Of a stretch of 64,000 bases of DNA, positions 1-64,000 are shown one piece after another. The stretch covers positions 62,001 through 126,000 of the forward strand of contig NZ_CP091789.1 of NCBI RefSeq assembly GCF_022024055.1, written 5' to 3'. This DNA comes from Prevotella sp. E2-28. Its GTDB lineage: Bacteria > Bacteroidota > Bacteroidia > Bacteroidales > Bacteroidaceae. The notes beneath the pieces are model-generated. The model was not told the DNA's origin. It worked only from the letters and a program-made list of their open reading frames with translations, and searched no databases. Every line of letters starts with the position of its first letter. The first letter of the stretch is position 1. A program made the position numbers and the translations under genes.

Positions 1-96
1 CTTCAGCAACTGGCAGACCGTAACGCCTATGCCTGCCTGCAACTGCAACTAAGAAAAGGCGACAACGTAGTCTTTGAAACAAGACTGACAGCATAA
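1..96 (+). CDS. C-terminal end of an unidentified protein (5' end outside window)
   Basis: An open frame enters from the left edge and ends at TAA 94-96, giving 31 residues that finish with KGDNVVFETRLTA. The alternating hydrophobic pattern suggests beta strands, as in the last strands of a sugar-binding or beta-sandwich domain, but this is too short to name a family. It runs towards the minus-strand conjugation block, and a strong terminator follows 15 bases later. It may be the last non-conjugation gene on the left flank. Confidence 0.5.
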   Translation, partial: LQQLADRNAYACLQLQLRKGDNVVFETRLTA

Positions 97-110
97 GAGA
101 TTGCTAACAA

Positions 111-158
111 ATTGGCGGTGCAACTTCCTATCAATGGTTGTTGCACCGCCAATTTTTA
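111..158. terminator. Strong hairpin between convergent genes
   Basis: A perfect 14-bp inverted repeat (111-124 with 140-153) encloses a 15-base loop and is followed on the plus strand by a T-rich tail. It lies between the plus-strand gene ending at 96 and the minus-strand tra block ending at 170, so it probably terminates from the left and may stop the tra transcript as well. Confidence 0.8.
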
Positions 159-169
159 TTATTCATACT

Positions 170-1861
170 TCATTTGATACCTATCATCTTTTCCTGCCTC
201 TCTTCTACTTTCATTTGGCGCTCGAAGTTCTCCTGAATCGATCGCTGCTGATCGTCGTACTTGCGGAGAACAGCATTGGCAAGGGTATTCAGAGGAAGTA
301 CACCCTGATAGTAGGCATCAACGGCATCTTCATTGAGCGTGATGACAGAAGGGATGTTATCGATGGTGGCCACAAGGGTATTGCCCTTCATGACGGGCTG
401 AGAGATACGGAGGTCGAGCGGTTCATCATCGTACTTGCGATACTGTCGGATAGGTTGGGGCTTCACCCCGTCACGATTCTCCAGTGCTTCATGGCCAGCC
501 TTATTCAGTAGACTGGCACCTCCCAGACCCACCAACAGCATCTTCAGGAGTGGATTCTTAACGAACATGCCCGCAAAGATGGCTGCTATCGGCATCATGT
601 TATCGCCAAACTTCAGGTTACGTGACTTACCCGTGAACATACCTACAAGCATGTCCGGCAGCATGGCTAACACATAACCGAGGTTCTTGCCGACATCGCC
701 AAAGCCATTCAGTCCGAGAGAATCGAAAATTCCTCCCCAGCCTGATACAGAAAAGTTCCCATTTTGTGGCGCATACTGTTGCTGCAAGGGCTGGGCGGCA
801 GGCTGTACATTTTGAGAAATGTCACGTTTCTGTTCCGATTCTTTGGTAACCTCCTGATTATCAAAATGCTCACGAATGGCGAAGTGCATTTCACCTGCAC
901 GACGTAAATCGGCAGCATAATCAGGTATTTCAGGCAATTTAGTAACGCCAAGACCTAACTTCGGCTTCAGTTCCTTCGCATCAAAAAGCGACGCAGAATG
1001 ATGCACTATCTTCTTTCCCAACTGGCTATCGGTAGCTTTAACTACCTCGCTGGAATAGGGATTTACACCCCTCGTCTCTTTGCGAGCCTCCGACAGTACA
1101 TCCACATCGGAACTAAACAGTGCAGCACTCACCATCTGACTGACATCCATCTGCTGCCCCGATTTTCCCATCAAGGCATCACCAGCTAAACCAAACCCCA
1201 AGTCAACCGCCACAAATTTGGACAGTCCGGCAAAAGAGCTCACGCCTGTAACAGGCAGCGTCAGGGTCAAATCCGTCAGCGAACCGAGGGCTTTACCTGC
1301 TCCTTTCTCCAATAGTCCTGGATCATACCGCTCCACTATTTTCTTGTCGATATACTGCTGCAGTTCGGTAGTCGGCGCACTGACAAACGACAACAACGAC
1401 GAGCGACGGGCTTCGTCGAGAATATAATCCACAGAGCCTTTGATAGGCGTCTTCTCCACCTCATAGTCCACCATTCGCATCGTCAGCCGATGGTTGACAT
1501 ACGCCATTGCAAGGTCACCACCCAGCTTCTCTGAAAGCTGCTTATACCGTACCTCGCCCACCTGAGCGACTGCCGCCGTGCGCCAAGCCTTTGCCAGCAC
1601 CTCGATGTCGTGGCTCAGCTGCTTGTCCCGCGCCATCTCGGCACCCAGCTTCTCGATGTCCTTGGCAGGAACGTTCAGCGTCACACTCGTAGCATAGTCC
1701 TCCGATGGAGCCAAGGCATTCGTCAGCCCAAAGCCCGTAGAGCGCCCCGACACCACGGCAGCGTTTCGACTGTCAATATAGAAGTCCAGCCGCTTCGTCA
1801 GGTGCCTCTCGAAATACTTGTCGATACAATACTCCGCATCTATGAAATTCTGTAAATCCAT
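170..1861 (-). CDS. Large protein of unknown function, last gene of tra block
   Basis: 563 residues, family not recognised. There is no signal peptide. The N-terminal half is helical and charged. Residues near 200-230 contain a glycine/serine-rich hydrophobic stretch. A glutamine/proline-rich linker lies near 350-370. A longer hydrophobic region near 390-460 could hold two or three membrane segments. The C-terminal part is a small, probably beta-rich domain ending in a charged helix. The same layout (glycine-rich body, Q/P-rich linker, hydrophobic segment) occurs in the 262-residue protein at 2993-3781, so the two may work together. It is the last gene of the leftward conjugation block, which suggests an accessory role in transfer; that role is inferred from position only. 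Confidence 0.7.
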   Translation of the reverse strand: MDLQNFIDAEYCIDKYFERHLTKRLDFYIDSRNAAVVSGRSTGFGLTNALAPSEDYATSVTLNVPAKDIEKLGAEMARDKQLSHDIEVLAKAWRTAAVAQVGEVRYKQLSEKLGGDLAMAYVNHRLTMRMVDYEVEKTPIKGSVDYILDEARRSSLLSFVSAPTTELQQYIDKKIVERYDPGLLEKGAGKALGSLTDLTLTLPVTGVSSFAGLSKFVAVDLGFGLAGDALMGKSGQQMDVSQMVSAALFSSDVDVLSEARKETRGVNPYSSEVVKATDSQLGKKIVHHSASLFDAKELKPKLGLGVTKLPEIPDYAADLRRAGEMHFAIREHFDNQEVTKESEQKRDISQNVQPAAQPLQQQYAPQNGNFSVSGWGGIFDSLGLNGFGDVGKNLGYVLAMLPDMLVGMFTGKSRNLKFGDNMMPIAAIFAGMFVKNPLLKMLLVGLGGASLLNKAGHEALENRDGVKPQPIRQYRKYDDEPLDLRISQPVMKGNTLVATIDNIPSVITLNEDAVDAYYQGVLPLNTLANAVLRKYDDQQRSIQENFERQMKVEERQEKMIGIK

Positions 1862-1872
1862 ACATATAGATA

Positions 1873-2157
1873 TTATAGGCCCAGCAACTGTTGTCGCGTC
1901 TGCTCGATGGCCTTGTGATAGACACTCATCTGTTTGGGCCAGAAACGGGTGAGCCAGGAATCCTTTGAGATCTGGTCACTGATAAAAGCTATAGCCAGCT
2001 TACGGGTTATCTCAATAGCCGGCTCACCCTTCTCACGCCCATTAAACCAGGCCTTCGTCCAGCAACGGTTGCCCTCTGAATCGAAATACACCGAGGCAAT
2101 CCGTCCCACATCGAAGCTCTTCACATCGACCTGAAGGCCAGCCAACGGGTCTATCAC
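1873..2157 (-). CDS. Small conserved-context protein of tra block
   Basis: 94 residues, not recognised. It is soluble, with a probable alpha/beta N-terminus and a helical C-terminus. It starts with GTG at 2157, whose first bases overlap the TGA stop of the upstream M23-like gene by 4 nt, so translational coupling is likely. The gene below starts 11 bases after its stop. The function is unknown; position ties it to the mating apparatus. Confidence 0.7.
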   Translation of the reverse strand: MIDPLAGLQVDVKSFDVGRIASVYFDSEGNRCWTKAWFNGREKGEPAIEITRKLAIAFISDQISKDSWLTRFWPKQMSVYHKAIEQTRQQLLGL

Positions 2158-2996
2158 ATAGCCGTCGGCTGCTGCCTGCTCACGAAGTTTTTTTTTACGT
2201 CGTCACCCCACGTCGAGAGATAGGTATCATGACGCAGGGCCATATAGTTCAGGAAATCACCTATCAGCAGGTTCTGCACCTTCGATGCCAGTGGCGCACC
2301 CCGACTGCTCAGTCCCAGCGGATTCCCATAGTTGGGAATCGTCTCGAAGAAGTAACTGCGGTCTGCCGACTGTGCGAAGATGTTCCTGAGCGACTGTTCC
2401 ATCCTTGCAGGAGGAACATAGCGCCCCAAGCGGATGTCGTTCATATACACAGGCAGCCAACGGAGCATCATCTGCAGCAGTTCCTCCTGATCTGCGTCGT
2501 AGTCCGTCTGCACCTTCACACCCATGTTGGCCAGCCGATAGTGTCCTTTAATGCCCATCGCCTCCAGCTGGGCAATGTTGCCGTAAATCATCGCCAGAAA
2601 CTCCATCGGGTCAAGTACCTGACCATCACAGTTCACCTCGAAATGCAGGAAGTTTCCACTCCTGGCAATCTGCTGTCCGGCGCTGACGGGCATACCGTAG
2701 GTGAGATACGCCTCACTCACATGGCCGTACTTCACCTCAAACTTGCCATACTTGGTGATGATATAGTTCTCGTGGACGGCATCTGTTCCGACGCCCACCA
2801 CTGTACCTGTCGCCAAAGCAAACAATGGCAGGTCGTGGGCAGCAAAGTCCACACCCCTATGGTGAAAACGCTTGCCTGTCATGGGATGCGTCTGCTCACC
2901 AAAGCCCAGGCTCACCTGTACCTCTTCCTCCTCACTCGCCTCGAAAGGCATCATGAATCCGCTTGCGGACTCCAATAATATATCTTTTGTATTCAT
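2154..2996 (-). CDS. M23-family (LytM-like) metallopeptidase domain protein of the conjugation apparatus
   Basis: 280 residues. Residues about 30-125 form a lysostaphin/LytM-type M23 fold: H46-x3-D50 (HRGVD), the strand ALATGTVVGVG, Y90-G-H92 and LHFE at 117-120. M23 enzymes cut peptide cross-links in peptidoglycan, and conjugation systems use such enzymes to open the wall for the channel. The loop that normally reads STGPHLHFE is shortened here to GNFLHFE, so the first His of the HxH motif is Phe116; activity may be altered or lost. There is no obvious signal peptide, unlike typical secreted M23 enzymes. The 150-residue C-terminal extension is unknown. Both ends overlap their neighbours by 4 nt (ATGA at the start, GTGA at the end). 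Confidence 0.8.
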   Translation of the reverse strand: MNTKDILLESASGFMMPFEASEEEEVQVSLGFGEQTHPMTGKRFHHRGVDFAAHDLPLFALATGTVVGVGTDAVHENYIITKYGKFEVKYGHVSEAYLTYGMPVSAGQQIARSGNFLHFEVNCDGQVLDPMEFLAMIYGNIAQLEAMGIKGHYRLANMGVKVQTDYDADQEELLQMMLRWLPVYMNDIRLGRYVPPARMEQSLRNIFAQSADRSYFFETIPNYGNPLGLSSRGAPLASKVQNLLIGDFLNYMALRHDTYLSTWGDDVKKNFVSRQQPTAM

Positions 2997-3781
2997 CCTC
3001 TTCCTCTTCTTATTGTATGTTCATTCTCCTCACTTTCATTCTGGGCCAATTGCGGCTGATAATGCTGCTGCACAGGCTGTTCAACAGGCTGCACCTGATA
3101 GCCCTGACTATACGGTATCTGTTGCTGGGGTATTATCGTCTGCTGCATCCGCATGTTTTTCATGGCTAATGAGCCAAGGAACAGCGAAGCGATCTTTCCC
3201 ATCCAACCGAAGTTGCCGAACATCAGAAATGCTGCCGGTATCAGGGCTGCCAAGCTCATGCCAGAACCGCCATTCCAGAAGCTGTTGGCCAACTGTCCGA
3301 TGCTGTTAAACGGGTTTAGTGCAGAAAACAATCCCCCACCCTGCTGTGGCATGATGGCCTGCTGCTGGTAGCCCTGCACCATCTGGCCAGCACCCTGATA
3401 GGCATTCTGCAATCCCTGTCCGGCAGCATGAATTCCGTTCTCTACCGAATCAACTGCATTGCCTGCCGCATGAGTGATGTGGTCGTAGGTTCCCTCGCCT
3501 ACCACGCCATCCACCACATTCTCGCCAATCGACTTGTCGGCACCATCGGCACCAAAGGCGAGACCTTTCAGTCCACCTGTGACACCATTCTCCTTCAAGC
3601 CTTTCGACGCATCATCACCCAAGGCTACCTCCGTAGCCTGTTCCAAAAGCGACTCGTCATTGACGAAATACTTCCAACCTGCAACAGATCCTGCCGACAG
3701 TCCCAAGAACGTCTTGGGGTTATGGCCTGCGAATCGTACTACTCGCCCGCCCATATTCAATGCTGTACTCCAACCTCCCAT
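2993..3781 (-). CDS. Glycine/glutamine-rich membrane protein of tra block
   Basis: 262 residues, family not recognised. The N-terminal 120 residues are glycine and aspartate rich, followed by helical AAGQGLQNAYQGAGQ-type sequence. Two adjacent hydrophobic segments lie near residues 172-205 (LAALIPAAFLMFG and MGKIASLFLGSLA). The C-terminal tail is glutamine/proline rich and ends in basic residues. The stop overlaps the M23-like start by 4 nt. It probably sits in the inner membrane as an accessory of the secretion system and resembles the 563-residue protein at 170-1861 in layout. Confidence 0.65.
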   Translation of the reverse strand: MGGWSTALNMGGRVVRFAGHNPKTFLGLSAGSVAGWKYFVNDESLLEQATEVALGDDASKGLKENGVTGGLKGLAFGADGADKSIGENVVDGVVGEGTYDHITHAAGNAVDSVENGIHAAGQGLQNAYQGAGQMVQGYQQQAIMPQQGGGLFSALNPFNSIGQLANSFWNGGSGMSLAALIPAAFLMFGNFGWMGKIASLFLGSLAMKNMRMQQTIIPQQQIPYSQGYQVQPVEQPVQQHYQPQLAQNESEENEHTIRRGRG

Positions 3782-3783
3782 AT

Positions 3784-4485
3784 CTATAACGGATTATATT
3801 CTACAATTAGTCGTGCTCTGTAACAGTTGGTCTTTGGTGCCTTATGTCGGCTACCATCGGCCATCGAGAAGAGCCATGCCTGGTTCATCTTGTTCTGTTC
3901 CACCTCCGTACTGGTCCAATACCAACAACCCGCATTCTCAGGACTGCGATTCACAGGTGTCCCACCACATCGTTCGATGATGGGGTTCACGATCGTAAGT
4001 GTACTATAGAGCAATCCCAACTCAGCCACACTCGGCACATAGTCACTCTGGAAAAACCAGTGATGACGGAAGGCCAACAAGCCCAACGGCGACGTGTAAT
4101 AGTTTCGTGGATCTGCCTTGTTGTCCTTCACCACTAAGCTGTCTCTATCGAGATGCGTTGTCTGGAGTGCCACCGTATTGACATAGCCGTCATACTCCGT
4201 CTCACTGCCACTGGTTTTCTGGTCAAAACTCAACGTATCAGCAAAAGCCACTGGCGCAATCTCATCGAGCAGCACAGCCAATGCCTGATGCTTGCCTGTC
4301 TTTTCAGCAAACACCACCGCCACTGGCGTATGAACGTCACTATTGAAAACCGAAGGACTCACTATCTGACCATCCGAACAGAGGATGTAACCTGGATGGA
4401 TGTCGAGGTCTATCGGCTCATGTTCATCGCACGAAGTCAACACCATCGACAATGCCATCATTATTATTAAAGATAAATTCTTCAT
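3784..4485 (-). CDS. Lipoprotein with DUF1566/Fib_succ-like C-terminal domain
   Basis: 233 residues. It has a type II signal peptide with lipobox LTSC and acylated Cys19, followed by acidic residues (CDEHEP), which in Bacteroidetes can favour outer-membrane or surface display. The C-terminal half contains YWTSTEV, then AWLFSMADGS and a closing CYRARLIVEY strand, the pattern of DUF1566-like domains (a C-type-lectin-like fold). It lies between TraO and the 262-residue membrane protein, so it may be a surface component of the mating apparatus. The upstream gap holds two copies of a CTTTATT motif like those of the partition region. Confidence 0.65.
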   Translation of the reverse strand: MKNLSLIIMMALSMVLTSCDEHEPIDLDIHPGYILCSDGQIVSPSVFNSDVHTPVAVVFAEKTGKHQALAVLLDEIAPVAFADTLSFDQKTSGSETEYDGYVNTVALQTTHLDRDSLVVKDNKADPRNYYTSPLGLLAFRHHWFFQSDYVPSVAELGLLYSTLTIVNPIIERCGGTPVNRSPENAGCWYWTSTEVEQNKMNQAWLFSMADGSRHKAPKTNCYRARLIVEYNPL

Positions 4486-4533
4486 ATTTCTTCTTTATTA
4501 AATATTAAATAGTTAAATTCTTTATTTACAGGA

Positions 4534-5037
4534 CTATAAAGGTAGTTTTAAGCCAACGGAACCGCCCGTTCTCCAACTCAGACCTGACCCGATGATTACA
4601 TCTTCCTTCACCTGAAAGAACAGTTCCCAGCCACCCTTCAGGGCATAGGTGTGTTCATATCCGAGATGTACACCGCCTACGAAGTCATGCAAGTCTGAGC
4701 CGCCACTGGCACCTATCCTGACATTTCCATGATGGTTACGCCCACGATTCACACATGGCTTATAGACAATGCCCAGATGCCAGGAGTTATAGTTATGCCA
4801 GAAACTCTTCTTTGTCACATGCCCCGCATTGGGGTCATCGTCATACTGAAGATAGCCCGTTGCGAAATACTCCCAGGCATTATGATACTTGCTGCCATGC
4901 TCGTATGCAATGGTCGCATCCAGCCCTTTCTCATACAAAGCTCCCACCCCAAACATCAGATGGTTGCTATTCGTCTGTGCATTGGCAACAAGACCTATCG
5001 AGGCCACTGCCAAACATAACATCATTCTCTTCATCAT
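4534..5037 (-). CDS. traO: Conjugative transposon protein TraO
   Basis: 167 residues with a Sec signal peptide ending near ANAQ (residue 21). The mature protein is predicted to be beta-rich, with a GVGALYEKGLDATIAYEH opening and a closing SVGLKLPL strand, like the TraO family of CTnDOT-type elements, which resemble small outer-membrane barrels. It follows TraN with a 2-nt gap, the standard traN-traO order. It is probably an outer-membrane part of the transfer channel. The short length matches the family. Confidence 0.75.
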   Translation of the reverse strand: MMKRMMLCLAVASIGLVANAQTNSNHLMFGVGALYEKGLDATIAYEHGSKYHNAWEYFATGYLQYDDDPNAGHVTKKSFWHNYNSWHLGIVYKPCVNRGRNHHGNVRIGASGGSDLHDFVGGVHLGYEHTYALKGGWELFFQVKEDVIIGSGLSWRTGGSVGLKLPL

Positions 5038-5039
5038 AG

Positions 5040-5891
5040 CTAATCTTCAATTAAAAGGGAACTGTCAAACGCATCAGCACTCAAGATATCCTCATAGTCT
5101 ATCGTCATCGAGATAGTTCGACCACTTATCTGTTTCTCACTCAGTTCGATGGTCAGCACCTTGTCATTAGGGAATGTCATCTTCTTCAGCACCGCCACAT
5201 TCCTATAACCTCGTTGGAACGACATACTCCTATCGAGTAACAATGTTGGTTCCAGCATCAGATCCTGAACGTTCGTAGCCTTCTGCTGCTTCTTGTCACA
5301 GAGTTTAAAGCGTAGTTCATCGATGTCGAAGCGTAGGTTAGTCTTGTTCTCCACACTGAAGTCGATAAAGAAGTATTCCCCCACTGCATAGACATTGTTC
5401 AGTCGCATCGTTGCATGGTGCTTATTGGTCCTGGTACTGTGATACTTCGCCGGACTATTCCAGATACGACGGGCATAGCGTACCATATCCTGTGTACTCA
5501 TACTTACGGCAGGGTTATGGAAAGCATTACGCTCATCCATCTGTACCTCCTTGTCTGAAACGGCTTCCTCCAGTCTGGTAGTATAAATCAGTGCATACTG
5601 AGAACGGTAACGTTCTGTCACCACTGTCACAATAGCCAGCACGGCTCCATCCTCATGGCCACCTTCCTTCGGCTTCACTCGGATGACATTCTCAATGGGT
5701 TTGTCACCCACCACCTTGTCGGTACTGATGTCCACCAGTCGGATGGGTTCTGATGCCGTTATCACTGTGGTGACGTTCTCATTCACCGTCAACTGCTCCA
5801 TCTCGTTGTAAGTCTGCTGGGCTGAAGCACTCAAAGCAGACGCGGCGCAGAGAAAAAACGCGCCCAATTTGGTTCTCGAAATTCTTTTCAT
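5040..5891 (-). CDS. traN: Conjugative transposon protein TraN (DUF4138, VirB9-like)
   Basis: 283 residues from ATG at 5891; a TTG five codons upstream would add MTIFI before a normal signal peptide and is less likely. The signal peptide ends near SASAQ. The mature protein is beta-rich with two domains: an N-terminal one (EPIRLVDIS to YALIYTT) and a C-terminal one (LNNVYAVGEYFFIDFSVENKTN to the end), as in Bacteroidetes TraN. TraN is thought to form the outer-membrane collar of the secretion channel with TraO and TraM. It is followed by traO and preceded by traM after a 56-nt gap. Confidence 0.85.
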   Translation of the reverse strand: MKRISRTKLGAFFLCAASALSASAQQTYNEMEQLTVNENVTTVITASEPIRLVDISTDKVVGDKPIENVIRVKPKEGGHEDGAVLAIVTVVTERYRSQYALIYTTRLEEAVSDKEVQMDERNAFHNPAVSMSTQDMVRYARRIWNSPAKYHSTRTNKHHATMRLNNVYAVGEYFFIDFSVENKTNLRFDIDELRFKLCDKKQQKATNVQDLMLEPTLLLDRSMSFQRGYRNVAVLKKMTFPNDKVLTIELSEKQISGRTISMTIDYEDILSADAFDSSLLIED

Positions 5892-5947
5892 GATGAATAT
5901 TGTCAAAATTTTTTATTTCTTAAACATCTTTAACATTTCCATAACAA

Positions 5948-7180
5948 CTAACGCTTGCGTTGTTGTTTGGAATTGACCAAGAACACTTGTGTTCCGTACT
6001 TCAGGCGGACACGGTTCTTCTTAATGGCCTTACTGATGGCATTAGAGGTCTTCTGATAGGCATTCTGCAAAGCCTGACCTGCCCACTGACTGACAGAAGT
6101 ACCGCCACTGGTCTGGTTCAGGTTCATATTACCCTGCATAGCTGTACTACCAATATCCTTCGCTGTTTCACGGAACTGACTGGCAGGAACATAAAGACCT
6201 TCCTGACCATCCGTTACATCGTAAATAGACAGTCCTATCTTCAGAATCTCATCACCTACAAGCACACTCTGTACCTTACCCTTAACACGCTGCTGACCGA
6301 ATCCGCTCATCGTAGCATACAGATAACTGCCTTTGGGCAACTGTGTGCCATTGATGTCGATGGCATCCAATAGGCGTAGACGTACACGACTACCCTCTAC
6401 GGCTTTTACCTCTTCATCGATGATAGCCCTTATTAGGTTCGAGTTGGGCGCATTCTCGCTCAGTGTATTGAAATACTCCGATTCATCCTTCGATACCTTC
6501 GTCACGATATTGTTCTGAGCATCATCATCGAGTTCTCGCACGGCATTGGGTGCTTCATCTGCTACATCCCTTGCCGCTTTCGCACCCTTGGAAATAATAC
6601 TATCCTGGGCATCTGCCACAGCACCTATAGCTGCTGCACCTTGCGCACGGTTATTATTTAAGTCACGGTCGAGTTCTGCCATCATGCCCTGACGACGCAT
6701 CGCCAATGCCTTGGCACGCTCTTCGTCTGTCATTGGCACAACATAATCGTCGCTACTCATGCTCTCACCCTTCTTGGCTGACTGTGCAATACGGTTATTC
6801 AAGTTCTGAAGGTTCTTGATTCTTGCCTGCTCCTGGGCCTGTGCATCCAACAGACGCAACTCCTCCTCAGAATACTTCGACTCAAAATCTTCTTTCTTAT
6901 TCACGGTGTCCTGATTCTCCGTAAAGTCCTGCACGGCACTGCGGTCAGTAATCTCACCAAACGCATCGCGCATGTTCTTTCGCTTACTGCCAATATCCTT
7001 AGATACGTTGGCTGATGGCAACTGAGCATTAAGATACTCGGTCGTCTGCAGGTTGGCGTCTTTCTTATCCTCTATCTCTACATCGAATACCTCCATGAAG
7101 AGATAGGGTATCACCAGCGAACCGATATAAACCAATGTCGGAATGACGTACTTCGGTTGTTTGAAATTAATCTTCTTCAT
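5948..7180 (-). CDS. traM: Conjugative transposon protein TraM (VirB10-like scaffold)
   Basis: 410 residues. There is one N-terminal membrane helix (VIPTLVYIGSLVIPYLF, residues 12-28), then a long charged, coiled-coil-prone and alanine-rich periplasmic region (about 60-250), and a C-terminal beta domain (from IRAIIDEEVKAVEGSRVRLRLLD to VRLKYGTQVFLVN), as in Bacteroidetes TraM. This type spans the periplasm and links the inner-membrane complex to the TraN/TraO collar. The order traJ-K-L-M-N-O here is canonical. Confidence 0.88.
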   Translation of the reverse strand: MKKINFKQPKYVIPTLVYIGSLVIPYLFMEVFDVEIEDKKDANLQTTEYLNAQLPSANVSKDIGSKRKNMRDAFGEITDRSAVQDFTENQDTVNKKEDFESKYSEEELRLLDAQAQEQARIKNLQNLNNRIAQSAKKGESMSSDDYVVPMTDEERAKALAMRRQGMMAELDRDLNNNRAQGAAAIGAVADAQDSIISKGAKAARDVADEAPNAVRELDDDAQNNIVTKVSKDESEYFNTLSENAPNSNLIRAIIDEEVKAVEGSRVRLRLLDAIDINGTQLPKGSYLYATMSGFGQQRVKGKVQSVLVGDEILKIGLSIYDVTDGQEGLYVPASQFRETAKDIGSTAMQGNMNLNQTSGGTSVSQWAGQALQNAYQKTSNAISKAIKKNRVRLKYGTQVFLVNSKQQRKR

Positions 7181-7184
7181 ATCT

Positions 7185-7523
7185 TCACTTTACTTTGTTT
7201 ACTACTATGTGGTGACCTTTCGACTGCATCGCACTGTCAACACGCTCGATGGCTGTCGCCTTTATCTGCCCCTGATGTTGCATGACATCCATCAGATAGA
7301 ACACATTCATCATAAAGCACACCATCACGAATCCGAACACGATAGCCAGAAATGCCATCTTATGTTCCTGACCGACCTCCTGCAGCCGTTTAGCTCCCCA
7401 GCTGATGCCGCACTTGTCGGCAAACCTTTTGCCTGCTTCCACCTCGCGCTCATAACGCTCCTTATACTTCGGATCGTTCTTGTCCGGCATCGGCTCTCCT
7501 ACTATCAATCTCTTCCAACCCAT
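7185..7523 (-). CDS. traL: TraL-like single-pass membrane protein
   Basis: 112 residues. A soluble charged N-terminus (about 50 residues) is followed by one membrane helix (MAFLAIVFGFVMVCFMMNVFYL, near 55-77) and a short tail. Its sequence alone would not name it, but it sits exactly between TraK (3-nt gap) and TraM (4-nt gap), where CTnDOT-type operons place traL. The role in the channel is unknown. Confidence 0.65.
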   Translation of the reverse strand: MGWKRLIVGEPMPDKNDPKYKERYEREVEAGKRFADKCGISWGAKRLQEVGQEHKMAFLAIVFGFVMVCFMMNVFYLMDVMQHQGQIKATAIERVDSAMQSKGHHIVVNKVK

Positions 7524-7526
7524 AGC

Positions 7527-8141
7527 TTAATAAATGGTTTTTTGTTTCTGCTCCAGATCTTGATTCAGGAGGGTTCGCCAGTTTGTTATCAACAGTCCGT
7601 GAGGATTATTCTCAGTTCTCGGCACACGTTTCAGTTCTCCAGCTGTTACGAGCTTTCTCATCAGGATGTTTGTACGTCGCTCGATGCGCTGACGGCCATA
7701 ATAGGTGAAGGTCATCTGCTGCTTGTCGAACTTGATACTGTCGCAGAAGATTGAGAATACAGCACTCGTACCCATGATGTTGTTATAAAAGCCTTTTTCC
7801 TTCAGGGCATTATACTGAGCCAGTCCTGTCTCATCGACCAGATACATGGCCTTCTCCATCGTATAGTTGATGTACTTGTCATCAGGCGCGAGGGTGAAGA
7901 AGAGGTGGTGGAACAGTTCCACATGACTCTTGGCTTCCACGTCGAGCGTCTCATCCATCGTTGTGCGCTGCACCAGGATAGGTACATTGCCGTCCAACAC
8001 ATACACTTTCTTGTGGGCATCGTCCACCATGCCTTTGGCGGTAAAGATGGACCCCAGCGAGATGATGATGCAGCCCACCATGAACAGGCAACTCACTATC
8101 ATCACCAACTTAATCTTATTCTCCAGATTCTTTATTACCAT
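7527..8141 (-). CDS. traK: Conjugative transposon protein TraK (VirB8-like)
   Basis: 204 residues. A short cytoplasmic N-terminus (MVIKNLENKIKLV) precedes one membrane helix (residues 13-33) and a periplasmic domain containing AKSHVELFHHLFFTLAPDDKYI and IFCDSIKFDKQQMTFTYYGRQRI, the hallmarks of Bacteroidetes TraK. VirB8-type proteins nucleate assembly of the inner-membrane complex. It lies 15 nt downstream of TraJ. Confidence 0.88.
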   Translation of the reverse strand: MVIKNLENKIKLVMIVSCLFMVGCIIISLGSIFTAKGMVDDAHKKVYVLDGNVPILVQRTTMDETLDVEAKSHVELFHHLFFTLAPDDKYINYTMEKAMYLVDETGLAQYNALKEKGFYNNIMGTSAVFSIFCDSIKFDKQQMTFTYYGRQRIERRTNILMRKLVTAGELKRVPRTENNPHGLLITNWRTLLNQDLEQKQKTIY

Positions 8142-8156
8142 ATCTTTAACTTACTT

Positions 8157-9290
8157 TTATCGCATTACTGACATTGCACTTGTCTTTGCTTGACTGGCCA
8201 CACCCTCGCCGAAGTTTCTCGTCGAGAAAGCCGTGTCGCCCTCTGGTATCATCCACGCTGCCAAGTCCGGCACGAGGTTCAGGCACTTCAAGGCCACCAA
8301 CGAAGCTACCAACAGATAACCCGCCGTCATGAAAGAGTTCTGCAAATACCCTGAGAATCCTCCGTCGAGTATCGCCTGCAGATTCTCATACTGTATGCTC
8401 AGCACAATGTCGAACAACAACAGCACATAGAACCCCACAAAATAGAGCATTGCACCGTAGAAATGCACGGTGAGATACCTCGTAATCCACTTCGCCCAGG
8501 CTCCCTCCCATTTCGGCAATAACGAAAAGGCCCATTGCAGCGGCCCGAAGATGGTCAGCATGCCCAACAAGATCTGCTGACAGAAGATAGTCCCCCACCA
8601 GCCAATGCGGAACACCACAAGCGACAGTAGCATGATTATCTTATCCAGTCCTATCATCAGCCCCGTATAGGTACTTTGCAGATAGAACTTACAGGCTTTC
8701 TTCTCCGAGTCCGTCAGCGTCTGGTAGCCCACATACTGCGTGATGTCCGAGACTCCGGCCTTCTGCATTCCGTCCACGGTCACCTTCGCTATCGCCATAT
8801 AGTGGTCGATGCTGTCCTGACGCTGTTTCAAAGGCTCATGCAGATTATCAAATTTCTGCTGTACCTGCGCCGCCTCTATCTCATAAAGGTCATGCGTATA
8901 GGAGCCGATACAGTTAGGAATATAGGCCAGCACGCCCAATACCGATGCCCCGCTGCCTCCATGAGGATACCACCAGAACATCACAATGGCAATGGCCAGT
9001 ACCCGTAGCACCTTCAAAACGTCGAACGGCTCGCCCTTCGTCATCATCTTATACGCCATGCCCGCCGCCATGATGATGGCAAACATCGCTCCCAGGGCCA
9101 TGCAACACTCCAGTATCCACCAGAACGGCCCGCTTGCTCCGATAAACGTTGCATCCGTCAGAAACTCGTTCGTCTGGAAGATGACATCGTCTATCTCCTC
9201 GTCGAACATGTCAATGCCTATATTGTTGACGATACTATCGACAACCTCCGGCATCGCGCCTGCCTGCAACATAATATTTGAAACTCCCAT
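8157..9290 (-). CDS. traJ: Conjugative transposon protein TraJ (VirB6-like polytopic membrane protein)
   Basis: 377 residues. A short N-terminal segment is followed by about seven hydrophobic helices, including WWILECCMALGAMFAIIMAAGMAY, VLRVLAIAIVMFWWYP, the FFCQ-type stretch WWGTIFCQQILLGMLTIFGPLQWAFSLLP, and WITRYLTVHFYGAMLYFVGFYVLLLFDIVL. Trp-rich motifs between helices and the C-terminal NLVPDLAAWMIPEGD match Bacteroidetes TraJ. It is probably the inner-membrane pore. It is the first gene after a 154-base gap that holds a hairpin and a promoter-like box, so the traJ-to-end part may have its own promoter. Confidence 0.88.
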   Translation of the reverse strand: MGVSNIMLQAGAMPEVVDSIVNNIGIDMFDEEIDDVIFQTNEFLTDATFIGASGPFWWILECCMALGAMFAIIMAAGMAYKMMTKGEPFDVLKVLRVLAIAIVMFWWYPHGGSGASVLGVLAYIPNCIGSYTHDLYEIEAAQVQQKFDNLHEPLKQRQDSIDHYMAIAKVTVDGMQKAGVSDITQYVGYQTLTDSEKKACKFYLQSTYTGLMIGLDKIIMLLSLVVFRIGWWGTIFCQQILLGMLTIFGPLQWAFSLLPKWEGAWAKWITRYLTVHFYGAMLYFVGFYVLLLFDIVLSIQYENLQAILDGGFSGYLQNSFMTAGYLLVASLVALKCLNLVPDLAAWMIPEGDTAFSTRNFGEGVASQAKTSAMSVMR

Positions 9291-9305
9291 TTCGCTTTTT
9301 TGCCG

Positions 9306-9313
9306 CGAAAGTA
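9306..9313 (-). promoter_or_regulatory. Putative promoter -7 box upstream of traJ
   Basis: Minus-strand TACTTTCG followed by CGGCAAAAAAG lies just upstream of the traJ ATG at 9290. It matches the Bacteroidetes consensus TAnnTTTG at seven of eight positions and is almost identical to the box before the OmpA-like gene at 35917-35924. Confidence 0.5.
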
Positions 9314-9390
9314 CTGCTAAATCCAGAAACAGTCAGTAACAAGAAATTTTGGTTCATGAATTAACACCTCAGAAAACAGAAATAGCAATT

Positions 9391-9444
9391 TTATAAACCA
9401 AACTTTTATAAAACGTACACCATTCTATAAAGTTTGGTTTATAA
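9391..9444. repeat. Large inverted repeat between two tra sub-blocks
   Basis: The arms 9391-9410 and 9426-9444 pair over about 19 bp with one bulge (TTATAAACCAAAC core), around a 15-base loop. The hairpin begins directly after the stop of the gene at 9445 on the minus strand. There is no clear U run after it, so it could be a terminator, a processing site that uncouples the two parts of the operon, or an operator. Confidence 0.6.
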
Positions 9445-10176
9445 CTACTCCCCTATCCCGCCACCAGCGGCCATGGCCACCTTCCAACGGCCATGAGCGG
9501 AACGGCAGATAGTCGTGATGTTAGCACGACGGGGTGCCTGGGTGGAGCTGGAGCTGTTCTTGACCTCTTTCAGCTTACGGAGATAGAGGATATACTCGCA
9601 GACCTCTGTATTCTTCAGGAGGATGTCCTTGTAGATGGCCAGGTACTGCTCCTTGCGCTTACCCTGTGGCATGTAGGCATCGCGCACAGCCTGAAGTCCA
9701 CAGTTGATGGCATTGTAACGCTCCAGCCAAGTGGTGTAGCTATGCGCCGAGCCGCCCTCCAGCGTGATACGCTCAATATTGCCCTTCAGAACGGAGAGCT
9801 TCGACTCTATCTTCCCCCGCTCCACCTGCCAGGCAATGTCTGTCAAGCCCGGTGTACGGTCGGCAATGTTCTTGGCTTCCACACGCATACGCTCCGTCAA
9901 GGCTGAATCGAGAGCTTCGGCATGGGGAACCTCCTGATAGAGCGTGAGGTTCATCTGACTGCGGAAGAACTGCTTGTTGGTCATCATGGCTCCGTTGCGG
10001 TAGTTCTTGTGCAGCACATCGTAATACCAGTCGGGTGTGAAACTGCCCGCACCTGTCTCACCGATAGTAAACTGGTTCATCACCGACTCATCATGATTAT
10101 AGGTCACTGACTGAGCCATCACAGAGAGCGGCAGCATCGCCGCCAATAACAAAACATGATAATATAATCTCTTCAT
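9445..10176 (-). CDS. Secreted tra-block protein (possibly DUF5045-like)
   Basis: 243 residues with a Sec signal peptide (LLLAAMLPLSVMAQ). The mature protein is mostly helical and charged, with a polar STQAPRRANITT linker near the C-terminus and a last motif CRSAHGRWKVAM. The same RW-containing C-terminal motif closes four other secreted proteins of this element (10198, 10913, 39171, 39887). Proteins of this position and size in Bacteroidetes conjugation loci are sometimes filed as DUF5045; I cannot confirm that. It is probably a periplasmic accessory of the secretion system. Confidence 0.65.
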   Translation of the reverse strand: MKRLYYHVLLLAAMLPLSVMAQSVTYNHDESVMNQFTIGETGAGSFTPDWYYDVLHKNYRNGAMMTNKQFFRSQMNLTLYQEVPHAEALDSALTERMRVEAKNIADRTPGLTDIAWQVERGKIESKLSVLKGNIERITLEGGSAHSYTTWLERYNAINCGLQAVRDAYMPQGKRKEQYLAIYKDILLKNTEVCEYILYLRKLKEVKNSSSSTQAPRRANITTICRSAHGRWKVAMAAGGGIGE

Positions 10177-10197
10177 ATCGGTAGCTAATAATTCACT

Positions 10198-10926
10198 TTA
10201 ATACCCGACTTCCTCCGCCACCCGTTTCCACCGCGAAAAGGCATCGTTGGCCATCTCACGGATGGTTTTCGACATATAGAGCGTCCGTTTGAAGTAGTTC
10301 AGGCGGATGGTGACGTAGCGCGAGACGACATAATAGGTGTGGTCGATGCAATGGCGGATGTTGTCAAGCGACTCATTGATCTGCCCCAACACCGTAAGCA
10401 GGCCCTCAGTCGTAATTTGTCGCGCACCAACAGCGTACTGCGCAAGTTCATAGAGGCTGTTCGTCAGCTCACGCCCGTCAACCAGCACCTGATTGACGGC
10501 ACGATCACAGGCATTGATGATGATGGTGTCAGACGAGACGATATTGCCTCGCAGAGTCAGCTGGGTAGTGAACCGCTCCAGTAAGTCCTTTAACTGCGTA
10601 ATACGGTCAGAGACATCATCGTAGGTGTTCTTGACGTTCAGTACCGTCACACCGCCATTGTAGATGACATCGATAATGTCGAAGCATTTGGTGTATTTGT
10701 CGAGCTTCACGTTCAGCGAGTCGTAATCCACATTGGCCTCACTGGAATACTGGTGCAGCAGTTCATTGGCCTGCTCCACACCGCTACGGGCCATCAATAC
10801 ACTGCGGATGCGCTTGTGGTCGTCTATCAGGGCTTCTACAGACAGGAAGTCGAAACTGTACTGTGCCCGCACCATCGTCGGCACGAGCATCAGCAACATC
10901 AGGAATATCTTTTCAATCTTCATCAT
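10198..10926 (-). CDS. Secreted helical protein of tra block (TraI/VirB5-like position)
   Basis: 242 residues with an N-terminal signal peptide (KIFLMLLMLVPTMVRAQ). The rest is helical, with no cysteine pair or enzyme motif. The C-terminus (MANDAFSRWKRVAEEVGY) resembles the ends of the two proteins encoded at 39171 and 39887. It overlaps the end of the 852-residue gene by 14 nt. The helical periplasmic character and position between the VirB4 gene and traJ resemble TraI/VirB5-type proteins, which act at the pilus tip or pore, but the assignment is tentative. Confidence 0.65.
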   Translation of the reverse strand: MMKIEKIFLMLLMLVPTMVRAQYSFDFLSVEALIDDHKRIRSVLMARSGVEQANELLHQYSSEANVDYDSLNVKLDKYTKCFDIIDVIYNGGVTVLNVKNTYDDVSDRITQLKDLLERFTTQLTLRGNIVSSDTIIINACDRAVNQVLVDGRELTNSLYELAQYAVGARQITTEGLLTVLGQINESLDNIRHCIDHTYYVVSRYVTIRLNYFKRTLYMSKTIREMANDAFSRWKRVAEEVGY

Positions 10927-13471
10927 CTTCTACGATATAATCACCACGGGCCACAGCAGAAGCGACATTACGCCAATGCCGGAAACTGCGGCCACCGATG
11001 CGGATGCGGTCTGTACCACTGAGAACGGTTATACCCAGCTGTTGCTTCAGGTAGTCGAGCATGGTCTCGCGGCTGCGCATGAACTTCTCAATGAGTATGA
11101 GTTGAGCATAGATTTTCGAGAGACGGTAGTCCACGTCACGCGCAATATTCAGACGGTCACACGTCCATAAGAGATGGATGGCATCTTCATCGCCCTCCGA
11201 CTCAGCCGGATTACTATAGGCGTAATTGGCTTCGACAGTACAACCTGGATGGTCATTCATGATTTCATGCAACCGCTGGTTTACCAAATCGGCTTTCTCT
11301 GCATCGCTCAACTCAGGATCCAGCTCCATCATATCCACAATCTGCGAACTGGAATAGTTGGCGGTCAGCGTCCAATGTACGGCAAGGATGGCACGGTGGT
11401 AACGGATGCCGAGGAAATGGCTCTCACCACGCTCCTTGGAGAGGTCAGCCTGAAACGTCACCTCACCACTGATATTCGGAACATTTCCATGACGAATGAA
11501 GCTCCAACCCTGCCATGAACCCGCATCCGTCCACATGATATTGTAAGCTGTCTCTATCTCGTGCATCACGGCAGGAATACGGTAGGTGCCATCGCGCTCA
11601 TCGGCAAAGTCATCTATTAACTCCCTCTTTGCATTCTGGTACTGGCTCAACTTCGACTGCGCATTGCTCAACTCTGCTTTCAATTGGTTAATCTTCGTGC
11701 GGTTGGCATTATACTGCGCCCGAAGGGATGCTGCTTCTTCAACACTCGCATGACTGATCTGTGCCAACAGGTCGTCATTCTCCACTTCAAGTGCATGAAT
11801 CTGTTCCTGCAGACGGGTTACCTCGCTACCCCATGTACTGATGCCCTCGTCCAACTCTGATGTGTCGGCACCGCCTGAGAGCGTTGTCTCCATAGCATAG
11901 CGCTTGGAATCTTCATCGAGGGCATGGCGCTGATTGCCGTTTTCCTTCCATGAGAAATTTCCTTCACCAAGTTTAGCCTGGTCGTGGCACTCCATGGTAA
12001 AGCTGACCGTTGAGCAGCCACGCATCCTTACCTCGTCAGCAGCCTGATAATAGTTCTTGCGATCCTTCCCGATTCGATAGACACGCCCCTCCTCGTTGTC
12101 GTTAAGCTCAGCAAGTTTTGCATTGAACTTCGCTTGCATGGCCTGTTCTGCATCATACTGCGAGTCAAAGGTTTCCTCGTACACTTCCTCATAGACATTC
12201 CAAGTCTTATACACATCAATATAATGTGCGTAGGAGAAGGCCGTCGTTCGACCTGACTTCGACTTATAGATACGCGAGGATGACATATAGTTATAGAAGG
12301 CATAGTGATACTTCGAATCACTGCTATTGAGTTCCTGGCACCGTGCACGGCTCCATCCTGCATAGCTCTCAGAGTTTCGCAAGGAGTTCTCGTAGTCGGC
12401 AGCAGTGTACTGATAGTTGGCATCTGACGTACCAACACGATACCACTCACCACCATACATGATGCTCTCACTGTCTGTAGGTGGAGCATAACTGCACACC
12501 TGCTCACTACCTGAATCACGCCAGTAGATATACCATCGCTGGGTATAATAGCGACCCTGCATCTCCTGAAGGTAGTCGCTGATATAAGAAGTTATGTTAT
12601 AGCCGTCAAGCGTAAAGAGGTTGGCCACACCAGTACTGTCCGTCGAGAGAATCTGCTGCATCACCAGATCCTTGATGTTCGAAGGATCAGAAAGCGTCTC
12701 ATACATATCCTTGAAGTCATGATAAAGCTGGAGTATTTCGCCGGGCCTTGAATGAAAGACACCCCCTACCCTGCTGGCATTCGTCCAGACACTATCAAGC
12801 ACGGCTCCACCACCAGAGACAATTGCTCCACCAGCTGTCATGAGTCCTTCCAAGTCCTCTTCCAGATCTTCCTTCGTCAAACCATCACCGAAGTCAGCCA
12901 GATGATCCCACACGGCAGCCCAGTCCACCTCACCAAGTTTGGTAAGGTCGAACAGTCCTTTCAGATTATCGTTGATGGCCAGGAAAGCGACGTCCTGAAA
13001 CGACACTTTCCCGTTGGCCACCACTGTCTCGAAGGTCATACAAAGCTGTTTCACCTGCTCACAGGTGCGAAATAAATATGGTCCCCAATAGATGGCCTTC
13101 TCTGGATTCCTGACGGCAAGCGCTGCCACATCAAGAATCTTTGGCATTATCTGAGCACTAACCATCGTATAGATACGCTTATAATAGAAGTTCTCCTCGG
13201 CATCACCAAAGAGTCCGGCATTCTGAAGAGCCTTCCTGTCGAGCCACTTCGAGGCAAAGATACCTGCTGTAGAAACCTCCGCATTGGTATAATGGTCGAG
13301 AATCTTCTGCACGTCCTCGTCGTTCATCATCTCTGTAGCTGTCTCTGCAGCATAAGCAGCAGTCATAGCAGCCGTGGTCTTCAGGTCGATATTAACACTG
13401 TACCATCCCCCTGCAAAGAGGGGGACGGTCAGCATCTGGAAGAATATAATGAAAAATGAAACCTTACGCAT
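10913..13471 (-). CDS. Large secreted coiled-coil protein of tra block
   Basis: 852 residues, not recognised. It starts with a signal peptide (SFFIIFFQMLTVPLFAGG). Residues about 20-330 are helical. A Tyr/Ser/Trp-rich, probably beta-structured part follows near 300-440. Near 545-625 there is a clear coiled coil (EVTRLQEQIHALEVENDDLLAQ onward). The end is again helical and closes with the shared motif SFRHWRNVASAVA. It overlaps the VirB4 gene end by 8 nt. It may be a large extracellular or periplasmic structural part, for example a pilus-associated or mating-pair adhesin, but no domain supports a specific role. Confidence 0.7.
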   Translation of the reverse strand: MRKVSFFIIFFQMLTVPLFAGGWYSVNIDLKTTAAMTAAYAAETATEMMNDEDVQKILDHYTNAEVSTAGIFASKWLDRKALQNAGLFGDAEENFYYKRIYTMVSAQIMPKILDVAALAVRNPEKAIYWGPYLFRTCEQVKQLCMTFETVVANGKVSFQDVAFLAINDNLKGLFDLTKLGEVDWAAVWDHLADFGDGLTKEDLEEDLEGLMTAGGAIVSGGGAVLDSVWTNASRVGGVFHSRPGEILQLYHDFKDMYETLSDPSNIKDLVMQQILSTDSTGVANLFTLDGYNITSYISDYLQEMQGRYYTQRWYIYWRDSGSEQVCSYAPPTDSESIMYGGEWYRVGTSDANYQYTAADYENSLRNSESYAGWSRARCQELNSSDSKYHYAFYNYMSSSRIYKSKSGRTTAFSYAHYIDVYKTWNVYEEVYEETFDSQYDAEQAMQAKFNAKLAELNDNEEGRVYRIGKDRKNYYQAADEVRMRGCSTVSFTMECHDQAKLGEGNFSWKENGNQRHALDEDSKRYAMETTLSGGADTSELDEGISTWGSEVTRLQEQIHALEVENDDLLAQISHASVEEAASLRAQYNANRTKINQLKAELSNAQSKLSQYQNAKRELIDDFADERDGTYRIPAVMHEIETAYNIMWTDAGSWQGWSFIRHGNVPNISGEVTFQADLSKERGESHFLGIRYHRAILAVHWTLTANYSSSQIVDMMELDPELSDAEKADLVNQRLHEIMNDHPGCTVEANYAYSNPAESEGDEDAIHLLWTCDRLNIARDVDYRLSKIYAQLILIEKFMRSRETMLDYLKQQLGITVLSGTDRIRIGGRSFRHWRNVASAVARGDYIVEDDED

Positions 13472-16385
13472 GTATCATCTGTTTTTTAGGTGGCAGGTTC
13501 AAAACCTTACCCTGTTTATTTACAAGTTGTGCAAACTCCAGCGACTTAACGATACCACTGCGTTCCCAATCACGCACAAAGGCCTCGATAGCCTGCTGAT
13601 GGTTACAATTCAGCTCTCGCCGATAGAGTTTCAAAGCCTCTTTCTCAGCCTTCTCCGTCGTATAGCTCATATAGCACTCTCGCGGTTCCTCGATGCCAAA
13701 GACATCACCCTCAGTGCCTCGTTTGATGAAGACCTCCTTGAACGGCGAACGGCCTACCTTGTTGTCAAGACGGTTAATCGTGAAGATCTTCTTGCAGTCG
13801 ATATCCGTCAGGGCCAGTGTGGCCTTGATGTCATCGAACTTATCCTTGAACTTGCTCTGGTCGAGCAGCATGAACACGTCGGAGTTGTTGATGATGGCCT
13901 CCTTGACGATAGGGGAAGAGGTGATATCCTGAATCTCCTGTGTCACAACACCCACCATTGCCCAATGCTTTCGGGCCGTCTTATACAGGTACTTGATGTA
14001 CTCTGCCATGACTGGGGTGGCGATGGCCTTCCATGCTTCCTCAATGACCAGGCACTTGCGCACCTTGTTCTTGATACGCATCTTCTGGGTGAACACGTCC
14101 ATGATGATGAGCACGATGATGGGGAACAGCACAGGGTCGTCCTTCACCTTGTCTATCTCAAAGACGATAAACTGCTCATCGAACAGCGAACCGTCCATGT
14201 CATTGTTCAGAGTATATTCCAGTGCACCGCCACGATAGAACGGCTTCAGGATAGCTGCAAAGTCATTGATCGGGAACTGGATGCTGTCCTCATGGATAAT
14301 CTGAGGAATACGCTGACGGGCAAACTCGTAATAGCTGTTGAACGACAGTTCCCGGACACGTAAGCTCTTGCGCTGCTGCTCACGCTTGGCAATCTCGCGC
14401 TCGATCTTTTCCAAGAACTTGCCCTCGACAATCTCAGGAGTCAGTCGCTGCAATTGGTTCCGGGCAGCATTCTTCTCTCCCTCCGTACTGGCTGCGTCAT
14501 CAACCACGGCCTGCAACTTCTCAGAGAGACGGCTGTTACGCTCATACTTCGCACGCTCTTCTTCCGTTACGTCGTAGGAGCCAGTGCCGTTGCGCGCCTG
14601 CAGCTCTTCCTCGTATTTCTCATACTCGCCATTGCTCTTGGCCGCAATCACCAGCGTCTGATGGAGTTCTTTCTTCTCTTCCTCGGAAAAACCCTCAAAA
14701 GGAGTAAAATACTCACGATAATACTCGATGATGGTTCGCTCGATGATATACTGCTCAATCTTCGTGGGCTGTTGACTGCCCTTGAAGATGAGAAATATCA
14801 GCGACATCAGGAAGTTCTTCTTCTCACCGAAGTTCTGGAGATACTCCGTCTCAGTTACCTTGAAGGGATTCATGGAGATGGGTTTTTCCTTGCTATAAGA
14901 GATATATGTTCCACCGAAATAGCTGCACAGTCCCTCATAACTGTCACCAGTATCGACAATTACCACATCGGTATTCTGCTCGTAATACTGACGCACGACT
15001 GTGTTCATGAAGAACGACTTACCACTACCAGAGGGGCCAAGGACAAAGAAATTCGAGTTGTTGGTGTACTTGATCTTTCCTTCCTTACCTGTGGTGTCTA
15101 TAGGCATCGGCACACCCTGACGGTCGGTATAGTAACACTTCACAGGCGTATCATCGCCATGCGTCTGACGCTCCTTGTACATCAGGCACAAGGCAGCATC
15201 CGAAAGCGTCAGGAAACGGTCGTAATCCTGACTGAGGCGATAGACATTGCCAGGGAACGAGGCCACGAAGAGTTCAAGCTGGTTATAGGCACGTTTCGAG
15301 ATATGGATGCCCTGACGGCTGAAGATATTCTCCAGATGGTTGGTCACCTTCTGCATATCTTTCTGGGCATCCATTGCCACAATGAGATTATAGTGGGCAT
15401 AGACGAGCTGTTTCCCTTCTCGTGCTATCACCTCCTGCACCTGCTTGATGTCCTCGACGGCCATCTGGTTTGATGGATTGGGAATGCTCGCATGACGGTT
15501 CTTCTTCTTGTCGAGCAATGCCAGCTCACGCTTCTGATTGGGCAGGAAGATGACCTGGTTATAGACAACCGTGTCCACATCGGGGATATGGTCTATCTCG
15601 CTCATCAGGTCAACGGGCATCACGGCATTGTTCACTGTCATATCGACGTAAGGACGCAGCACACCGGGCAGTCCGACGGAATCGACATCCAGCAGACTGT
15701 AGACCTTGCACTGGCGAGTGCCCATGTGAATGGCTTCGCTGTCCACCTTGAAGTTGGTCATCGAGAAATGGGCATCGCGGAAGTTCAGGGCAAAGAAGCG
15801 GTCGGCATACTCGCGGGCCTGCTGCACGTTCAGGAACTCGGCACTCTTGATGCCGCCATCGTGCAGTTGGTCGGCCACCTTGCGGATCTTGACCAGGAAG
15901 TCGCGCCACTTGCTGTTGTCATAGCTCAGCAACGCACTTTTCTTGCTTTCCTGCGTGATGACCAGATACGTGCATCCCTCAATATAGGGACGGCCATTGA
16001 AGAAGCGGAAATAGGCATTGGAGAGAAACTTGCCGCTATCGCTGACTTGAAGGGCGCGACCGTCGAAGCTCTTCCTCACAAACACGTCCTGCTTTTGCAG
16101 CGCATAGCCCTCGCCAAGCGTCTGGACTACCGCCGTCATCAGGTTCGTGAAGTCATAGTAACAGTCCGTGTCGGCACTGTACTTCTGTACGGGGTTCTCC
16201 ATCTTCAGGATGGCCGAATATTCGCCCGTCTTGGTGTACAGAACCCCTACCCCATCCACATCTTCTATCGAGAAATAAATGTCCTTGAACGTATTGGCAC
16301 GCTTGCCGCCGGTGCCAAAGGCATAGACGCTGACGGCCATTCCGGCAAGGAACAAAATAAAACCTAAGATTACTATTAATGTCAT
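13464..16385 (-). CDS. traG: TraG conjugation ATPase (VirB4 family)
   Basis: 973 residues. An N-terminal membrane helix (IVILGFILFLAGMAVSVYAF) is followed by the CagE/TrbE/VirB4 N-domain and an ATPase core: Walker A GPSGSGKS at about 448-455, Walker B-like KCLVIEEAWK near 780, and the conserved TQEIQD segment. A charged coiled-coil insertion (about 570-680) lies between Walker A and B, making it longer than the roughly 830-residue CTnDOT TraG. VirB4 proteins power pilus assembly and substrate export. It is followed by the 852-residue secreted protein (8-nt overlap) and preceded by traF. Confidence 0.92.
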   Translation of the reverse strand: MTLIVILGFILFLAGMAVSVYAFGTGGKRANTFKDIYFSIEDVDGVGVLYTKTGEYSAILKMENPVQKYSADTDCYYDFTNLMTAVVQTLGEGYALQKQDVFVRKSFDGRALQVSDSGKFLSNAYFRFFNGRPYIEGCTYLVITQESKKSALLSYDNSKWRDFLVKIRKVADQLHDGGIKSAEFLNVQQAREYADRFFALNFRDAHFSMTNFKVDSEAIHMGTRQCKVYSLLDVDSVGLPGVLRPYVDMTVNNAVMPVDLMSEIDHIPDVDTVVYNQVIFLPNQKRELALLDKKKNRHASIPNPSNQMAVEDIKQVQEVIAREGKQLVYAHYNLIVAMDAQKDMQKVTNHLENIFSRQGIHISKRAYNQLELFVASFPGNVYRLSQDYDRFLTLSDAALCLMYKERQTHGDDTPVKCYYTDRQGVPMPIDTTGKEGKIKYTNNSNFFVLGPSGSGKSFFMNTVVRQYYEQNTDVVIVDTGDSYEGLCSYFGGTYISYSKEKPISMNPFKVTETEYLQNFGEKKNFLMSLIFLIFKGSQQPTKIEQYIIERTIIEYYREYFTPFEGFSEEEKKELHQTLVIAAKSNGEYEKYEEELQARNGTGSYDVTEEERAKYERNSRLSEKLQAVVDDAASTEGEKNAARNQLQRLTPEIVEGKFLEKIEREIAKREQQRKSLRVRELSFNSYYEFARQRIPQIIHEDSIQFPINDFAAILKPFYRGGALEYTLNNDMDGSLFDEQFIVFEIDKVKDDPVLFPIIVLIIMDVFTQKMRIKNKVRKCLVIEEAWKAIATPVMAEYIKYLYKTARKHWAMVGVVTQEIQDITSSPIVKEAIINNSDVFMLLDQSKFKDKFDDIKATLALTDIDCKKIFTINRLDNKVGRSPFKEVFIKRGTEGDVFGIEEPRECYMSYTTEKAEKEALKLYRRELNCNHQQAIEAFVRDWERSGIVKSLEFAQLVNKQGKVLNLPPKKQMIHA

Positions 16386-16445
16386 TCTGTTATTCTCTGT
16401 TTATATTCCTCCTTTCACTCCGTGTCCATCTATGTCTGAGAGATA

Positions 16446-16739
16446 CTAAAACTCCCTCGTCCGACGCAGCACGAACACACCTTTCTCCTCATTCTTGGAG
16501 TGCAGACCCTTCCGTTGTTTCAGGAATGTCATCACACCGCCAAAGGCGAGGACAGCCGTACACATGATCAGGGCAGCGACGAAGCCGATGGCCACATAGC
16601 CGACGATGAACGCGACGATGGCACCGCCCGCCGTTCCCGCAGCCCAGTAGATGTAGCGTCCCTGAAAACCCAAGAATTCAAGAGGCCGCTGAAGCCCCTT
16701 GAAAACTTGGTAATCGAGATGTTCTGCACCAGTCATCAT
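16446..16739 (-). CDS. traF: Conjugative transposon protein TraF (DUF4133, VirB3-like)
   Basis: 97 residues. The opening YQVFKGLQRPLEFLGFQGRYIYW and two adjacent membrane helices (near 31-75) are diagnostic of Bacteroidetes TraF (DUF4133), a VirB3-like inner-membrane partner of VirB4. The start overlaps the stop of traE by 4 nt, and traG follows after 60 bases, the standard traE-F-G order. Confidence 0.92.
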   Translation of the reverse strand: MMTGAEHLDYQVFKGLQRPLEFLGFQGRYIYWAAGTAGGAIVAFIVGYVAIGFVAALIMCTAVLAFGGVMTFLKQRKGLHSKNEEKGVFVLRRTREF

Positions 16740-17137
16740 TCACCACCGATGCCGAAGAACAGAGGCAGAGCCTGGGCTGCTGCAATCAGGAAGATGCAAG
16801 CACCCACGAGCATCATGATGCTCTTCTTGACATCCTGCTCCTCGTTGTTCATCTTGATGTACACACTGATAGCACCCACTACGGCTACGACGCCAGCGAT
16901 GGCATAGCACAGCTTCACGGCCACAGGCACGTACTTCGCAATCTCCGTGGTCACGGTTCCAAGAGCCGTAGTACCGGCGGAATAATCGCCAGCAGAGTTC
17001 TGAGCGAACGTTACACTTACCATGCAGAGCATTGCCAGCACCATTCCAAAACGGGGTGACTTCACTGCTTTCTCACACATGCCGACGGCTCCATTCAGGA
17101 TGCCAGAAACGGCCTTACTAAACTTACTTTTCTTCAT
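16736..17137 (-). CDS. traE: Conjugative transposon protein TraE (DUF4134, pilin-like)
   Basis: 133 residues. The N-terminus is unusually long and basic before a hydrophobic signal-like segment (FGMVLAMLCMVSVTFAQ). Two membrane helices follow (VAVKLCYAIAGVVAVVGAISVYI and IMMLVGACIFLIAAAQALPLFF). This is the DUF4134/TraE family, similar to VirB2 pilins in topology. It probably forms the transfer pilus or channel subunit. It is paired with a second, shorter relative at 17186-17509. Confidence 0.9.
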   Translation of the reverse strand: MKKSKFSKAVSGILNGAVGMCEKAVKSPRFGMVLAMLCMVSVTFAQNSAGDYSAGTTALGTVTTEIAKYVPVAVKLCYAIAGVVAVVGAISVYIKMNNEEQDVKKSIMMLVGACIFLIAAAQALPLFFGIGGE

Positions 17138-17185
17138 TTTTGTGTTGGTTGATTAATTTAGTTTTTATGATAAAAAATGTATTGT

Positions 17186-17509
17186 CTAATCGAATGGGGA
17201 GAATCCCGAAGAGCCGAAGTGATAGCCGAAAAACGCTGGCAGCACAATCGTTGCGCCTATCAGGAACATCACGGCTCCAAGCATCATCAGCACGGCCTTG
17301 GTGAAACCGCCCTCGCCCGCCTGCAACTTGATATAGATGACTGTTGCATTGTAGATGGCCAGCAGAGCTGCAACGGCATAGAGCAAGCCTACGACATAGC
17401 CCATCGTCAGCACCACCTCGTCAGTCATCTCGGCGAGTGCCTGAGCCGTCAGCGAGTAGTTCGTACCGCCATTGCTGATTGTCACTAAGAACAACTTCGT
17501 CATGCCCAT
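17186..17509 (-). CDS. Second TraE-like (DUF4134-type) pilin-like protein
   Basis: 107 residues with the same two-helix layout as TraE: VVLTMGYVVGLLYAVAALLAIYNATVIYIKLQAGE, then AVLMMLGAVMFLIGATIVLPAFFGY. The spacing and the final LPxFFG match TraE, so I call it a diverged paralogue. It lacks the long basic N-terminus. It lies just upstream of traE and 4 nt downstream of the acidic 176-residue gene. It might be a minor pilin. Confidence 0.75.
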   Translation of the reverse strand: MGMTKLFLVTISNGGTNYSLTAQALAEMTDEVVLTMGYVVGLLYAVAALLAIYNATVIYIKLQAGEGGFTKAVLMMLGAVMFLIGATIVLPAFFGYHFGSSGFSPFD

Positions 17510-17513
17510 CGTC

Positions 17514-18044
17514 TCACTTTCTGTTGTTTGCCTTCATAGTTCGGTACATCTGCATCGGCTTGTCCATCGGCTGACTGGAGGCAATATGATACTCCCTGCT
17601 GTCAAACTCTTCTTGGTATTTCGGACGAGCCACTATCATCTTCTCCTGAACTGATTCCTTCAGCTCCTCGAACTGATGCACACTGGCCTCACTCTCCTGG
17701 TTCAATAGATCCTCGTCATCAGGATTATCCTCTACCGGTTGCTCTTCCTGGGCCACATCGTCATCATCACCCTGCAGCATCTGCTGACTTTGAGCAGCGT
17801 TATCAGAACTGTCAGAATTGTCTAAGTCGCCCTGAGTGTCATCATCGCCATTCCTAACGACAAAGCCCTCCGCTGTTTCATCGATGACAGTCGACTTCTC
17901 CTCTCCGGCATCGGCGGTGTTGAACTCCTCGACGTCCTCTTTCTTCTTGTCTTTCTTTCCGTGTAGATCGAAGGCTATCGTCACACCCATGTAAAGGATG
18001 TAAAGGCCTGTCACTACCATTGCATAAATTGTAAATGCTCCCAT
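17514..18044 (-). CDS. Acidic single-pass membrane protein, first gene of tra block
   Basis: 176 residues. The N-terminal helix (FTIYAMVVTGLYILYMGVTIAFDL) anchors it, then a short basic patch (HGKKDKKK) and a very acidic, low-complexity cytoplasmic region rich in Asp/Glu/Gln (about 35-130). The C-terminal part is more ordered. It is not recognised by sequence, and its place before the TraE genes fits the variable TraC/TraD-type positions of Bacteroidetes tra operons. It is the first gene of the leftward block, with a weak promoter box upstream. Confidence 0.7.
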   Translation of the reverse strand: MGAFTIYAMVVTGLYILYMGVTIAFDLHGKKDKKKEDVEEFNTADAGEEKSTVIDETAEGFVVRNGDDDTQGDLDNSDSSDNAAQSQQMLQGDDDDVAQEEQPVEDNPDDEDLLNQESEASVHQFEELKESVQEKMIVARPKYQEEFDSREYHIASSQPMDKPMQMYRTMKANNRK

Positions 18045-18065
18045 GTCAGTTTAGTTTTACGGCTG

Positions 18066-18073
18066 CAAAATAA
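18066..18073 (-). promoter_or_regulatory. Possible promoter box for the tra block
   Basis: Minus-strand TTATTTTG followed by CAGCCGTAAAAC lies 21 bases upstream of the ATG at 18044. It fits TAnnTTTG at seven of eight positions and has the same downstream GC-then-A-rich stretch as the other promoters of this element. Confidence 0.4.
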
Positions 18074-18156
18074 CAGCTTTCCGAGGACATAGGATGCCTG
18101 AGAAAATTTCCTATCATGACTTAACACTTCATGATTGAAATCTTCGCAAAAGGCAC

Positions 18157-18198
18157 AAAAAAAGCGATACAACCGCCCGTCACAGGTAGTTGTATCGC
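18157..18198 (-). terminator. Rho-independent terminator of the TOPRIM-like operon
   Basis: A perfect 10-bp inverted repeat (18164-18173 with 18189-18198, GCGATACAAC) is followed on the minus strand by a run of seven T. It ends the minus-strand transcript coming from 19769-18291, before the tra promoter. Confidence 0.85.
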
Positions 18199-18290
18199 CC
18201 CTTGTCTTACAGATTGCTAAGACTTCGGTTATCCTTTTTTATTAATCTTTTAAACCGTATGAAAACTAATATCTATTATAATATATGTCT

Positions 18291-18869
18291 TCACTTCACC
18301 AATCCCTTACAAAGCAGCTCAGAGAAGGTTTTCATCTCGTATGCCAATCGAAAGATTCGCTTGCTAGGTCTGCTATGCTTCAGAAAGTCCAGAAAATGGT
18401 CAAAGATCTTCGGGTCTTCGTAATACTCCCACAACAAGTCGTAACGGAACCAGGTTCGCGTATTCTCCGGCTTGGGGAGATTGAGGAACCGCAGCACAAA
18501 CACTGTCAGGATGATGCTTTCGCTGGTGTTGTAATAGATGCTCTGACCTGTTTCACGGTCAATCCAGTCAAACAGCATATGGGCCGTGTTGTCTGTACGG
18601 TTAATTGCTATCTGAAAACAGTCAATCTTATACCAACGCCGCAATGCCTTTGAGAGATCCACCAACTGTTCAACAGTGATTGTTGGCGGCACCTTGAAAA
18701 CACCCTCGCGCACAGACTGCAACTTCTTTGTCGGTGGATATGTTGTCTTATCCATGACAACGGCTTCGATTATCTTGATACGCTCACTATAGCTCTCGCT
18801 CTGCCAATACTCAGGAGTACGATCAAGGTCGCGAACACGTCTGGTAAAGTTGATAACACCCTTATACAT
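18291..18869 (-). CDS. Protein of unknown function in TOPRIM-like operon
   Basis: 192 residues, not recognised. It is soluble and rich in Arg, Tyr and Trp, with a probable helical C-terminus. It overlaps the preceding degenerate TOPRIM gene by 8 nt, so the two are probably translated together. Its place next to the replication module suggests nucleic-acid metabolism, but this is inference only. Confidence 0.65.
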   Translation of the reverse strand: MYKGVINFTRRVRDLDRTPEYWQSESYSERIKIIEAVVMDKTTYPPTKKLQSVREGVFKVPPTITVEQLVDLSKALRRWYKIDCFQIAINRTDNTAHMLFDWIDRETGQSIYYNTSESIILTVFVLRFLNLPKPENTRTWFRYDLLWEYYEDPKIFDHFLDFLKHSRPSKRIFRLAYEMKTFSELLCKGLVK

Positions 18870-19503
18870 ATATGTGGTCGTTTTTGTGTCGGTTCACCAC
18901 TTCCTTTGCCAATGCCAGAAGATTGTCGTAGCCTTCATAGAGGTAGTCACAGTTAATAGACTTCTTGAACCTACGCATGACAGTCGTCGCAAGTACCTTC
19001 CCCGTCTGTGAGGTCGGAAAACAGCAGCTGACATGCTCATAATACTCAATATCAAGCAAAAGATCCATCAGGTTCCTATAGTCGTTCAGCACAATACAGT
19101 CACAACGTTCAGGCAGTCCCCTACCCTGCTCTTTCAGTAACAGTGTCTTATAAGCCAAATAGTCGAACAAATCGACAAACAGGCAACACTGTTTACAACG
19201 GATAGCTTTCTTGAAGGGGATGCAGACTGTGCCTGGTTCATCAATGGTGATGGGTAGCGTCATCGGAAGGTCACTACTGAAGAACTCCATACCGCCATGC
19301 TTGTTTTTGATGCCTACACCATGGCAGATGCGGTTGTGGCACAACAGTTCCACATGCTTCATCTGCGTTTTTGGCACAACATCCTGTGGAAATCCAACAG
19401 ACTCCAGCATTTCCAATCCGTTTTCATCCAATGGGGTGACGAAACGGATGCTGGCATCGCCGATATGAAAAAAACGCTGGTTCAATCCGTCACTCATCGA
19501 CAC
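18862..19503 (-). CDS. Degenerate TOPRIM-domain protein, related to plasmid primases
   Basis: 213 residues. The segment from HGVGIKNKHGGMEFFS to the end follows the order of the C-terminal module of Bacteroidetes TraP-type primases: the IGxxNxxGGYE-like strand, a strand-helix FVDLFDYLAYKTLL where primases have xxEGFxDxLSY, CIVLNDYRNL where they have IVLNSxxNL, VSCCFPTSQTGK where they have xYLDNDxAGR, and a final YEGYDNLLALA like YxxYKDLNDWL. The metal-binding Glu and the DxD of TOPRIM are replaced (Asp, and FPTSQ), and no zinc finger is present. It is therefore probably non-catalytic and perhaps a regulatory or structural partner in replication. It is flanked by overlapping genes. Confidence 0.65.
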   Translation of the reverse strand: MSMSDGLNQRFFHIGDASIRFVTPLDENGLEMLESVGFPQDVVPKTQMKHVELLCHNRICHGVGIKNKHGGMEFFSSDLPMTLPITIDEPGTVCIPFKKAIRCKQCCLFVDLFDYLAYKTLLLKEQGRGLPERCDCIVLNDYRNLMDLLLDIEYYEHVSCCFPTSQTGKVLATTVMRRFKKSINCDYLYEGYDNLLALAKEVVNRHKNDHIYV

Positions 19504-19769
19504 TCGCTGATAGAGAACCGAACATACATCCTGCCTCGTGAACTATGAATGCTCACGACATCATCGCGCTGCTGCAACTGCAGACCCTTGCGCTTTTCCA
19601 ATACGCCAGAGTCCAGAACAAGCTGTCCGATGGCACGGAGGTTGCCTGCTGCTGTCTCTGTAGATGTGGTCTCTTCGTAAAGTTCGGTGGGAATCTTTAT
19701 CAGGAATCGCATCAACCATTTGGGACGCTTCCTGACATGCTCTGTCTTAATTACCTTATATACCTGCAT
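19494..19769 (-). CDS. Small basic protein, first gene of TOPRIM-like operon
   Basis: 91 residues, basic, not recognised. A positively charged N-terminus (KVIKTEHVRKRPKWLMRFLIKI) precedes an alanine-containing helix and a beta-like C-terminus. It overlaps the next gene by 10 nt. A good TAnnTTTG promoter box lies 27 bases upstream of the ATG. Confidence 0.6.
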   Translation of the reverse strand: MQVYKVIKTEHVRKRPKWLMRFLIKIPTELYEETTSTETAAGNLRAIGQLVLDSGVLEKRKGLQLQQRDDVVSIHSSRGRMYVRFSISECR

Positions 19770-19795
19770 AATACCAACTGTTTAAAATTCGGTTG

Positions 19796-19803
19796 CAAAG
19801 GTA
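19796..19803 (-). promoter_or_regulatory. Promoter box of the TOPRIM-like operon
   Basis: Minus-strand TACCTTTG followed by CAACCGAATTTTAAAC is a full match to the Bacteroidetes TAnnTTTG box, 27 bases before the ATG at 19769. Confidence 0.6.
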
Positions 19804-19931
19804 CTCGGATAATTCTTTTATTTAGAAATTTAACATTTCAAAATTTCGCAAATTGACAAAGTTTTATATTTAAAAGGAACATTAAGGAACAGATAATCTT
19901 GTTTGTTCCGATGCATTGCTCCGACAAGAAA

Positions 19932-21098
19932 TCAGTCCTTAATCTCCTCGTAAGAATCCATTGTTTCATTCAAGAAGTTGTCCATCGCCTTATAAACGTA
20001 AGCCTTGATATCCTTGATTTCACCCTTCTCATCATCATGCACCATCATGTAAATGGTGGAAACTTTGGTAATCATCTCCTGAATGTTCTGCTCGTTAATG
20101 CGCTTCATCAGGCTCTCTATCTCACGCTGGGTGAAACCAAAGTGCTTCATGATCATATTCTGAAGCTGTTCATACTGACGGTCAAAGACTGCCTGATCTT
20201 CATTGTTCACCAACTTTGGAGACTTGTAAATACGGAACTCAATCTGGTCGGGTTCACCGGCCTTCTTGTAACCCGTGTATTTCTTCTCATAAGTGAAGTA
20301 ACAGTCGCAGTAACCGGCACGGGCCAGCTCTTCCAATTCCTTTTGAGCGGGGTCGAGCACACGGGCGGCGAGCTTGCGGAACTCACGATACTTGTCCTCC
20401 AACTGAAGCCACTTGCGGAGTTCCTGAGAAGACATCACACTGCGCCCTACTCGCGTCCAGGCCGTGATGTACATATAGATACGCTGCGTGTACTTGTTGT
20501 TACTGCTGGTCACGACTTCCTTACCCAGACGATGCCAACCAAGTTCGAACGTCACCAACTTCTCGGCCACCTCCTTGTCAATATGCACCACGACGTAGGT
20601 CTTGTACTTCTCTTCAGGGATGAAGACATCGCACAGGCTGGTGACCTTACGATAGCGCTTGCCCTCCTTCGACTTGAAGGGAATCTCGACGGGAATGGCA
20701 GGCAGCATCTTCAAGGAACTGCGGAGTTCATTGTAGTGGTTACGGTCGATGCCGAAACTGCGAAAATCGAGATTGAACGACAGGCCACCTTTCTCGTTGG
20801 CGATCTCACCGCGTTGGACGGTGGCTAAGCTCGACACACCATTACCGGCATTCAGCATCTGGCGGAGGATATTCTGCAGACACTCCAGAATGGACATGAG
20901 CACCTTGTTCTGCACCGACGTATAGTTGTGGCGCATCAGGGTGAGCGTCAGCGGAGCCAACAGCCAGGTCTCTTCCTCAATAGGGATGAGTCCTTCGGGC
21001 AGCTTCACTTTCGTGCTCTTGCGTCCAGGTTTCTTCTTGGGCTTCGTCTGCTTGGCAGATGCTCCTTCATTTGTTGTTGTTGACTTAGCGGTAGCCAT
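19932..21098 (-). CDS. repB: Replication initiator, Rep_3 (RepB) family
   Basis: 388 residues. A basic Lys/Pro/Ala-rich N-terminal tail (1-35) precedes two winged-helix domains. The first includes PLTLTLMRHNYTSVQNKVLMSILE, FNLDFRSFGIDRNHYNELRSSLKML and VVVHIDKEVAEKL. The second includes KYTQRIYMYITAWTRVGR, SSQELRKWLQLEDKYREFRKLAARVLDPAQKELEEL and the FTYEKKY strand. A helical C-terminal extension (about 300-388) is not part of the core. The protein should bind the iterons directly upstream (21194-22436) and open the origin. The gene lies beside its origin and is transcribed away from it, as is usual. Confidence 0.92.
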   Translation of the reverse strand: MATAKSTTTNEGASAKQTKPKKKPGRKSTKVKLPEGLIPIEEETWLLAPLTLTLMRHNYTSVQNKVLMSILECLQNILRQMLNAGNGVSSLATVQRGEIANEKGGLSFNLDFRSFGIDRNHYNELRSSLKMLPAIPVEIPFKSKEGKRYRKVTSLCDVFIPEEKYKTYVVVHIDKEVAEKLVTFELGWHRLGKEVVTSSNNKYTQRIYMYITAWTRVGRSVMSSQELRKWLQLEDKYREFRKLAARVLDPAQKELEELARAGYCDCYFTYEKKYTGYKKAGEPDQIEFRIYKSPKLVNNEDQAVFDRQYEQLQNMIMKHFGFTQREIESLMKRINEQNIQEMITKVSTIYMMVHDDEKGEIKDIKAYVYKAMDNFLNETMDSYEEIKD

Positions 21099-21138
21099 TT
21101 TTAATGATAATTTGATGTCGAACGTTCAATTTCGGTTG

Positions 21139-21146
21139 TAAAAGTA
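21139..21146 (-). promoter_or_regulatory. Promoter-like box of repB
   Basis: Minus-strand TACTTTTA followed by CAACCGAAATTG, 41 bases upstream of the repB ATG, matches TAnnTTTG at seven of eight. It lies close to the first iterons (21194), so Rep binding could repress it. Confidence 0.45.
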
Positions 21147-21193
21147 CGCTTTTTCTGCGTAACAACCAAATTTTAACGAGACTATTTTTTTAC

Positions 21194-21910
21194 CGCCACA
21201 AAAAGGGAACATGGGTTTTAGAATGTTCCTATTTTGTTCCGATTGTGGCTTAACTAACTGACTGATAGTCAGATATTATCATTTTTAGGTGCACGATTTT
21301 GTTCCGCCTCGAAATTGTTCCTTTTTTGTTCCGCAAAATGCCCAAAACTCTACTGCATATGCGGTCTGACGAGGGGTCGAGGTGCACGATTTTGTTCCGC
21401 TTTCATGCTCGAATAATAAAAAATGTTAATCACAACGTCTAAAACCCTATCTATGCTCAAAAACAGGATATGAGGTGCACGTTTTTGTTCCGCTCCAGAG
21501 TGTTCCTTTTTTGTTCCGCTCAACAGCTCGATACCCTCTTTTTCCTTACATTGAGGTGCATTATTTTGTTCCGATTGATGGCTTTATCGCCACAAAAAGG
21601 GAACTTGCACGATTCTGTTCCGCTTTAATGCGCTCTTATAGTTTACTTTCAGTAAACAGAAATCTTCACTTTTTCGACTCGTCAAAATGTTCCTTTTTTG
21701 TTCCGCTAAATCGCTGAATCGGCCATTTATAGAGACTTTCGCCTACTTCAAAGTGCATTATTTTGTTCCGCTTTGTGTCTTCGACATCAGCTAAACCGCC
21801 ATAAATTCGAGGCTTTTTCATCAGATTGTTCCTATTTTGTTCCGTTTTTCGGCTCGATAGCCTCTGTCTACTGGGCTTCAATCCGCATTAGGTGCACAGA
21901 TTTGTTCCGC
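21194..21910. repeat. Iteron cluster 1 of the origin (three related motifs)
   Basis: Seven copies of a GTGCA-(A/T-rich)-TTGTTCCG motif start near 21287, 21380, 21473, 21554, 21607, 21752 and 21890; the first three are exactly 93 bases apart. Five copies of GTTCCTNTTTTGTTCCG start at 21225, 21317, 21502, 21689 and 21828. Two copies of CGCCACAAAAAGGGAAC lie at 21194-21210 and 21588-21604, the latter abutting a GCACG-type copy. The motifs share the (T)GTTCC core, so one initiator may read all of them with different affinity. No gene is supported here. Confidence 0.85.
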
Positions 21911-22062
21911 TTTATAGCGTATATATATTCATTCCTTTCCCTTTTCTTTTCCCTACCGTTGAAAAATCTTGTTTAAGATAGTTTTTTTTCTTATTAAAAT
22001 CAAGTATTAGAACTATAGAGAATGCGAAATGCCTTTATTTACAGGGTTTTTCAATGATTTGC
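21911..22062. other. AT-rich stretch between iteron clusters (possible DNA unwinding element)
   Basis: This segment lacks iterons and is dominated by A/T runs and pyrimidine tracts (for example near 21945-21960 and 21980-21995). Rep_3 origins usually carry an AT-rich melting region beside the iterons, so this is the natural candidate. The call is inferred from composition and position. Confidence 0.45.
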
Positions 22063-22219
22063 CGCCACAATTTGGTAACATTTGCGCCACAACTTAGGAA
22101 CTTCATCGCCACAATTTCGTAACCCTGCCGCCACAAAAAAGGAGCGTAATCGCCACAAATTAGTAACATTTATCTTTACCCGCCACAAATAGGGAACTTT
22201 TGCGCCACAAATAGGGAAC
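22063..22219. repeat. Iteron cluster 2, 17-mers at 22-bp period (oriV)
   Basis: Seven 17-base copies of the type CGCCACAAnTTnGTAAC start at 22063, 22085, 22107, 22129, 22151, 22181 and 22203. The first five are spaced exactly 22 bases (two helical turns), the sixth is offset by 30 and the seventh returns to 22. Two more related copies lie at 22376-22392 and 22421-22436, close to the parA stop. This regular phasing is typical of initiator-binding iterons. Confidence 0.88.
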
Positions 22220-22453
22220 TTTTTAATTCTGAATTTCTAAATCTTGACAAATTTTGTCGTTTTTCAATTAATTATGAAGAGTGTTGCAACTTCTCCCCTA
22301 CCCTATGTGGTTCAAAAAAGCTTTTATTTTGGAATCTTTGGAAATCTTGCCTATGCAGGCGTTTCAAGCTCTCACCGCCACAAAAAAGGTACTTTCCTCA
22401 CATTCGAGTAAAGCACCTTTGGAACAAAAAGGGAACTTTTTCCACTTTTTTGA
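22220..22453. other. Right end of origin region
   Basis: No gene is supported. The segment holds two isolated iterons (22376-22392, 22421-22436) and, near 22292-22306 on the minus strand, a copy of the G-rich ATAGGGTAGGGGAGA motif that recurs near the partition region. Confidence 0.5.
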
Positions 22454-23242
22454 CTAAAATGGCATATCTTTATCCTTCGTACCCTTGTTTATCTCTTTTG
22501 CCAGGGCCATGTAATCCTCGGCACCGTTGCATTTGGGATTGTAGTCAAAGATGCTCATGCCACATGCTGCAGCCTTGTTCAGCTCCTCACACTGACGGAT
22601 AGCCGTGTGATACAGGTTCTCCGGGGCCTGTGTAAGCAGTAGTTCCTTGATCTGCTTGCTGACACCCCACTTCGTCTGTTTGGTGAGCAGATAGTGACCA
22701 CGAACCTCTTTGTTATTCGCTCGTATAATCTGCGTGAGCTTCTTTGCTCCAGGAATCGAGAACTTGTCTGCGATGGGTATTATCAGTTCGTCAGCGGCCA
22801 CTATAACGTTGACCAGCATAGCGCCGGAACCAGGAGCAGAGTCGATGATAACGTAGTCATACTCGCCATTCACTTTTTCAAGCCATTCTGACATGTATTT
22901 CGTAGCACCAGCATCCTCCTCGATAGAGAGTTCGATGTTATGTGAATCAGCATCCAAAGCCGTTGATCCTGGAATCAGGAACAGCTTCTTTGAAACCTGC
23001 TGTGGATTTACTTCTATATCGTCGTTGTTTAAGTAGTCTGAGAGCGTAGGAACAGTTACTTCCTCAACGCTCTGCATGGTCAGGTTACACTGTCCGTCAG
23101 CATCTACCAAAAGTACGGTTTTACCCATCTTAGCGAGGGCGGCACCGAGGTTTGCCGCAGTCATGGTCTTCCCTACCCCACCCTTGTGGTTGACGACGGT
23201 TATAATCCTTGTTTTCTTTGTTGTTGCCATAGTCATAATCAT
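22454..23242 (-). CDS. parA: ParA-family partition ATPase
   Basis: 262 residues. The deviant Walker A motif KGGVGKT lies at residues 20-26, followed by LLVDADGQCN (Walker A' region) and DYVIIDSAPGSG (Walker B). The size and lack of an N-terminal HTH fit the short ParA class that partners with small ribbon-helix-helix proteins. It drives segregation of plasmid copies. The ATG follows the stop of the upstream partner gene directly (TAAATG), so the two form one operon. Confidence 0.93.
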   Translation of the reverse strand: MIMTMATTKKTRIITVVNHKGGVGKTMTAANLGAALAKMGKTVLLVDADGQCNLTMQSVEEVTVPTLSDYLNNDDIEVNPQQVSKKLFLIPGSTALDADSHNIELSIEEDAGATKYMSEWLEKVNGEYDYVIIDSAPGSGAMLVNVIVAADELIIPIADKFSIPGAKKLTQIIRANNKEVRGHYLLTKQTKWGVSKQIKELLLTQAPENLYHTAIRQCEELNKAAACGMSIFDYNPKCNGAEDYMALAKEINKGTKDKDMPF

Positions 23243-23737
23243 TTAAACCAGTTCTGGATACGCATTCATCACTGCGTAGCCAATAAGCTCCTTGATAGTT
23301 CTCTTCTCCTCCTTTGCTTTCTTACGCAGCGCTTTGACCAAGGTTTCAGGCAGTTGTAGATTGACAGATACCTCGTCAATACCCTTGATGAGTTCTTTAC
23401 GGGGACGGCCTTGCTTGGGATGTTCAAACTCAATGCCTTTGGCACCACCCTGTTTGATAATCTGCTGGGCTACCTGCTTGATAAGATCCTCAGAAGCCAT
23501 CACATCTTCCAAAGTAAGCGGTTTACGAGCTTCTGGAGCTGCTTCAGGGCTAGCCTGAGCTTCCACAGGAGCATTTTCCTGCGGTTTTTCAGGCGTTTCA
23601 GTGATTTCTGGAGCTGGTGTCGCTTCAGTTGTAGAATTGGCTGCTGGAGCCTCACTCTGAGCTTGCACGATGTTATCGAGCTTCTCTACTGTCGTTCCAT
23701 TCAGGAACCCCGTGTTACCTTTCTTCTTGATAGCCAT
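23243..23737 (-). CDS. Partition partner with C-terminal ribbon-helix-helix domain (ParB/ParG-like)
   Basis: 164 residues. Residues about 25-75 are low complexity (Ala/Pro/Glu/Thr), probably disordered. The C-terminal 45 residues read DEVSVNLQLPETLVKALRKKAKEEKRTIKEL, a strand-helix-helix typical of RHH DNA-binding proteins. It is not a classical HTH ParB. It should bind the repeat array that begins 40 bases upstream of its start and stimulate ParA. Its promoter lies inside the edge of that array, so autoregulation is likely. Confidence 0.85.
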   Translation of the reverse strand: MAIKKKGNTGFLNGTTVEKLDNIVQAQSEAPAANSTTEATPAPEITETPEKPQENAPVEAQASPEAAPEARKPLTLEDVMASEDLIKQVAQQIIKQGGAKGIEFEHPKQGRPRKELIKGIDEVSVNLQLPETLVKALRKKAKEEKRTIKELIGYAVMNAYPELV

Positions 23738-23761
23738 ACTTCGTTGCGTTTAAATGTGTCG

Positions 23762-23769
23762 CAAAGATA
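23762..23769 (-). promoter_or_regulatory. Promoter box of the par operon
   Basis: Minus-strand TATCTTTG followed by CGACACATTTAAACG, 25 bases before the ATG at 23737, is a full TAnnTTTG match. The first repeat of the partition array begins 10 bases further upstream, so the RHH protein probably represses this promoter. Confidence 0.6.
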
Positions 23770-23777
23770 AATAATAA

Positions 23778-24298
23778 TCTTTAATAAAGAGCAATCCTTT
23801 TATCTTTATTATACAAACAAATATCATCTTTAATAATTATTAACTATATTCTTTAATAATTACGAAATAAAACCTTTAATAAAGAAAATACTTTGTCTTT
23901 AATATAGTCCTTTATTTCTCTTTAATAAATATCTGTATTTTATCTTTATTAAACACTTAAGCTCGTCTTTAATCTATATGAAGAATTTATGTAGATTAAA
24001 TATCAGATATATCTGAAAATAAGTACATTTAGTATTTTATCTTTAATAAATATAAAGTAATCCTGAACCGATGTGGCGAATTGTATTAGCCAATTTATTC
24101 TTTAATAAATACAAAATATAATCTTTATTATTACCTCATATTAATCTTTAAGAAAGATAAACTATAAACTTTAATAAATATAATGTATAGACTTTAATAA
24201 AGTAAATAGATTGTCTTTAATATTCACAATCTATAGCTCTTTAATAAAGACTATAGATTTTCCTTTATTATATAATAAGGTATCATCTTTAATATATA
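23778..24298. repeat. Putative centromere array A: CTTTAATAAA repeats at about 23-bp period
   Basis: About 18 copies of CTTTAWTAWW start at 23779, 23804, 23828, 23851, 23874, 23897, 23920, 23944, 23967, 24041, 24100, 24123, 24146, 24169, 24192, 24215, 24239, 24263 and 24287. Most steps are 23-25 bases. Several copies are the 13-base near-palindrome TCTTTAATAAAGA. The array starts next to the par promoter and is the obvious binding site of the RHH partition protein. No credible gene lies in it. Confidence 0.8.
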
Positions 24299-24589
24299 AT
24301 AAGTACGTACAGGTTTCTGTCGGGTGATTTTAGTGCTGTTATAGTAGAGTGTCTTAAGACAATCAAGTTCTGTGAAGTGACACGTTTTTCATGCCGAGTT
24401 CGGTATTCGTCATTCTTCAATCTGTCCTGCCACACTAAAATTTCTCTGTTTTTTTCTAGAATGCATATTTTGCTGGACATAAAATTGCAGCCATTTTCAT
24501 TGTCTTTGGGTATGATCGTTCTAATCGTGTAGGCAAGTTGGTATGCATGAAGAACAACGATGTCAATACATTGATAGGGTAGGGGAGAG
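24299..24589. other. Spacer between the two repeat arrays
   Basis: This stretch has more balanced base content than the arrays around it and lacks the CTTTAATAAA motif. A 63-codon minus-strand frame (24289-24480) exists but has no recognisable domain and runs into the array, so I do not call it a gene. A G-rich TAGGGTAGGGGAGA motif lies at 24575-24588. Confidence 0.4.
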
Positions 24590-24596
24590 AATTATT

Positions 24597-24882
24597 TCTT
24601 TATTATTTATTAAATATATACTTTATTAAATACAAAGTATATTATATATTAAATATAAAATATTACTCTTTAATATATATAAAATAAATTATTTATTAAA
24701 TGCATATTACTTAAATATTTGAAATATAGCAATATATCACATCATTAATATATAAATCTATATTTTCAAAGAATTCCTTTAAATATATTAATTGACCTTA
24801 ATTCCGAATTATATCTTTAATAAAGAAAAATATATACTTTAATAAAGAAAAAATATATACTTTAATAAAGAAAAAATAAAAC
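24597..24882. repeat. Repeat array B upstream of the second rep gene
   Basis: Further copies of the same motif start at 24598, 24621, 24668, 24691 (degenerate), 24777, 24815, 24837 and 24860, again mostly in steps of about 23 bases. The last three are nearly identical direct repeats (TATATACTTTAATAAAGAAA type). They precede the second Rep_3-like gene, so they could be its iterons rather than, or as well as, partition sites. The region is extremely AT-rich. Confidence 0.7.
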
Positions 24883-25052
24883 ATGAGTTACAATTTAGTT
24901 CGAAATACATGAATTATGAACTACTACATATTGCTTTATGATTATAAAAAAGGGTGGGGTAGGGGAGTTACAACAGACCATAAGCACCTCTTTCCTATTA
25001 CAAATAACCTTAAAATTTAGGCGATATTTTCAATCAAATGAATTTTTCTTCG

Positions 25053-25060
25053 TAAATTTG
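25053..25060 (+). promoter_or_regulatory. Promoter box of the second rep gene
   Basis: TAAATTTG followed by CAAGTTATAAAG lies 22 bases before the ATG at 25083 and matches the TAnnTTTG consensus fully. Confidence 0.55.
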
Positions 25061-25082
25061 CAAGTTATAAAGGGTTATAGAG

Positions 25083-25832
25083 ATGCCTACGAAGCGAGAC
25101 TCGAAGAAAGAGCAGGGTAGGGGAGAGTCACTAATCGTCCCTATGACTGTTATCATGATGCGCCAGGGTTATGACTACTGGCAGAACAAAGTATTGCTCG
25201 CTATCATTGATAAACTACAGCCTTATATTCGTGAAGGGCTTCAGATCGATATGTTTGGTATTCAGGAGGACATCATTCTGTCTATCCGCTATAAGGATTT
25301 GGGTATTCGCAGAGCCGATTATTCTAAGTTCCGTTCCCGCTTAGCTACGCTTTCTCTCATTCCTGTCATTATTCCAAGCACGCTCAATAATGAGTCTTAT
25401 CATCGTTATCATCGCCTTGGTACTGTGTTCTTCGAAGAGGGAGATAGTAAGGACTTCATGATCCAGCTGGATAAAGATGTGGTACATCATATCATCTCTA
25501 AGGAGTATGGATATTGTGAATTAAGTAAAGATGCGTTCTTGGCATGTAAGTCACGATACAGCCAGCAGATCTATCTTATGCTTGCCAGTTGGCGAAATGA
25601 AGGTGAACATAGGATTCCATTAAAGGAATTAGAGTCACAGTTGAATCAGGAGGGTAATAGCCTGGAGTTGAGTCGTACATCTACAAAGAAAGTTCAGCCA
25701 GCACCCACGATTCAAGGTATTCTCAATGATGTTAAATCTGAACTCGACGCACTGAAGGCAGATAATAAAAGTGACCTTTCCTTCACCTATGAAGAGGGTG
25801 GGGGAGAGGTCACCTTCAAGATACTGGTTTGA
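25083..25832 (+). CDS. Second Rep_3-like replication initiator (short form)
   Basis: 249 residues, colinear with the core of the initiator at 19932-21098: VPMTVIMMRQGYDYWQNKVLLAIIDKLQ, LSIRYKDLGIRRADYSKFRSRLATLSLIPV, MIQLDKDVVHHIISKEYGY, SRYSQQIYLMLASWR and a final LSFTYEEG strand. It lacks the long basic N-terminal tail and the C-terminal helical extension. It faces away from the par locus, with repeat array B upstream. It may be an auxiliary initiator, a regulator of the first one, or the remnant of a fused second replicon. A GGGTAGGGGAG motif lies inside its first codons. Confidence 0.82.
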   Translation: MPTKRDSKKEQGRGESLIVPMTVIMMRQGYDYWQNKVLLAIIDKLQPYIREGLQIDMFGIQEDIILSIRYKDLGIRRADYSKFRSRLATLSLIPVIIPSTLNNESYHRYHRLGTVFFEEGDSKDFMIQLDKDVVHHIISKEYGYCELSKDAFLACKSRYSQQIYLMLASWRNEGEHRIPLKELESQLNQEGNSLELSRTSTKKVQPAPTIQGILNDVKSELDALKADNKSDLSFTYEEGGGEVTFKILV

Positions 25833-25843
25833 AGCCTTATTGC

Positions 25844-26827
25844 CTAATTGTGTAGGTGCATCGTAACACCTTCCATGTTGCTTTCGTAGCTATCGATGAT
25901 ACAGTTCTCGCGCGTACTACGAACTCCCTTTCTTAGACCGGCTTTCTGCATATCTTTCAAGTTCATGAAATTTGATTTTCTCGGACCTGAAATACGAGTA
26001 AGTGACGGGCAACCACTAAACACGTTATACCCCATATTCTTCAATGTCTTGGGGAAGATGACGGTTATCAGATTATCATTATGTCCCAACGCACTGTCAT
26101 CGACATTTACAACTCCTTCAGGAACGATAAAAACCTCCAGCCGACAGTCGTCGAAACATTCTGCTGGAATGCGGTCGATATTCTGTGATAGTTTCACTTT
26201 CTTCACCCCAGAGCAATGGAAAGCGCCGTCACCCATGACGGTAACAGAATCTGGTATAGATACTGATTTCAGATGTGCGCGATGACTCATAGCTCCATTA
26301 GCGATAACCTTTACTCCTTCAAGAATCTCCAGTTCTTCTGGATAGTCTTCTGTCACTGCTCCATAGAATATGACGTTATCCTTGCTGTAGAGAATACCTT
26401 TAACCACTTTGAAGTATGGTGATAGACATTCGAACTTGTCAAGCAGCAATTGATTGGTGGCAATAGGATTCACAGGCGCGATATGTCGCACGTTCCTTGG
26501 GATGGTGAGTGCCGTCAGCCTTGTGTTGCCAAAGGCATTACATCCAATGGCTAGTAATGAATCGGGTAACTTGATGCTCTCCAGCCCGCTAAAGCAAAAC
26601 GCTCCGTCGCAGATGACCTCGACGCCCTCTGGAACCTCGTAGTGTTTCAGTTGACGGACAGTATCGAGCAGCCGTTTTCCATCAGGGCTATACATAACAC
26701 CATAATCATCAATAATGGCGTGAAGCTTTTCATCATCGCTTGCATAAGTGCAGATGCACTTATGGTTCATATAGGTTCTGGCACTAAAATTGATGATAGT
26801 GCCAGTCTCGTTATATCTATTCATCAT
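25844..26827 (-). CDS. BspA-like leucine-rich repeat protein (LRR_5)
   Basis: 327 residues. Repeats of the type (V)xxIgxxAFxxxxLxxxxIPxxV run from about residue 68 to 290, for example VICDGAFCFSGLESIKLPDSLLAIGCNAFG and VTVMGDGAFHCSGVKKVKLSQNIDRIPAECF. This is the LRR_5/BspA family, often surface adhesins in Bacteroidales, but no signal peptide is visible here, so it may stay in the cytoplasm. It lies convergent to the second rep gene (11 bases between stops) and downstream of the primase gene. It looks like cargo in the backbone. Confidence 0.8.
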   Translation of the reverse strand: MMNRYNETGTIINFSARTYMNHKCICTYASDDEKLHAIIDDYGVMYSPDGKRLLDTVRQLKHYEVPEGVEVICDGAFCFSGLESIKLPDSLLAIGCNAFGNTRLTALTIPRNVRHIAPVNPIATNQLLLDKFECLSPYFKVVKGILYSKDNVIFYGAVTEDYPEELEILEGVKVIANGAMSHRAHLKSVSIPDSVTVMGDGAFHCSGVKKVKLSQNIDRIPAECFDDCRLEVFIVPEGVVNVDDSALGHNDNLITVIFPKTLKNMGYNVFSGCPSLTRISGPRKSNFMNLKDMQKAGLRKGVRSTRENCIIDSYESNMEGVTMHLHN

Positions 26828-26847
26828 TCAATCTTTTTACCTATCTG

Positions 26848-28044
26848 TTAGCTATCTTGTTCTTTCATTAGGACATCGTTCCAGTCCTTATATCCGTCAG
26901 GTGCTTTCCATTCCTCCACCTTATTTTTATAGAGTCCTGTCATGGCCCGGAAGGTGTCGATGTCCAAGAGGGCTGCTGCGATTTGCATATTACGCTCGCC
27001 GAACTTGAATTTCACTATGCCGTTCTTCACTTCGCATTTCAAATCGTCCATCTTCCATTGCCCTTCGAGCAATGCTATCATCCGGCATCCATACAAATGT
27101 CCCTGCAGATCATTGTCAAAGCAGTCGATGGCTGTAGCCCTGGCGAAATAATCCATTGTTCCCTTCACTTGTAGGTCAGAGAAACTGCCGCCTGTCGATG
27201 CAAATACGCATTGCTCCAGATACAGCTCTTCCTGTTTCTGCTGATAGAAGGCCATCGCATCGAGCGCACTCTCGAAGAAGAACACCTTTCTCACTCTGCT
27301 GGGTCTGCCACCAGAGAAGTCTGCAAGCCATAATCCGCTCCGGCTATTCGTTCCCTCGGCCTTTCCTTTGAAGCCGCCGAATCCTCTCAGTTCGTAACCA
27401 GCAATGCAGTTACTTCTAGGCACTCTGTAGGGGAATGCGATATTCGTAGGGTAGGGGGCACCGTCTGGCATCTGGCCTTTGTTCTTCACCAGTTCGATAA
27501 ACTCAGCAAAGTCCTCGACCGTCTCATGTGTAATTCCTCGGCCAGTGAAGAATCTCATCATATCGTCGATATGCTCTGTCCCTGACTGTCGTTCCCATTG
27601 TGCCAGATCAAACTCCTTTGCCTCACGAATACCGTTGTCATCGAGCCACTGATCCAATTCGTAGTCTTCAAACAAATCTTGCTCAGAGGTATCTGCAGAT
27701 GCCTTCTCCTTCCTTTTTTGTTCTTTCTCCTCCTCAATGTTCATCAACTTCGCCAAGACCTTTGTCACTGTGTCCGTCTCGTTGCGTCCTACCACACCAA
27801 ACTGGTTCAGGTTCTCCTTGATGAACGTAATAAGGTCTCCTTTCCCGCCGTCGCGCCTCCAGTACCCCTGTTCCTCTGATTTCTTGGGGTTGGTGATGAT
27901 CACGCGGTCAATCTCCTTACCGTGTTCATCTCGCAGCACGAAGTTTGGACTGATTTTTCCCTTCGACTTGTCGAACTTGTAGCCCCAGTCCCTTAGTATG
28001 CTGATGATACTTATTTTCTTCTTTGCTTCCTTATAATCAATCAT
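26848..28044 (-). CDS. TOPRIM-domain DNA primase (TraP/DUF3991-like)
   Basis: 398 residues from ATG at 28044, preceded by AGAGGAATAGT (ribosome site); an upstream start would overlap the previous gene by 18 codons. The N-terminal domain (about 10-75) has the form of a primase zinc domain but lacks paired cysteines. A middle part contains the FFTGRGI segment seen in DUF3991-type primases. The TOPRIM domain shows the Glu in FFFESALDAMAFY, TGGSFSD, and CFDNDLQG as the DxD metal site. The end reads PDGYKDWNDVL. It should make primers for plasmid replication or for the transferred strand. It starts one base after the stop of the upstream gene. Confidence 0.85.
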   Translation of the reverse strand: MIDYKEAKKKISIISILRDWGYKFDKSKGKISPNFVLRDEHGKEIDRVIITNPKKSEEQGYWRRDGGKGDLITFIKENLNQFGVVGRNETDTVTKVLAKLMNIEEEKEQKRKEKASADTSEQDLFEDYELDQWLDDNGIREAKEFDLAQWERQSGTEHIDDMMRFFTGRGITHETVEDFAEFIELVKNKGQMPDGAPYPTNIAFPYRVPRSNCIAGYELRGFGGFKGKAEGTNSRSGLWLADFSGGRPSRVRKVFFFESALDAMAFYQQKQEELYLEQCVFASTGGSFSDLQVKGTMDYFARATAIDCFDNDLQGHLYGCRMIALLEGQWKMDDLKCEVKNGIVKFKFGERNMQIAAALLDIDTFRAMTGLYKNKVEEWKAPDGYKDWNDVLMKEQDS

Positions 28045-28045
28045 A

Positions 28046-28627
28046 CTATTCCTCTTTTCGCTTTTCACTGACACTGAATCCACCTTCCGACAGCAGGTCA
28101 ATACCTATTGTATATTCTTTATTACCGCTTTTCACTGTAACCTGTTTCCCTTCACGTATCTGGTCACGTAATTCACGGTCTATCTTCACTCCGAAAATGT
28201 CTTCAGGAATGTTCTGCCCAATACGATCTGCTTTCTCATACAGCAGGCAGTTGGTCTCTCTATCTAATTGCACGAAATACCTATTCCTGCTGCCACCGAT
28301 GTTCAGCTCCGTGTAGATTACACCTTGTTCCTGTATCTTTTCTAGGTCATTTTTCGACAGCTTTAGTTCATCCGATTTCACTTCATCGTTGCGGTAGTAA
28401 ACCTTCATTTCCACGCTGCCGTCAGGGTTCTTCTGCATCCTCAGTCGGCCAACTCTTTCTATAGTTTTGCCTTCACCGTTTTCTGCTTTTAGCGTCACGT
28501 CAATGGTTTTACCTTGCGTCAGTCGGTTCATGTCCTTCCACGAAAGGTTCCAAAACTCGCACTCTGAGATTCCGAACTTCTCAAACTGCGGTTGAAGATT
28601 GTTTGTGACCAAATGAGATTTGCTCAT
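28046..28627 (-). CDS. DUF3945/DUF4099-like protein upstream of primase
   Basis: 193 residues, soluble and charged. It contains FGISECEFWNLSWKDMNRLTQGKTIDVTL near the N-terminus and a second, related segment (VKIDRELRDQIREGKQVTVKSGNKEYTIGIDL) near the C-terminus, resembling the LxxxQxxxLxxGxxV small repeats seen in DUF3945/DUF4099 proteins of Bacteroidetes mobile elements. The function is not known. It is in an operon with the primase, with a one-base gap, and has a good promoter box upstream. Confidence 0.65.
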   Translation of the reverse strand: MSKSHLVTNNLQPQFEKFGISECEFWNLSWKDMNRLTQGKTIDVTLKAENGEGKTIERVGRLRMQKNPDGSVEMKVYYRNDEVKSDELKLSKNDLEKIQEQGVIYTELNIGGSRNRYFVQLDRETNCLLYEKADRIGQNIPEDIFGVKIDRELRDQIREGKQVTVKSGNKEYTIGIDLLSEGGFSVSEKRKEE

Positions 28628-28666
28628 AAAATTTTATTTATATGAAAAAACTCCCAAATTTGCGTG

Positions 28667-28674
28667 CAAAGATA
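28667..28674 (-). promoter_or_regulatory. Promoter box of the primase operon
   Basis: Minus-strand TATCTTTG followed by CACGCAAATTTGG is a full TAnnTTTG match, 40 bases before the ATG at 28627. Confidence 0.55.
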
Positions 28675-29074
28675 GCAGAAAAATTTCATGTTACTGTAAT
28701 AAACCTCGTAATATTATCATTTCTTAACAATTCGAGAATATGGATTATTGAAATGCTCATGGGCATAGGGAAGCTGCATTCTACAATATTCTAACAGCAA
28801 AGTTGGATAATTATAGCCTACTATTGAAGATGATTTATTAGAAGGACTACAAAAGAAAAGAGTGCTTATAACTGGCCAAATCAATGCATCTTTGCCGCCA
28901 TTTGGCCATATATAGACATATCGACAGCGATCCGAATGGGAGGGTGCCTAAAAACTCTATTTATCATAACACGGATTATGTGCAATTTCTAAGACGTCGA
29001 TTTTCGGCATTTTAACTTTTACCGAGAACCGCAATTATGATAAATAGAGTGTAAGAAGAACACCTAAAAGAATA
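28675..29074. other. Non-coding segment with a 15-bp inverted repeat
   Basis: No gene is supported. A perfect 15-bp inverted repeat (28954-28968, ACTCTATTTATCATA, with 29036-29050) brackets 67 bases. It might be a recombinase or regulator site, a cruciform, or an invertible segment. The remaining sequence shows nothing I can name. Confidence 0.5.
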
Positions 29075-29128
29075 GCGTTTATTCCGCTAAACATCGTCAC
29101 AATTATGGTGCTGTAGCGAAATAAACGC
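29075..29128 (-). terminator. Hairpin after the XRE gene
   Basis: The arms 29075-29089 and 29114-29128 pair over 14 of 15 bases (GCGTTTATT-CGCTA) with a 24-base loop. On the minus strand it follows the XRE stop and is itself followed by a T-containing tail, so it probably acts as a terminator. It could equally be an operator. Confidence 0.5.
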
Positions 29129-29135
29129 ATTCATG

Positions 29136-29540
29136 TTACTCTGGCTCAGACTTACAGAAGTCTATAGTGTTGTTGATGATTTCCTCGCACTTTTGACTGT
29201 ATTCTCCAGAAATCTTTCGGAGTTCCTCCAATGCGAATCGACGGCGATTGTCGAGGACGATATCCCGGACTTTGTCATTAGAGAAACGGTGACGTTCATC
29301 ATTCAGGCTGTAGTCATCGCCTGGTTGGAGCAGATAATTGATATTGATCCTGTCACGAAAATAGCATAGTACATCAAGCAATACCGATGCATAGACCATA
29401 CCGCCATTCTCGAATTTAGACAGAATTGCCTGGTTCATATCCAAATCCTGTGCCAACTGTTTCTGCGTGATTCCTAACTCCTGCCGAATGAGCTTCAGCC
29501 GGGGACCTATTTCTGCTATTGTTACTTTACCATCCTTCAT
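29136..29540 (-). CDS. XRE-family transcriptional regulator
   Basis: 134 residues. The N-terminal HTH is clear: RLKLIRQELGITQKQLAQDLDMNQAILSKFENGG (about 14-47). A second small domain (about 50-75) contains DRININYLLQPGDDY, typical of Cro/CI-like proteins of Bacteroidetes. The helical acidic C-terminus may dimerise. It is a single gene between inverted repeats on both sides and probably regulates itself and perhaps replication or transfer genes. Confidence 0.85.
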   Translation of the reverse strand: MKDGKVTIAEIGPRLKLIRQELGITQKQLAQDLDMNQAILSKFENGGMVYASVLLDVLCYFRDRININYLLQPGDDYSLNDERHRFSNDKVRDIVLDNRRRFALEELRKISGEYSQKCEEIINNTIDFCKSEPE

Positions 29541-29936
29541 ACCTTTTTTATATTAGGATAGCCCGTTGCACCATTCACAGGCTGGTTCTTAGTTAAAAAG
29601 CGTGGTGCCATACAGATTCCTAATTAGGCATCGCCAAACACCCGTGTTAAAATCCGACGCACCACGCATGAGATATAATGAACCCTTGAGGATACAATAA
29701 TCCCATCTGGCGCATCTTTCTGTCTAACACTTATGTCTAGGGAAATTGGCGATTTCTTTAGGACATCAGAATGCGCTTTTGCTCATGCACTTATTCGCTT
29801 TAAACGAAATTATGCCATATTGCGAGTGCAAATATACAACAATTATTTCATTTAAACGAAAATTTTTGCTATTTTTTTATGGTTATCTGTGCAAATCCAT
29901 TTGTTGCACACAGGTTAATCCACAAAAACGAGCTGA
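29541..29936. other. Intergenic region upstream of the XRE gene
   Basis: No gene is supported. A 9-bp inverted repeat GCGTGGTGC/GCACCACGC lies at 29600-29608 and 29659-29667, a possible operator for the XRE protein. The rest is AT-rich and separates the minus-strand XRE gene from the end of topoisomerase III. Confidence 0.4.
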
Positions 29937-31700
29937 TTATGTTGATTGTACCTCCTTAATCATTGTCACAAGTTGGTGCTCCAGCTCTTGCATGAAGTTC
30001 TGCAGCGAATAGCTTCCTCGTTCTATTTGGCGCAGTTTGTGTTCCCACTGGCCAGTGAGTTCAGGACTCTTCAGCAGAGTTGAATGAATCTGTGCTATCA
30101 GATTTCGACCTTCAGGATTGGAAATCAAGTTGCGATGATCACGACGAACATAGTCACGCTTTACCAATGTTTCGATGATAGAGGCACGACTTGATGGGCG
30201 GCCAATGCCGTTTTCCTTCATGGCCTCTTTCAAGGTCTCGTCCTCGACGAACTTTCCGGCTGTTTCCATTGCCTGAAGGAGTGAGGCCTCAGTATAGTGC
30301 TTGGGTGCAGTGGTCATCTTCTTCTCGATGGAAGGAGTATGCTGACCAGACTCGCCAACTCTGAATGACGGGAGAGTAACTTTCTCATTACTCTGACTGT
30401 CATCATCTATAAGCTCCTTACCATAAACAGCACGCCAACCTTCGAAGAGGATGGTACGACCTGTGACCTTGAACGTAAGAGAACCTGCATAGGCCAAGAC
30501 AGTTGTATTGGCATATTCGCAAACTGGATAGAACGTCGCACAAAAGCGACGGACTACTAAGTCATAGACTTTATGCTCAAAGTCATTGAGAGTGCTAAGG
30601 TTTCGAGTGTCACCAGTCGGAATAATAGCATGATGATCTGTCACCTTGCTATTGTCGAACACCCGCTTGCTCTTTGGCAGCTGATGGCCTACCCAAGGTC
30701 GTGCTCCAGCACACACATCCGTCAGATTGGCGATAATGCCAGGACACTTGGGATAGATATCATCCGTCAGGAAACGGGTATCAACACGTGGATAGCTGGT
30801 CAGTTTCTTCTCATACAGGCTCTGCAGATTCTTCAATGTCGTATCGGCAGAGAATCCGAACTTCTTGTTGCAATCGACCTGAAGCGACGTGAGGTCATAG
30901 AGCTGTGGCGGTTGTTCACTGCTGCGTTTCTCCAGCACATCTTTTATAATTAAAGGACTACGACGGGCAACGGCCAAGGCTTCTTCAGCAGCTTGCTGAG
31001 TCTGGAACGAACTGTTGGTAAACACCGTATCGCGGTATTTCGTAGTCAACGTCCAGTAAGGTTTTGGCACGAAATGCTCAATCTCATTGTCACGAGCAAC
31101 AATCATCGCCAATGTCGGAGTCTGCACACGCCCAACACTAAGCAGCTGTTTGTACTGACCATACCTGAGAGTATAAAGTCTGGTGCAGTTCATACCCAAC
31201 AGCCAGTCACCCTCGGCGCGAGCCAGTCCTGCCTCGAAGAGCGAGTCATAATTGCTCTGAGGTTTCAGATTCTGGAATCCCTGACGGATAGCTTCTTCTG
31301 TCAGCGACGAAATCCATAATCTCTTGACGGGACACTTCACTCCCGCGAGCTGCATCACCCAACGCTGGATAAGTTCGCCCTCCTGACCGGCATCACCGCA
31401 GTTCACAATGCTGTCGGCCTTCTTATACAGATTCTTGATGACCTTAAACTGCTTCTTAATACCGGGATTATTGATGAGTTCAACCTCATAATGAGGTGGA
31501 ATCATCGGCAACACGGACATGCTCCACTTCTTCCACTGAGGATAATACTTATCCGGCGATTTCAGTTCACACAAGTGACCGAAAGTCCACGTTACCTGAT
31601 AGCCATTACCTTCGTAATAGCCGTCTTTCTTCGTTCTCGCTCCCAAGACCTTGGCGACCTCTAAGGCCACCGAAGGCTTCTCACAAATACATACTATCAT
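29937..31700 (-). CDS. topB: DNA topoisomerase III (type IA)
   Basis: 587 residues from ATG at 31700 (MIVCICEKPSVA), the usual start of this family; an upstream start adds 14 unrelated residues. The TOPRIM domain shows the conserved EKPSVA and GDAGQEGELI metal-site motifs. The active-site tyrosine lies in LTSYPRVDTRFL. GMNCTRLYT and SVGRVQTPTLAMI match the family. The C-terminus stops soon after the core and lacks zinc-finger repeats, as in plasmid/ICE-borne Bacteroidetes TopB. It decatenates DNA and is often found beside conjugation and replication genes. Confidence 0.92.
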   Translation of the reverse strand: MIVCICEKPSVALEVAKVLGARTKKDGYYEGNGYQVTWTFGHLCELKSPDKYYPQWKKWSMSVLPMIPPHYEVELINNPGIKKQFKVIKNLYKKADSIVNCGDAGQEGELIQRWVMQLAGVKCPVKRLWISSLTEEAIRQGFQNLKPQSNYDSLFEAGLARAEGDWLLGMNCTRLYTLRYGQYKQLLSVGRVQTPTLAMIVARDNEIEHFVPKPYWTLTTKYRDTVFTNSSFQTQQAAEEALAVARRSPLIIKDVLEKRSSEQPPQLYDLTSLQVDCNKKFGFSADTTLKNLQSLYEKKLTSYPRVDTRFLTDDIYPKCPGIIANLTDVCAGARPWVGHQLPKSKRVFDNSKVTDHHAIIPTGDTRNLSTLNDFEHKVYDLVVRRFCATFYPVCEYANTTVLAYAGSLTFKVTGRTILFEGWRAVYGKELIDDDSQSNEKVTLPSFRVGESGQHTPSIEKKMTTAPKHYTEASLLQAMETAGKFVEDETLKEAMKENGIGRPSSRASIIETLVKRDYVRRDHRNLISNPEGRNLIAQIHSTLLKSPELTGQWEHKLRQIERGSYSLQNFMQELEHQLVTMIKEVQST

Positions 31701-31714
31701 ATCGTTTTTTCCTG

Positions 31715-31722
31715 CAAAGGAA
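31715..31722 (-). promoter_or_regulatory. Possible promoter box of topB
   Basis: Minus-strand TTCCTTTG followed by CAGGAAAAAACG lies 14 bases before the ATG at 31700 and matches TAnnTTTG at seven of eight positions. Confidence 0.4.
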
Positions 31723-31854
31723 CTGCAAACCGATGGAACCATCTGCCTTACGAAATTATCATTCCTGGTTTAACAATTCAGATTGGATTCCATTCGTGAA
31801 TTGTTAATTCACGCAAGAAAACTGAAACAGCAGGCCTGAGCCAGCAGATTGTTG

Positions 31855-31862
31855 TAGTTTTG
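31855..31862 (+). promoter_or_regulatory. Promoter box of the rightward mobilisation block
   Basis: TAGTTTTG followed by CGCCGCGAAAGCG fully matches TAnnTTTG, 33 bases before the ATG at 31896. The trailing GC-rich stretch resembles those after the boxes at 9306 and 35917. Confidence 0.55.
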
Positions 31863-31895
31863 CGCCGCGAAAGCGATAAAGAAACAAACAGCGAA

Positions 31896-32666
31896 ATGAA
31901 ACAGAGAAATCCACAATGGAAACGCCACCTTATTATATTAATAGGTGCAGCGATGATTGCAGGTCTGACGGCTTGCAACAGTAAGAAACAGAAGTTCGAC
32001 TTCGACCATGCACAGGAGGCCATAGCCGCCTGTCATCAGGAGTTGGCGACAGTCAAGGACCAGAAGGATGCCACCATCGACGAGCTGGTGGCCCGCATCA
32101 ACATCTGGCAGGAACTGCAGGACTCGACACTCACCCTCATGGTGCGGGATTCCACACTCCAGAACGATGCCCGACTCGCCTCGGAGTTCTTTGCCGTAAC
32201 CGACAGCTTCAGGATGGTTATCACCCGTCTGGCACTTGCCAAGCAGCGCTCGATGGCCGACGTAGTAAAACTGAAGGTAGGCACCTCTGCCAGTCGCAAA
32301 GCCATGTTGACCTCCGATGAATTCCGTTCGGCGCGTCAGTATTACCTTGACTTCAATCGCCGCATCCTCCAGAGCGCCGAGACATGCCGCAACGACATCA
32401 AGACCCAAAAACCGTTGGATGCCAAACAATCGGCCAACTACCGATGGCTCCTCATTCAGCCGTTCCTGGCGATGGACAACTACGCCACAGCCATGCTGAC
32501 CCCGCAGCAGGAGCAGACGTTGACACATTTGGCCGAGGAACTGCCCATGCTCCTTGCCTACGTTGACGGCAAAGACTATGCGCACTCGCCCAAATCGGAA
32601 ACGGAAAAACTCTCCTCAGTGCTGAGCGAGTATTTCCTGAAGTGTTACCTCAAAAGCGTTTTGTGA
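31896..32666 (+). CDS. Lipoprotein, first gene of the mobilisation block
   Basis: 256 residues from ATG at 31896; the frame extends 12 codons upstream only through a TTG that overlaps the promoter box. A type II signal peptide ends in LTAC with Cys27. The mature part is helical and rich in Gln, Ala and Arg, with no recognised domain. It probably sits in the outer membrane facing the periplasm. The TGA stop shares one base with the ATG of the next gene, so the two are coupled. Its role in transfer is inferred from position only. Confidence 0.7.
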   Translation: MKQRNPQWKRHLIILIGAAMIAGLTACNSKKQKFDFDHAQEAIAACHQELATVKDQKDATIDELVARINIWQELQDSTLTLMVRDSTLQNDARLASEFFAVTDSFRMVITRLALAKQRSMADVVKLKVGTSASRKAMLTSDEFRSARQYYLDFNRRILQSAETCRNDIKTQKPLDAKQSANYRWLLIQPFLAMDNYATAMLTPQQEQTLTHLAEELPMLLAYVDGKDYAHSPKSETEKLSSVLSEYFLKCYLKSVL

Positions 32667-33145
32667 TGCTATTCATTATAACTGGAGAAGTCGATGAGCG
32701 CATCATCGCAAACCTGATGGGCTTCCTCGAAGCCACCGAGAGCATGGAAAAGTTCAAGACCGATGACCTCGAACTGACCGCCCTGAACGACGGCAACCAG
32801 GCGACGGTAACCATCCCACTGACCCGTCAGGAAATGATAGACGACCTGATCGACCTGCTCGTCTCGAAGCTCCTCCTGCAGGTGCTCTACCTCTACAGCG
32901 ACAAGGCCGGCAACAACTTCCAGGCTATCGCCTACTCCATGCCCTATCAGGACGAAATGTATGTGGTACGCATAGCGTCACATCAGTGCGGCATCATCAA
33001 CGAGATACACATCGATTTCTATGCCTCCATCGAAACAGTTTTCACCTTCCTGAAGCAGGAACTGGAGCGACTGGAGCAACCGCAGCCCGATCTCGACATC
33101 GAGGAACAGCAGCGTCTCGACGCATTGCTCATCAACTTCCTCTGA
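32666..33145 (+). CDS. Small acidic protein of unknown function
   Basis: 159 residues from ATG at 32666, which shares its first base with the stop of the lipoprotein gene; a slightly earlier in-frame start is possible. It is soluble and acidic, with alternating strands and helices (MLFIITGEVDERIIANLMGFLE; YVVRIASHQCGIINEIHIDFYASIETVFTFLKQELE). It is not recognised. Translational coupling suggests it works with the lipoprotein. Confidence 0.65.
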   Translation: MLFIITGEVDERIIANLMGFLEATESMEKFKTDDLELTALNDGNQATVTIPLTRQEMIDDLIDLLVSKLLLQVLYLYSDKAGNNFQAIAYSMPYQDEMYVVRIASHQCGIINEIHIDFYASIETVFTFLKQELERLEQPQPDLDIEEQQRLDALLINFL

Positions 33146-33217
33146 CTGTCACCGGCAGTCGCCTTTCAAACGACAAAAACCAACAAATAAAACGACTTAA
33201 CAAATTCATAAAGCAAC

Positions 33218-33781
33218 ATGAGTATAATAGACTTGAAAATGATTCTAATGTTCGTGATGGCCGCCGTGCCGTTCACGTTCGCCATGCGCTGGCGACCTGC
33301 ATTCGCCACGCGATTCTGTGAGGGTATGAAGCGCAGCGACAACTTCCGCAAGTTCTTCACGCTCGTCATCCTGATGGTGATGATAGCCCTCGAGTTTATC
33401 GACTTCCAGGCATCCACAGCCATTGCCACGATGATGCACGACGGCCATCTGTCCGCAGCTGATGCCGCACAGACCATCGGCCTTTACGGTGCACTGATGA
33501 CCCGCCCCTACGCCACACTCTTAGCCGCAGTGATGAGCCTGGCCATGTTCTCGTACAAGTGGGCCGACACGGTGCTCACCTACCTCCACGACCGCCCCAA
33601 GCATTTCCTCGTCGTGGCTGCCGTCGCCATGCTCGTCGCCATGGTCTCGCCCCGCTACATCATCGTCACAGAGATGCTGGAGATAGTGCTGCTTGCAGCA
33701 TACATCTACCCCGACCGTAACGGCAACATAACAGGAGGCGGCATCCCGCAGTCCACTATGCGGGATGCCGTGCTGGCATAA
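33218..33781 (+). CDS. Multi-pass membrane protein of mobilisation block
   Basis: 187 residues with about four hydrophobic segments (MILMFVMAAVPFTFAM; FFTLVILMVMIALEFI; YATLLAAVMSLAMFSY; FLVVAAVAMLVAMV, then ITEMLEIVLLAAYIY). It is not recognised. The last codons contain a perfect 12-bp hairpin (33739-33770). It lies between the small acidic protein and the winged-helix gene. Confidence 0.65.
   Translation: MSIIDLKMILMFVMAAVPFTFAMRWRPAFATRFCEGMKRSDNFRKFFTLVILMVMIALEFIDFQASTAIATMMHDGHLSAADAAQTIGLYGALMTRPYATLLAAVMSLAMFSYKWADTVLTYLHDRPKHFLVVAAVAMLVAMVSPRYIIVTEMLEIVLLAAYIYPDRNGNITGGGIPQSTMRDAVLA
33739..33770. repeat. Perfect stem-loop inside the 3' end of a coding region
   Basis: 12-bp arms CGGCATCCCGCA (33739-33750) and its complement (33759-33770) enclose an 8-base loop, within the last ten codons of the membrane-protein gene and 30 bases before the next ATG. 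It has no U run, so it may reduce read-through or stabilise the upstream mRNA. Confidence 0.6.
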
Positions 33782-33799
33782 ACACTAAAGCATTACGAC

Positions 33800-34132
33800 A
33801 TGGATAAGGAAACAGTTAGAAACAACCAGGTGCGAATTGTCACAGACATCGCTCTCTGGAACCTGCTGCTGCAGGGTGTGAAGAAACAGCCGAAGTACAG
33901 TCGCCTCGAAGCCTTCCGCGACCTGATGGAGCGTCAGCGCATCGCGCTTCTTACGGGTGACGGAAAGTTCATGAAAGGCAGCGTCCTCGAGTTCTCGAAA
34001 GCCTGGGGATGGGACCGCGATACGGTCAGCCGTTTCTTGGAGAAGTTACAGGAGCTTGGCATCGTCACCATGACCTTGGCAGGCAACCGAAAGGCAATCA
34101 AGTTAAACTATATCACAGACAACGATTTTTAG
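33800..34132 (+). CDS. Winged-helix DNA-binding protein beside the relaxase (possible relaxosome accessory)
   Basis: 110 residues. The C-terminal half reads KGSVLEFSKAWGWDRDTVSRFLEKLQELGIVTMTLAGNRKAIKLNYI, a winged helix-turn-helix with a basic wing. The N-terminal helices contain YSRLEAFRDLMERQR, as in small replisome or plasmid wHTH proteins. It lies directly before the candidate oriT and relaxase, so it may bind oriT and help relaxase loading, or repress the mobilisation genes. Confidence 0.7.
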   Translation: MDKETVRNNQVRIVTDIALWNLLLQGVKKQPKYSRLEAFRDLMERQRIALLTGDGKFMKGSVLEFSKAWGWDRDTVSRFLEKLQELGIVTMTLAGNRKAIKLNYITDNDF

Positions 34133-34351
34133 TGTGTACGACGACTGAAACGGAGAGCGCTTGCGCGTCTGCCCCAGGTCGTGCCACACTGCCCTTGGGC
34201 AGAAGGGTGTAGCCTAATACGCACTTTGTCGGCAGATGCCCCACAAAGATGCCCGTCCTCAATCGCAAGCGAATTGGAGCAAGCTCTCGGACGGTTAGGC
34301 TCAGGGTTCACACCCCAAGACCCCCATTTGAACTAATAAACGAACAAAAAC
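34133..34351 (+). other. oriT: Candidate oriT region
   Basis: 219 non-coding bases, GC-richer than other gaps and full of small inverted repeats, lie just before the MOBV relaxase gene. They include GCGC-TT-GCGC (34157-34166), CTGCCC-TT-GGGCAG (34189-34202), CTTTGT/ACAAAG (34224-34229 with 34243-34248) and a longer interrupted pair, GGGTGT-AGCCTAA (34205-34217) with TTAGGCT (34295-34301) and ACACCC (34310-34315). MOBV relaxases nick at a hairpin upstream of their own gene, so this is the best oriT candidate; I cannot place the nick. Confidence 0.5.
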
Positions 34352-35869
34352 ATGGCTAAGCAAGTATGCGATTTAAGAGCAGGAAAAGGTATAACCGTTG
34401 CTCAAAGTAACGAACACCTTCGTGTAGGACAGCAAAACGCCTATATGAAGAAGGTATCAGGTACACAAGACCCCACCCGCGAGCATCTCAACTTCGAGAT
34501 TGGCCGTGGTGGCATAGTAAAAGAGGTGGATAAAGACACCTCCATCCCCACCCGTATTAGGGAAATTCTGAAGGCAAGGGGTATCACCGACCCCAATGCA
34601 GGGCTTTCTGAGGATGATCCGCGTCGCCGTCGGACGGTTGCGAATATCATATTAGAAGGTTCAAGAGACGTGATGCGTCAGTTGGCCTTCGGCAATCAGG
34701 AAGTGAATTTCAAATGTGGATCAGACAATTCTCAGGTCACCCGCTGCCCAGGAATTGAGAAGTGGGCACAGGACATGTATCACTTCATGGCCGACAAATA
34801 CGGTGAGGATAACATTGCGGCATTTGTCGTTCACCTCGACGAGACCCTACCACATATCCATTGTACACTGCTACCCATCACAGAAAAGAACAAGTTTTCC
34901 TACAATAAGTTCTTTGGCGGTAACAAGGAGGATGGCTCACGTAAGTTCAAGGAACTGCACGACCAGTTGGCCGAGGTAAATGCCAAGTACGGACTGGAAC
35001 GTGGTGACAGCATCGCCACGACCAATGCCAAGCATAAGTCATATATGCAGTGGCTGGAGGAACAGATTGATTCCGGTAAGGTAACCCTCAATGAGCAAGA
35101 ACAAAAGATGACCGAACAGTCCACACAGATTACGGCAAATCAAGGGAGACTTGACAATCTGGAAACCGAAATCAAAAGAGCCGAGAAACGCTACAAGGGA
35201 CTGACCACTATGATAATCAATCTTCGAGAGCAGAAGCAGAAAATCATCACCGAGATTGGTGGTCTTGAAGAGGAATACAAGAATGGTCATATTCCCATCG
35301 ATGAACTTGAAGAGAAGAAACAAAAGTTAGAAGACCAACTTAACGATATACAGACAAAGTTGGATGACAAGAAAACAAAACTCGATGCAGCCATGACCCA
35401 GTTAGAAGAACTGACAGGCATGAAAGAGAATCTTGAAAAGGCATACGATTCGCTATATGAGCATGTCGAAAAGAACAGTCCATCACTGGAGGATGATGCC
35501 ATGCGTGAAATGACTACAATGATGTGGAGCGAGGCCATCGAAGAGGTTCAGAAGGAACACCAGAGGTTGTGCGACTTCTCCAAGAAACTGCCGCCTGGAC
35601 TGCGGAATGAGTTTGAGGGACTGATAGATGGTTCTTTCATCGAAGACATAGCCGAAAGAGGCAATGCAATTGTCGCCGCCGCAACCGCTATTTTCACGGG
35701 ATTGATAGATGGTGCTACAAAGTATGCACAGGATCATGGTGGCGGCGGTAATGGCCCAGGAAGTGGCTGGCGGCGCAAGGAAGACGAGGACGAGTATGCG
35801 TATCGTAGGCGTTGTTGCATCATGGGCCGCATGATGATGAGACCAGCTGGACGAAAATTGAAACGTTAA
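34352..35869 (+). CDS. MOBV-family relaxase (Mob_Pre)
   Basis: 505 residues. The N-terminal relaxase domain carries the HUH motif in HLDETLPHIHCTLLPI (H161, H168, H170), the MOBV/Pre hallmark. A long coiled coil rich in Glu, Lys and Gln covers about 220-370. A helical C-terminal region ends in a Gly-rich segment and a basic tail (GGGGNGPGSGWRRKEDEDEYAYRRR). The protein should nick oriT, stay bound to the 5' end and be carried by the type IV system through the coupling protein encoded at 40570. The length is typical of Bacteroidetes MOBV enzymes. Confidence 0.9.
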   Translation: MAKQVCDLRAGKGITVAQSNEHLRVGQQNAYMKKVSGTQDPTREHLNFEIGRGGIVKEVDKDTSIPTRIREILKARGITDPNAGLSEDDPRRRRTVANIILEGSRDVMRQLAFGNQEVNFKCGSDNSQVTRCPGIEKWAQDMYHFMADKYGEDNIAAFVVHLDETLPHIHCTLLPITEKNKFSYNKFFGGNKEDGSRKFKELHDQLAEVNAKYGLERGDSIATTNAKHKSYMQWLEEQIDSGKVTLNEQEQKMTEQSTQITANQGRLDNLETEIKRAEKRYKGLTTMIINLREQKQKIITEIGGLEEEYKNGHIPIDELEEKKQKLEDQLNDIQTKLDDKKTKLDAAMTQLEELTGMKENLEKAYDSLYEHVEKNSPSLEDDAMREMTTMMWSEAIEEVQKEHQRLCDFSKKLPPGLRNEFEGLIDGSFIEDIAERGNAIVAAATAIFTGLIDGATKYAQDHGGGGNGPGSGWRRKEDEDEYAYRRRCCIMGRMMMRPAGRKLKR

Positions 35870-35916
35870 TTCAAGCATGAAAATTTCTGTGCGTCTGTGC
35901 AGTGAAATAGATGTTG

Positions 35917-35924
35917 TACTTTCG
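35917..35924 (+). promoter_or_regulatory. Promoter box of the OmpA-like gene
   Basis: TACTTTCG followed by CGGCTAAAAAATT, 31 bases before the ATG at 35955. It differs from TAnnTTTG at one position and is nearly identical to the box upstream of traJ, which suggests common control. Confidence 0.5.
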
Positions 35925-35954
35925 CGGCTAAAAAATTAAAAAGGTATTAAGCAA

Positions 35955-37133
35955 ATGAAGAAAACAATGATTTTAATGGCGGCATGTCTCGTAGCAGGGA
36001 CAGCTGCAGCACAAGATTCTCCCGTCGATGATTGGGGAGCAAATTGGTTCCTCTCAGCCAAGGGAGGTGTATCGGCTTTCATTGGTAAGCCAGTAGGACA
36101 TGGTGATTTGTTTGACCGTGAGAAACCGTTGCTGAATGTGTCAGTGGGCAAGTGGTTCACGCCTCATGTGGCTGGCCGACTGGCTTTTCAGGGCCTGCAA
36201 CTGAAGGATGCCAATATGGTATCATGTAATTACCAGAACCTGCACGTGGACTTCTTGTATAACCTCACAGCGCATAGTGACGGGATGCAGAAGTGGGACA
36301 TCATCCCATACGCCGGATGTGGACTGATTCATAACAGTTATAATGGTCAGAAGCCATTCGCTGTCTCCTATGGCCTCATTGGTCGCTACCGACTGTCGGA
36401 ACGCCTGCATCTGTCTGGAGAACTCGGAGCCACGACCACCTGGCAGAACTTCGACGGGCAGGGAGCATCTGATAAACTCGGTGACCATCTGCTGCAGGCC
36501 AGTATCGGTCTGAGCGTTACCATCGGTAAAGTCGGATGGAAGAAAGCTCGCGTCCATGAAGTTGATTTGAACCAGGTGAACCGATATTACGACTCATGGC
36601 AGAACCAGAACAAGGGAACTGTTCCTTCGGCTCAGTCCACGGCTGCCCATGAGCGCAATAATTATAGCGGTCTTAACTCTCTTCGCAAGCGTTTGGCCAA
36701 CAAGGATTGGGATGGCATCAGTGACACTATCAACGTGGATAGTCTGGCTGATTCAACCGCCATCGCCGCCAACAAGTACCTGCACATCCTGAAGTCTGGC
36801 AAGAAGTACATTGGCGCACCTATCTATTTCTTCTTTAAGATAGGAACCCATGAGTTGACAGAGAACGCACAGTTCATCAATATCAAGGAGGTGTCAGAAG
36901 TCATCAAGAAGTATGGCCTTCAGGCCCGAATCATTGGTGCTGCCGACAGCGAGACGGGTACGCCTGAGATTAACGAACGCCTGAGTGTCGAGCGAGCCGA
37001 CTATATCGCAGGACTGCTGAAGGCTCATGGCGTTGACGAGACTCATATCCAGAAGAAACATCGTGGCGGTATCGACAGCTACGAACCGCTCAATGGCAAT
37101 CGTAACACCTGCGTCGTACTTTATTTCAAGTAG
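35955..37133 (+). CDS. Outer-membrane protein with OmpA-like peptidoglycan-binding domain
   Basis: 392 residues. The signal peptide ends near GTAAAQ. Residues about 25-200 form an eight-stranded barrel-like part (FLSAKGGVSAFIG, GRLAFQGLQL, LHVDFLYNL, SIGLSVTIGKV). A linker follows, then an OmpA/MotB C-terminal domain: IYFFFKIGTHELTENAQFINIKEVSEVIKKYG, IIGAADSETGTPEINERLSVERADYIAGLLKAHGV and a closing NTCVVLYFK. It may anchor the mating apparatus to the wall or act in mating-pair stabilisation or entry exclusion. It is followed 3 bases later by the repeat protein. Confidence 0.85.
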   Translation: MKKTMILMAACLVAGTAAAQDSPVDDWGANWFLSAKGGVSAFIGKPVGHGDLFDREKPLLNVSVGKWFTPHVAGRLAFQGLQLKDANMVSCNYQNLHVDFLYNLTAHSDGMQKWDIIPYAGCGLIHNSYNGQKPFAVSYGLIGRYRLSERLHLSGELGATTTWQNFDGQGASDKLGDHLLQASIGLSVTIGKVGWKKARVHEVDLNQVNRYYDSWQNQNKGTVPSAQSTAAHERNNYSGLNSLRKRLANKDWDGISDTINVDSLADSTAIAANKYLHILKSGKKYIGAPIYFFFKIGTHELTENAQFINIKEVSEVIKKYGLQARIIGAADSETGTPEINERLSVERADYIAGLLKAHGVDETHIQKKHRGGIDSYEPLNGNRNTCVVLYFK

Positions 37134-37136
37134 TCT

Positions 37137-39146
37137 ATGGCAATACGGAAATATACTAATCCGCGAGAGTTGGATCTATCGACAGGTCTTCAGGAGGTTT
37201 TGCGCAAGAACGGTATGCAGGCGCATATCAGTTTGGCGAAGGACGGTGGTCGTGAACTCATAGTATTGGGTCACGACTCTCCTGTTTTGACCTACAAACT
37301 GAATGAGAAACAGGTGGAGAACCTCATGGGCTGGGGAACCACCTACGAGAACAAGAAAGCCTATAACACTTTCGCCTCTATCGTGAAGGATGACTTCTAC
37401 ATGCCGCAGAACTTTGTTTCTGCCAGCAATGCCTTCGGTCGTGTGGCGATGGGACTGCATGGCTATCGTATCGGACATGGGGAGTATGGCTACGATGCCA
37501 GACCTGCCCGCCGAACACCTTGGTTTGCTCCCTTCAGCCGTCAGGGTCGTGGTTGGGCAGGCGACTTCGTAGGCTATGCCCCTCGTACTGAAGGATTCCA
37601 TCTTCGCCGTATCGGTGACCACGCCTATCGTCCTTGGGGAGGTGGCCCGATGGTAACGGAACGACCAGACAACAGAGTGAAGCCAGGAGAGATGCTCTCT
37701 GGCGGTTATGGCTTTTACTTCAAAGGCCATCAGAAGGAAACGCCCGTCGAGGTGCTGGACCAGATTTCCATCGAACCCAAGATAAAGCCTTTGGAGGCAG
37801 CACCCCGTCCACAAGGTCAGGGCATCCCCTACTCTTCTGTCATCACCTCCGATGTCTATTTCAGCAATGACAAGTTCCAGGAGGTGTTGAAGTCACACGG
37901 CATCGTCATCGACGAAGCCAAGAAGACACTCACCATCCAGTCGAATCTTTCAAAGGTGGATCTCCAGTATGACCTGAAGCCGGAGGAACTGCAAAAACTC
38001 ATGGCCAACAAGGTCAGTGGTAAAGGTGGTGTGTCAGTTGATGCCCGTCTGGCCATCATCAATGAGGTCATCGGCAAGGACTTCAACTCGAAGCTCACCA
38101 AGGACATGCTCGAAACCAAGGAACTGGTGTCACTCGACTTGAAGCCGGAGGTTCGTCAGGAGGTGGAAGCACCTTTCATCGAACAGGAACGCCGCATCGC
38201 TGAACAGCAGCGTCTCGCCGAAGCCAGAGCCGAACAGCGCAGAGAGTCTGAGCGTATTGAACGCGACCCTAATGCCATCGACGGCAGGGAGATTCAGGCC
38301 ATCTTGGGCAATAAGGGCTGGTTCCAGCCTGTGGCCAATGGCCGTGAGATGGTTGTTGGCGAAATACGAGTTGATAAAACGCTCAATGGCACATACGTCA
38401 TGGAGGCAGAAGTCAATGGCCGACTCCTCGCCCACTCCATCTCAGCCAAAGACTATCAGAAGTTCCTCGACCTCGACGATGCCCATCGCCTGAAGATGTT
38501 CGATAAGGTTTTCAACGAGGTCGAAATCAAGTCGGCACATGGGGAGAGTCTATATCAAAATGACTTATACCTTGCGCACGACGGGCAAAGCATCGTCCAC
38601 CAAAAGGAAGTGGACATCCAAAATGCCACTTCCAACAGGGTGGACGGTGCAGCCCTTTTGGAGTTTAATGAGCGCAAGGGCTTTTACCGCGAGAGAGCAC
38701 ATGGCCGTGAGGTCGAGGTGGGGAATATTCAGGTTGACCCTACAGCGAATGGCAAATACAAGATGACCGCTGTCATCAATGGGCAGACCATATCACATGA
38801 GATTACCCAGAAACAGTACGACAAGTTCCTCGCCGTTGATGACTATCACCGTATGCAGCTCTTCTCTAAGATCTTCAATGAAGTGGACATCAAGACCCGG
38901 CCAGGCGAAGGCCATAACCTCGGTGCTGCTCTCTTGGCGGCATTGGTCGTTGGTGGCGAAGTGATGCGCGACGGTCTGTCTGTCCCTCATGAGCCGAGAC
39001 CTGAGATTTATGAAACCCGTACCGGACCCGTCTATCATAAAGCAGGAGTTGTCAGTCCGGCTGATGTGGCTGCTGCCAACTTCCGCTCAGAGGAAGCCAA
39101 CCTTGGTGTTCCTGGGCCAGACGAGGGTATCAGACGTGGCATGTAG
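37137..39146 (+). CDS. Protein with four copies of a DUF3945/DUF4099-like repeat
   Basis: 669 residues. Four related units of about 75 residues can be seen near 17-85, 248-325, 382-460 and 528-602. Each has a helix (LQEVLRKNGM; FQEVLKSHGI; IQAILGNKGW; LLEFNERKGF), beta strands, a Y/H-x-(I/L)-x3-(Q/D)xxxL(M/L) helix and an end such as FNEVEIK. Units 3 and 4 are the closest pair. Between units 1 and 2 lies an Arg/Gly/Tyr-rich stretch (about 110-190) that looks disordered, and a Glu/Gln/Arg coiled coil lies near 350-380. The repeat resembles small DUF3945/DUF4099 modules of Bacteroidetes mobile elements. The function is unknown; it may bind DNA or the relaxosome. Confidence 0.7.
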   Translation: MAIRKYTNPRELDLSTGLQEVLRKNGMQAHISLAKDGGRELIVLGHDSPVLTYKLNEKQVENLMGWGTTYENKKAYNTFASIVKDDFYMPQNFVSASNAFGRVAMGLHGYRIGHGEYGYDARPARRTPWFAPFSRQGRGWAGDFVGYAPRTEGFHLRRIGDHAYRPWGGGPMVTERPDNRVKPGEMLSGGYGFYFKGHQKETPVEVLDQISIEPKIKPLEAAPRPQGQGIPYSSVITSDVYFSNDKFQEVLKSHGIVIDEAKKTLTIQSNLSKVDLQYDLKPEELQKLMANKVSGKGGVSVDARLAIINEVIGKDFNSKLTKDMLETKELVSLDLKPEVRQEVEAPFIEQERRIAEQQRLAEARAEQRRESERIERDPNAIDGREIQAILGNKGWFQPVANGREMVVGEIRVDKTLNGTYVMEAEVNGRLLAHSISAKDYQKFLDLDDAHRLKMFDKVFNEVEIKSAHGESLYQNDLYLAHDGQSIVHQKEVDIQNATSNRVDGAALLEFNERKGFYRERAHGREVEVGNIQVDPTANGKYKMTAVINGQTISHEITQKQYDKFLAVDDYHRMQLFSKIFNEVDIKTRPGEGHNLGAALLAALVVGGEVMRDGLSVPHEPRPEIYETRTGPVYHKAGVVSPADVAAANFRSEEANLGVPGPDEGIRRGM

Positions 39147-39170
39147 ATGATTTATCTTTATTAAATAAGA

Positions 39171-39890
39171 ATGATACCATCTTTATTCTTTCATAATCGA
39201 CGCGGACTACTGGCATTGGCCGTCCTGATGGGCGCGCCTGCCGGTAGTTTTGGGCAGGTTGGCGAGGCCAATCCGCTGCAATATGCCGCTATTGCCGAGG
39301 GGACGAGTTTGCTAAACAGCACGATTAACAGCCAGACGAAAGGTATGCAGAAGACCGCTGCTTTTCAGGGAACCATTGCGGCTGAGTTCACGAAGATGAA
39401 ACAGTGGGAGGGTAAGTATAATGCTTACCTGAAAACGGCTCGTGGCTATGCCGATGCCCTCAAAGCTGGTTGCTCACTTTATGCCGATGGTGTTCAGACC
39501 CTGCAACATCTCTATGAGATACAACGGGCAATCAATGCCAATCCTGTGGGTATCGGTGCCACGTTGGCCATGAACGACCTCTATCTCGAAACAGCGACGG
39601 AGTTCATCAAGACCTACCGCCTGTTGAAGGTGTCGGTGGCCAAGGGTGGAACGGACAATATGCTGACGGGAGCCGAACGGACGGAAATGCTCTGGCAGCT
39701 GTCCGACGAACTGGCTCGGCTGAATGCCAAGCTGCGCACCCTCGCCATCAGCATCGCGTATCATAATCTGACGGATGTCTGGAACCAGTACACGGCTGGG
39801 ATGGTTGACAAGAGCCATGCCGAGATAGCCAGTGAGGCGTACGAACGCTGGCGAAGGGCATCAACCGTAAGTCAAATATTGAATGAATGA
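39171..39890 (+). CDS. Secreted helical protein of transfer block (paralogue 1)
   Basis: 239 residues with an N-terminal signal peptide (LLALAVLMGAPAGSFGQ). The mature protein is helical, with AYLKTARGYADALKAGCSLYADGVQTLQHLYEIQRAIN and a closing LRTLAISIAYHNLTDVWNQY and SEAYERWRRAS. The end matches the protein encoded by the next gene and the one at 10198. Its stop overlaps the next start by 4 nt. It is probably a periplasmic or pilus accessory (VirB5/TraI-like). CTTTATT motifs like the partition repeats lie at 39156 and 39181. Confidence 0.68.
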   Translation: MIPSLFFHNRRGLLALAVLMGAPAGSFGQVGEANPLQYAAIAEGTSLLNSTINSQTKGMQKTAAFQGTIAAEFTKMKQWEGKYNAYLKTARGYADALKAGCSLYADGVQTLQHLYEIQRAINANPVGIGATLAMNDLYLETATEFIKTYRLLKVSVAKGGTDNMLTGAERTEMLWQLSDELARLNAKLRTLAISIAYHNLTDVWNQYTAGMVDKSHAEIASEAYERWRRASTVSQILNE

Positions 39891-40567
39891 TGAAGAAGCT
39901 ATACTTGTTAATACTGTTGTGTGTACCGCTGAAGTCGGTGGCCGGTATCGACCCGGGACGTGTGGCTGCCATTGAACTGGCCTCCGACCAGGCGAAGAAA
40001 ACCATCGAGTCGCAGGAGAAGGCGCAGCTGCTGATGACCACCGGCCACGTCTGGATAAAGGAGGAGGTGGAAGCCACGACCGACTTCCAGCGCGAGTTCA
40101 ACGACTACCTGGATAAGTTCCACGATGTGCTGTCGATAGCGGCTGAGATCTACGGCATCTACTACGAGGTGACGCAAACCTCGAAATGCGTGAAGGACTT
40201 GGGCCATGTCCTCGCGGACAGTCCTGAGAACGCCTTGGCCGTGGCTTTCTCCACACGTCGGAATGTGGTCTATCGCAACATCGTGCGCACCACGCTCGAC
40301 GTCATCATGGACATCCGCAAGGTGTGCTTTGAGAGTAGCAAGATGACGGAACAGGAGAAGAATAAGGTCATCTCGACCATCCGGCCCAAACTGCGCACTA
40401 TCAACAAACAGTTGCGCCAGCTCACCCTCGCGCTCCGCTATACGTCGTTTCTCGATGTGTGGAACGAGTTGATGGAGCGGGCCTATTACATGAACCCCGC
40501 CACCAAGCACGACATCATCACCCGTTGCCGCCGCCAGTGGTGGAACAACGCTAAATCGGTAAGATAG
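39887..40567 (+). CDS. Secreted helical protein of transfer block (paralogue 2)
   Basis: 226 residues with a signal peptide (KKLYLLILLCVPLKSVAG). It is colinear with the preceding protein: IELASDQAKKTIESQEKAQ, then FNDYLDKFHDVLSIAAEIYGIYYEV, RTINKQLRQLTLALRYTSFLDVWNELM and a basic end CRRQWWNNAKSVR. It overlaps the upstream gene by 4 nt, and the coupling-protein gene starts 2 bases after its stop. It is probably exported and works with the mating apparatus. Confidence 0.68.
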   Translation: MMKKLYLLILLCVPLKSVAGIDPGRVAAIELASDQAKKTIESQEKAQLLMTTGHVWIKEEVEATTDFQREFNDYLDKFHDVLSIAAEIYGIYYEVTQTSKCVKDLGHVLADSPENALAVAFSTRRNVVYRNIVRTTLDVIMDIRKVCFESSKMTEQEKNKVISTIRPKLRTINKQLRQLTLALRYTSFLDVWNELMERAYYMNPATKHDIITRCRRQWWNNAKSVR

Positions 40568-40569
40568 AA

Positions 40570-42759
40570 ATGGAAGAATCGAAAGAGATACAAAGCATTT
40601 ACAGCATATTCCGAGTCGTCATTTATGTCTCGCTGATCGTTGAGTTTTTTGAGTATGCCTGCAATCCTGAGCTGCTCGACACGTTCGCCGGAGTGCTGAC
40701 CGACCTGCATGAGCGCATGGGACGCTGGCTGATTTACCAGCCCGGTCACCTCGCCTATAGTAAGATTGCCACGCTCCTGCTGGTCATCATCACCTGCATC
40801 GGCACCCGCAACAAGAAACAGATTGAGTTCGATGCCCGCAAGATGGTGTTTTGGCCTATCGTCATCGGATTCGTGTTGATTCTGCTGGCCGTGTGGCTCT
40901 ACTACACCGACTGGCTGCACTATCGCCTGTGGATATTCCCACTGAGCATCTGGCTCTACATGGTGGCCTCCATCGTTGGCACGGTGTGCGTCCATGTGGC
41001 GCTCGACAACGTGTCGAAGTATCTGAAGGAGGGACTGATGAAGGACCGTTTCAACTTCGAGAACGAGAGTTTCGAGCAGAATGAGAAGCGCGTCGATACG
41101 AAGTACGGCGTGAACATCCCCATGCGCTACTACTATCACGGCAAGTTCCGTCACGGCTGGATCAACATCAATAACCCCTTCCGTGGTACGTTCGTGGTGG
41201 GTACGCCTGGATCGGGTAAGACCTTTTCTGTTATCGAGCCGTTCATCCGTCAACACTCGGCCAAGGGCTTTTCGATGGTGGTGTACGACTACAAGTTCCC
41301 TACCCTCGCCCAGAAGCTCTACTATCACTACCGCATCAACAAGGCGAAGGGCAAGACGCCGCCGGGCTGTCAATTCAACATCATCAATTTCGTGAATGTG
41401 GAGTATTCGCGCCGTGTGAACCCCATCCAGCATAAATACATTGACTCGCTGGCCGCTGCCCAGGAGACCGCAGAGACATTGGTCGATTCACTGAACAAGG
41501 GTAAGAACGAGGGTGGCGGTGGCTCCGACCAGTTCTTCAAGACCTCTGCAGTGAACTTCCTCGCCGCCTGCATCTACTTTTTCGTGAACTACAAGCGTCT
41601 GCCATACGACAAGGACGGCAACGAGCTAGTGCCGGAATATACGGAGGACAAAGAGACGCACCATAGGAAACTGACGGGCCGTGTCTTTGACAAGGCTGGC
41701 AATACCGTCACGCCTGCCTATTGGTTGGGCAAGTACAGCGACATGCCGCATGTGCTGTCGTTCCTGAACATCGACTACAAGACCATGTTCGAGATTCTGC
41801 AGACCGACCCTGAGATATTCCCGCTGATTGCACCGTTCAAGTCGGCCCTCGATGGCAAGGCGATGGAACAGTTGGAGGGTATGATCGGTACGCTGCGTGT
41901 GCAGACCTCGAAGCTGGCCACCAAGGAGGCCTACTGGATATTCCACAAGGATGGCGACGACTTCGACCTGAAAGTCAGCGACCCCAAGAGTCCGTCGTAC
42001 CTGCTCATTGCCAACGACCCAGAGAAGGAACAGATTGTGGGTGCCTTGAACGCTATGATCCTGAACCGTCTGGTGACGCGAGTGAACAGTGGCCAAGGGA
42101 AAAATATCCCCGTTGATATCTGTGTGGACGAGGTGCCGACGCTCTATTTCCACAAGATAGACCGTCTGATCGGCACGGCACGAAGCAACAAGGTGGCAGT
42201 CATTCTCGGATTCCAGGAACTGCCGCAGCTGGAGGCCGACTACGGCAAGGTGGGTATGCAGAAGATTATCACTACCATCGGTAATGTCGTGTCTGGCTCT
42301 GCTCGTAACAAAGAGACGCTCGAATGGCTTTCCAACGACATCTTCGGCAAGACTGTACAGCTCAAAAAGGGTGTCACCATCGACCGCGACCGTACCAGCA
42401 TCAATCTCAACGAGAACATGGACTCGATGGTGCCTGCCTCGAAAATTTCGGATATGCCCTCTGGCTGGATTTGCGGACAGGTGGCCCGCGACTTCACCCC
42501 CACCAAGACTGGCCGTCATGGTTCGATGAACATCCAGAAGTCGGAGGAGTTCCAGACCTCGAAGTTCTATTGCAAGACCAATTTCGATATGGCCGAAATC
42601 AAGGCCGAAGAGGAGGATTACGCCAATTATCCGCTCCCCATCGCCTATGACTTCAAATCCGTCGATGCCCGCGAGCGAATCTTATATATGAACTACAACC
42701 GCGTAAAAGCCGATGTTGACAGCCTAATTCTTGAAGTTGAACAGGAGTTCAAAAAATAG
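40570..42759 (+). CDS. Type IV coupling protein (VirD4/TraG family)
   Basis: 729 residues. The N-terminal membrane part has about four helices within residues 10-145. The cytoplasmic NTPase shows Walker A GTPGSGKT at 211-218, the following VVYDYKFPTLA, Walker B VDICVDEVPTLYF (near 515-525), ILGFQELPQLEADYG and GNVVSGSARN. This arrangement is standard for Bacteroidetes coupling proteins (also called TraG or MobC). It should connect the MOBV relaxase-DNA complex to the VirB4/TraJ channel. It is the last gene of the rightward block and is followed by a terminator-like hairpin. Confidence 0.92.
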   Translation: MEESKEIQSIYSIFRVVIYVSLIVEFFEYACNPELLDTFAGVLTDLHERMGRWLIYQPGHLAYSKIATLLLVIITCIGTRNKKQIEFDARKMVFWPIVIGFVLILLAVWLYYTDWLHYRLWIFPLSIWLYMVASIVGTVCVHVALDNVSKYLKEGLMKDRFNFENESFEQNEKRVDTKYGVNIPMRYYYHGKFRHGWININNPFRGTFVVGTPGSGKTFSVIEPFIRQHSAKGFSMVVYDYKFPTLAQKLYYHYRINKAKGKTPPGCQFNIINFVNVEYSRRVNPIQHKYIDSLAAAQETAETLVDSLNKGKNEGGGGSDQFFKTSAVNFLAACIYFFVNYKRLPYDKDGNELVPEYTEDKETHHRKLTGRVFDKAGNTVTPAYWLGKYSDMPHVLSFLNIDYKTMFEILQTDPEIFPLIAPFKSALDGKAMEQLEGMIGTLRVQTSKLATKEAYWIFHKDGDDFDLKVSDPKSPSYLLIANDPEKEQIVGALNAMILNRLVTRVNSGQGKNIPVDICVDEVPTLYFHKIDRLIGTARSNKVAVILGFQELPQLEADYGKVGMQKIITTIGNVVSGSARNKETLEWLSNDIFGKTVQLKKGVTIDRDRTSINLNENMDSMVPASKISDMPSGWICGQVARDFTPTKTGRHGSMNIQKSEEFQTSKFYCKTNFDMAEIKAEEEDYANYPLPIAYDFKSVDARERILYMNYNRVKADVDSLILEVEQEFKK

Positions 42760-42765
42760 GATAAG

Positions 42766-42800
42766 CCCCGGCTTGCTCATTTGCAGGTCGGGGATTTGTT
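42766..42800 (+). terminator. Terminator after the coupling-protein gene
   Basis: CCCCG (42766-42770) pairs with CGGGG (42789-42793), extended imperfectly inward, and is followed by ATTTGTTTAT. It separates the rightward transfer block from the convergent uxaA gene. Confidence 0.6.
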
Positions 42801-42827
42801 TATCTAAATTTTGGATATTTCCCGCAT

Positions 42828-44339
42828 TTATACAAACCTGCAGACATGATCGACGGCAATGTCGGAGAATCCGAAGGCCTCGGCCTTGGTCATGCGACCG
42901 CTGGCTACCTCGGCAACGATACCAACCAGTTCGCTGCCCATCTGAACAATGGTTCTTTCGCCCCTCAACACGGCACTGAGGTCAACGTCCATGTTGTCCT
43001 CCATCATGCGGTAAGTGCGCTCGTTGGCAGTCACCTTCAGCACGGGAGCGATGGCATTGCCTGTAGGTGTGCCCCTGCCTGTGGTGAAGACGATGGCTTG
43101 ACAGCCGGAGGCCACCATCGATGTGACGCTGGCTATGTCGAAGCCAGCGGTATCCATCACGACGGCACCTTTCTTTGAAGGACGTACCGCCTGCTGAAGC
43201 ACTTCCACGATGGGACGCGTACCACCCTTGCGGATGCAGCCCAGGCTTTTCTCTTCGAGCGTGGACAGTCCACCCGCTTTGTTGCCAGGCGTGGGCTGTC
43301 CGGCTCGGCAATCCTGTCCAGCGGCAGAGAGATGGGCTTCGTACTCACGGCACACCTCGATAATCTGATTGTGAATCTCCGTCGTAGCGGCACGCTTGGC
43401 AAGTATGTGTTCACCGCCAATCCATTCTATCGACTCGCTCATCACCGTCGTGGCACCCATATCTACGAGAATATCACTCATTTCACCGACTGACGGATTG
43501 CTGGCGATACCCGATGTGGCATCGCTTCCACCGCACTCGATGCCGATATAGAGTTCTGAGGCATCGAAGAGTTCCTTTTGCTGCGAACCAGCCTGCTGAG
43601 CCATCTCGCGAGCAGCACGGGTGGCCTTCTCGATGGTCTTCAGAGTGCCGCCTTCCTCTTGGATGCCGAATGACACGACAGGCTTACTGGTCAGACGCTC
43701 AATCTTCTCCTTTAGTTTCCGATGGGGGACGGTCTCGCAGCCCAGACCGATAATCACCACGCCATAAACGTTGGGATGGCAGGCAAAGCCCGTCAGCACC
43801 TTCTGACTCATGTCCGTATTGGCCTGTACGTCGGAGCAACCTGTGTTGAACACGATGTTCACCGCCCCACGAATCTGACTGGCCACGATGCGGCATGACT
43901 CACTGGCGCAGACGCATGTAGGCAGAATTAGGATATGGTTGCGGATGCCCGGACGGCCCTCTGCACGACGGTAGCCCCAGAACTGGAAAGGCATACGTTG
44001 CTGGGGAGCAGACTGGGTAGCACACATCTGCCAATCATCGCCCGCCAGTTCGTTGTCGTAGTCGCGCAACTCACTCTTTAAGTTCTGGTCGTTCACCCAG
44101 CAACCTTTGCCGATGTTCGTTACGGTTCTGCCCAGACTCTCGCCGTACTTAATCACCTCGCAGGCTTCCGGCAAATCCACCAATGCCACCTTATGGCAGT
44201 AGGGGATGTCCTCCTCGGCCTTCAGCGTCAGGAACTCGCCATCCTTCTCATAGACAACCTCCTTACCTTTCGCAATCTCTGCCACTGTAGTTACCACGTT
44301 GTCGGCAGCGTTCATCAGCAGTGCATTTACCTTCGTCAT
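42828..44339 (-). CDS. uxaA: Altronate dehydratase (UxaA family)
   Basis: 503 residues from ATG at 44339 (MTKVNALLM); an earlier in-frame start would cover the promoter. The N-terminal SAF domain (about 1-90) precedes the dehydratase part with GYRRAEGRPGIRNHILILPTCVCASE, NTGCSDVQANTDM, GLGCE, IGIECGGSDATSGI and FTTGRGTPTGNAIAPVLKV, all characteristic of UxaA/GarD. The enzyme converts D-altronate to 2-keto-3-deoxygluconate in galacturonate degradation. The length equals that of E. coli UxaA. It is divergent from the small ORF and KdgF-like cupin, which fit the same pathway. Confidence 0.93.
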   Translation of the reverse strand: MTKVNALLMNAADNVVTTVAEIAKGKEVVYEKDGEFLTLKAEEDIPYCHKVALVDLPEACEVIKYGESLGRTVTNIGKGCWVNDQNLKSELRDYDNELAGDDWQMCATQSAPQQRMPFQFWGYRRAEGRPGIRNHILILPTCVCASESCRIVASQIRGAVNIVFNTGCSDVQANTDMSQKVLTGFACHPNVYGVVIIGLGCETVPHRKLKEKIERLTSKPVVSFGIQEEGGTLKTIEKATRAAREMAQQAGSQQKELFDASELYIGIECGGSDATSGIASNPSVGEMSDILVDMGATTVMSESIEWIGGEHILAKRAATTEIHNQIIEVCREYEAHLSAAGQDCRAGQPTPGNKAGGLSTLEEKSLGCIRKGGTRPIVEVLQQAVRPSKKGAVVMDTAGFDIASVTSMVASGCQAIVFTTGRGTPTGNAIAPVLKVTANERTYRMMEDNMDVDLSAVLRGERTIVQMGSELVGIVAEVASGRMTKAEAFGFSDIAVDHVCRFV

Positions 44340-44364
44340 ATTCTCATTCCGTTGTTTAATGGCA

Positions 44365-44372
44365 CAAATATA
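44365..44372 (-). promoter_or_regulatory. Promoter box of uxaA
   Basis: Minus-strand TATATTTG followed by TGCCATTAAACAACG fully matches TAnnTTTG, 26 bases before the uxaA ATG at 44339. Confidence 0.6.
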
Positions 44373-44468
44373 CGAAAAATGCTTCAAATATCGCTTACCT
44401 CCCATCAATTAAACGTTTGTTTTTATGCTAAATTAGTTAAATCACGCTTGATTACAATAAATTTTGGT

Positions 44469-44476
44469 TATCTTTG
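44469..44476 (+). promoter_or_regulatory. Promoter box of the small ORF-kdgF pair
   Basis: TATCTTTG fully matches TAnnTTTG, with a TTG 18 bases upstream (44448-44450) as a possible -33 element. It lies 44 bases before the ATG at 44520 and is divergent to the uxaA promoter, so one regulator could act on both. Confidence 0.6.
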
Positions 44477-44519
44477 CATTCCGATTATAATAGTTCGCAA
44501 CAATAAATATAGAAGATAG

Positions 44520-44678
44520 ATGAAACAACAATATGCAAGGGTATCAGTAGAAATGCCCGAAAACGAAGATAAAAAATCCCTCCGTCATGCGCTCGACCTT
44601 GGTCGCTTTGCTTGCAAAGAACTTACATACGAGATTGAGAATCCCGACATCAATGATGAATTTACCATCAAGTTCTGA
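44520..44678 (+). CDS. Small protein of 52 residues upstream of kdgF-like gene
   Basis: ATG at 44520 to TGA at 44678. The sequence is acidic and helical (MPENEDKKSLRHALDLGRFACKEL, then a C-terminal NDEFTIKF). It stands behind a good promoter box and ends 2 bases before the cupin ATG, so it looks like a real, co-transcribed small gene. The function is unknown. Confidence 0.6.
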   Translation: MKQQYARVSVEMPENEDKKSLRHALDLGRFACKELTYEIENPDINDEFTIKF

Positions 44679-44680
44679 TT

Positions 44681-45022
44681 ATGGAAAAGAAAAGCGATAC
44701 CTTCCAGATTGCCGCCGACATCCAATGGGAATATGCGGGTGATGGCATAGTCCGCCAGATTATGGCCTACGATGAACACCTGATGATGGTGAAAGTAAAA
44801 TTCAACCAAGGAGCCATTGGCTCACTTCATCAGCATCCTCATACCCAAAGCACCTATGTTGCCTGTGGATGCTTTGAGGTGACCATTGATAAAGAGAAGA
44901 AAGTTCTCCGAGCTGGCGATGGCTATTATGTCGCTCCAAACCTTCCGCATGGTTGCGTCTGTCTGGAGGCAGGCGTTCTTATCGACACCTTCAGCCCCAT
45001 GCGCGAAGATTTCTTGAAATGA
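44681..45022 (+). CDS. KdgF-like cupin (uronate linearisation)
   Basis: 113 residues, a single cupin barrel. Metal-binding pattern: GSLHQHPHTQSTYVACGCFEVTI (two His and Gln, Cys or Thr region) and the second motif GDGYYVAPNLPHGCVCLEAG. The final LIDTFSPMREDFL is typical of KdgF, which opens 4,5-unsaturated galacturonate to the keto form after pectin or alginate cleavage. Its neighbour UxaA acts in the same catabolic area. Confidence 0.82.
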   Translation: MEKKSDTFQIAADIQWEYAGDGIVRQIMAYDEHLMMVKVKFNQGAIGSLHQHPHTQSTYVACGCFEVTIDKEKKVLRAGDGYYVAPNLPHGCVCLEAGVLIDTFSPMREDFLK

Positions 45023-45040
45023 GAGACATCCGATGATTTC

Positions 45041-45529
45041 TTATTTGCATAGACGCTCCAACGCTGAAGCATCCAAGCGATACATTGTCCACTCCTTCAT
45101 TGGCACAGCTCCAAGTGAGAGATAAAAGTCAATGCTTGGCTGGTTCCAGTTCAGACATGTCCATTCCATTCTTCCGCAATGGTGCTCTCGTGCTATTTTT
45201 ACCAAATGCAGGAGCAACACCTTGCCGTAACCTTTTCCCCGCTCTTCTGGCCAAACAAACAAGTCCTCCAGATACAATCCTGAATGTCCGATGAACGTTG
45301 AGAAATTATAGAAGTAGAGCGCAAAGCCTACCTCACGACCATCCACTACGGCAAACACCGCTTCTGCCCTGTGCTCGTCGAACATTTCCCGTTCCAGTAC
45401 TTCCAGAGAGGCAACCACCTCGTTCTCCATCTTCTCATATCGGGCAATGCCACGTATAAACTCCAGCAGCAATGGCACATCCAGTCGTTCTGCCTTGCGA
45501 ATTGACACACTCTTTTTTTTCATTGTCAT
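45041..45529 (-). CDS. GNAT-family N-acetyltransferase (diamine acetyltransferase-like)
   Basis: 162 residues. IRKAERLDVPLLLEFIRGIARYEKMENEV at the N-terminus, FALYFYNFSTFIGHSGLYLEDLFVWPEERGKGYGKVLLLHLVKIA with the acetyl-CoA loop (RGKGYG), and WNQPSIDFYLSLGAVPMKEWTMYRL at the end match the spermidine/spermine or thialysine acetyltransferase group. The natural substrate is uncertain. It is convergent with the KdgF-like gene and 63 bases downstream of the HNH-like gene. Confidence 0.85.
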   Translation of the reverse strand: MTMKKKSVSIRKAERLDVPLLLEFIRGIARYEKMENEVVASLEVLEREMFDEHRAEAVFAVVDGREVGFALYFYNFSTFIGHSGLYLEDLFVWPEERGKGYGKVLLLHLVKIAREHHCGRMEWTCLNWNQPSIDFYLSLGAVPMKEWTMYRLDASALERLCK

Positions 45530-45592
45530 CAGATTATTCTCAATAAATAGAATGCTTACTATAATCCCAATAATAGCGTTATTTTAATTACC

Positions 45593-46459
45593 TCATTCAA
45601 AATAGTCGTCAATAACGACTCCTTCACCTCCACATTTGAAACACACACCATGTTCATAATAGTGATACTGTGGAAGATACCCACTTCCTCCACATCGACT
45701 GCACGCAGTCACATATCTACAAATTTGTCCTTTGTCAAATACAGATATTGGTGTTTGGTGTCTTTTTTGGTGACAATTTTCACATAAGGAAACAAGTACT
45801 TCATTTTTGTATTCCCATGGATCTAAACCATATACATAATATTTGTGATGTATATTTAAACCTTTAAATAAGTTCTTACTTCTCGCAAAAACTAAAGCTA
45901 CAAGTGTATTTTCAATTTGTATTGTAATATGATGCGCATATTCATACTGTTCTATACAAACAATAATGCCAGGAGAAACTTCTGGAAAAACAAACTCAAA
46001 AATTTCCCCAACGCGATCTTCATTACCTCTTATAGTGATTCCCCAACCATAAGGTCGTTGAATAACTTTCGTAGGTTTTTTACCTTTTGAAAAAATTATG
46101 GGGAAGCTATCTATATCTGTAATATCTCTATGTTTCGGTTTAAGAAATCTTGCGGAAACAAAACTTTCAAATTCTAACTCTTCTTCACATTTTATTTCTA
46201 TGTATTTAGGAAGCAATCTCAAGGTACCTTGTTGCAACAAGGATCTATAGAATTCAGAAAATGGCCTATTGTAAAATAAGTAGTCTGAAAGTATTTTGTC
46301 AACTTCTTCTATATTATCCAATATCATGAAATTGCCTCCATTGTGAAATCCTAAACATCCACAATCACAACATCTGAACTTATCGCGTTGTAGTATCTCA
46401 TTACATTTGCGAGTCCACTCTTTCTGAGAAAGTAATTCTAAATATGTCATTCTATACAA
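45593..46459 (-). CDS. HNH-like endonuclease with large insertion and C-terminal zinc knuckle
   Basis: 288 residues. The N-terminus (KEWTRKCNEILQRDKFRCCDCGC) has the WxxxRxxILxRDxxxCxxC start of HNH nucleases, but the second half of the motif (LNIHHKYYVYGLDPWEYKNEVLVSLCENCHQKRHQ) comes about 170 residues later, so the domain is split by an insertion. The C-terminus has a DnaJ-type CxxCxGxG pair (CSRCGGSG and CFKCGGEG). It is AT-richer than the genes around it, a sign of transfer. It starts 11 bases after the sigma/A1S_2505 fusion gene, probably in one transcript. It could be a defence or mobile-element nuclease. Confidence 0.7.
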   Translation of the reverse strand: MYRMTYLELLSQKEWTRKCNEILQRDKFRCCDCGCLGFHNGGNFMILDNIEEVDKILSDYLFYNRPFSEFYRSLLQQGTLRLLPKYIEIKCEEELEFESFVSARFLKPKHRDITDIDSFPIIFSKGKKPTKVIQRPYGWGITIRGNEDRVGEIFEFVFPEVSPGIIVCIEQYEYAHHITIQIENTLVALVFARSKNLFKGLNIHHKYYVYGLDPWEYKNEVLVSLCENCHQKRHQTPISVFDKGQICRYVTACSRCGGSGYLPQYHYYEHGVCFKCGGEGVVIDDYFE

Positions 46460-46470
46460 TTTACGACTTC

Positions 46471-47586
46471 TTACCAGTTAGGAGGTAACACAATATTCTC
46501 TAAATCATGTGCCTCTTTAAACAGCGGAGAGATTTCATCATCAGCAAATCCGGCGATGCCGCAGCCAATGCGAGTCACGAGGAAGGTCAGTTCGGGGTGC
46601 TCCTTGGCAAACTGGATAAACTCGTCCACATACGGACGAATGGTTTCTACCCCACCCTGCATCGTTGGGATGGCATAGCTCTGACCTTGCAGACCTACGC
46701 CCTGGCCCATGATGGCTCCAAACTTGCGGTAGGCGATATACGCCGCACCACCGCCGTGCATACCTTTGAGATTGCTGCCAAACACAAAAATTTCGTTTGG
46801 CTGCAGTTCCGTGATAAACTCTGGTGTAGTCCTTTTCTGTTCCATAACTTCCTCTCTGATAAAGTCCATATCCTCGCAAACCATCGATTCTGCCATGTCT
46901 GCCATAGAACCAGACATAGGCGGTGCAGGCATCGACATCCTGGCTTCGCCCATCGTAGTCTCTCTGCGCAGGATTGCCATTTCGTCCATCACCTCCGGCA
47001 TATCCAGATCCATGTCGAAGTTCTTCCTGAAATACGGCACGATGATCTGCTCCTTCAGTTTCTTATACTTCTGCGAGATAGCTGACGGGGTCATCCCCAT
47101 CTGCGCTGCAATCTCCTTCGACTTAAATCCCTGCAACAACAGCATGTCGATAATCAGCCGTTCCTGACGGTCTAGCGGAGCATGGTCACATACATCCTCT
47201 ACCATCCGATTGAACTGCAATCGTAGGTCGCTGGTCACGTCGAATGACATCAGGTAGTCCTCGAACGTGATGCTGCCATACTCCTTGCGATACCATTTCA
47301 GTGCGTCGAGTACCACATAGCGGAACCCGTTGATGAGCCACGTCTTCAGACTCACATTCGGTGAATGATCCTCCAGCGGTTTCCAGTCGTGCTCCATCAG
47401 GTAGAGCGCATACTGGTGAGCCAGCGACATGAAGTCCAGGTTCTCCTTCTCGCGCAGCTGATACCGCTGGTCGAAGATGTTATAGCCCACCTGACAGTAC
47501 CCGTAGAAATACTCACGGATAATGTCGGCATCACCCTCGCGGAAACCGCTCAGAATCTCTTCGTCTGACAGTCGCTGATAGTACAT
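46471..47586 (-). CDS. Sigma-70-like factor fused to an A1S_2505 (macro-like phage-protein) domain
   Basis: 371 residues. Residues 1-190 resemble a group-4 sigma factor: region 2-like helices (EILSGFREGDADIIREYFYGYC, LKTWLINGFRYVVLDALKWYRKEYGS) and region 4 (LDRQERLIIDMLLLQGFKSKEIAAQMGMTPSAISQKYKKLKEQI). A Met/Pro-rich linker covers about 200-255. The C-terminal domain (262-371) reads PNEIFVFGSNLKGMHGGGAAYIAYRKFGAIMGQGVGLQGQSYAIPTM and FLVTRIGCGIAGF, the A1S_2505 family of phage-linked small proteins, whose loops resemble ADP-ribose-binding macro domains. Sensing of a nucleotide ligand to control transcription is possible but is inference. Confidence 0.78.
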   Translation of the reverse strand: MYYQRLSDEEILSGFREGDADIIREYFYGYCQVGYNIFDQRYQLREKENLDFMSLAHQYALYLMEHDWKPLEDHSPNVSLKTWLINGFRYVVLDALKWYRKEYGSITFEDYLMSFDVTSDLRLQFNRMVEDVCDHAPLDRQERLIIDMLLLQGFKSKEIAAQMGMTPSAISQKYKKLKEQIIVPYFRKNFDMDLDMPEVMDEMAILRRETTMGEARMSMPAPPMSGSMADMAESMVCEDMDFIREEVMEQKRTTPEFITELQPNEIFVFGSNLKGMHGGGAAYIAYRKFGAIMGQGVGLQGQSYAIPTMQGGVETIRPYVDEFIQFAKEHPELTFLVTRIGCGIAGFADDEISPLFKEAHDLENIVLPPNW

Positions 47587-47602
47587 AACTCGATATTTTT
47601 GG

Positions 47603-47610
47603 CGAAATTA
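47603..47610 (-). promoter_or_regulatory. Possible promoter box of the sigma/A1S_2505 fusion gene
   Basis: Minus-strand TAATTTCG followed by CCAAAAATATCG, 16 bases before the ATG at 47586, matches TAnnTTTG except for C at the seventh position, like the boxes at 9306 and 35917. Confidence 0.4.
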
Positions 47611-47711
47611 CGAAAAATTTCTCATACTTGCTTAATTTTTCTGCAAATTCTTCTTCAAAGAGATAAAAGACGTCTTGAATTGAAGTATTCACCATTTAAA
47701 AAGTTACGATT

Positions 47712-48362
47712 ATGAAAACGAACGAAGTTAAGACTAAGAGAGTTCACAACCTGATTATTGTCGATGAGAGCGGTTCTATGGAAGTTATCCGCAAGCAAGC
47801 CTTTGTTGGAATGAACGAAACCCTGCAGACCGTCCGCAAGATGCAGGAGAAGTTCCCCGACCAGGAGCAGTTCATCACCCTGCTCACCTTCGATACTGGC
47901 CACACCACCTGGCATTACGACAACCAGCCCGCTTCGCAGACTAAAGATTTGGACTGGAAAGCCTACTGTCCCGGTGGCGGCACACCTCTCTACGATGCCA
48001 TCGGCAAGGGTATCTCCAAGACCAATGCCCAAATTGAGGACGGTGACCATGTGCTGGTGACTATCATCACCGACGGCGAGGAGAACAGCAGCGAGGAATG
48101 GACGCTGAAGATGATCCGCACGATGATTGAGAAGCTGAAGAAGCAGAACTGGACCTTCACACTCATCGGCACCGACAACCTCGATGTGGAAACCATGGCC
48201 CACTCCTTCGCTATCGACGAACACTTGGAGTTCCAACAGGACGATGCCGGCACCAAGGCCATGTTCGCCCGTGAGCGCCGCAGCCGCGAGCGCTATAACT
48301 GCTGCGTCGCCGAGGATGCCGCCATGCCTACGGGTTCGTTCTTCAGTGAAGAAGAAAGCTAA
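47712..48362 (+). CDS. von Willebrand factor A domain protein
   Basis: 216 residues, mostly one VWA domain. The metal site (MIDAS) is complete: DESGSM at residues 19-24, the Thr in GGGTPLYDA and the Asp in IITDGEEN. The order of strands and the TFTLIGTD segment match TerY-like bacterial VWA proteins. The C-terminal 40 residues are charged and end in EEES. It is cytoplasmic and divergent to the sigma/A1S_2505 fusion gene (125 bases apart). VWA proteins usually assemble with a partner, and the partner here is unknown. Confidence 0.85.
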   Translation: MKTNEVKTKRVHNLIIVDESGSMEVIRKQAFVGMNETLQTVRKMQEKFPDQEQFITLLTFDTGHTTWHYDNQPASQTKDLDWKAYCPGGGTPLYDAIGKGISKTNAQIEDGDHVLVTIITDGEENSSEEWTLKMIRTMIEKLKKQNWTFTLIGTDNLDVETMAHSFAIDEHLEFQQDDAGTKAMFARERRSRERYNCCVAEDAAMPTGSFFSEEES

Positions 48363-48371
48363 GAAGGAAGG

Positions 48372-48398
48372 AGCGACTAACCATCGCAGTTAGTCGCT
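48372..48398 (+). terminator. Hairpin after the VWA gene
   Basis: A perfect 10-bp stem (AGCGACTAAC, 48372-48381, with 48389-48398) and 7-base loop lie 9 bases after the VWA stop. No long T run follows. It is probably a terminator between the convergent VWA and Nudix genes. Confidence 0.6.
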
Positions 48399-48511
48399 TC
48401 TCAAAAAGCGTTCGCTATTATTCAGCGTCCGAGAAGCCTTGCAGGAAATCCAACGAACAAACGTTCACGAATAAGTAGCAATGCCCACGCGCTGTAGTAG
48501 AGTTTCACAAC

Positions 48512-48952
48512 TCACTTTTTTTGTGTCTTTTCAAAAAGAGCGATAGCATCCTGCATGATGTCATAATGATCGAATGCCAAATGTGGCAAATCCGACAGTG
48601 GCCACCATTCAGCTTTGGCAGCATCATCTTGGCCAGTGACAGCAATAGGTTCATCGATGATGGCCAGATAAGCGACGGTTATTGTTCTCCCTCTTGGGTC
48701 ACGGTCAACCTTGGAATATGCTCCAATCTGATGAACATCCGACAGTCGAAGTCCCGTCTCTTCCTCCAGCTCCCTGATAGCACACTGTTCCGTAGTTTCA
48801 TCCATGTCCATGAAACCGCCGGGGAATGCCCATGCTCCCTTGAAAGGTGGATTCCTCCGCTAGATAAGCAGCACCTTGGGCTCTGCCTCCCTCGTTATTA
48901 CGATACAGTCAGCCGTAATAGCCGGTCTTGGATATTTGTATGTATATGCCAT
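48512..48952 (-). pseudogene. Nudix hydrolase interrupted by an in-frame amber codon
   Basis: Reading on the minus strand from ATG at 48952, the frame gives a normal Nudix start (MAYTYKYPRPAITADCIV...PKVLLI), then TAG at 48862-48860, then continues RRNPPFKGAWAFPGGF and the Nudix box G-x5-E-x7-REL-x-EE-x-G (GGFMDMDETTEQCAIRELEEETGL) to the stop at 48512. The codon sits where relatives usually have Lys or Gln, so a single base change explains it. The 99-codon frame after it starts inside the box and cannot make a full enzyme. It starts 10 bases after the Sir2 stop, which suggests a Sir2-Nudix pair acting on NAD-derived metabolites. Confidence 0.82.
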
Positions 48953-48962
48953 AATCGATAAA

Positions 48963-49661
48963 TTACAATTCCTTGAATGCCTCCAGCAACATCTTCATGC
49001 CATCCGTGGCTGTGGTTTTGAAGTGGGTGAAGCCCAAATGCGTGCATTGCTCCATCTCTCCTGGATCAATTACGAACTTTGGCACTTCATGGTGGGCATA
49101 GTTGATGAACCCTGCTGCCGGATAGACCTTCAGCGAAGTGCCAATGACCACGAAGATGTCGGCCTTGCTCACGATGTCAATGGCGACATTCATACTGTCA
49201 ACATACTCGCCAAACATCACAATATAAGGCCGCAGTTGCGAGCCATCCTCTGCCTTATCCCCCACTCTAATTGGTGTTGTCAGCGGATATTCCTTCACGC
49301 ATATCGTGCGGTTATCCATCGAGCAGACTTTGCTCAGTTCCCCATGCAGATGGATGACCCGCGTCGAGCCAGCCCGTTCATGCAAGTTATCCACATTCTG
49401 CGTGATAACCGTCACCTCATGCTCTTTCTCCAGCTCGGCTATCATGCGGTGAGCATCGTTCGGTTCCACCTCTGCCAGCTTTTTCCGCCTCCAATTATAG
49501 AAATCAAGGCACTTCTGCGTCTCATTATAGAGGGCATCCGTACTTGCCAGGTGAGCCCACTCCTCGTTAGTCCACATGCCATCCTTTCCACGGAATGTAC
49601 TCAATCCGCTTTCGGCACTAACGCCCGCACCAGTCAGAAATACTATATGTTGTCGAGTCAT
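48963..49661 (-). CDS. Sir2-family NAD-dependent protein deacylase (CobB-like)
   Basis: 232 residues. NAD-binding motifs GAGVSAESGLSTFRG (residues 10-24) and TQNVDNLHERAG, catalytic His in IHLHGEL, and IGTSLKVYPAAGF are all present. The zinc-ribbon part is reduced: only two cysteines (VCSMDNRTIC) occur where most sirtuins have two CxxC pairs, as in some Bacteroidetes forms. It removes acyl groups from lysines, consuming NAD. It lies in the long minus-strand run behind the cysteine peptidase (36 bases) and before the broken Nudix gene. Confidence 0.9.
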   Translation of the reverse strand: MTRQHIVFLTGAGVSAESGLSTFRGKDGMWTNEEWAHLASTDALYNETQKCLDFYNWRRKKLAEVEPNDAHRMIAELEKEHEVTVITQNVDNLHERAGSTRVIHLHGELSKVCSMDNRTICVKEYPLTTPIRVGDKAEDGSQLRPYIVMFGEYVDSMNVAIDIVSKADIFVVIGTSLKVYPAAGFINYAHHEVPKFVIDPGEMEQCTHLGFTHFKTTATDGMKMLLEAFKEL

Positions 49662-49697
49662 ATCAACTAGTTTATTCGATCATCTAACGTCCTTATC

Positions 49698-50366
49698 TCA
49701 TTTCTTCATAATAATGATTGCTTCATCGAGATCTATCATGCAATTAGTGTCAGAATCATACCTGTAGCCATATCTCTTTCTTGGCTCTTTATGAAGATTA
49801 AGTATCCCATTCCAGAGCGCGTATGTCGGGGAGTCACTTCCTGGATCTAATGTGAGCAAATCTGATAAGATTCCATATTCATCCTCTATATAACCTACAG
49901 CAACCACCCAATGAGCGTAATTCTGTCCGACAAGACCCAAAATAACAGGTATGTTGTCATCAATCCAGTTTTTCGTGATTTCTGCTATATCATGGTTACC
50001 GGCTTTGCTGGCACATTGGACGGTTACACGACTACCGTAATTGTCCATGAGTATTCTTTGAATCTTATCGGAAGTTAGCCCTTCACGATATAAACCTTCT
50101 TCATTTAATGCCTTGATTAGTTTCCACTCAGAAGTTCTTTTATCTATAGGATTGTCAGAACAAATGTTTTCTGCTTCAAAAACTCCAAGAATATTTAATA
50201 CCATTGCAACAGAATATGCGCCACAGGCACCATCTAAGTCACCTTGTTTATAATGAGCCTTTTGCCATGAACGACCTGATGGCTTCTTACACATGAGAAC
50301 ACCATCTCTCAGCTGAAGTCGATTGATAACTTTAAATTGCATCATATTATTTAGTTTATTCGTCAT
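49698..50366 (-). CDS. Papain/C39-like cysteine peptidase, third gene of a tightly coupled trio
   Basis: 222 residues without signal peptide. QGDLDGACGAYSVAMVLNILG (Cys48 after a Gln) is a papain-like active-site helix. YAHWVVAVGY supplies the His (near 150), followed by LLTLDPGSD with the Asp (near 173). This is the C39/papain-like fold used in bacteriocin maturation and in several toxin or effector activation systems. Its start overlaps the stop of the PLD-like gene by 4 nt, so the two are translated together. It might process the neighbouring proteins; that is inference. Confidence 0.75.
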   Translation of the reverse strand: MTNKLNNMMQFKVINRLQLRDGVLMCKKPSGRSWQKAHYKQGDLDGACGAYSVAMVLNILGVFEAENICSDNPIDKRTSEWKLIKALNEEGLYREGLTSDKIQRILMDNYGSRVTVQCASKAGNHDIAEITKNWIDDNIPVILGLVGQNYAHWVVAVGYIEDEYGILSDLLTLDPGSDSPTYALWNGILNLHKEPRKRYGYRYDSDTNCMIDLDEAIIIMKK

Positions 50367-52969
50367 CTGTTGGAGGGTTTTACCTGTAATAATCTCTGAG
50401 AGTCATAGAGGAAAAGATAGTCTGGACAATACTCTCCTCTTGATTTGTTGTACCCATAGGCCATAGTGAGAGGAACGGCCATGTTAGGCTTTATACGTTT
50501 GAGCTGAACATACCCAAATTTGTCTGACCAGAGAATATCTCCATCAGGATATAATAGTTTGGCATCAGCAAGCAGAGCCACATTGTCATGAATATACTGC
50601 TGCATACTTGCCTTATTGAATCCGTCCAATTCTTGAATAGCCCTGTCTAACCGTTTGAAGACATTGGTAGGGGTGTTTTCGTCCACCTTCACACCAAAAG
50701 CCTTTTGTATTGTCAATAAGGATGCAACTTTATAATTTGATTCCCAATACCGGTAGTCTCTGTTACCCTCATTTATCCAGTCGCATATAGAGAATACGGC
50801 AAGACAAAGTTCAAAGGAGTACTGTTTATATGTCTCATTCTTTTTCTGGATAACACCATTCTCTTCTGCTAGCAGTGTGGATTTCATCAGATACAATGCA
50901 AACAGAGAGGTCAGGCGATAAAAGTATTCGGTAGCCGTTTTGCGATACAAAGCAGACCTCTTCAATTCAATCAGTGACCGTTCTTTGCTTTCACCACTCT
51001 CAATAATATATCTATAGCTGAACGTTCTATAAAGGAAGAATACGGCAGTCATGTATTTCTTCAGAGTTTCCATCATAGGAATTTCATTTTTGACTACCTT
51101 ATCGGATAGGGCAATACTTTCAAGATGAGCGATGTATTTATCAAACATCTTGTTTATCCGCTGTTCAGTTTCCGAAGCGTTCTTTTGAGTTCTGACAGCA
51201 GTCTTCTGAGACTTGTTTTTCTCTCTACCTTCAGATTTCCGCACATCTTCCGTTTCTTCTTCGTCGATATCCTCATCCTCCTTCTCCTTTGAGCTTCGAG
51301 AGATATACGAAATCATACTGTCAAAGAGCATTGAGGATTGGGACGCCGTTTTTTCACCCTTACGCATACCTCTGTCACCCGTTATACCAGTGCCGTCATC
51401 TTTCAAGTAATCTGCCACAGAACTGAAGGTATAACCCTCTTTATCCTCTGTCATTTTATCAACAATGGTCTCAGCACTGCTCTTTGCTGATAGCTTAGTT
51501 TCTGCATCGTTCAGTATTTGCTCTATGAAACGTAGAACCTCGCCATTTATGAACTTTCCGGCTTCGATTTCTCTATATCTTTTCCGCTTATATTCAGATT
51601 CTGGAGAAGGGTTGTTTACTTCCATAATCTCAGTGGGGATAACAAATTGACGGTTGGAGATCAATTCTCCTTTGCTATTTGTTATTTCTACATAGAGCGG
51701 ATTAACTGCGTCTTTGAATATCCCACTTATTCTATTGTTCCCAGGCTTAATTTTTTTGTGAACCGTTTGTAGCGCTTTGCGGTTTCCTGAATAGAAAGTT
51801 ATAATAACATCAACCGCATCTGCAGAATTTTCTATTGTGAGGTCATAGTTGTTATACAAGTATGCAGCTTCCTTTACCCATAGGGTTATTGGTGCATGAC
51901 TACTTGTAGCATCTTGCGTTTCTGTCTGCTTGATGTCATTTGTACTGATTGGATCTGTCAGAACAAAACCGGTCATCTTGAAATAGTCTGTCGTTGGAGA
52001 CTTGAATCCTACACTGGCTTCATGATTTGTTGGCAAAACACCAGGTAAGCCAAATGCTGCTACTGAAGCGTTAGCACTTCCGCAAAGTATAAAGTGATAG
52101 GTCTCTCCTTCGAAGAAAAAGCATTTGGAATGGAAATAGTCCTGATATCTTCTCTCAGATACCTTGGTTATCTTATCCCATTTGTATAGCTTAACATAAT
52201 CAGGAATGCTCCCTAGCCTTGGCAAAGATCCAAATCCTTCTTCTATAATCAGCCGAATCTCTTGGGGCTTATATTGGTTATACAAAGCCTTTATGAGTTC
52301 CGCTTTGCTATCATAGAATGGCGACATGACAGTTATTGTCTTTATCGTGTCATTACCTATCCATTCCCTGCATTGATCATATAGAGAGATTGACTGGTTC
52401 GTGAAGAATCGTATGCTTTCTTCCCCAATGAAATGCTCTGTAACAGATTCGTCATAGTCACTCCTGAGAAGGTCACAGTTCTCTTCAATCGAGTAGATAA
52501 TATTGTCTGCCTCTTCCCCAAGGCTCTGATAGAGATTCTTTAGGTAGCTCCAAACATTCCGAATGAAAGGGTATGCCGGGCTTTTAATACTTTCAACCAT
52601 GACAGGTGACCAAACCTCAAGGTTCCTTCCATGTCCCATGACCGTTAGGTTTCCCGATCCAACCAGAACCAAGACGCTCTCCCTGCCTGCATAGAAATGT
52701 ATTTTGGGATGGAAAGCCCCCTTCATCTTATAGCCATGCAAGCTGAAATCCAAGGGTCTTTTTCCGCTGAAAGCTTTGCTGAACTTCAGGAGTTGATCTG
52801 AAAGGCAATCAGAATCAACCAAAGCAGAAACGAAATTGATCCCCTTTGCCGATAAAGACCGCAATAGTTGTATTTCCCAATAATAGAGGTTTATTGAGAA
52901 CGAAGTCATCAAGGCAGAGTGGAACTTCCCAGATGGAATCTCTTTTATAAGCTGTCTCTGGTCAATCAT
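50363..52969 (-). CDS. Large protein with two HKD (phospholipase D/nuclease) motifs
   Basis: 868 residues. The N-terminal 320 residues form a PLD-like pair: HKD 1 FHPKIHFYAGRESVLVLVGSGNLT (H87, K89, GSGN 104-107) and HKD 2 FHSKCFFFEGETYHFILCGSANAS (near 277-300). A beta-rich middle (about 350-460) is followed by a charged, Lys/Glu-rich linker (about 560-620) and an all-helical C-terminal part. Such PLD proteins are usually nucleases in restriction or defence loci. Both ends overlap neighbours by 4 nt. No helicase or ATPase motif is present, unlike DISARM or type III-like systems. Confidence 0.78.
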   Translation of the reverse strand: MIDQRQLIKEIPSGKFHSALMTSFSINLYYWEIQLLRSLSAKGINFVSALVDSDCLSDQLLKFSKAFSGKRPLDFSLHGYKMKGAFHPKIHFYAGRESVLVLVGSGNLTVMGHGRNLEVWSPVMVESIKSPAYPFIRNVWSYLKNLYQSLGEEADNIIYSIEENCDLLRSDYDESVTEHFIGEESIRFFTNQSISLYDQCREWIGNDTIKTITVMSPFYDSKAELIKALYNQYKPQEIRLIIEEGFGSLPRLGSIPDYVKLYKWDKITKVSERRYQDYFHSKCFFFEGETYHFILCGSANASVAAFGLPGVLPTNHEASVGFKSPTTDYFKMTGFVLTDPISTNDIKQTETQDATSSHAPITLWVKEAAYLYNNYDLTIENSADAVDVIITFYSGNRKALQTVHKKIKPGNNRISGIFKDAVNPLYVEITNSKGELISNRQFVIPTEIMEVNNPSPESEYKRKRYREIEAGKFINGEVLRFIEQILNDAETKLSAKSSAETIVDKMTEDKEGYTFSSVADYLKDDGTGITGDRGMRKGEKTASQSSMLFDSMISYISRSSKEKEDEDIDEEETEDVRKSEGREKNKSQKTAVRTQKNASETEQRINKMFDKYIAHLESIALSDKVVKNEIPMMETLKKYMTAVFFLYRTFSYRYIIESGESKERSLIELKRSALYRKTATEYFYRLTSLFALYLMKSTLLAEENGVIQKKNETYKQYSFELCLAVFSICDWINEGNRDYRYWESNYKVASLLTIQKAFGVKVDENTPTNVFKRLDRAIQELDGFNKASMQQYIHDNVALLADAKLLYPDGDILWSDKFGYVQLKRIKPNMAVPLTMAYGYNKSRGEYCPDYLFLYDSQRLLQVKPSNR

Positions 52970-54501
52970 TGCTGCATCAGTATTTGGGTTCCACGTTCAG
53001 TTATGGCATAGCATTCACCGTTTCTCTCAATCCACTTGATATCTTCTATGTATTGCAGGACATTCTGTAAACGCGGTGAAGTCCTTATCGGGTCTGGCCG
53101 TCTCAGTTGCCATATTAAGCCATCGTCAACCATATAGTTATGCACAATACCCTGACCTATAGATGACTTGGAATATGAACTACGCAGGTGTTCATTGATA
53201 GCCGAATAAATACAATCCTCGGCAAACGACCAGTCACATTTCTTGTTCTCATCGCCAACCAGCCTAATCAAAAGTGAAGGACCGAAACCCGGATGATGAA
53301 CGTCATATATGTCATTCGCATATTCCAACAACTTGTTAAGATGCTTGTTAGTTGCTTTGTAAAGGGCTACCAGCAATCTTGAAGCCACATATACTACTGC
53401 TCCATAAGCCTTCTCCTTATAGCAAGATTGCAATTCTTCGTAGAGTTCATATATGCCGTAAGTGTTAATAGTTGGATTATCGTAATCGTTGTACCCCTTT
53501 TCAAGTCTGTCAAGCACAGCATCCAGTGGCTGTGGTTCCTCTGTGGTAGAATACAGCAGGGCAAAGTGGTGTCCTTCGTATGCGGCATGAGAGAGCTCGT
53601 TCAGCTCATACAAGAACCACGAAAGTTGTTCTTCTGTCACTTCCAGATTAGAATCCAATGCAGAAAGGAAATTACTTTTCAGAAACGACAGAACGAATTG
53701 CCGTCTATCAACAGTTGCCCCCTCATTCTGAATATACTTCAGCAGTAGTTTGATGGTCGATATTCTATGGCTTATATCGTTACCTGTTATATCCTGCCGT
53801 TCTGGTTTGCTGAATATGCTTTCGTATTCTGCCAATTCCTCCTTATTATCAATAAGATGAAGGGCCAGACATTTGAATTCTGCAAGTTTATCTCTGCCAA
53901 TTAGTCCAGAACTGATAGAATCCCAGAACAAATCCTCTTGTTTTTTTGAGAGTGACTGACGAAAGATTTCGCACAAGCGCTGTCCTTCAGACGTAACCCT
54001 ATAAGTGAGATGGTTGGCGTCAGGTAGGAATATCAGTTTCAATTGGGTAAGAACTCCAATGAAATACTGGCCAAATACTCCTAAACCGTGTTGCCAATAG
54101 ACTTTTGGTTTGTTTGCAATGTCTGCACCTTCTGCTAAGTTCAGCACCTCTGCATTGACGTTTCTTTGGGCAAATATACTTCCGCTAACACCATTGACCA
54201 GAGGATAATTATATTGCATAGCGTAAGCCAGCAACAGTTCGCCTCGTCTGAGATATTTGATTTGCTCCTTGGGATTGTCAATCTTTGATGGGTTGGTTGC
54301 CTGCAGCCTTTCTGCAATAAACGTCATCAGCCAACAGAAGAAACCATTATACCGAATCCGCACGGTCATGTTTGTAACGCCTTTGATCATGTTGTCATAT
54401 ATGACCACGCTACTATTCTGTACAGCCAAAGGGTCTCGACCAGTTTTGCTTGTCGTTTCAGCTCCCCAGAACGGGAATGGTTTATTGTTTGCTTCGTACA
54501 T
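52966..54501 (-). CDS. Protein of unknown function, first gene of trio with PLD-like and peptidase genes
   Basis: 511 residues, not recognised. It opens with FPFWGAETTSKTGRDPLAVQNSSVVIYDNMIKGVTNMTVRIRYNGFFCWL, then is mostly helical with several Tyr/Leu-rich segments. The last 45 residues (LQNVLQYIEDIKWIERNGECYAITERGTQILMQQ) look like a winged helix. No ATPase or nuclease motif is seen. The stop overlaps the PLD gene start by 4 nt. It may be a sensor or a scaffold for the PLD protein. Confidence 0.7.
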   Translation of the reverse strand: MYEANNKPFPFWGAETTSKTGRDPLAVQNSSVVIYDNMIKGVTNMTVRIRYNGFFCWLMTFIAERLQATNPSKIDNPKEQIKYLRRGELLLAYAMQYNYPLVNGVSGSIFAQRNVNAEVLNLAEGADIANKPKVYWQHGLGVFGQYFIGVLTQLKLIFLPDANHLTYRVTSEGQRLCEIFRQSLSKKQEDLFWDSISSGLIGRDKLAEFKCLALHLIDNKEELAEYESIFSKPERQDITGNDISHRISTIKLLLKYIQNEGATVDRRQFVLSFLKSNFLSALDSNLEVTEEQLSWFLYELNELSHAAYEGHHFALLYSTTEEPQPLDAVLDRLEKGYNDYDNPTINTYGIYELYEELQSCYKEKAYGAVVYVASRLLVALYKATNKHLNKLLEYANDIYDVHHPGFGPSLLIRLVGDENKKCDWSFAEDCIYSAINEHLRSSYSKSSIGQGIVHNYMVDDGLIWQLRRPDPIRTSPRLQNVLQYIEDIKWIERNGECYAITERGTQILMQQ

Positions 54502-54513
54502 AGTCTATTATTG

Positions 54514-55092
54514 CTATGAGAATTCGATTTTACCCGTTTCTAAATACTTTTCAACCAATTCATGGAATACAGGATGAAAAACAACATGGGTAGGAGAACC
54601 AGTATGGAAAACCATACCATTATCACTATATAAAAAGTGAAACTTTTGGTTCCAAAAATCCAATTCGTATTGACTTAATTCAAGAACATATTGATATCCA
54701 GGGGCTTCCCCAAATGCCACGTATCGTTCTGTGACCTTTTCACCAGGATGCCTTGGATGTTTGTAAAGTCCAACTGCAGTATTCAAACAACTATGCAGGA
54801 AAATCTTGGCTGCCTCTTGTATTTCCATTTCTTTTTTTCTCTGTTCTTGTAGAATTATGGCTTCTTCTTGTTGTTGAGACAGTGTGATACGTTTATTCTT
54901 GTCATAGTTACCTTTCAACCAAATCCCAGCTTGGATAATAAGAAATAAAATACAACCTATAACAGTTGGCCATCCCCATTCCTCATGAAAAACGGTGAGG
55001 TAAAAGGTTAGTCCCACAGTAAAGCATATCACTATTGGAATTAGATAATGCTCTAATATTGTTGTAATGTCAATTTTGATGTCCGGCATCAT
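54514..55092 (-). CDS. Small membrane protein with cytoplasmic C-terminal domain
   Basis: 192 residues. Two N-terminal membrane helices (IPIVICFTVGLTFYLTVF and WPTVIGCILFLIIQAGIWL) are followed by a charged coiled coil (LSQQQEEAIILQEQRKKEMEIQEAAKIFL) and a globular end. It is not recognised. It lies between the zinc-ribbon protein gene (26-base gap) and the 511-residue protein gene (12-base gap). Membrane proteins of this kind often act as effectors in defence operons, but nothing in the sequence proves it. Confidence 0.65.
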   Translation of the reverse strand: MMPDIKIDITTILEHYLIPIVICFTVGLTFYLTVFHEEWGWPTVIGCILFLIIQAGIWLKGNYDKNKRITLSQQQEEAIILQEQRKKEMEIQEAAKIFLHSCLNTAVGLYKHPRHPGEKVTERYVAFGEAPGYQYVLELSQYELDFWNQKFHFLYSDNGMVFHTGSPTHVVFHPVFHELVEKYLETGKIEFS

Positions 55093-55118
55093 TGTTCAAA
55101 AACTAAATATGTTATTGG

Positions 55119-57860
55119 TTATCTAAATCTATATGTATCCCTAATTTCACGCTCTTTGTCAAAATTCCGCTTGCATGTTCTACAGCCTTTATATGTCGTG
55201 CCATCTTCTTCTGTAATGATCTCAACAGGATTCCCACATTGAGGGCAAAAAAACTCCCCTTTGTCATTATGTCCATGACCTAACTTCTCTCTAATACGCT
55301 CTGGTATAGGTTTCTTAGCGAGAATATATCTTTGAGCTTGACGCTCATACTGAGCATCATCGCAGCATGAAAGACAAGTAGGACAGATGTACCATCCATT
55401 TGGACATTGTTTGCTATCCCTCGAATCTATCAAACCTTTCTTACATTTGAAGCAATAGCTCAGATAGATAGGCTTGTTGTATTCACTGCAAGTCGGATTG
55501 ATGCATGAATAATAATTATAACGGTTATAACCACTACTTTTATCAGTGTACATCAAGTGGCCACAGTTTCTACATTTTAATCTTCTGAATTTCTTCATTA
55601 CCCTGTTGGCACATGCGATGAACTCTGTTACAGTCACGTCTGGCTCATAACCAGCTGGTGTCTCGTGGAGTTTTGGAAATCCTATTATTTCTATCATATG
55701 ATATAGTGAATAATAAGACCATGATGTACAGTTGGCTAAAATCTGACTATGTAAGTTGTTATGAAAGCACTCTAGACCCCGACACCAAAAATATGGCATT
55801 TCTGTTGCCCTATTTGTCGCTTCAGCTAGTCTTGGTGCACAGAATGGTTTAAAATCGCCAAGATGTTGACATTTCAAAAATTCGATTTGTGTATCCGATG
55901 GATTATCAGGAAGAGAACCTTTAAAATAATACAAACCTAACATCTTACGATGTAGCTCGTTGTCATATTTCACCTCGAAGTAGGAATTGTTTATTATATC
56001 TTGATTCAATTCCTGCTTTAAAGTGTTAATTACGCGTTTTCGTATTTCCTCAGACTCTCTTCTTCTGAATTCTTCTTTTAGGGCATCGTCATTATTGAGT
56101 ATTTGTTCATGACGTAGTGATTTCAGAATTCCAAATACATCGAATTGCATTCCTACAATAGCTGATGATTGCGGGATAAACCTACTGAATATCGGCTTAG
56201 AATAATTCAGTAACAGTTTGTATTTCCTTACATCCCTTGAAAAAACGACAAACCTGTCCTTTTCTGCTTGCTCACATTGTTTAGCAAGTGAACGGATGTA
56301 ATTAGCAAGTATCTCAGTCGATGTTTGGTCAATATCAATAATAATAGTTTCTGGTCGAGATTTACGAATATCTACTGCTGGAAGTGGTTGCTTCAGGAAA
56401 CAGTTTAGCCAAACAAAATCTGTATCATATACGACCCACTTATTTTCAAAGGGTCTTTTAACTGTACAATTAAACTTGCGTTCTGTATATTCCTTACCTG
56501 TTTGTTCATCCTTGATCACACGCGTACTAAAACATTTTATCTTTTCTTCATCCGTTAGGGGACGTTTCTCATCAGCATAGCCACATGCATCATATGTTAG
56601 ATGAGACCGGGTATTCAAAAAATCCAAAATGGTAGTCTTTAGATTATCTTCTGTAAATTTCTCTTCATCAAGCTCACAAACTATACTGTAATCTATAAAA
56701 CCTTTGAAATCGGAATTATAAACAGCCCCCCCATGACATTGAGGAAGGAATTTTTCCATACCTAGTGAAATAGATGGGTTGGCTATATCGCAACGCATCA
56801 TTGCGAAATCAAGAATTCCATCGAAAGATTGAAATGTCTGACCATTTGAATTAAAAAGGGTGATAATGCAATCACAAAGTAAAGGAACTGCCAAGTCAAT
56901 TGCCATGTCTGGTGTTTCAAGGCAATATCTGTATCTAATAAAGTCTACAAATGGGTTGTCCTTAAATTCTTCTACAACTTTCGGGTCAAATAATACTCTA
57001 TTAAGACGTATGTCATGGAAATATCGTTTAATAATATCTAGTTGAATAGCATTAGAAGAAATAGAGAATAATGAACGTAGCGAAGTAACTTCTATTGTCG
57101 CATTCTCATTATGAAGCCATCTGTAGAGTATAAGTAATAGATTATTGGTATTATCCTCTATAGACCTAGTTACTGACTGTTGGAAAACATTGTCAACAAG
57201 AACGTAGTCAACCAGTTTGAACAGATTCCAGTATGCCTTTTTCTCCTCAATATCAGGTAAAACATGTGAAACTGCTTCTGTTATTACTGAAGGAACATAA
57301 ACATTATAACGATATCCAAAATTGGCCAATGCTTTTTGAACTTGTTCCTGTTTGTATTTAGATAAACATCTGCTAAATAGACTAAAACCTTTTCCTATAA
57401 TAAAGGGATGAGACTGAGCATCATAGATGTTAAGTGCTCTTGTCAAGGCAGTACTATCCCATTTGCAATAATTCAACATCCATAACAGGTGTAAATATGG
57501 ATATCTTTCATCAGCACTCTGCGAACGGATAATAAAGCTGTTGATAACTAATCTCCAATCGTCTTGCTTGGTTGCATTTATCTCATGTATTTCAAATGAG
57601 ATTGTGCTATTTTTCGACTGGTCATTGTCTTCTGTTTGGTTTACTAATTCTGCAACAACCAGCGCCATACCCCTCTCATTACCGATTATTTGCTCCTTTG
57701 AGATGTTCCCATTAAAATCTTTATTAATGGGCTCCCATGAAATATTCTCAACGTAATCTCCATTCCAATCTGTATAAGAATGGTCCACCCGATGAAGAAA
57801 CAAGAGAGGATTCTTGATCAACTCTTCGTATCTGTCTTTATTTGTTGAGAGTTTAGGCAT
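55119..57860 (-). CDS. Large zinc-ribbon protein directly downstream of hsdR
   Basis: 913 residues, not recognised. The first 700 residues are alpha/beta and helical with no motif I can name. The C-terminal 170 residues carry several CxxC pairs: CRNCGH, CINPTC, CFKCKKG, CPTCLSCC, CPQCGNP and CRTCKRNFD, so at least three zinc ribbons. The gene starts one base after the hsdR stop (57862), so it belongs to the restriction operon. Zinc ribbons suggest nucleic-acid or protein binding. It could be an accessory to restriction or an independent defence factor. Confidence 0.72.
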   Translation of the reverse strand: MPKLSTNKDRYEELIKNPLLFLHRVDHSYTDWNGDYVENISWEPINKDFNGNISKEQIIGNERGMALVVAELVNQTEDNDQSKNSTISFEIHEINATKQDDWRLVINSFIIRSQSADERYPYLHLLWMLNYCKWDSTALTRALNIYDAQSHPFIIGKGFSLFSRCLSKYKQEQVQKALANFGYRYNVYVPSVITEAVSHVLPDIEEKKAYWNLFKLVDYVLVDNVFQQSVTRSIEDNTNNLLLILYRWLHNENATIEVTSLRSLFSISSNAIQLDIIKRYFHDIRLNRVLFDPKVVEEFKDNPFVDFIRYRYCLETPDMAIDLAVPLLCDCIITLFNSNGQTFQSFDGILDFAMMRCDIANPSISLGMEKFLPQCHGGAVYNSDFKGFIDYSIVCELDEEKFTEDNLKTTILDFLNTRSHLTYDACGYADEKRPLTDEEKIKCFSTRVIKDEQTGKEYTERKFNCTVKRPFENKWVVYDTDFVWLNCFLKQPLPAVDIRKSRPETIIIDIDQTSTEILANYIRSLAKQCEQAEKDRFVVFSRDVRKYKLLLNYSKPIFSRFIPQSSAIVGMQFDVFGILKSLRHEQILNNDDALKEEFRRRESEEIRKRVINTLKQELNQDIINNSYFEVKYDNELHRKMLGLYYFKGSLPDNPSDTQIEFLKCQHLGDFKPFCAPRLAEATNRATEMPYFWCRGLECFHNNLHSQILANCTSWSYYSLYHMIEIIGFPKLHETPAGYEPDVTVTEFIACANRVMKKFRRLKCRNCGHLMYTDKSSGYNRYNYYSCINPTCSEYNKPIYLSYCFKCKKGLIDSRDSKQCPNGWYICPTCLSCCDDAQYERQAQRYILAKKPIPERIREKLGHGHNDKGEFFCPQCGNPVEIITEEDGTTYKGCRTCKRNFDKEREIRDTYRFR

Positions 57861-57861
57861 A

Positions 57862-60800
57862 TTAAATCATTCCTCTTATTTTGCGGTCATACATTTCATT
57901 AAACAAAATGTTTTTGAAAAGAGTATTTGCTCGATCTTCTGTTAATTTGTTATATAACTCGTATTTGCTCGTAATAAAATCGAGCAATTCAGAATCTACT
58001 GTTTCATCAAATTTGGCTTTTACATCATCACGAGCATTCTGCGGAATAAAAAATGCCGCCAAATCCGCGTTATCATTTATTCGTTGACGAAGACGAGCAA
58101 GCTCTACACGGTCTTCTTCAGTAAAATCAATACCAAATGCCTCGTTTAAATTCTTAATAATGTTTGAAAGCCAATCATATTCAGGAGGAGTAGTTGGTTG
58201 AGATTCTCCTGGCTTCATACCTTCCATTTGGGTGTCACCAGAAACCAATTTCAACTCCTGTGTACTTATATACTGAATTTTATAGCTCTGTAACTGACTC
58301 TCACTAAGCACATCGTATGGTAAGCTTTCTTTCTTGTATGGCATCTTTTTAGACACTGCAAGGCAGAAAGGAGCCAACTTCCCTAAATCAGGGTCATGGA
58401 ATGTTATAATCTGACTGAGGAACGTAAACAGATTGTAGTATTGACGGCATGTCTTCCTGAATTTATCCTGCATGTCTGTGTCGAGATTTTTAATAGCTCT
58501 GTCACATACTTCATCAATAACTTCATTTACCTTCATGTTTATTTCCGTCTTATTGCTTAGGAAATAGCGGTTGAAGAGATTTACATCGTCTTCAGTAAAT
58601 ACTCCAAAATTGCGAAGTTTGCTTTGCACATCATATAGCGCATTGGGATCAGTTTCATCTTCCTGAGCCATCTTGTTTTTACCATAGTAAAACTGGAATG
58701 CAGAAAGGATATCCTCTGGATCATTAACGAAGTCAAGAACAAATGTCTTTTCCTTACCTCGCTTGCAGCGGTTAAGACGAGATAGTGTCTGAACTGCATT
58801 TGCTCCACCAAGTTTCTTATCAACAAACATTGTCTGCAGCAATGGCTCATCGAATCCAGTTTGGTACTTGTTAGCCACAATTAGTATACGGAATTGAGGC
58901 ATCTTTAAGGCTTCAGGAATAGAAACTTTTCCTGGCAAATTGTTCATGGAAACTTCTGTGTATTCCATGCCTGTATCAGCATCTTTTACCGTACCAGAGA
59001 ATGCAACAAGTGCACCATAAGGAAGATGCATTTCCTGCATTATGCTATCGAACTTTTGTTTGAAACGTACAGCATGGAGACGCGAGCGTGTAACTAACAT
59101 GGCTCGCGCCTGACCACCAATTTCTTGCGCAGTCTGGCTAACGAAATGTTCAATCATGATTCGAGCTTTACGCTCAATAGCAACGTCTTGTAAATCTACA
59201 TAGCTAGAAAGCAGACGCACTGCGTTCTTTTTATCATATTCTTTATCCACCACTTTTTCATCGCGCACTAATTTATAGTAGCGTTTAAAGGAGGTGTAGC
59301 ATTGCATTACATCAAGAATAAAGCCTTCCTTAATTGCTTGTTCCATAGTGTATGAGTCGAAAGGCTCTTTTGACCCATATTCGCGTTCACAGAAGAGCTC
59401 AACAGTCTTTTGTTTAGGTGTTGCAGTGAATGCAAAGAAAGAAACATTATTCTTACGACCTTTGCTCTGCATGTCACCATATACGAAATCATTAATGATT
59501 TCTGCTATTTTCTCATCGTCATCATTAGCTTTTGCAACAGCTTCATCAAACTTCTCAGCCTCTTGTAGTGAAAGAGCTTTACGCATTTGACGAGCATCTT
59601 CACCTGACTGTGAAGAGTGGGCTTCATCTATAATGACAGCATACTTGCGATCGGGGAACATACGGATGCTATCAGATATGTGAGGGAACATTTGTATTGT
59701 GGTTATGATAATACGCTTTCGACTCTCGATAGCTTTCTGCAAGTCCGTACTGGTGTGTCCATCAGCTTCTTTTTGTTGCCCTACAGTATATATTTCACCA
59801 GGAACAGAGGAGAACTGACGGAAATTTGCCTGTAACTGGTCGTTAAGTACACGACGATCAGTTACGACGATAATGCAGTCGAATAGAGCATTATCGTCGG
59901 TGGCATGTTGGAAGAGGTTGCTGAGACGAAACCCAAGCCATGTTATCGTATTTGACTTGCCTGAACCTGCGGAGTGCTGTATAAGATAGCAATGGCCAGC
60001 TCCTCGATTGTAAACGTCATTTAGAAGCTTATGAACGGCACGACGTTGATGGAAACGTGGAAAGATAAGTGCTTCACTAACCTTATCCTCTAACTGGCGC
60101 TTCTTGGGATTGTATACTTTTTCAGAATCAACTTGGAGTGTTATAAAATTCTGAATCAAATCAAGCAAGTTGTCGCGGCGAAGAATATCACACCACAAAT
60201 ACGATGTGCGGTAACCGGAATCATCCTTAGGTTTAACACCAATATTTGAGTATTCTTCGTTAAATGGGAAAAAACGAGTATGCTCCCCATCTAAATGAGT
60301 AGTCATAAACACCTGTTCGGTTCCCATTGCGAAATGTACCAGTACCCGCTTAAAGTCAAAGAACTTTTCTCCTTTGACTGGACGCTCAGTCATATACTGT
60401 TTAATCGCATTGTGGTGATTTTGCCCAGTCAAAGCATTCTTCAATTCGATTGTGACAACAGGGAAGCCGTTTACGAAGATAACAATATCTATCTCATTGG
60501 TATTATTCTTCGAATAGCGCAATTCACGAACAATCGCAAGACGGTTCTTGCGGTAGTTCTCATCATGCTCTGGAGTCTTATTATTGGCAGGTTTTGTATA
60601 AAGGAGCTTGAATTTGCCAGTAAGACCAGCATTAAACTCTTTCATACGAAACAGAGACAGTGTACCCTGAGGCAACTCCATATTGTTCTTCAGGTGTGCA
60701 GCTGTTGCAAGATGTAGTCGGCTGTTCATTTCAGAGTTTACTCTGTCAATGATATTGCGGATAACCAACGTTTCATCACCCTCAGCTACGTCCAGCATTT

Positions 60801-61017
60801 TTTGATACTGTTCAGGCTGTGTATCTTTTAAGAAAGCAATAAGCTCAGAAACGAGGATGCAGTTATCCTTGTTTTCAGGTTTATTATACTCACTAGCTGG
60901 AATCTCGTGATATTCCATCACAGACGTAGGTTGTCCATTCGCATCCAGTATTGGCTGAGATGTGAGTTGACGGATTATATAATCCTGATATTCTGGCTCA
61001 CTATTAAATCCTGGCAT
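57862..61017 (-). CDS. hsdR: Type I restriction enzyme, restriction subunit HsdR
   Basis: 1051 residues. The N-terminal nuclease domain shows a PD-(D/E)xK site within [20 protein letters not shown] (about 165-190). The superfamily 2 translocase has Walker A [9 protein letters not shown] (near 350), DEAH in [12 protein letters not shown] (near 465), FFAFTATPK, and later [35 protein letters not shown] and TLSRLNR. The C-terminal helical part binds HsdM. It cuts unmodified DNA after translocation. Its length is normal and no break is visible. Confidence 0.95.
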   Translation of the reverse strand: [1051 protein letters not shown]

Positions 61018-61034
61018 ATAGTATCTCCTTTATT

Positions 61035-62384
61035 TTATTTTTTATATGGTTTCCAATCTCTCAAATCCACCTTGCCAGTCACAGCTTCGGTAATGATGGA
61101 GGACTTGTATTTTTTGAGGTCATCAATTTGAGATTGTACATCAGTAATGACACTGCTAAGTTTACATAACTTGGCGTTTACATAGTCAAGAATCCTTTGC
61201 TGCTCTTCGATAGAGGGCACTACAATTGGAAGTAACGAATATTTATCAGCACCAATATTTTGAATAGTGGCTTGAATAAAGACACTATTTTTCCAATTAT
61301 CATATTGGATAGAGTTTGTATATAGGTATAGAAATTCTGGCAAAAGCTTTTCTCCACATTTTGCCTTTATCAAATAACCGGCAAAACAAGCGGCATGATT
61401 TTCGTTAAAAATAAAAGTTTTGCCAACGGTTGCACCACTTCTGGCAAAAAGCACATCACCTTTCTCTAGGAGATAATCATTTGCTTTTTCGGGATCTAAT
61501 GATTTAAAAGTTTCGTCTCTAAGATTACCATATTCGTCTATGTCAGTTATGCGTATATATCTAGGCCAATCAGGATTAGTGGATTCTGCAGATTCATTAG
61601 CACCATATTGAAGTGGTTGAGATAGGAAACGTTTTAGAGAAGAACAATCCCATTTCGCAGGAATCATGCCTAGCCATTCAATACCACTATCTTTCATCTC
61701 AACATCCTTGTCAAGTCCTTTGGTCACAGCCTCACTGATAATGGCAGAACGGTATGCTTTGAGGTCTTCTAGTATCTGTTCCTTTTCTGCAATGGTAGCA
61801 TCAATTTGTCCTACCTTATAATCAAGGTATGATACAATTGTCGTTTGTTCTTCAATTGGAGGAAGTATTACCATTGAATCACTTAATGTGCTCTGAGTGA
61901 CGCTAAACACTTTAACTCCATAGACAGAAGACCGAATTTGGCTCCGCCAACAATCAGTCTTGAACAAATAGGAAAGATATTTGTTATCATTCGATTGAAT
62001 AGATCTTGCTATTATGGAGTGATAACCAGCATATATCAAATAATTATTATCTATATAGACACAATTTCCACATCCCTCCAAATCTTCAGACGTATCAGCG
62101 AAAATGAAGTCTCCTTTGTTAACTTTAGAAGAATTATTACCTTCTATATATGATTTAGGGACATAGCGAAGTAAATGCTGCTCAACTTTTGTGCCTGTAT
62201 TCTGCTTTGAATGAATCTGACCATAGCTTATTACAGGTATGCCTTCTTCAACAAGGTCTGCTTTTGTAATGGACAAACCTCGCCCGAAAGAAAACAGCCT
62301 TTTGAAAGAAACAAGCCTCCATTGACTCGGAATCTTTCCCAGCCACTTGATACCACTATCCTTATATGATTCGTATTGCTTCAT
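61035..62384 (-). CDS. hsdS: Type I restriction enzyme, specificity subunit HsdS
   Basis: 449 residues with two target-recognition domains. Each begins with a repeated stretch (DSGIKWLGKIPSQWR at about 8-22 and DSGIEWLGMIPAKWD at about 232-246). Each ends in a conserved helix (EEQTTIVSYLDYKVGQIDATIAEKEQILEDLKAYRSAIISEAVTKGL and EEQQRILDYVNAKLCKLSSVITDVQSQIDDLKKYKSSIITEAVTGKV). The near-duplicate halves recognise a bipartite target, which cannot be read from sequence. There is no inverted-repeat or second hsdS copy in the window, so no sign of shuffling. A 4-nt gap separates it from hsdM. Confidence 0.94.
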   Translation of the reverse strand: MKQYESYKDSGIKWLGKIPSQWRLVSFKRLFSFGRGLSITKADLVEEGIPVISYGQIHSKQNTGTKVEQHLLRYVPKSYIEGNNSSKVNKGDFIFADTSEDLEGCGNCVYIDNNYLIYAGYHSIIARSIQSNDNKYLSYLFKTDCWRSQIRSSVYGVKVFSVTQSTLSDSMVILPPIEEQTTIVSYLDYKVGQIDATIAEKEQILEDLKAYRSAIISEAVTKGLDKDVEMKDSGIEWLGMIPAKWDCSSLKRFLSQPLQYGANESAESTNPDWPRYIRITDIDEYGNLRDETFKSLDPEKANDYLLEKGDVLFARSGATVGKTFIFNENHAACFAGYLIKAKCGEKLLPEFLYLYTNSIQYDNWKNSVFIQATIQNIGADKYSLLPIVVPSIEEQQRILDYVNAKLCKLSSVITDVQSQIDDLKKYKSSIITEAVTGKVDLRDWKPYKK

Positions 62385-62388
62385 GGTC

Positions 62389-64000
62389 TTAGTCCTCGAA
62401 TATGGATTTAATCATTTCAGCCACCTTTACTTCGCGCTCTTTGATACGTTTAGCAATCTCAGATGAAACCTCCTGTTCGTTAATCTTATAGAAATACTTC
62501 GTGAAGTTGATTTCATAGAGTTTACGCGTCTTAGCAACATCCACCCATGATTCGGGGTCGATGTATGGTAGAACTTCCTCTTGGAAATATTGCTTCCAGT
62601 TGATGTCAAGTGCAATTTTCTCTGTATCACGTTTATTACTGTCAGCTTGTTTCTGACCACGCTTAAGTACTAGCTCATTGTTTTCATCACGCAAAGGTTG
62701 CTCGATGGTAAGTTCATATTGACCAAAATCCTTATTCAGGAATATCTTGGAGAACTCACTCTCCTCAAAGTCCAGATAGAGTTTAAGAATTTGCTGCACA
62801 TGCTCTTCTAATATATCATAACGCTTGTTTCCAAGTGACTTAGCACTCTGCTTACAGAAGTCAACAGCGTTTATAAGCTGTACTTTCCCCTTGCGTTCAG
62901 CAGACTTGTTGTTAGTAAAGAACCACAGATAAGTTGCGATACCAGTATTATAGAAGAGTTCTTTAGGAAGAGCAATAATACACTCCAACCAATCATTTTC
63001 TATTATCCACTTACGGATGTTACTCTCTCCAGAACCTGCACCGCCAGAAAAAAGAGGAGAGCCATTTGTAACTACGCCAACACGGCTTCCTTCGGGTTTC
63101 ATCTTTGAAAGCATATGCTGAATGAACAGTAATTGCCCATCGCTGGTACGTGGAGTACCTGCAAAGAAACGGCCATCTGGGTTTAGACTTTCGTTGATAA
63201 TAAAGTCCTGGTCTTTCTTCCATGTTACACCGTATGGTGGGTTTGCCATAATATAATTAAAGCGAGAAGTAGGGAAGCGGTCTTGGGTAAAAGAGTTGCC
63301 CAACTTAATGTTATCAGCATTCTCACCTGATACCAATGCTTCACTCTTGGCAATAGCATATGATTGCTCGTTTAACTCCTGGCCATAGGTTGTTATGACA
63401 GGTTTCTGTTCCAAATCTCCACAAATATCCTCAAGGATGTATCGCTTACCAACATTAACCATGCCTCCGGTACCACAGGTCGGGTCATAGATAGAACGAA
63501 TGATGCCAGGCATACGCAAATCCTCAGTATCTGGTGTATAGAGAATTGCAGACATCAAGCGTATTACATCACGAGGCGTGAAGTGCTCACCGGCTTGCTC
63601 ATTACTTTGATCGTTAGCAATACGTATGAGTTCTTCAAAAACATAACCCATATCGTGGTTGTCAACAGCTTTGAGTGTAAAGTCTAACTGAGTTATCTCC
63701 TGAATCATACGATAGAGAAGATTATTTCGGTTGAGACGTGCAACAACTTTGTCGAACTGGAAGCATTCGAAGATTATGCGAACCTCTGTATTGAAGCCTG
63801 CCATATAGTTGGTAAAGTTCACAGATACATTCTTCGCGTCATCAAGTAAAGAGAGTAAGGTGTGTTTGGAAGTGTTGTAGAACTTCAGACCTCCAGCTGT
63901 CTTACGAAGTAACGGATCCAACTTTTCCAACGCAATCTTATCCTTGAACTGTTCGTATTGTGCACGAACATTCTTATTATATGGTTCAAGAATGCAGTCC
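62389..64000 (-). CDS. hsdM: Type I restriction enzyme, methyltransferase subunit HsdM (N-terminus outside window)
   Basis: The frame is open to the right edge: before the TTG at 63930 it continues upstream as DCILEPYNKNVRAQYEQFKDKIA, so the true start lies beyond 64000 and the protein is longer than 513 residues. The adenine-N6 methyltransferase motifs are present: AGEHFTPRDVIRLM, SAM-binding DPTCGTGGM, and NPPYG. With HsdS it methylates the target and protects host DNA; with HsdR it forms the restriction complex. It is the most upstream gene visible, so the operon promoter lies outside. Confidence 0.93.
   Translation of the reverse strand, partial: DCILEPYNKNVRAQYEQFKDKIALEKLDPLLRKTAGGLKFYNTSKHTLLSLLDDAKNVSVNFTNYMAGFNTEVRIIFECFQFDKVVARLNRNNLLYRMIQEITQLDFTLKAVDNHDMGYVFEELIRIANDQSNEQAGEHFTPRDVIRLMSAILYTPDTEDLRMPGIIRSIYDPTCGTGGMVNVGKRYILEDICGDLEQKPVITTYGQELNEQSYAIAKSEALVSGENADNIKLGNSFTQDRFPTSRFNYIMANPPYGVTWKKDQDFIINESLNPDGRFFAGTPRTSDGQLLFIQHMLSKMKPEGSRVGVVTNGSPLFSGGAGSGESNIRKWIIENDWLECIIALPKELFYNTGIATYLWFFTNNKSAERKGKVQLINAVDFCKQSAKSLGNKRYDILEEHVQQILKLYLDFEESEFSKIFLNKDFGQYELTIEQPLRDENNELVLKRGQKQADSNKRDTEKIALDINWKQYFQEEVLPYIDPESWVDVAKTRKLYEINFTKYFYKINEQEVSSEIAKRIKEREVKVAEMIKSIFED

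Follow-up and report, generated by a model that had tools for sequence, protein, structure and literature searches.

Azaca is a defence system made up of ZacA, a DUF6361 protein, ZacB, a PLD protein, and the helicase ZacC; in two published accounts (PMC12278908, PMC10952713), ZacC is counted as a helicase and a PLD domain is reported for Azaca. In two full Azaca loci (L098 and L099), the gene for the DUF6361 protein comes first, followed by that for the PLD protein and then by that for the ZacC helicase. PLD proteins are also found in DISARM, as DrmC, and in PDC-M27, a phage defence candidate of PADLOC. PrrC is an effector embedded in a type I restriction operon and released when a phage inhibits restriction, and embedded defences in restriction systems have reportedly been described by Payne et al. 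in 2024.

In the window, the whole 64,000-nucleotide stretch of DNA that we analysed, three minus-strand ORFs of 511, 868, and 222 codons (52966..54501, 50363..52969, and 49698..50366) follow one another through two ATGA junctions, each a 4-nt overlap, as an earlier sequence-only reading had described. Domain searches found no helicase or ATPase domain in any of the three proteins, in line with what that reading had said of the middle one. They encode a ZacA-like protein, a ZacB-like PLD protein, and a C39/papain-like cysteine peptidase, respectively. Type I restriction genes had also been placed near the trio, and hsdM, hsdS, and hsdR indeed lie upstream in one directon, all on the minus strand: HsdM (62389..64000; 581 aa in full, the gene extending beyond the window end), the specificity subunit HsdS (61035..62384), and the restriction subunit HsdR (57862..61017), an SF2 helicase. 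The directon is longer than had been noted, continuing from hsdR through minus-strand genes for a 913-aa (55119..57860) and a 192-aa protein (54514..55092) to the 511-aa, 868-aa, and C39 genes and then a SIR2 (sirtuin) gene (48963..49661, minus strand). Spacings within it range from a 4-nt overlap up to 36 nt, the latter being the distance at which the SIR2 gene starts beyond the C39 gene.

On balance we favour the reading that the 511-aa and 868-aa genes are a mobile, helicase-free two-gene cassette remotely related to ZacA/ZacB, pairing a DNA-binding 511-aa sensor with a PLD nuclease and probably serving defence. When a collection of one genome per species (84,980 species) was scanned by pattern with the 511-aa family, 44 loci carried that family, and a PLD-family gene followed directly in 43 of them, the remaining one (L033) stopping at a contig end. 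Searches of plasmids by tblastn returned 16 records with the PLD query and 14 with the 511-aa query, 11 being common to both; the adjacent pair was present in all 11 plasmid loci examined among the 16 PLD records (L147-L149, L152-L159), a set in which one locus lacks annotation, two are near-identical Streptomyces plasmids, two are from Sphingopyxis, and two are from one Polaromonas strain. For the two Streptomyces plasmids, the 511-aa profile picks up the first gene of the pair only weakly (E = 7.4e-5 and 1.7e-4). The tight coupling first seen in the window is therefore borne out for these two genes, conserved in order in 43/44 genome and 11/11 plasmid loci, and their junction spacing is 30 nt or less in 53 of 55 measured loci, with a 4-nt overlap in 21 of the 55.

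The 511-aa family is sparse in the window's order (7 of 393 genomes), and within the window's family (251 genomes) five further genomes have the two genes next to each other, with PLD identity of 25-31%; more widely, the pair occurs in Bacteroidota, Pseudomonadota, and, by weaker matches, Actinomycetota. DNA similarity to the window is confined to the two pair genes at L003 (80%), L010 (91%), and L016 (90%), the first of these being a second pair in the window's own genome (L003 9874-14012, on the large contig), whose PLD protein is 83% identical. The L003 pair adjoins a REP/IS200-type transposase-like gene (8367-9389, by eye). At L009 (89%) the similarity spans the pair through SIR2, with a DNA methylase and a ResIII helicase as the upstream genes, and on L077, a contig classed as viral, the pair is 81% similar and a separate similar block comes further downstream. 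The pair is a thinly but widely scattered mobile unit with sharp boundaries. Its plasmid copies are mostly annotated "hypothetical protein", and our literature search gave no paper on this pair among the matches listed, and none under "ZacABC" or "DUF6361".

The 511-aa protein is predicted to combine a winged-helix DNA-recognition fold with a C-terminal wHTH (PF14947). The winged-helix reading of its model comes from VIA-align, whose transporter matches to residues ~275-478 we read as a common helical arrangement; Foldseek alone gave no reliable match, a sequence search of solved structures found none for the family, and the phages collection gave no match to it. In the 868-aa protein, two HKD motifs had been claimed. 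The histidine, lysine, and GSxN elements are there (H87-x-K89...GSGN107 and H280-x-K282...GSAN300), but the HKD aspartate is missing, A94 and E287 standing in its place, so these are H-K-N rather than HKD motifs, which we take to be of the Tdp1 type. H87, K89, and N107 are kept in 166 of 167 aligned PLD relatives (the one exception being the smaller fragment of a split gene) and H280, K282, and N300 in all 167, and alignment and predicted structure together place the two H-x-K...GSxN motifs in a single chain on a PLD/Tdp1 fold. In the model, the PLD fold covers residues 1-356, and an acidic, low-confidence stretch at ~489-590 (pLDDT <50 at 489-545 and 577-583) separates the PLD part from a helical C-terminal part. 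Structure comparison scored phosphatidylserine synthase and PLD3/PLD4 almost equal to Tdp1, and when solved structures were searched by sequence, the PLD family had no relative that could be trusted (best E = 0.57). The 868-aa protein is a predicted double-motif PLD nuclease. Apparently split genes were seen at L009, L017, and L030; at L009 (11533-14102) the PLD gene consists of two overlapping ORFs, reflecting an assembly error or a real break. The 511-aa, PLD, and C39 genes are under purifying selection (dN/dS against L009: 0.043, 0.098 with a 745-codon piece compared, and 0.046, respectively).

If the two-gene reading is right, the 511-aa protein would bind DNA through its winged helices as a recognition or sensor subunit (for DNA or a DNA state), and the PLD nuclease would be directed, placed, licensed, or kept in check by it, the two proteins presumably forming a complex that acts as a two-subunit restriction-like or abortive effector. 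The nuclease would most likely cut invading DNA, or, once triggered, the DNA of its own cell, as an extra defence layer, and the pair is probably used against viruses. The cassette would be passed on as a whole between restriction loci (type I operons and others), plasmids, and at least one viral-class contig; in one sublineage, a C39-like peptidase of the cysteine type and a sirtuin would have been added, both of which may tune it.

Placement near type I genes recurs well above the control level. When HsdM, HsdS, and HsdR of the window were used as probes, all at a single threshold, a type I subunit was present in 19 of 44 pair loci (partly dependent and varying in length) and in 0 of 40 control regions (Fisher P = 4.7e-7); for the controls, 20 kb was taken at each of two fixed positions from 20 genomes belonging to the same phylum as the window. 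A helicase panel search matched 17 of 44 pair loci vs. 0 of 40 controls, eight of the 17 matches being self-hits because eight of the 11 panel queries were taken from these loci. A motif regex for SF2 helicases (3/44 vs. 2/40) was discarded, as it missed known HsdR proteins. At L025 and L032, the pair sits between hsdS and hsdR, separated from hsdS by one small gene; on the Myroides plasmid pFM-G13 it is directly between the two, and it comes right after hsdR at L018, L030, L033, and L052. That the pair so often lies within type I operons points to shared regulation and perhaps to a guarding function, and the sharp two-gene boundaries suggest that restriction operons are docking sites for exchangeable nuclease modules.

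These positions, and the Hsd genes near 19 loci, would suit a fail-safe tied to the type I enzyme, in which HsdR serves as the motor, or the Hsd complex holds the pair inactive until a phage inhibits restriction, as with PrrC. We think this unlikely, because pairs with neither an Hsd gene nor a panel helicase, and with at least 2 kb on each side, are found at L012, L017, L019, L020, L023, L027, L038, L044, and L045, among others, and the second pair of the own genome stands among genes that, judged by eye, resemble housekeeping genes. Loci lacking hsd genes speak for a pair able to act alone. We regard as rather unlikely, too, a version in which the cassette is a fail-safe in type I operons, the 511-aa subunit licensing the PLD nuclease once a phage blocks HsdR or disables the Hsd complex, and the peptidase and sirtuin of the sublineage adding proteolytic and NAD-dependent control. 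The pair is a testable case of whether such modules act alone or guard the host restriction enzyme.

The 192-aa gene, with no assigned function, lies 12 nt upstream of the pair, and its slot holds other proteins of 191-286 aa at L009, L010, L013, L014, and L016, among them one with a T5orf172 domain (L010) and one with DUF4357 and a sub-threshold GIY-YIG match (L013). The C-terminal cysteines of the 913-aa protein suggest zinc ribbons (DZR at 14 bits, below cut-off). Its relatives occur in 5 of 200 other genomes of the window's family, three of them partial, and there was no match among the plasmids searched; at L150 and L151, a relative is preceded by genes for a GHKL-type ATPase and for a protein of 290-299 aa (with one weak iSTAND match), and the three look like a separate module. 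Past the window, upstream of hsdM (L160 4205-9032), lie genes for a 334-aa protein and for an ATPase-like protein of 588 aa, followed, still before hsdM, by WYL regulator-like and GIY-YIG-like genes (by eye).

Plasmids carrying the pair are mostly mobilizable or conjugative (12 of 14 in the 511-aa search, 9 of 16 in the PLD search), and this, with the viral-class contig L077, could indicate that the pair serves mobile elements themselves, for example in phage- or plasmid-borne competition or stabilisation, and not host defence. That reading strikes us as quite improbable, since defence better accounts for the link with restriction operons and defence genes are in any case common on mobile elements such as plasmids and phages. 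The window lies on the 205-kb contig C2 and encodes a T4SS coupling protein (PF02534, 40570-42759), which could mean that this region is part of a plasmid or conjugative element.

Describing the third protein as C39/papain-like was right as to its residues, Q41, C48, H152, and D174 all being present, but the Peptidase_C39_2 profile (PF13529) gave 19.5 bits, below the cut-off of 24; PF13529 is precomputed for P0241, which is 99% identical to the window protein. Among 26 relatives, Q41 and D174 are kept in all, C48 in 21, and H152 in 20; five have Ser in place of the Cys and Gln in place of the His, and one more has Pro instead of the His. The C39 profile matched the solved structure of Alr0975 weakly (E = 0.03), and the phages collection gave one weak match; matches to designed TPR proteins (~21 residues, E to 1e-8) were rejected as spurious, no matched stretch passing alone.

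The C39 gene is an optional accessory. Among the 38 of 44 loci with at least 0.7 kb after the PLD gene, it follows the pair at two (L009 and L013), each time with SIR2 next, and it is missing at the other 36, at the second pair of the own genome, and at all 11 plasmid loci examined. Four of the 393 genomes of the window's order have the C39 family (seven have the 511-aa family); two have both, and only in the own genome are they side by side. C39 relatives also exist without the pair, in type I operons, on viral-class contigs, and beside a Schlafen-domain protein, and this distribution does not support the three-gene core that had been proposed; an obligate trio was rejected on these grounds. 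All three loci in which C39 accompanies the pair (the window, L009, and L013) have SIR2 next, which makes the rare extended unit one of four genes rather than three. Protein identities between the window and L013 (61% for the 511-aa protein, 54% for PLD, 60% for C39, and 77% for SIR2) and dN/dS against L009 (0.046 for C39, 0.061 for SIR2) mark C39 and SIR2 as old companions under purifying selection in that sublineage. That the genes form a three-part system, with the peptidase activating the PLD nuclease, is very unlikely. For it speak the ATGA overlap of the C39 and PLD genes, the order repeated at L009 and L013 (54-61% identity in the three proteins at the latter), the low C39 dN/dS, and catalytic residues that are complete at all three C39 loci; against it stand the rarity of C39 beside the pair (2/38 loci, 0/11 plasmid loci), its relatives elsewhere, and the SIR2 gene after it in all three C39 loci, which would leave a trio incomplete.

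C39-family genes at L067 (8519-9175), L068 (9160-9816), and L076 (10001-10660, a viral contig) lie between an 880-901-aa gene (hsdR-like, by eye) and hsdM and have the catalytic set intact; other relatives are on contigs classed as viral (L073-L075). At L066 (5342-9567), the gene of a close relative overlaps that of a 1191-aa protein carrying a Schlafen AlbA_2 domain, and contig C2 of the own genome carries a second, distant family member (L069 8962-9663; E = 1.2e-19) beside a 426-aa protein. After the SIR2 gene, the window has NUDIX, VWA, and sigma-like genes (46471-48811), and a block resembling these follows the pair on L077 (14178-17516), where one protein resembles an ADP-ribosylglycohydrolase by eye; these genes may share an NAD/ADP-ribose theme.

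Set beside known systems, the 868-aa protein has 12-17% identity to Tdp1, with which other PLD enzymes are structurally tied, and differs from it in large extra middle and C-terminal parts and in having a partner gene. Like embedded type I effectors such as PrrC, the pair is an extra effector between or after hsd genes, but here it comprises a putative DNA-binding protein and a PLD protein, often without hsd genes. DISARM offers another PLD protein, DrmC, and the PLD protein of the pair likewise stands in a restriction context; weak DrmC matches occur in at most 6 of 23 PLD relatives per model, but DISARM is ruled out, as neither DrmA, DrmB, nor any other Drm protein was among the matches listed for the window's nine proteins (for HsdS, the best 25 of 110). 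PDC-M27B matches the 868-aa protein weakly (30.2 bits, residues 80-239), but neither the 511-aa nor the C39 protein has a match to any PDC-M27 model, and no other M27 match is among those listed for the nine genes.

Azaca and the pair differ in size (511 and 868 aa, against ~410 and 610-662 aa in Azaca) and in the helicase: no ZacC lies beside the pair (none is listed for the window genes), ZacC had no match among eight helicases adjoining pair relatives, and the best ZacC match of the own genome is marginal (E = 8.6e-4). Full Azaca membership is ruled out by the absence of ZacC from the operon. The window's 511-aa protein itself has no ZacA or Pfam DUF6361 match, eight plasmid relatives had no match to DUF6361, and hhalign of the family profile against two ZacA proteins found nothing significant. 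What is shared is the gene order, A then B, and a match of the 868-aa protein to the ZacB model PDLC03829 (41.9 bits, E = 1.5e-11, residues 82-504), a model that matches 23 of 23 PLD relatives. The ZacA model gives weak matches, in one register, to N-terminal parts of 511-aa relatives: 3 of 23, 7 of 10 in a selected set (the same three among them), and all 8 of the plasmid proteins, with a best E of 1.5e-5. The earlier statement that no named system fits holds to the extent that the window's 511-aa and C39 proteins have no PADLOC 2023 match, but the pair does bear this remote likeness to Azaca. The pair may be a remote relative of ZacA/ZacB that works like part of Azaca, though not classed as Azaca, and if so, a helicase-free Azaca-like system would join the defence repertoire.
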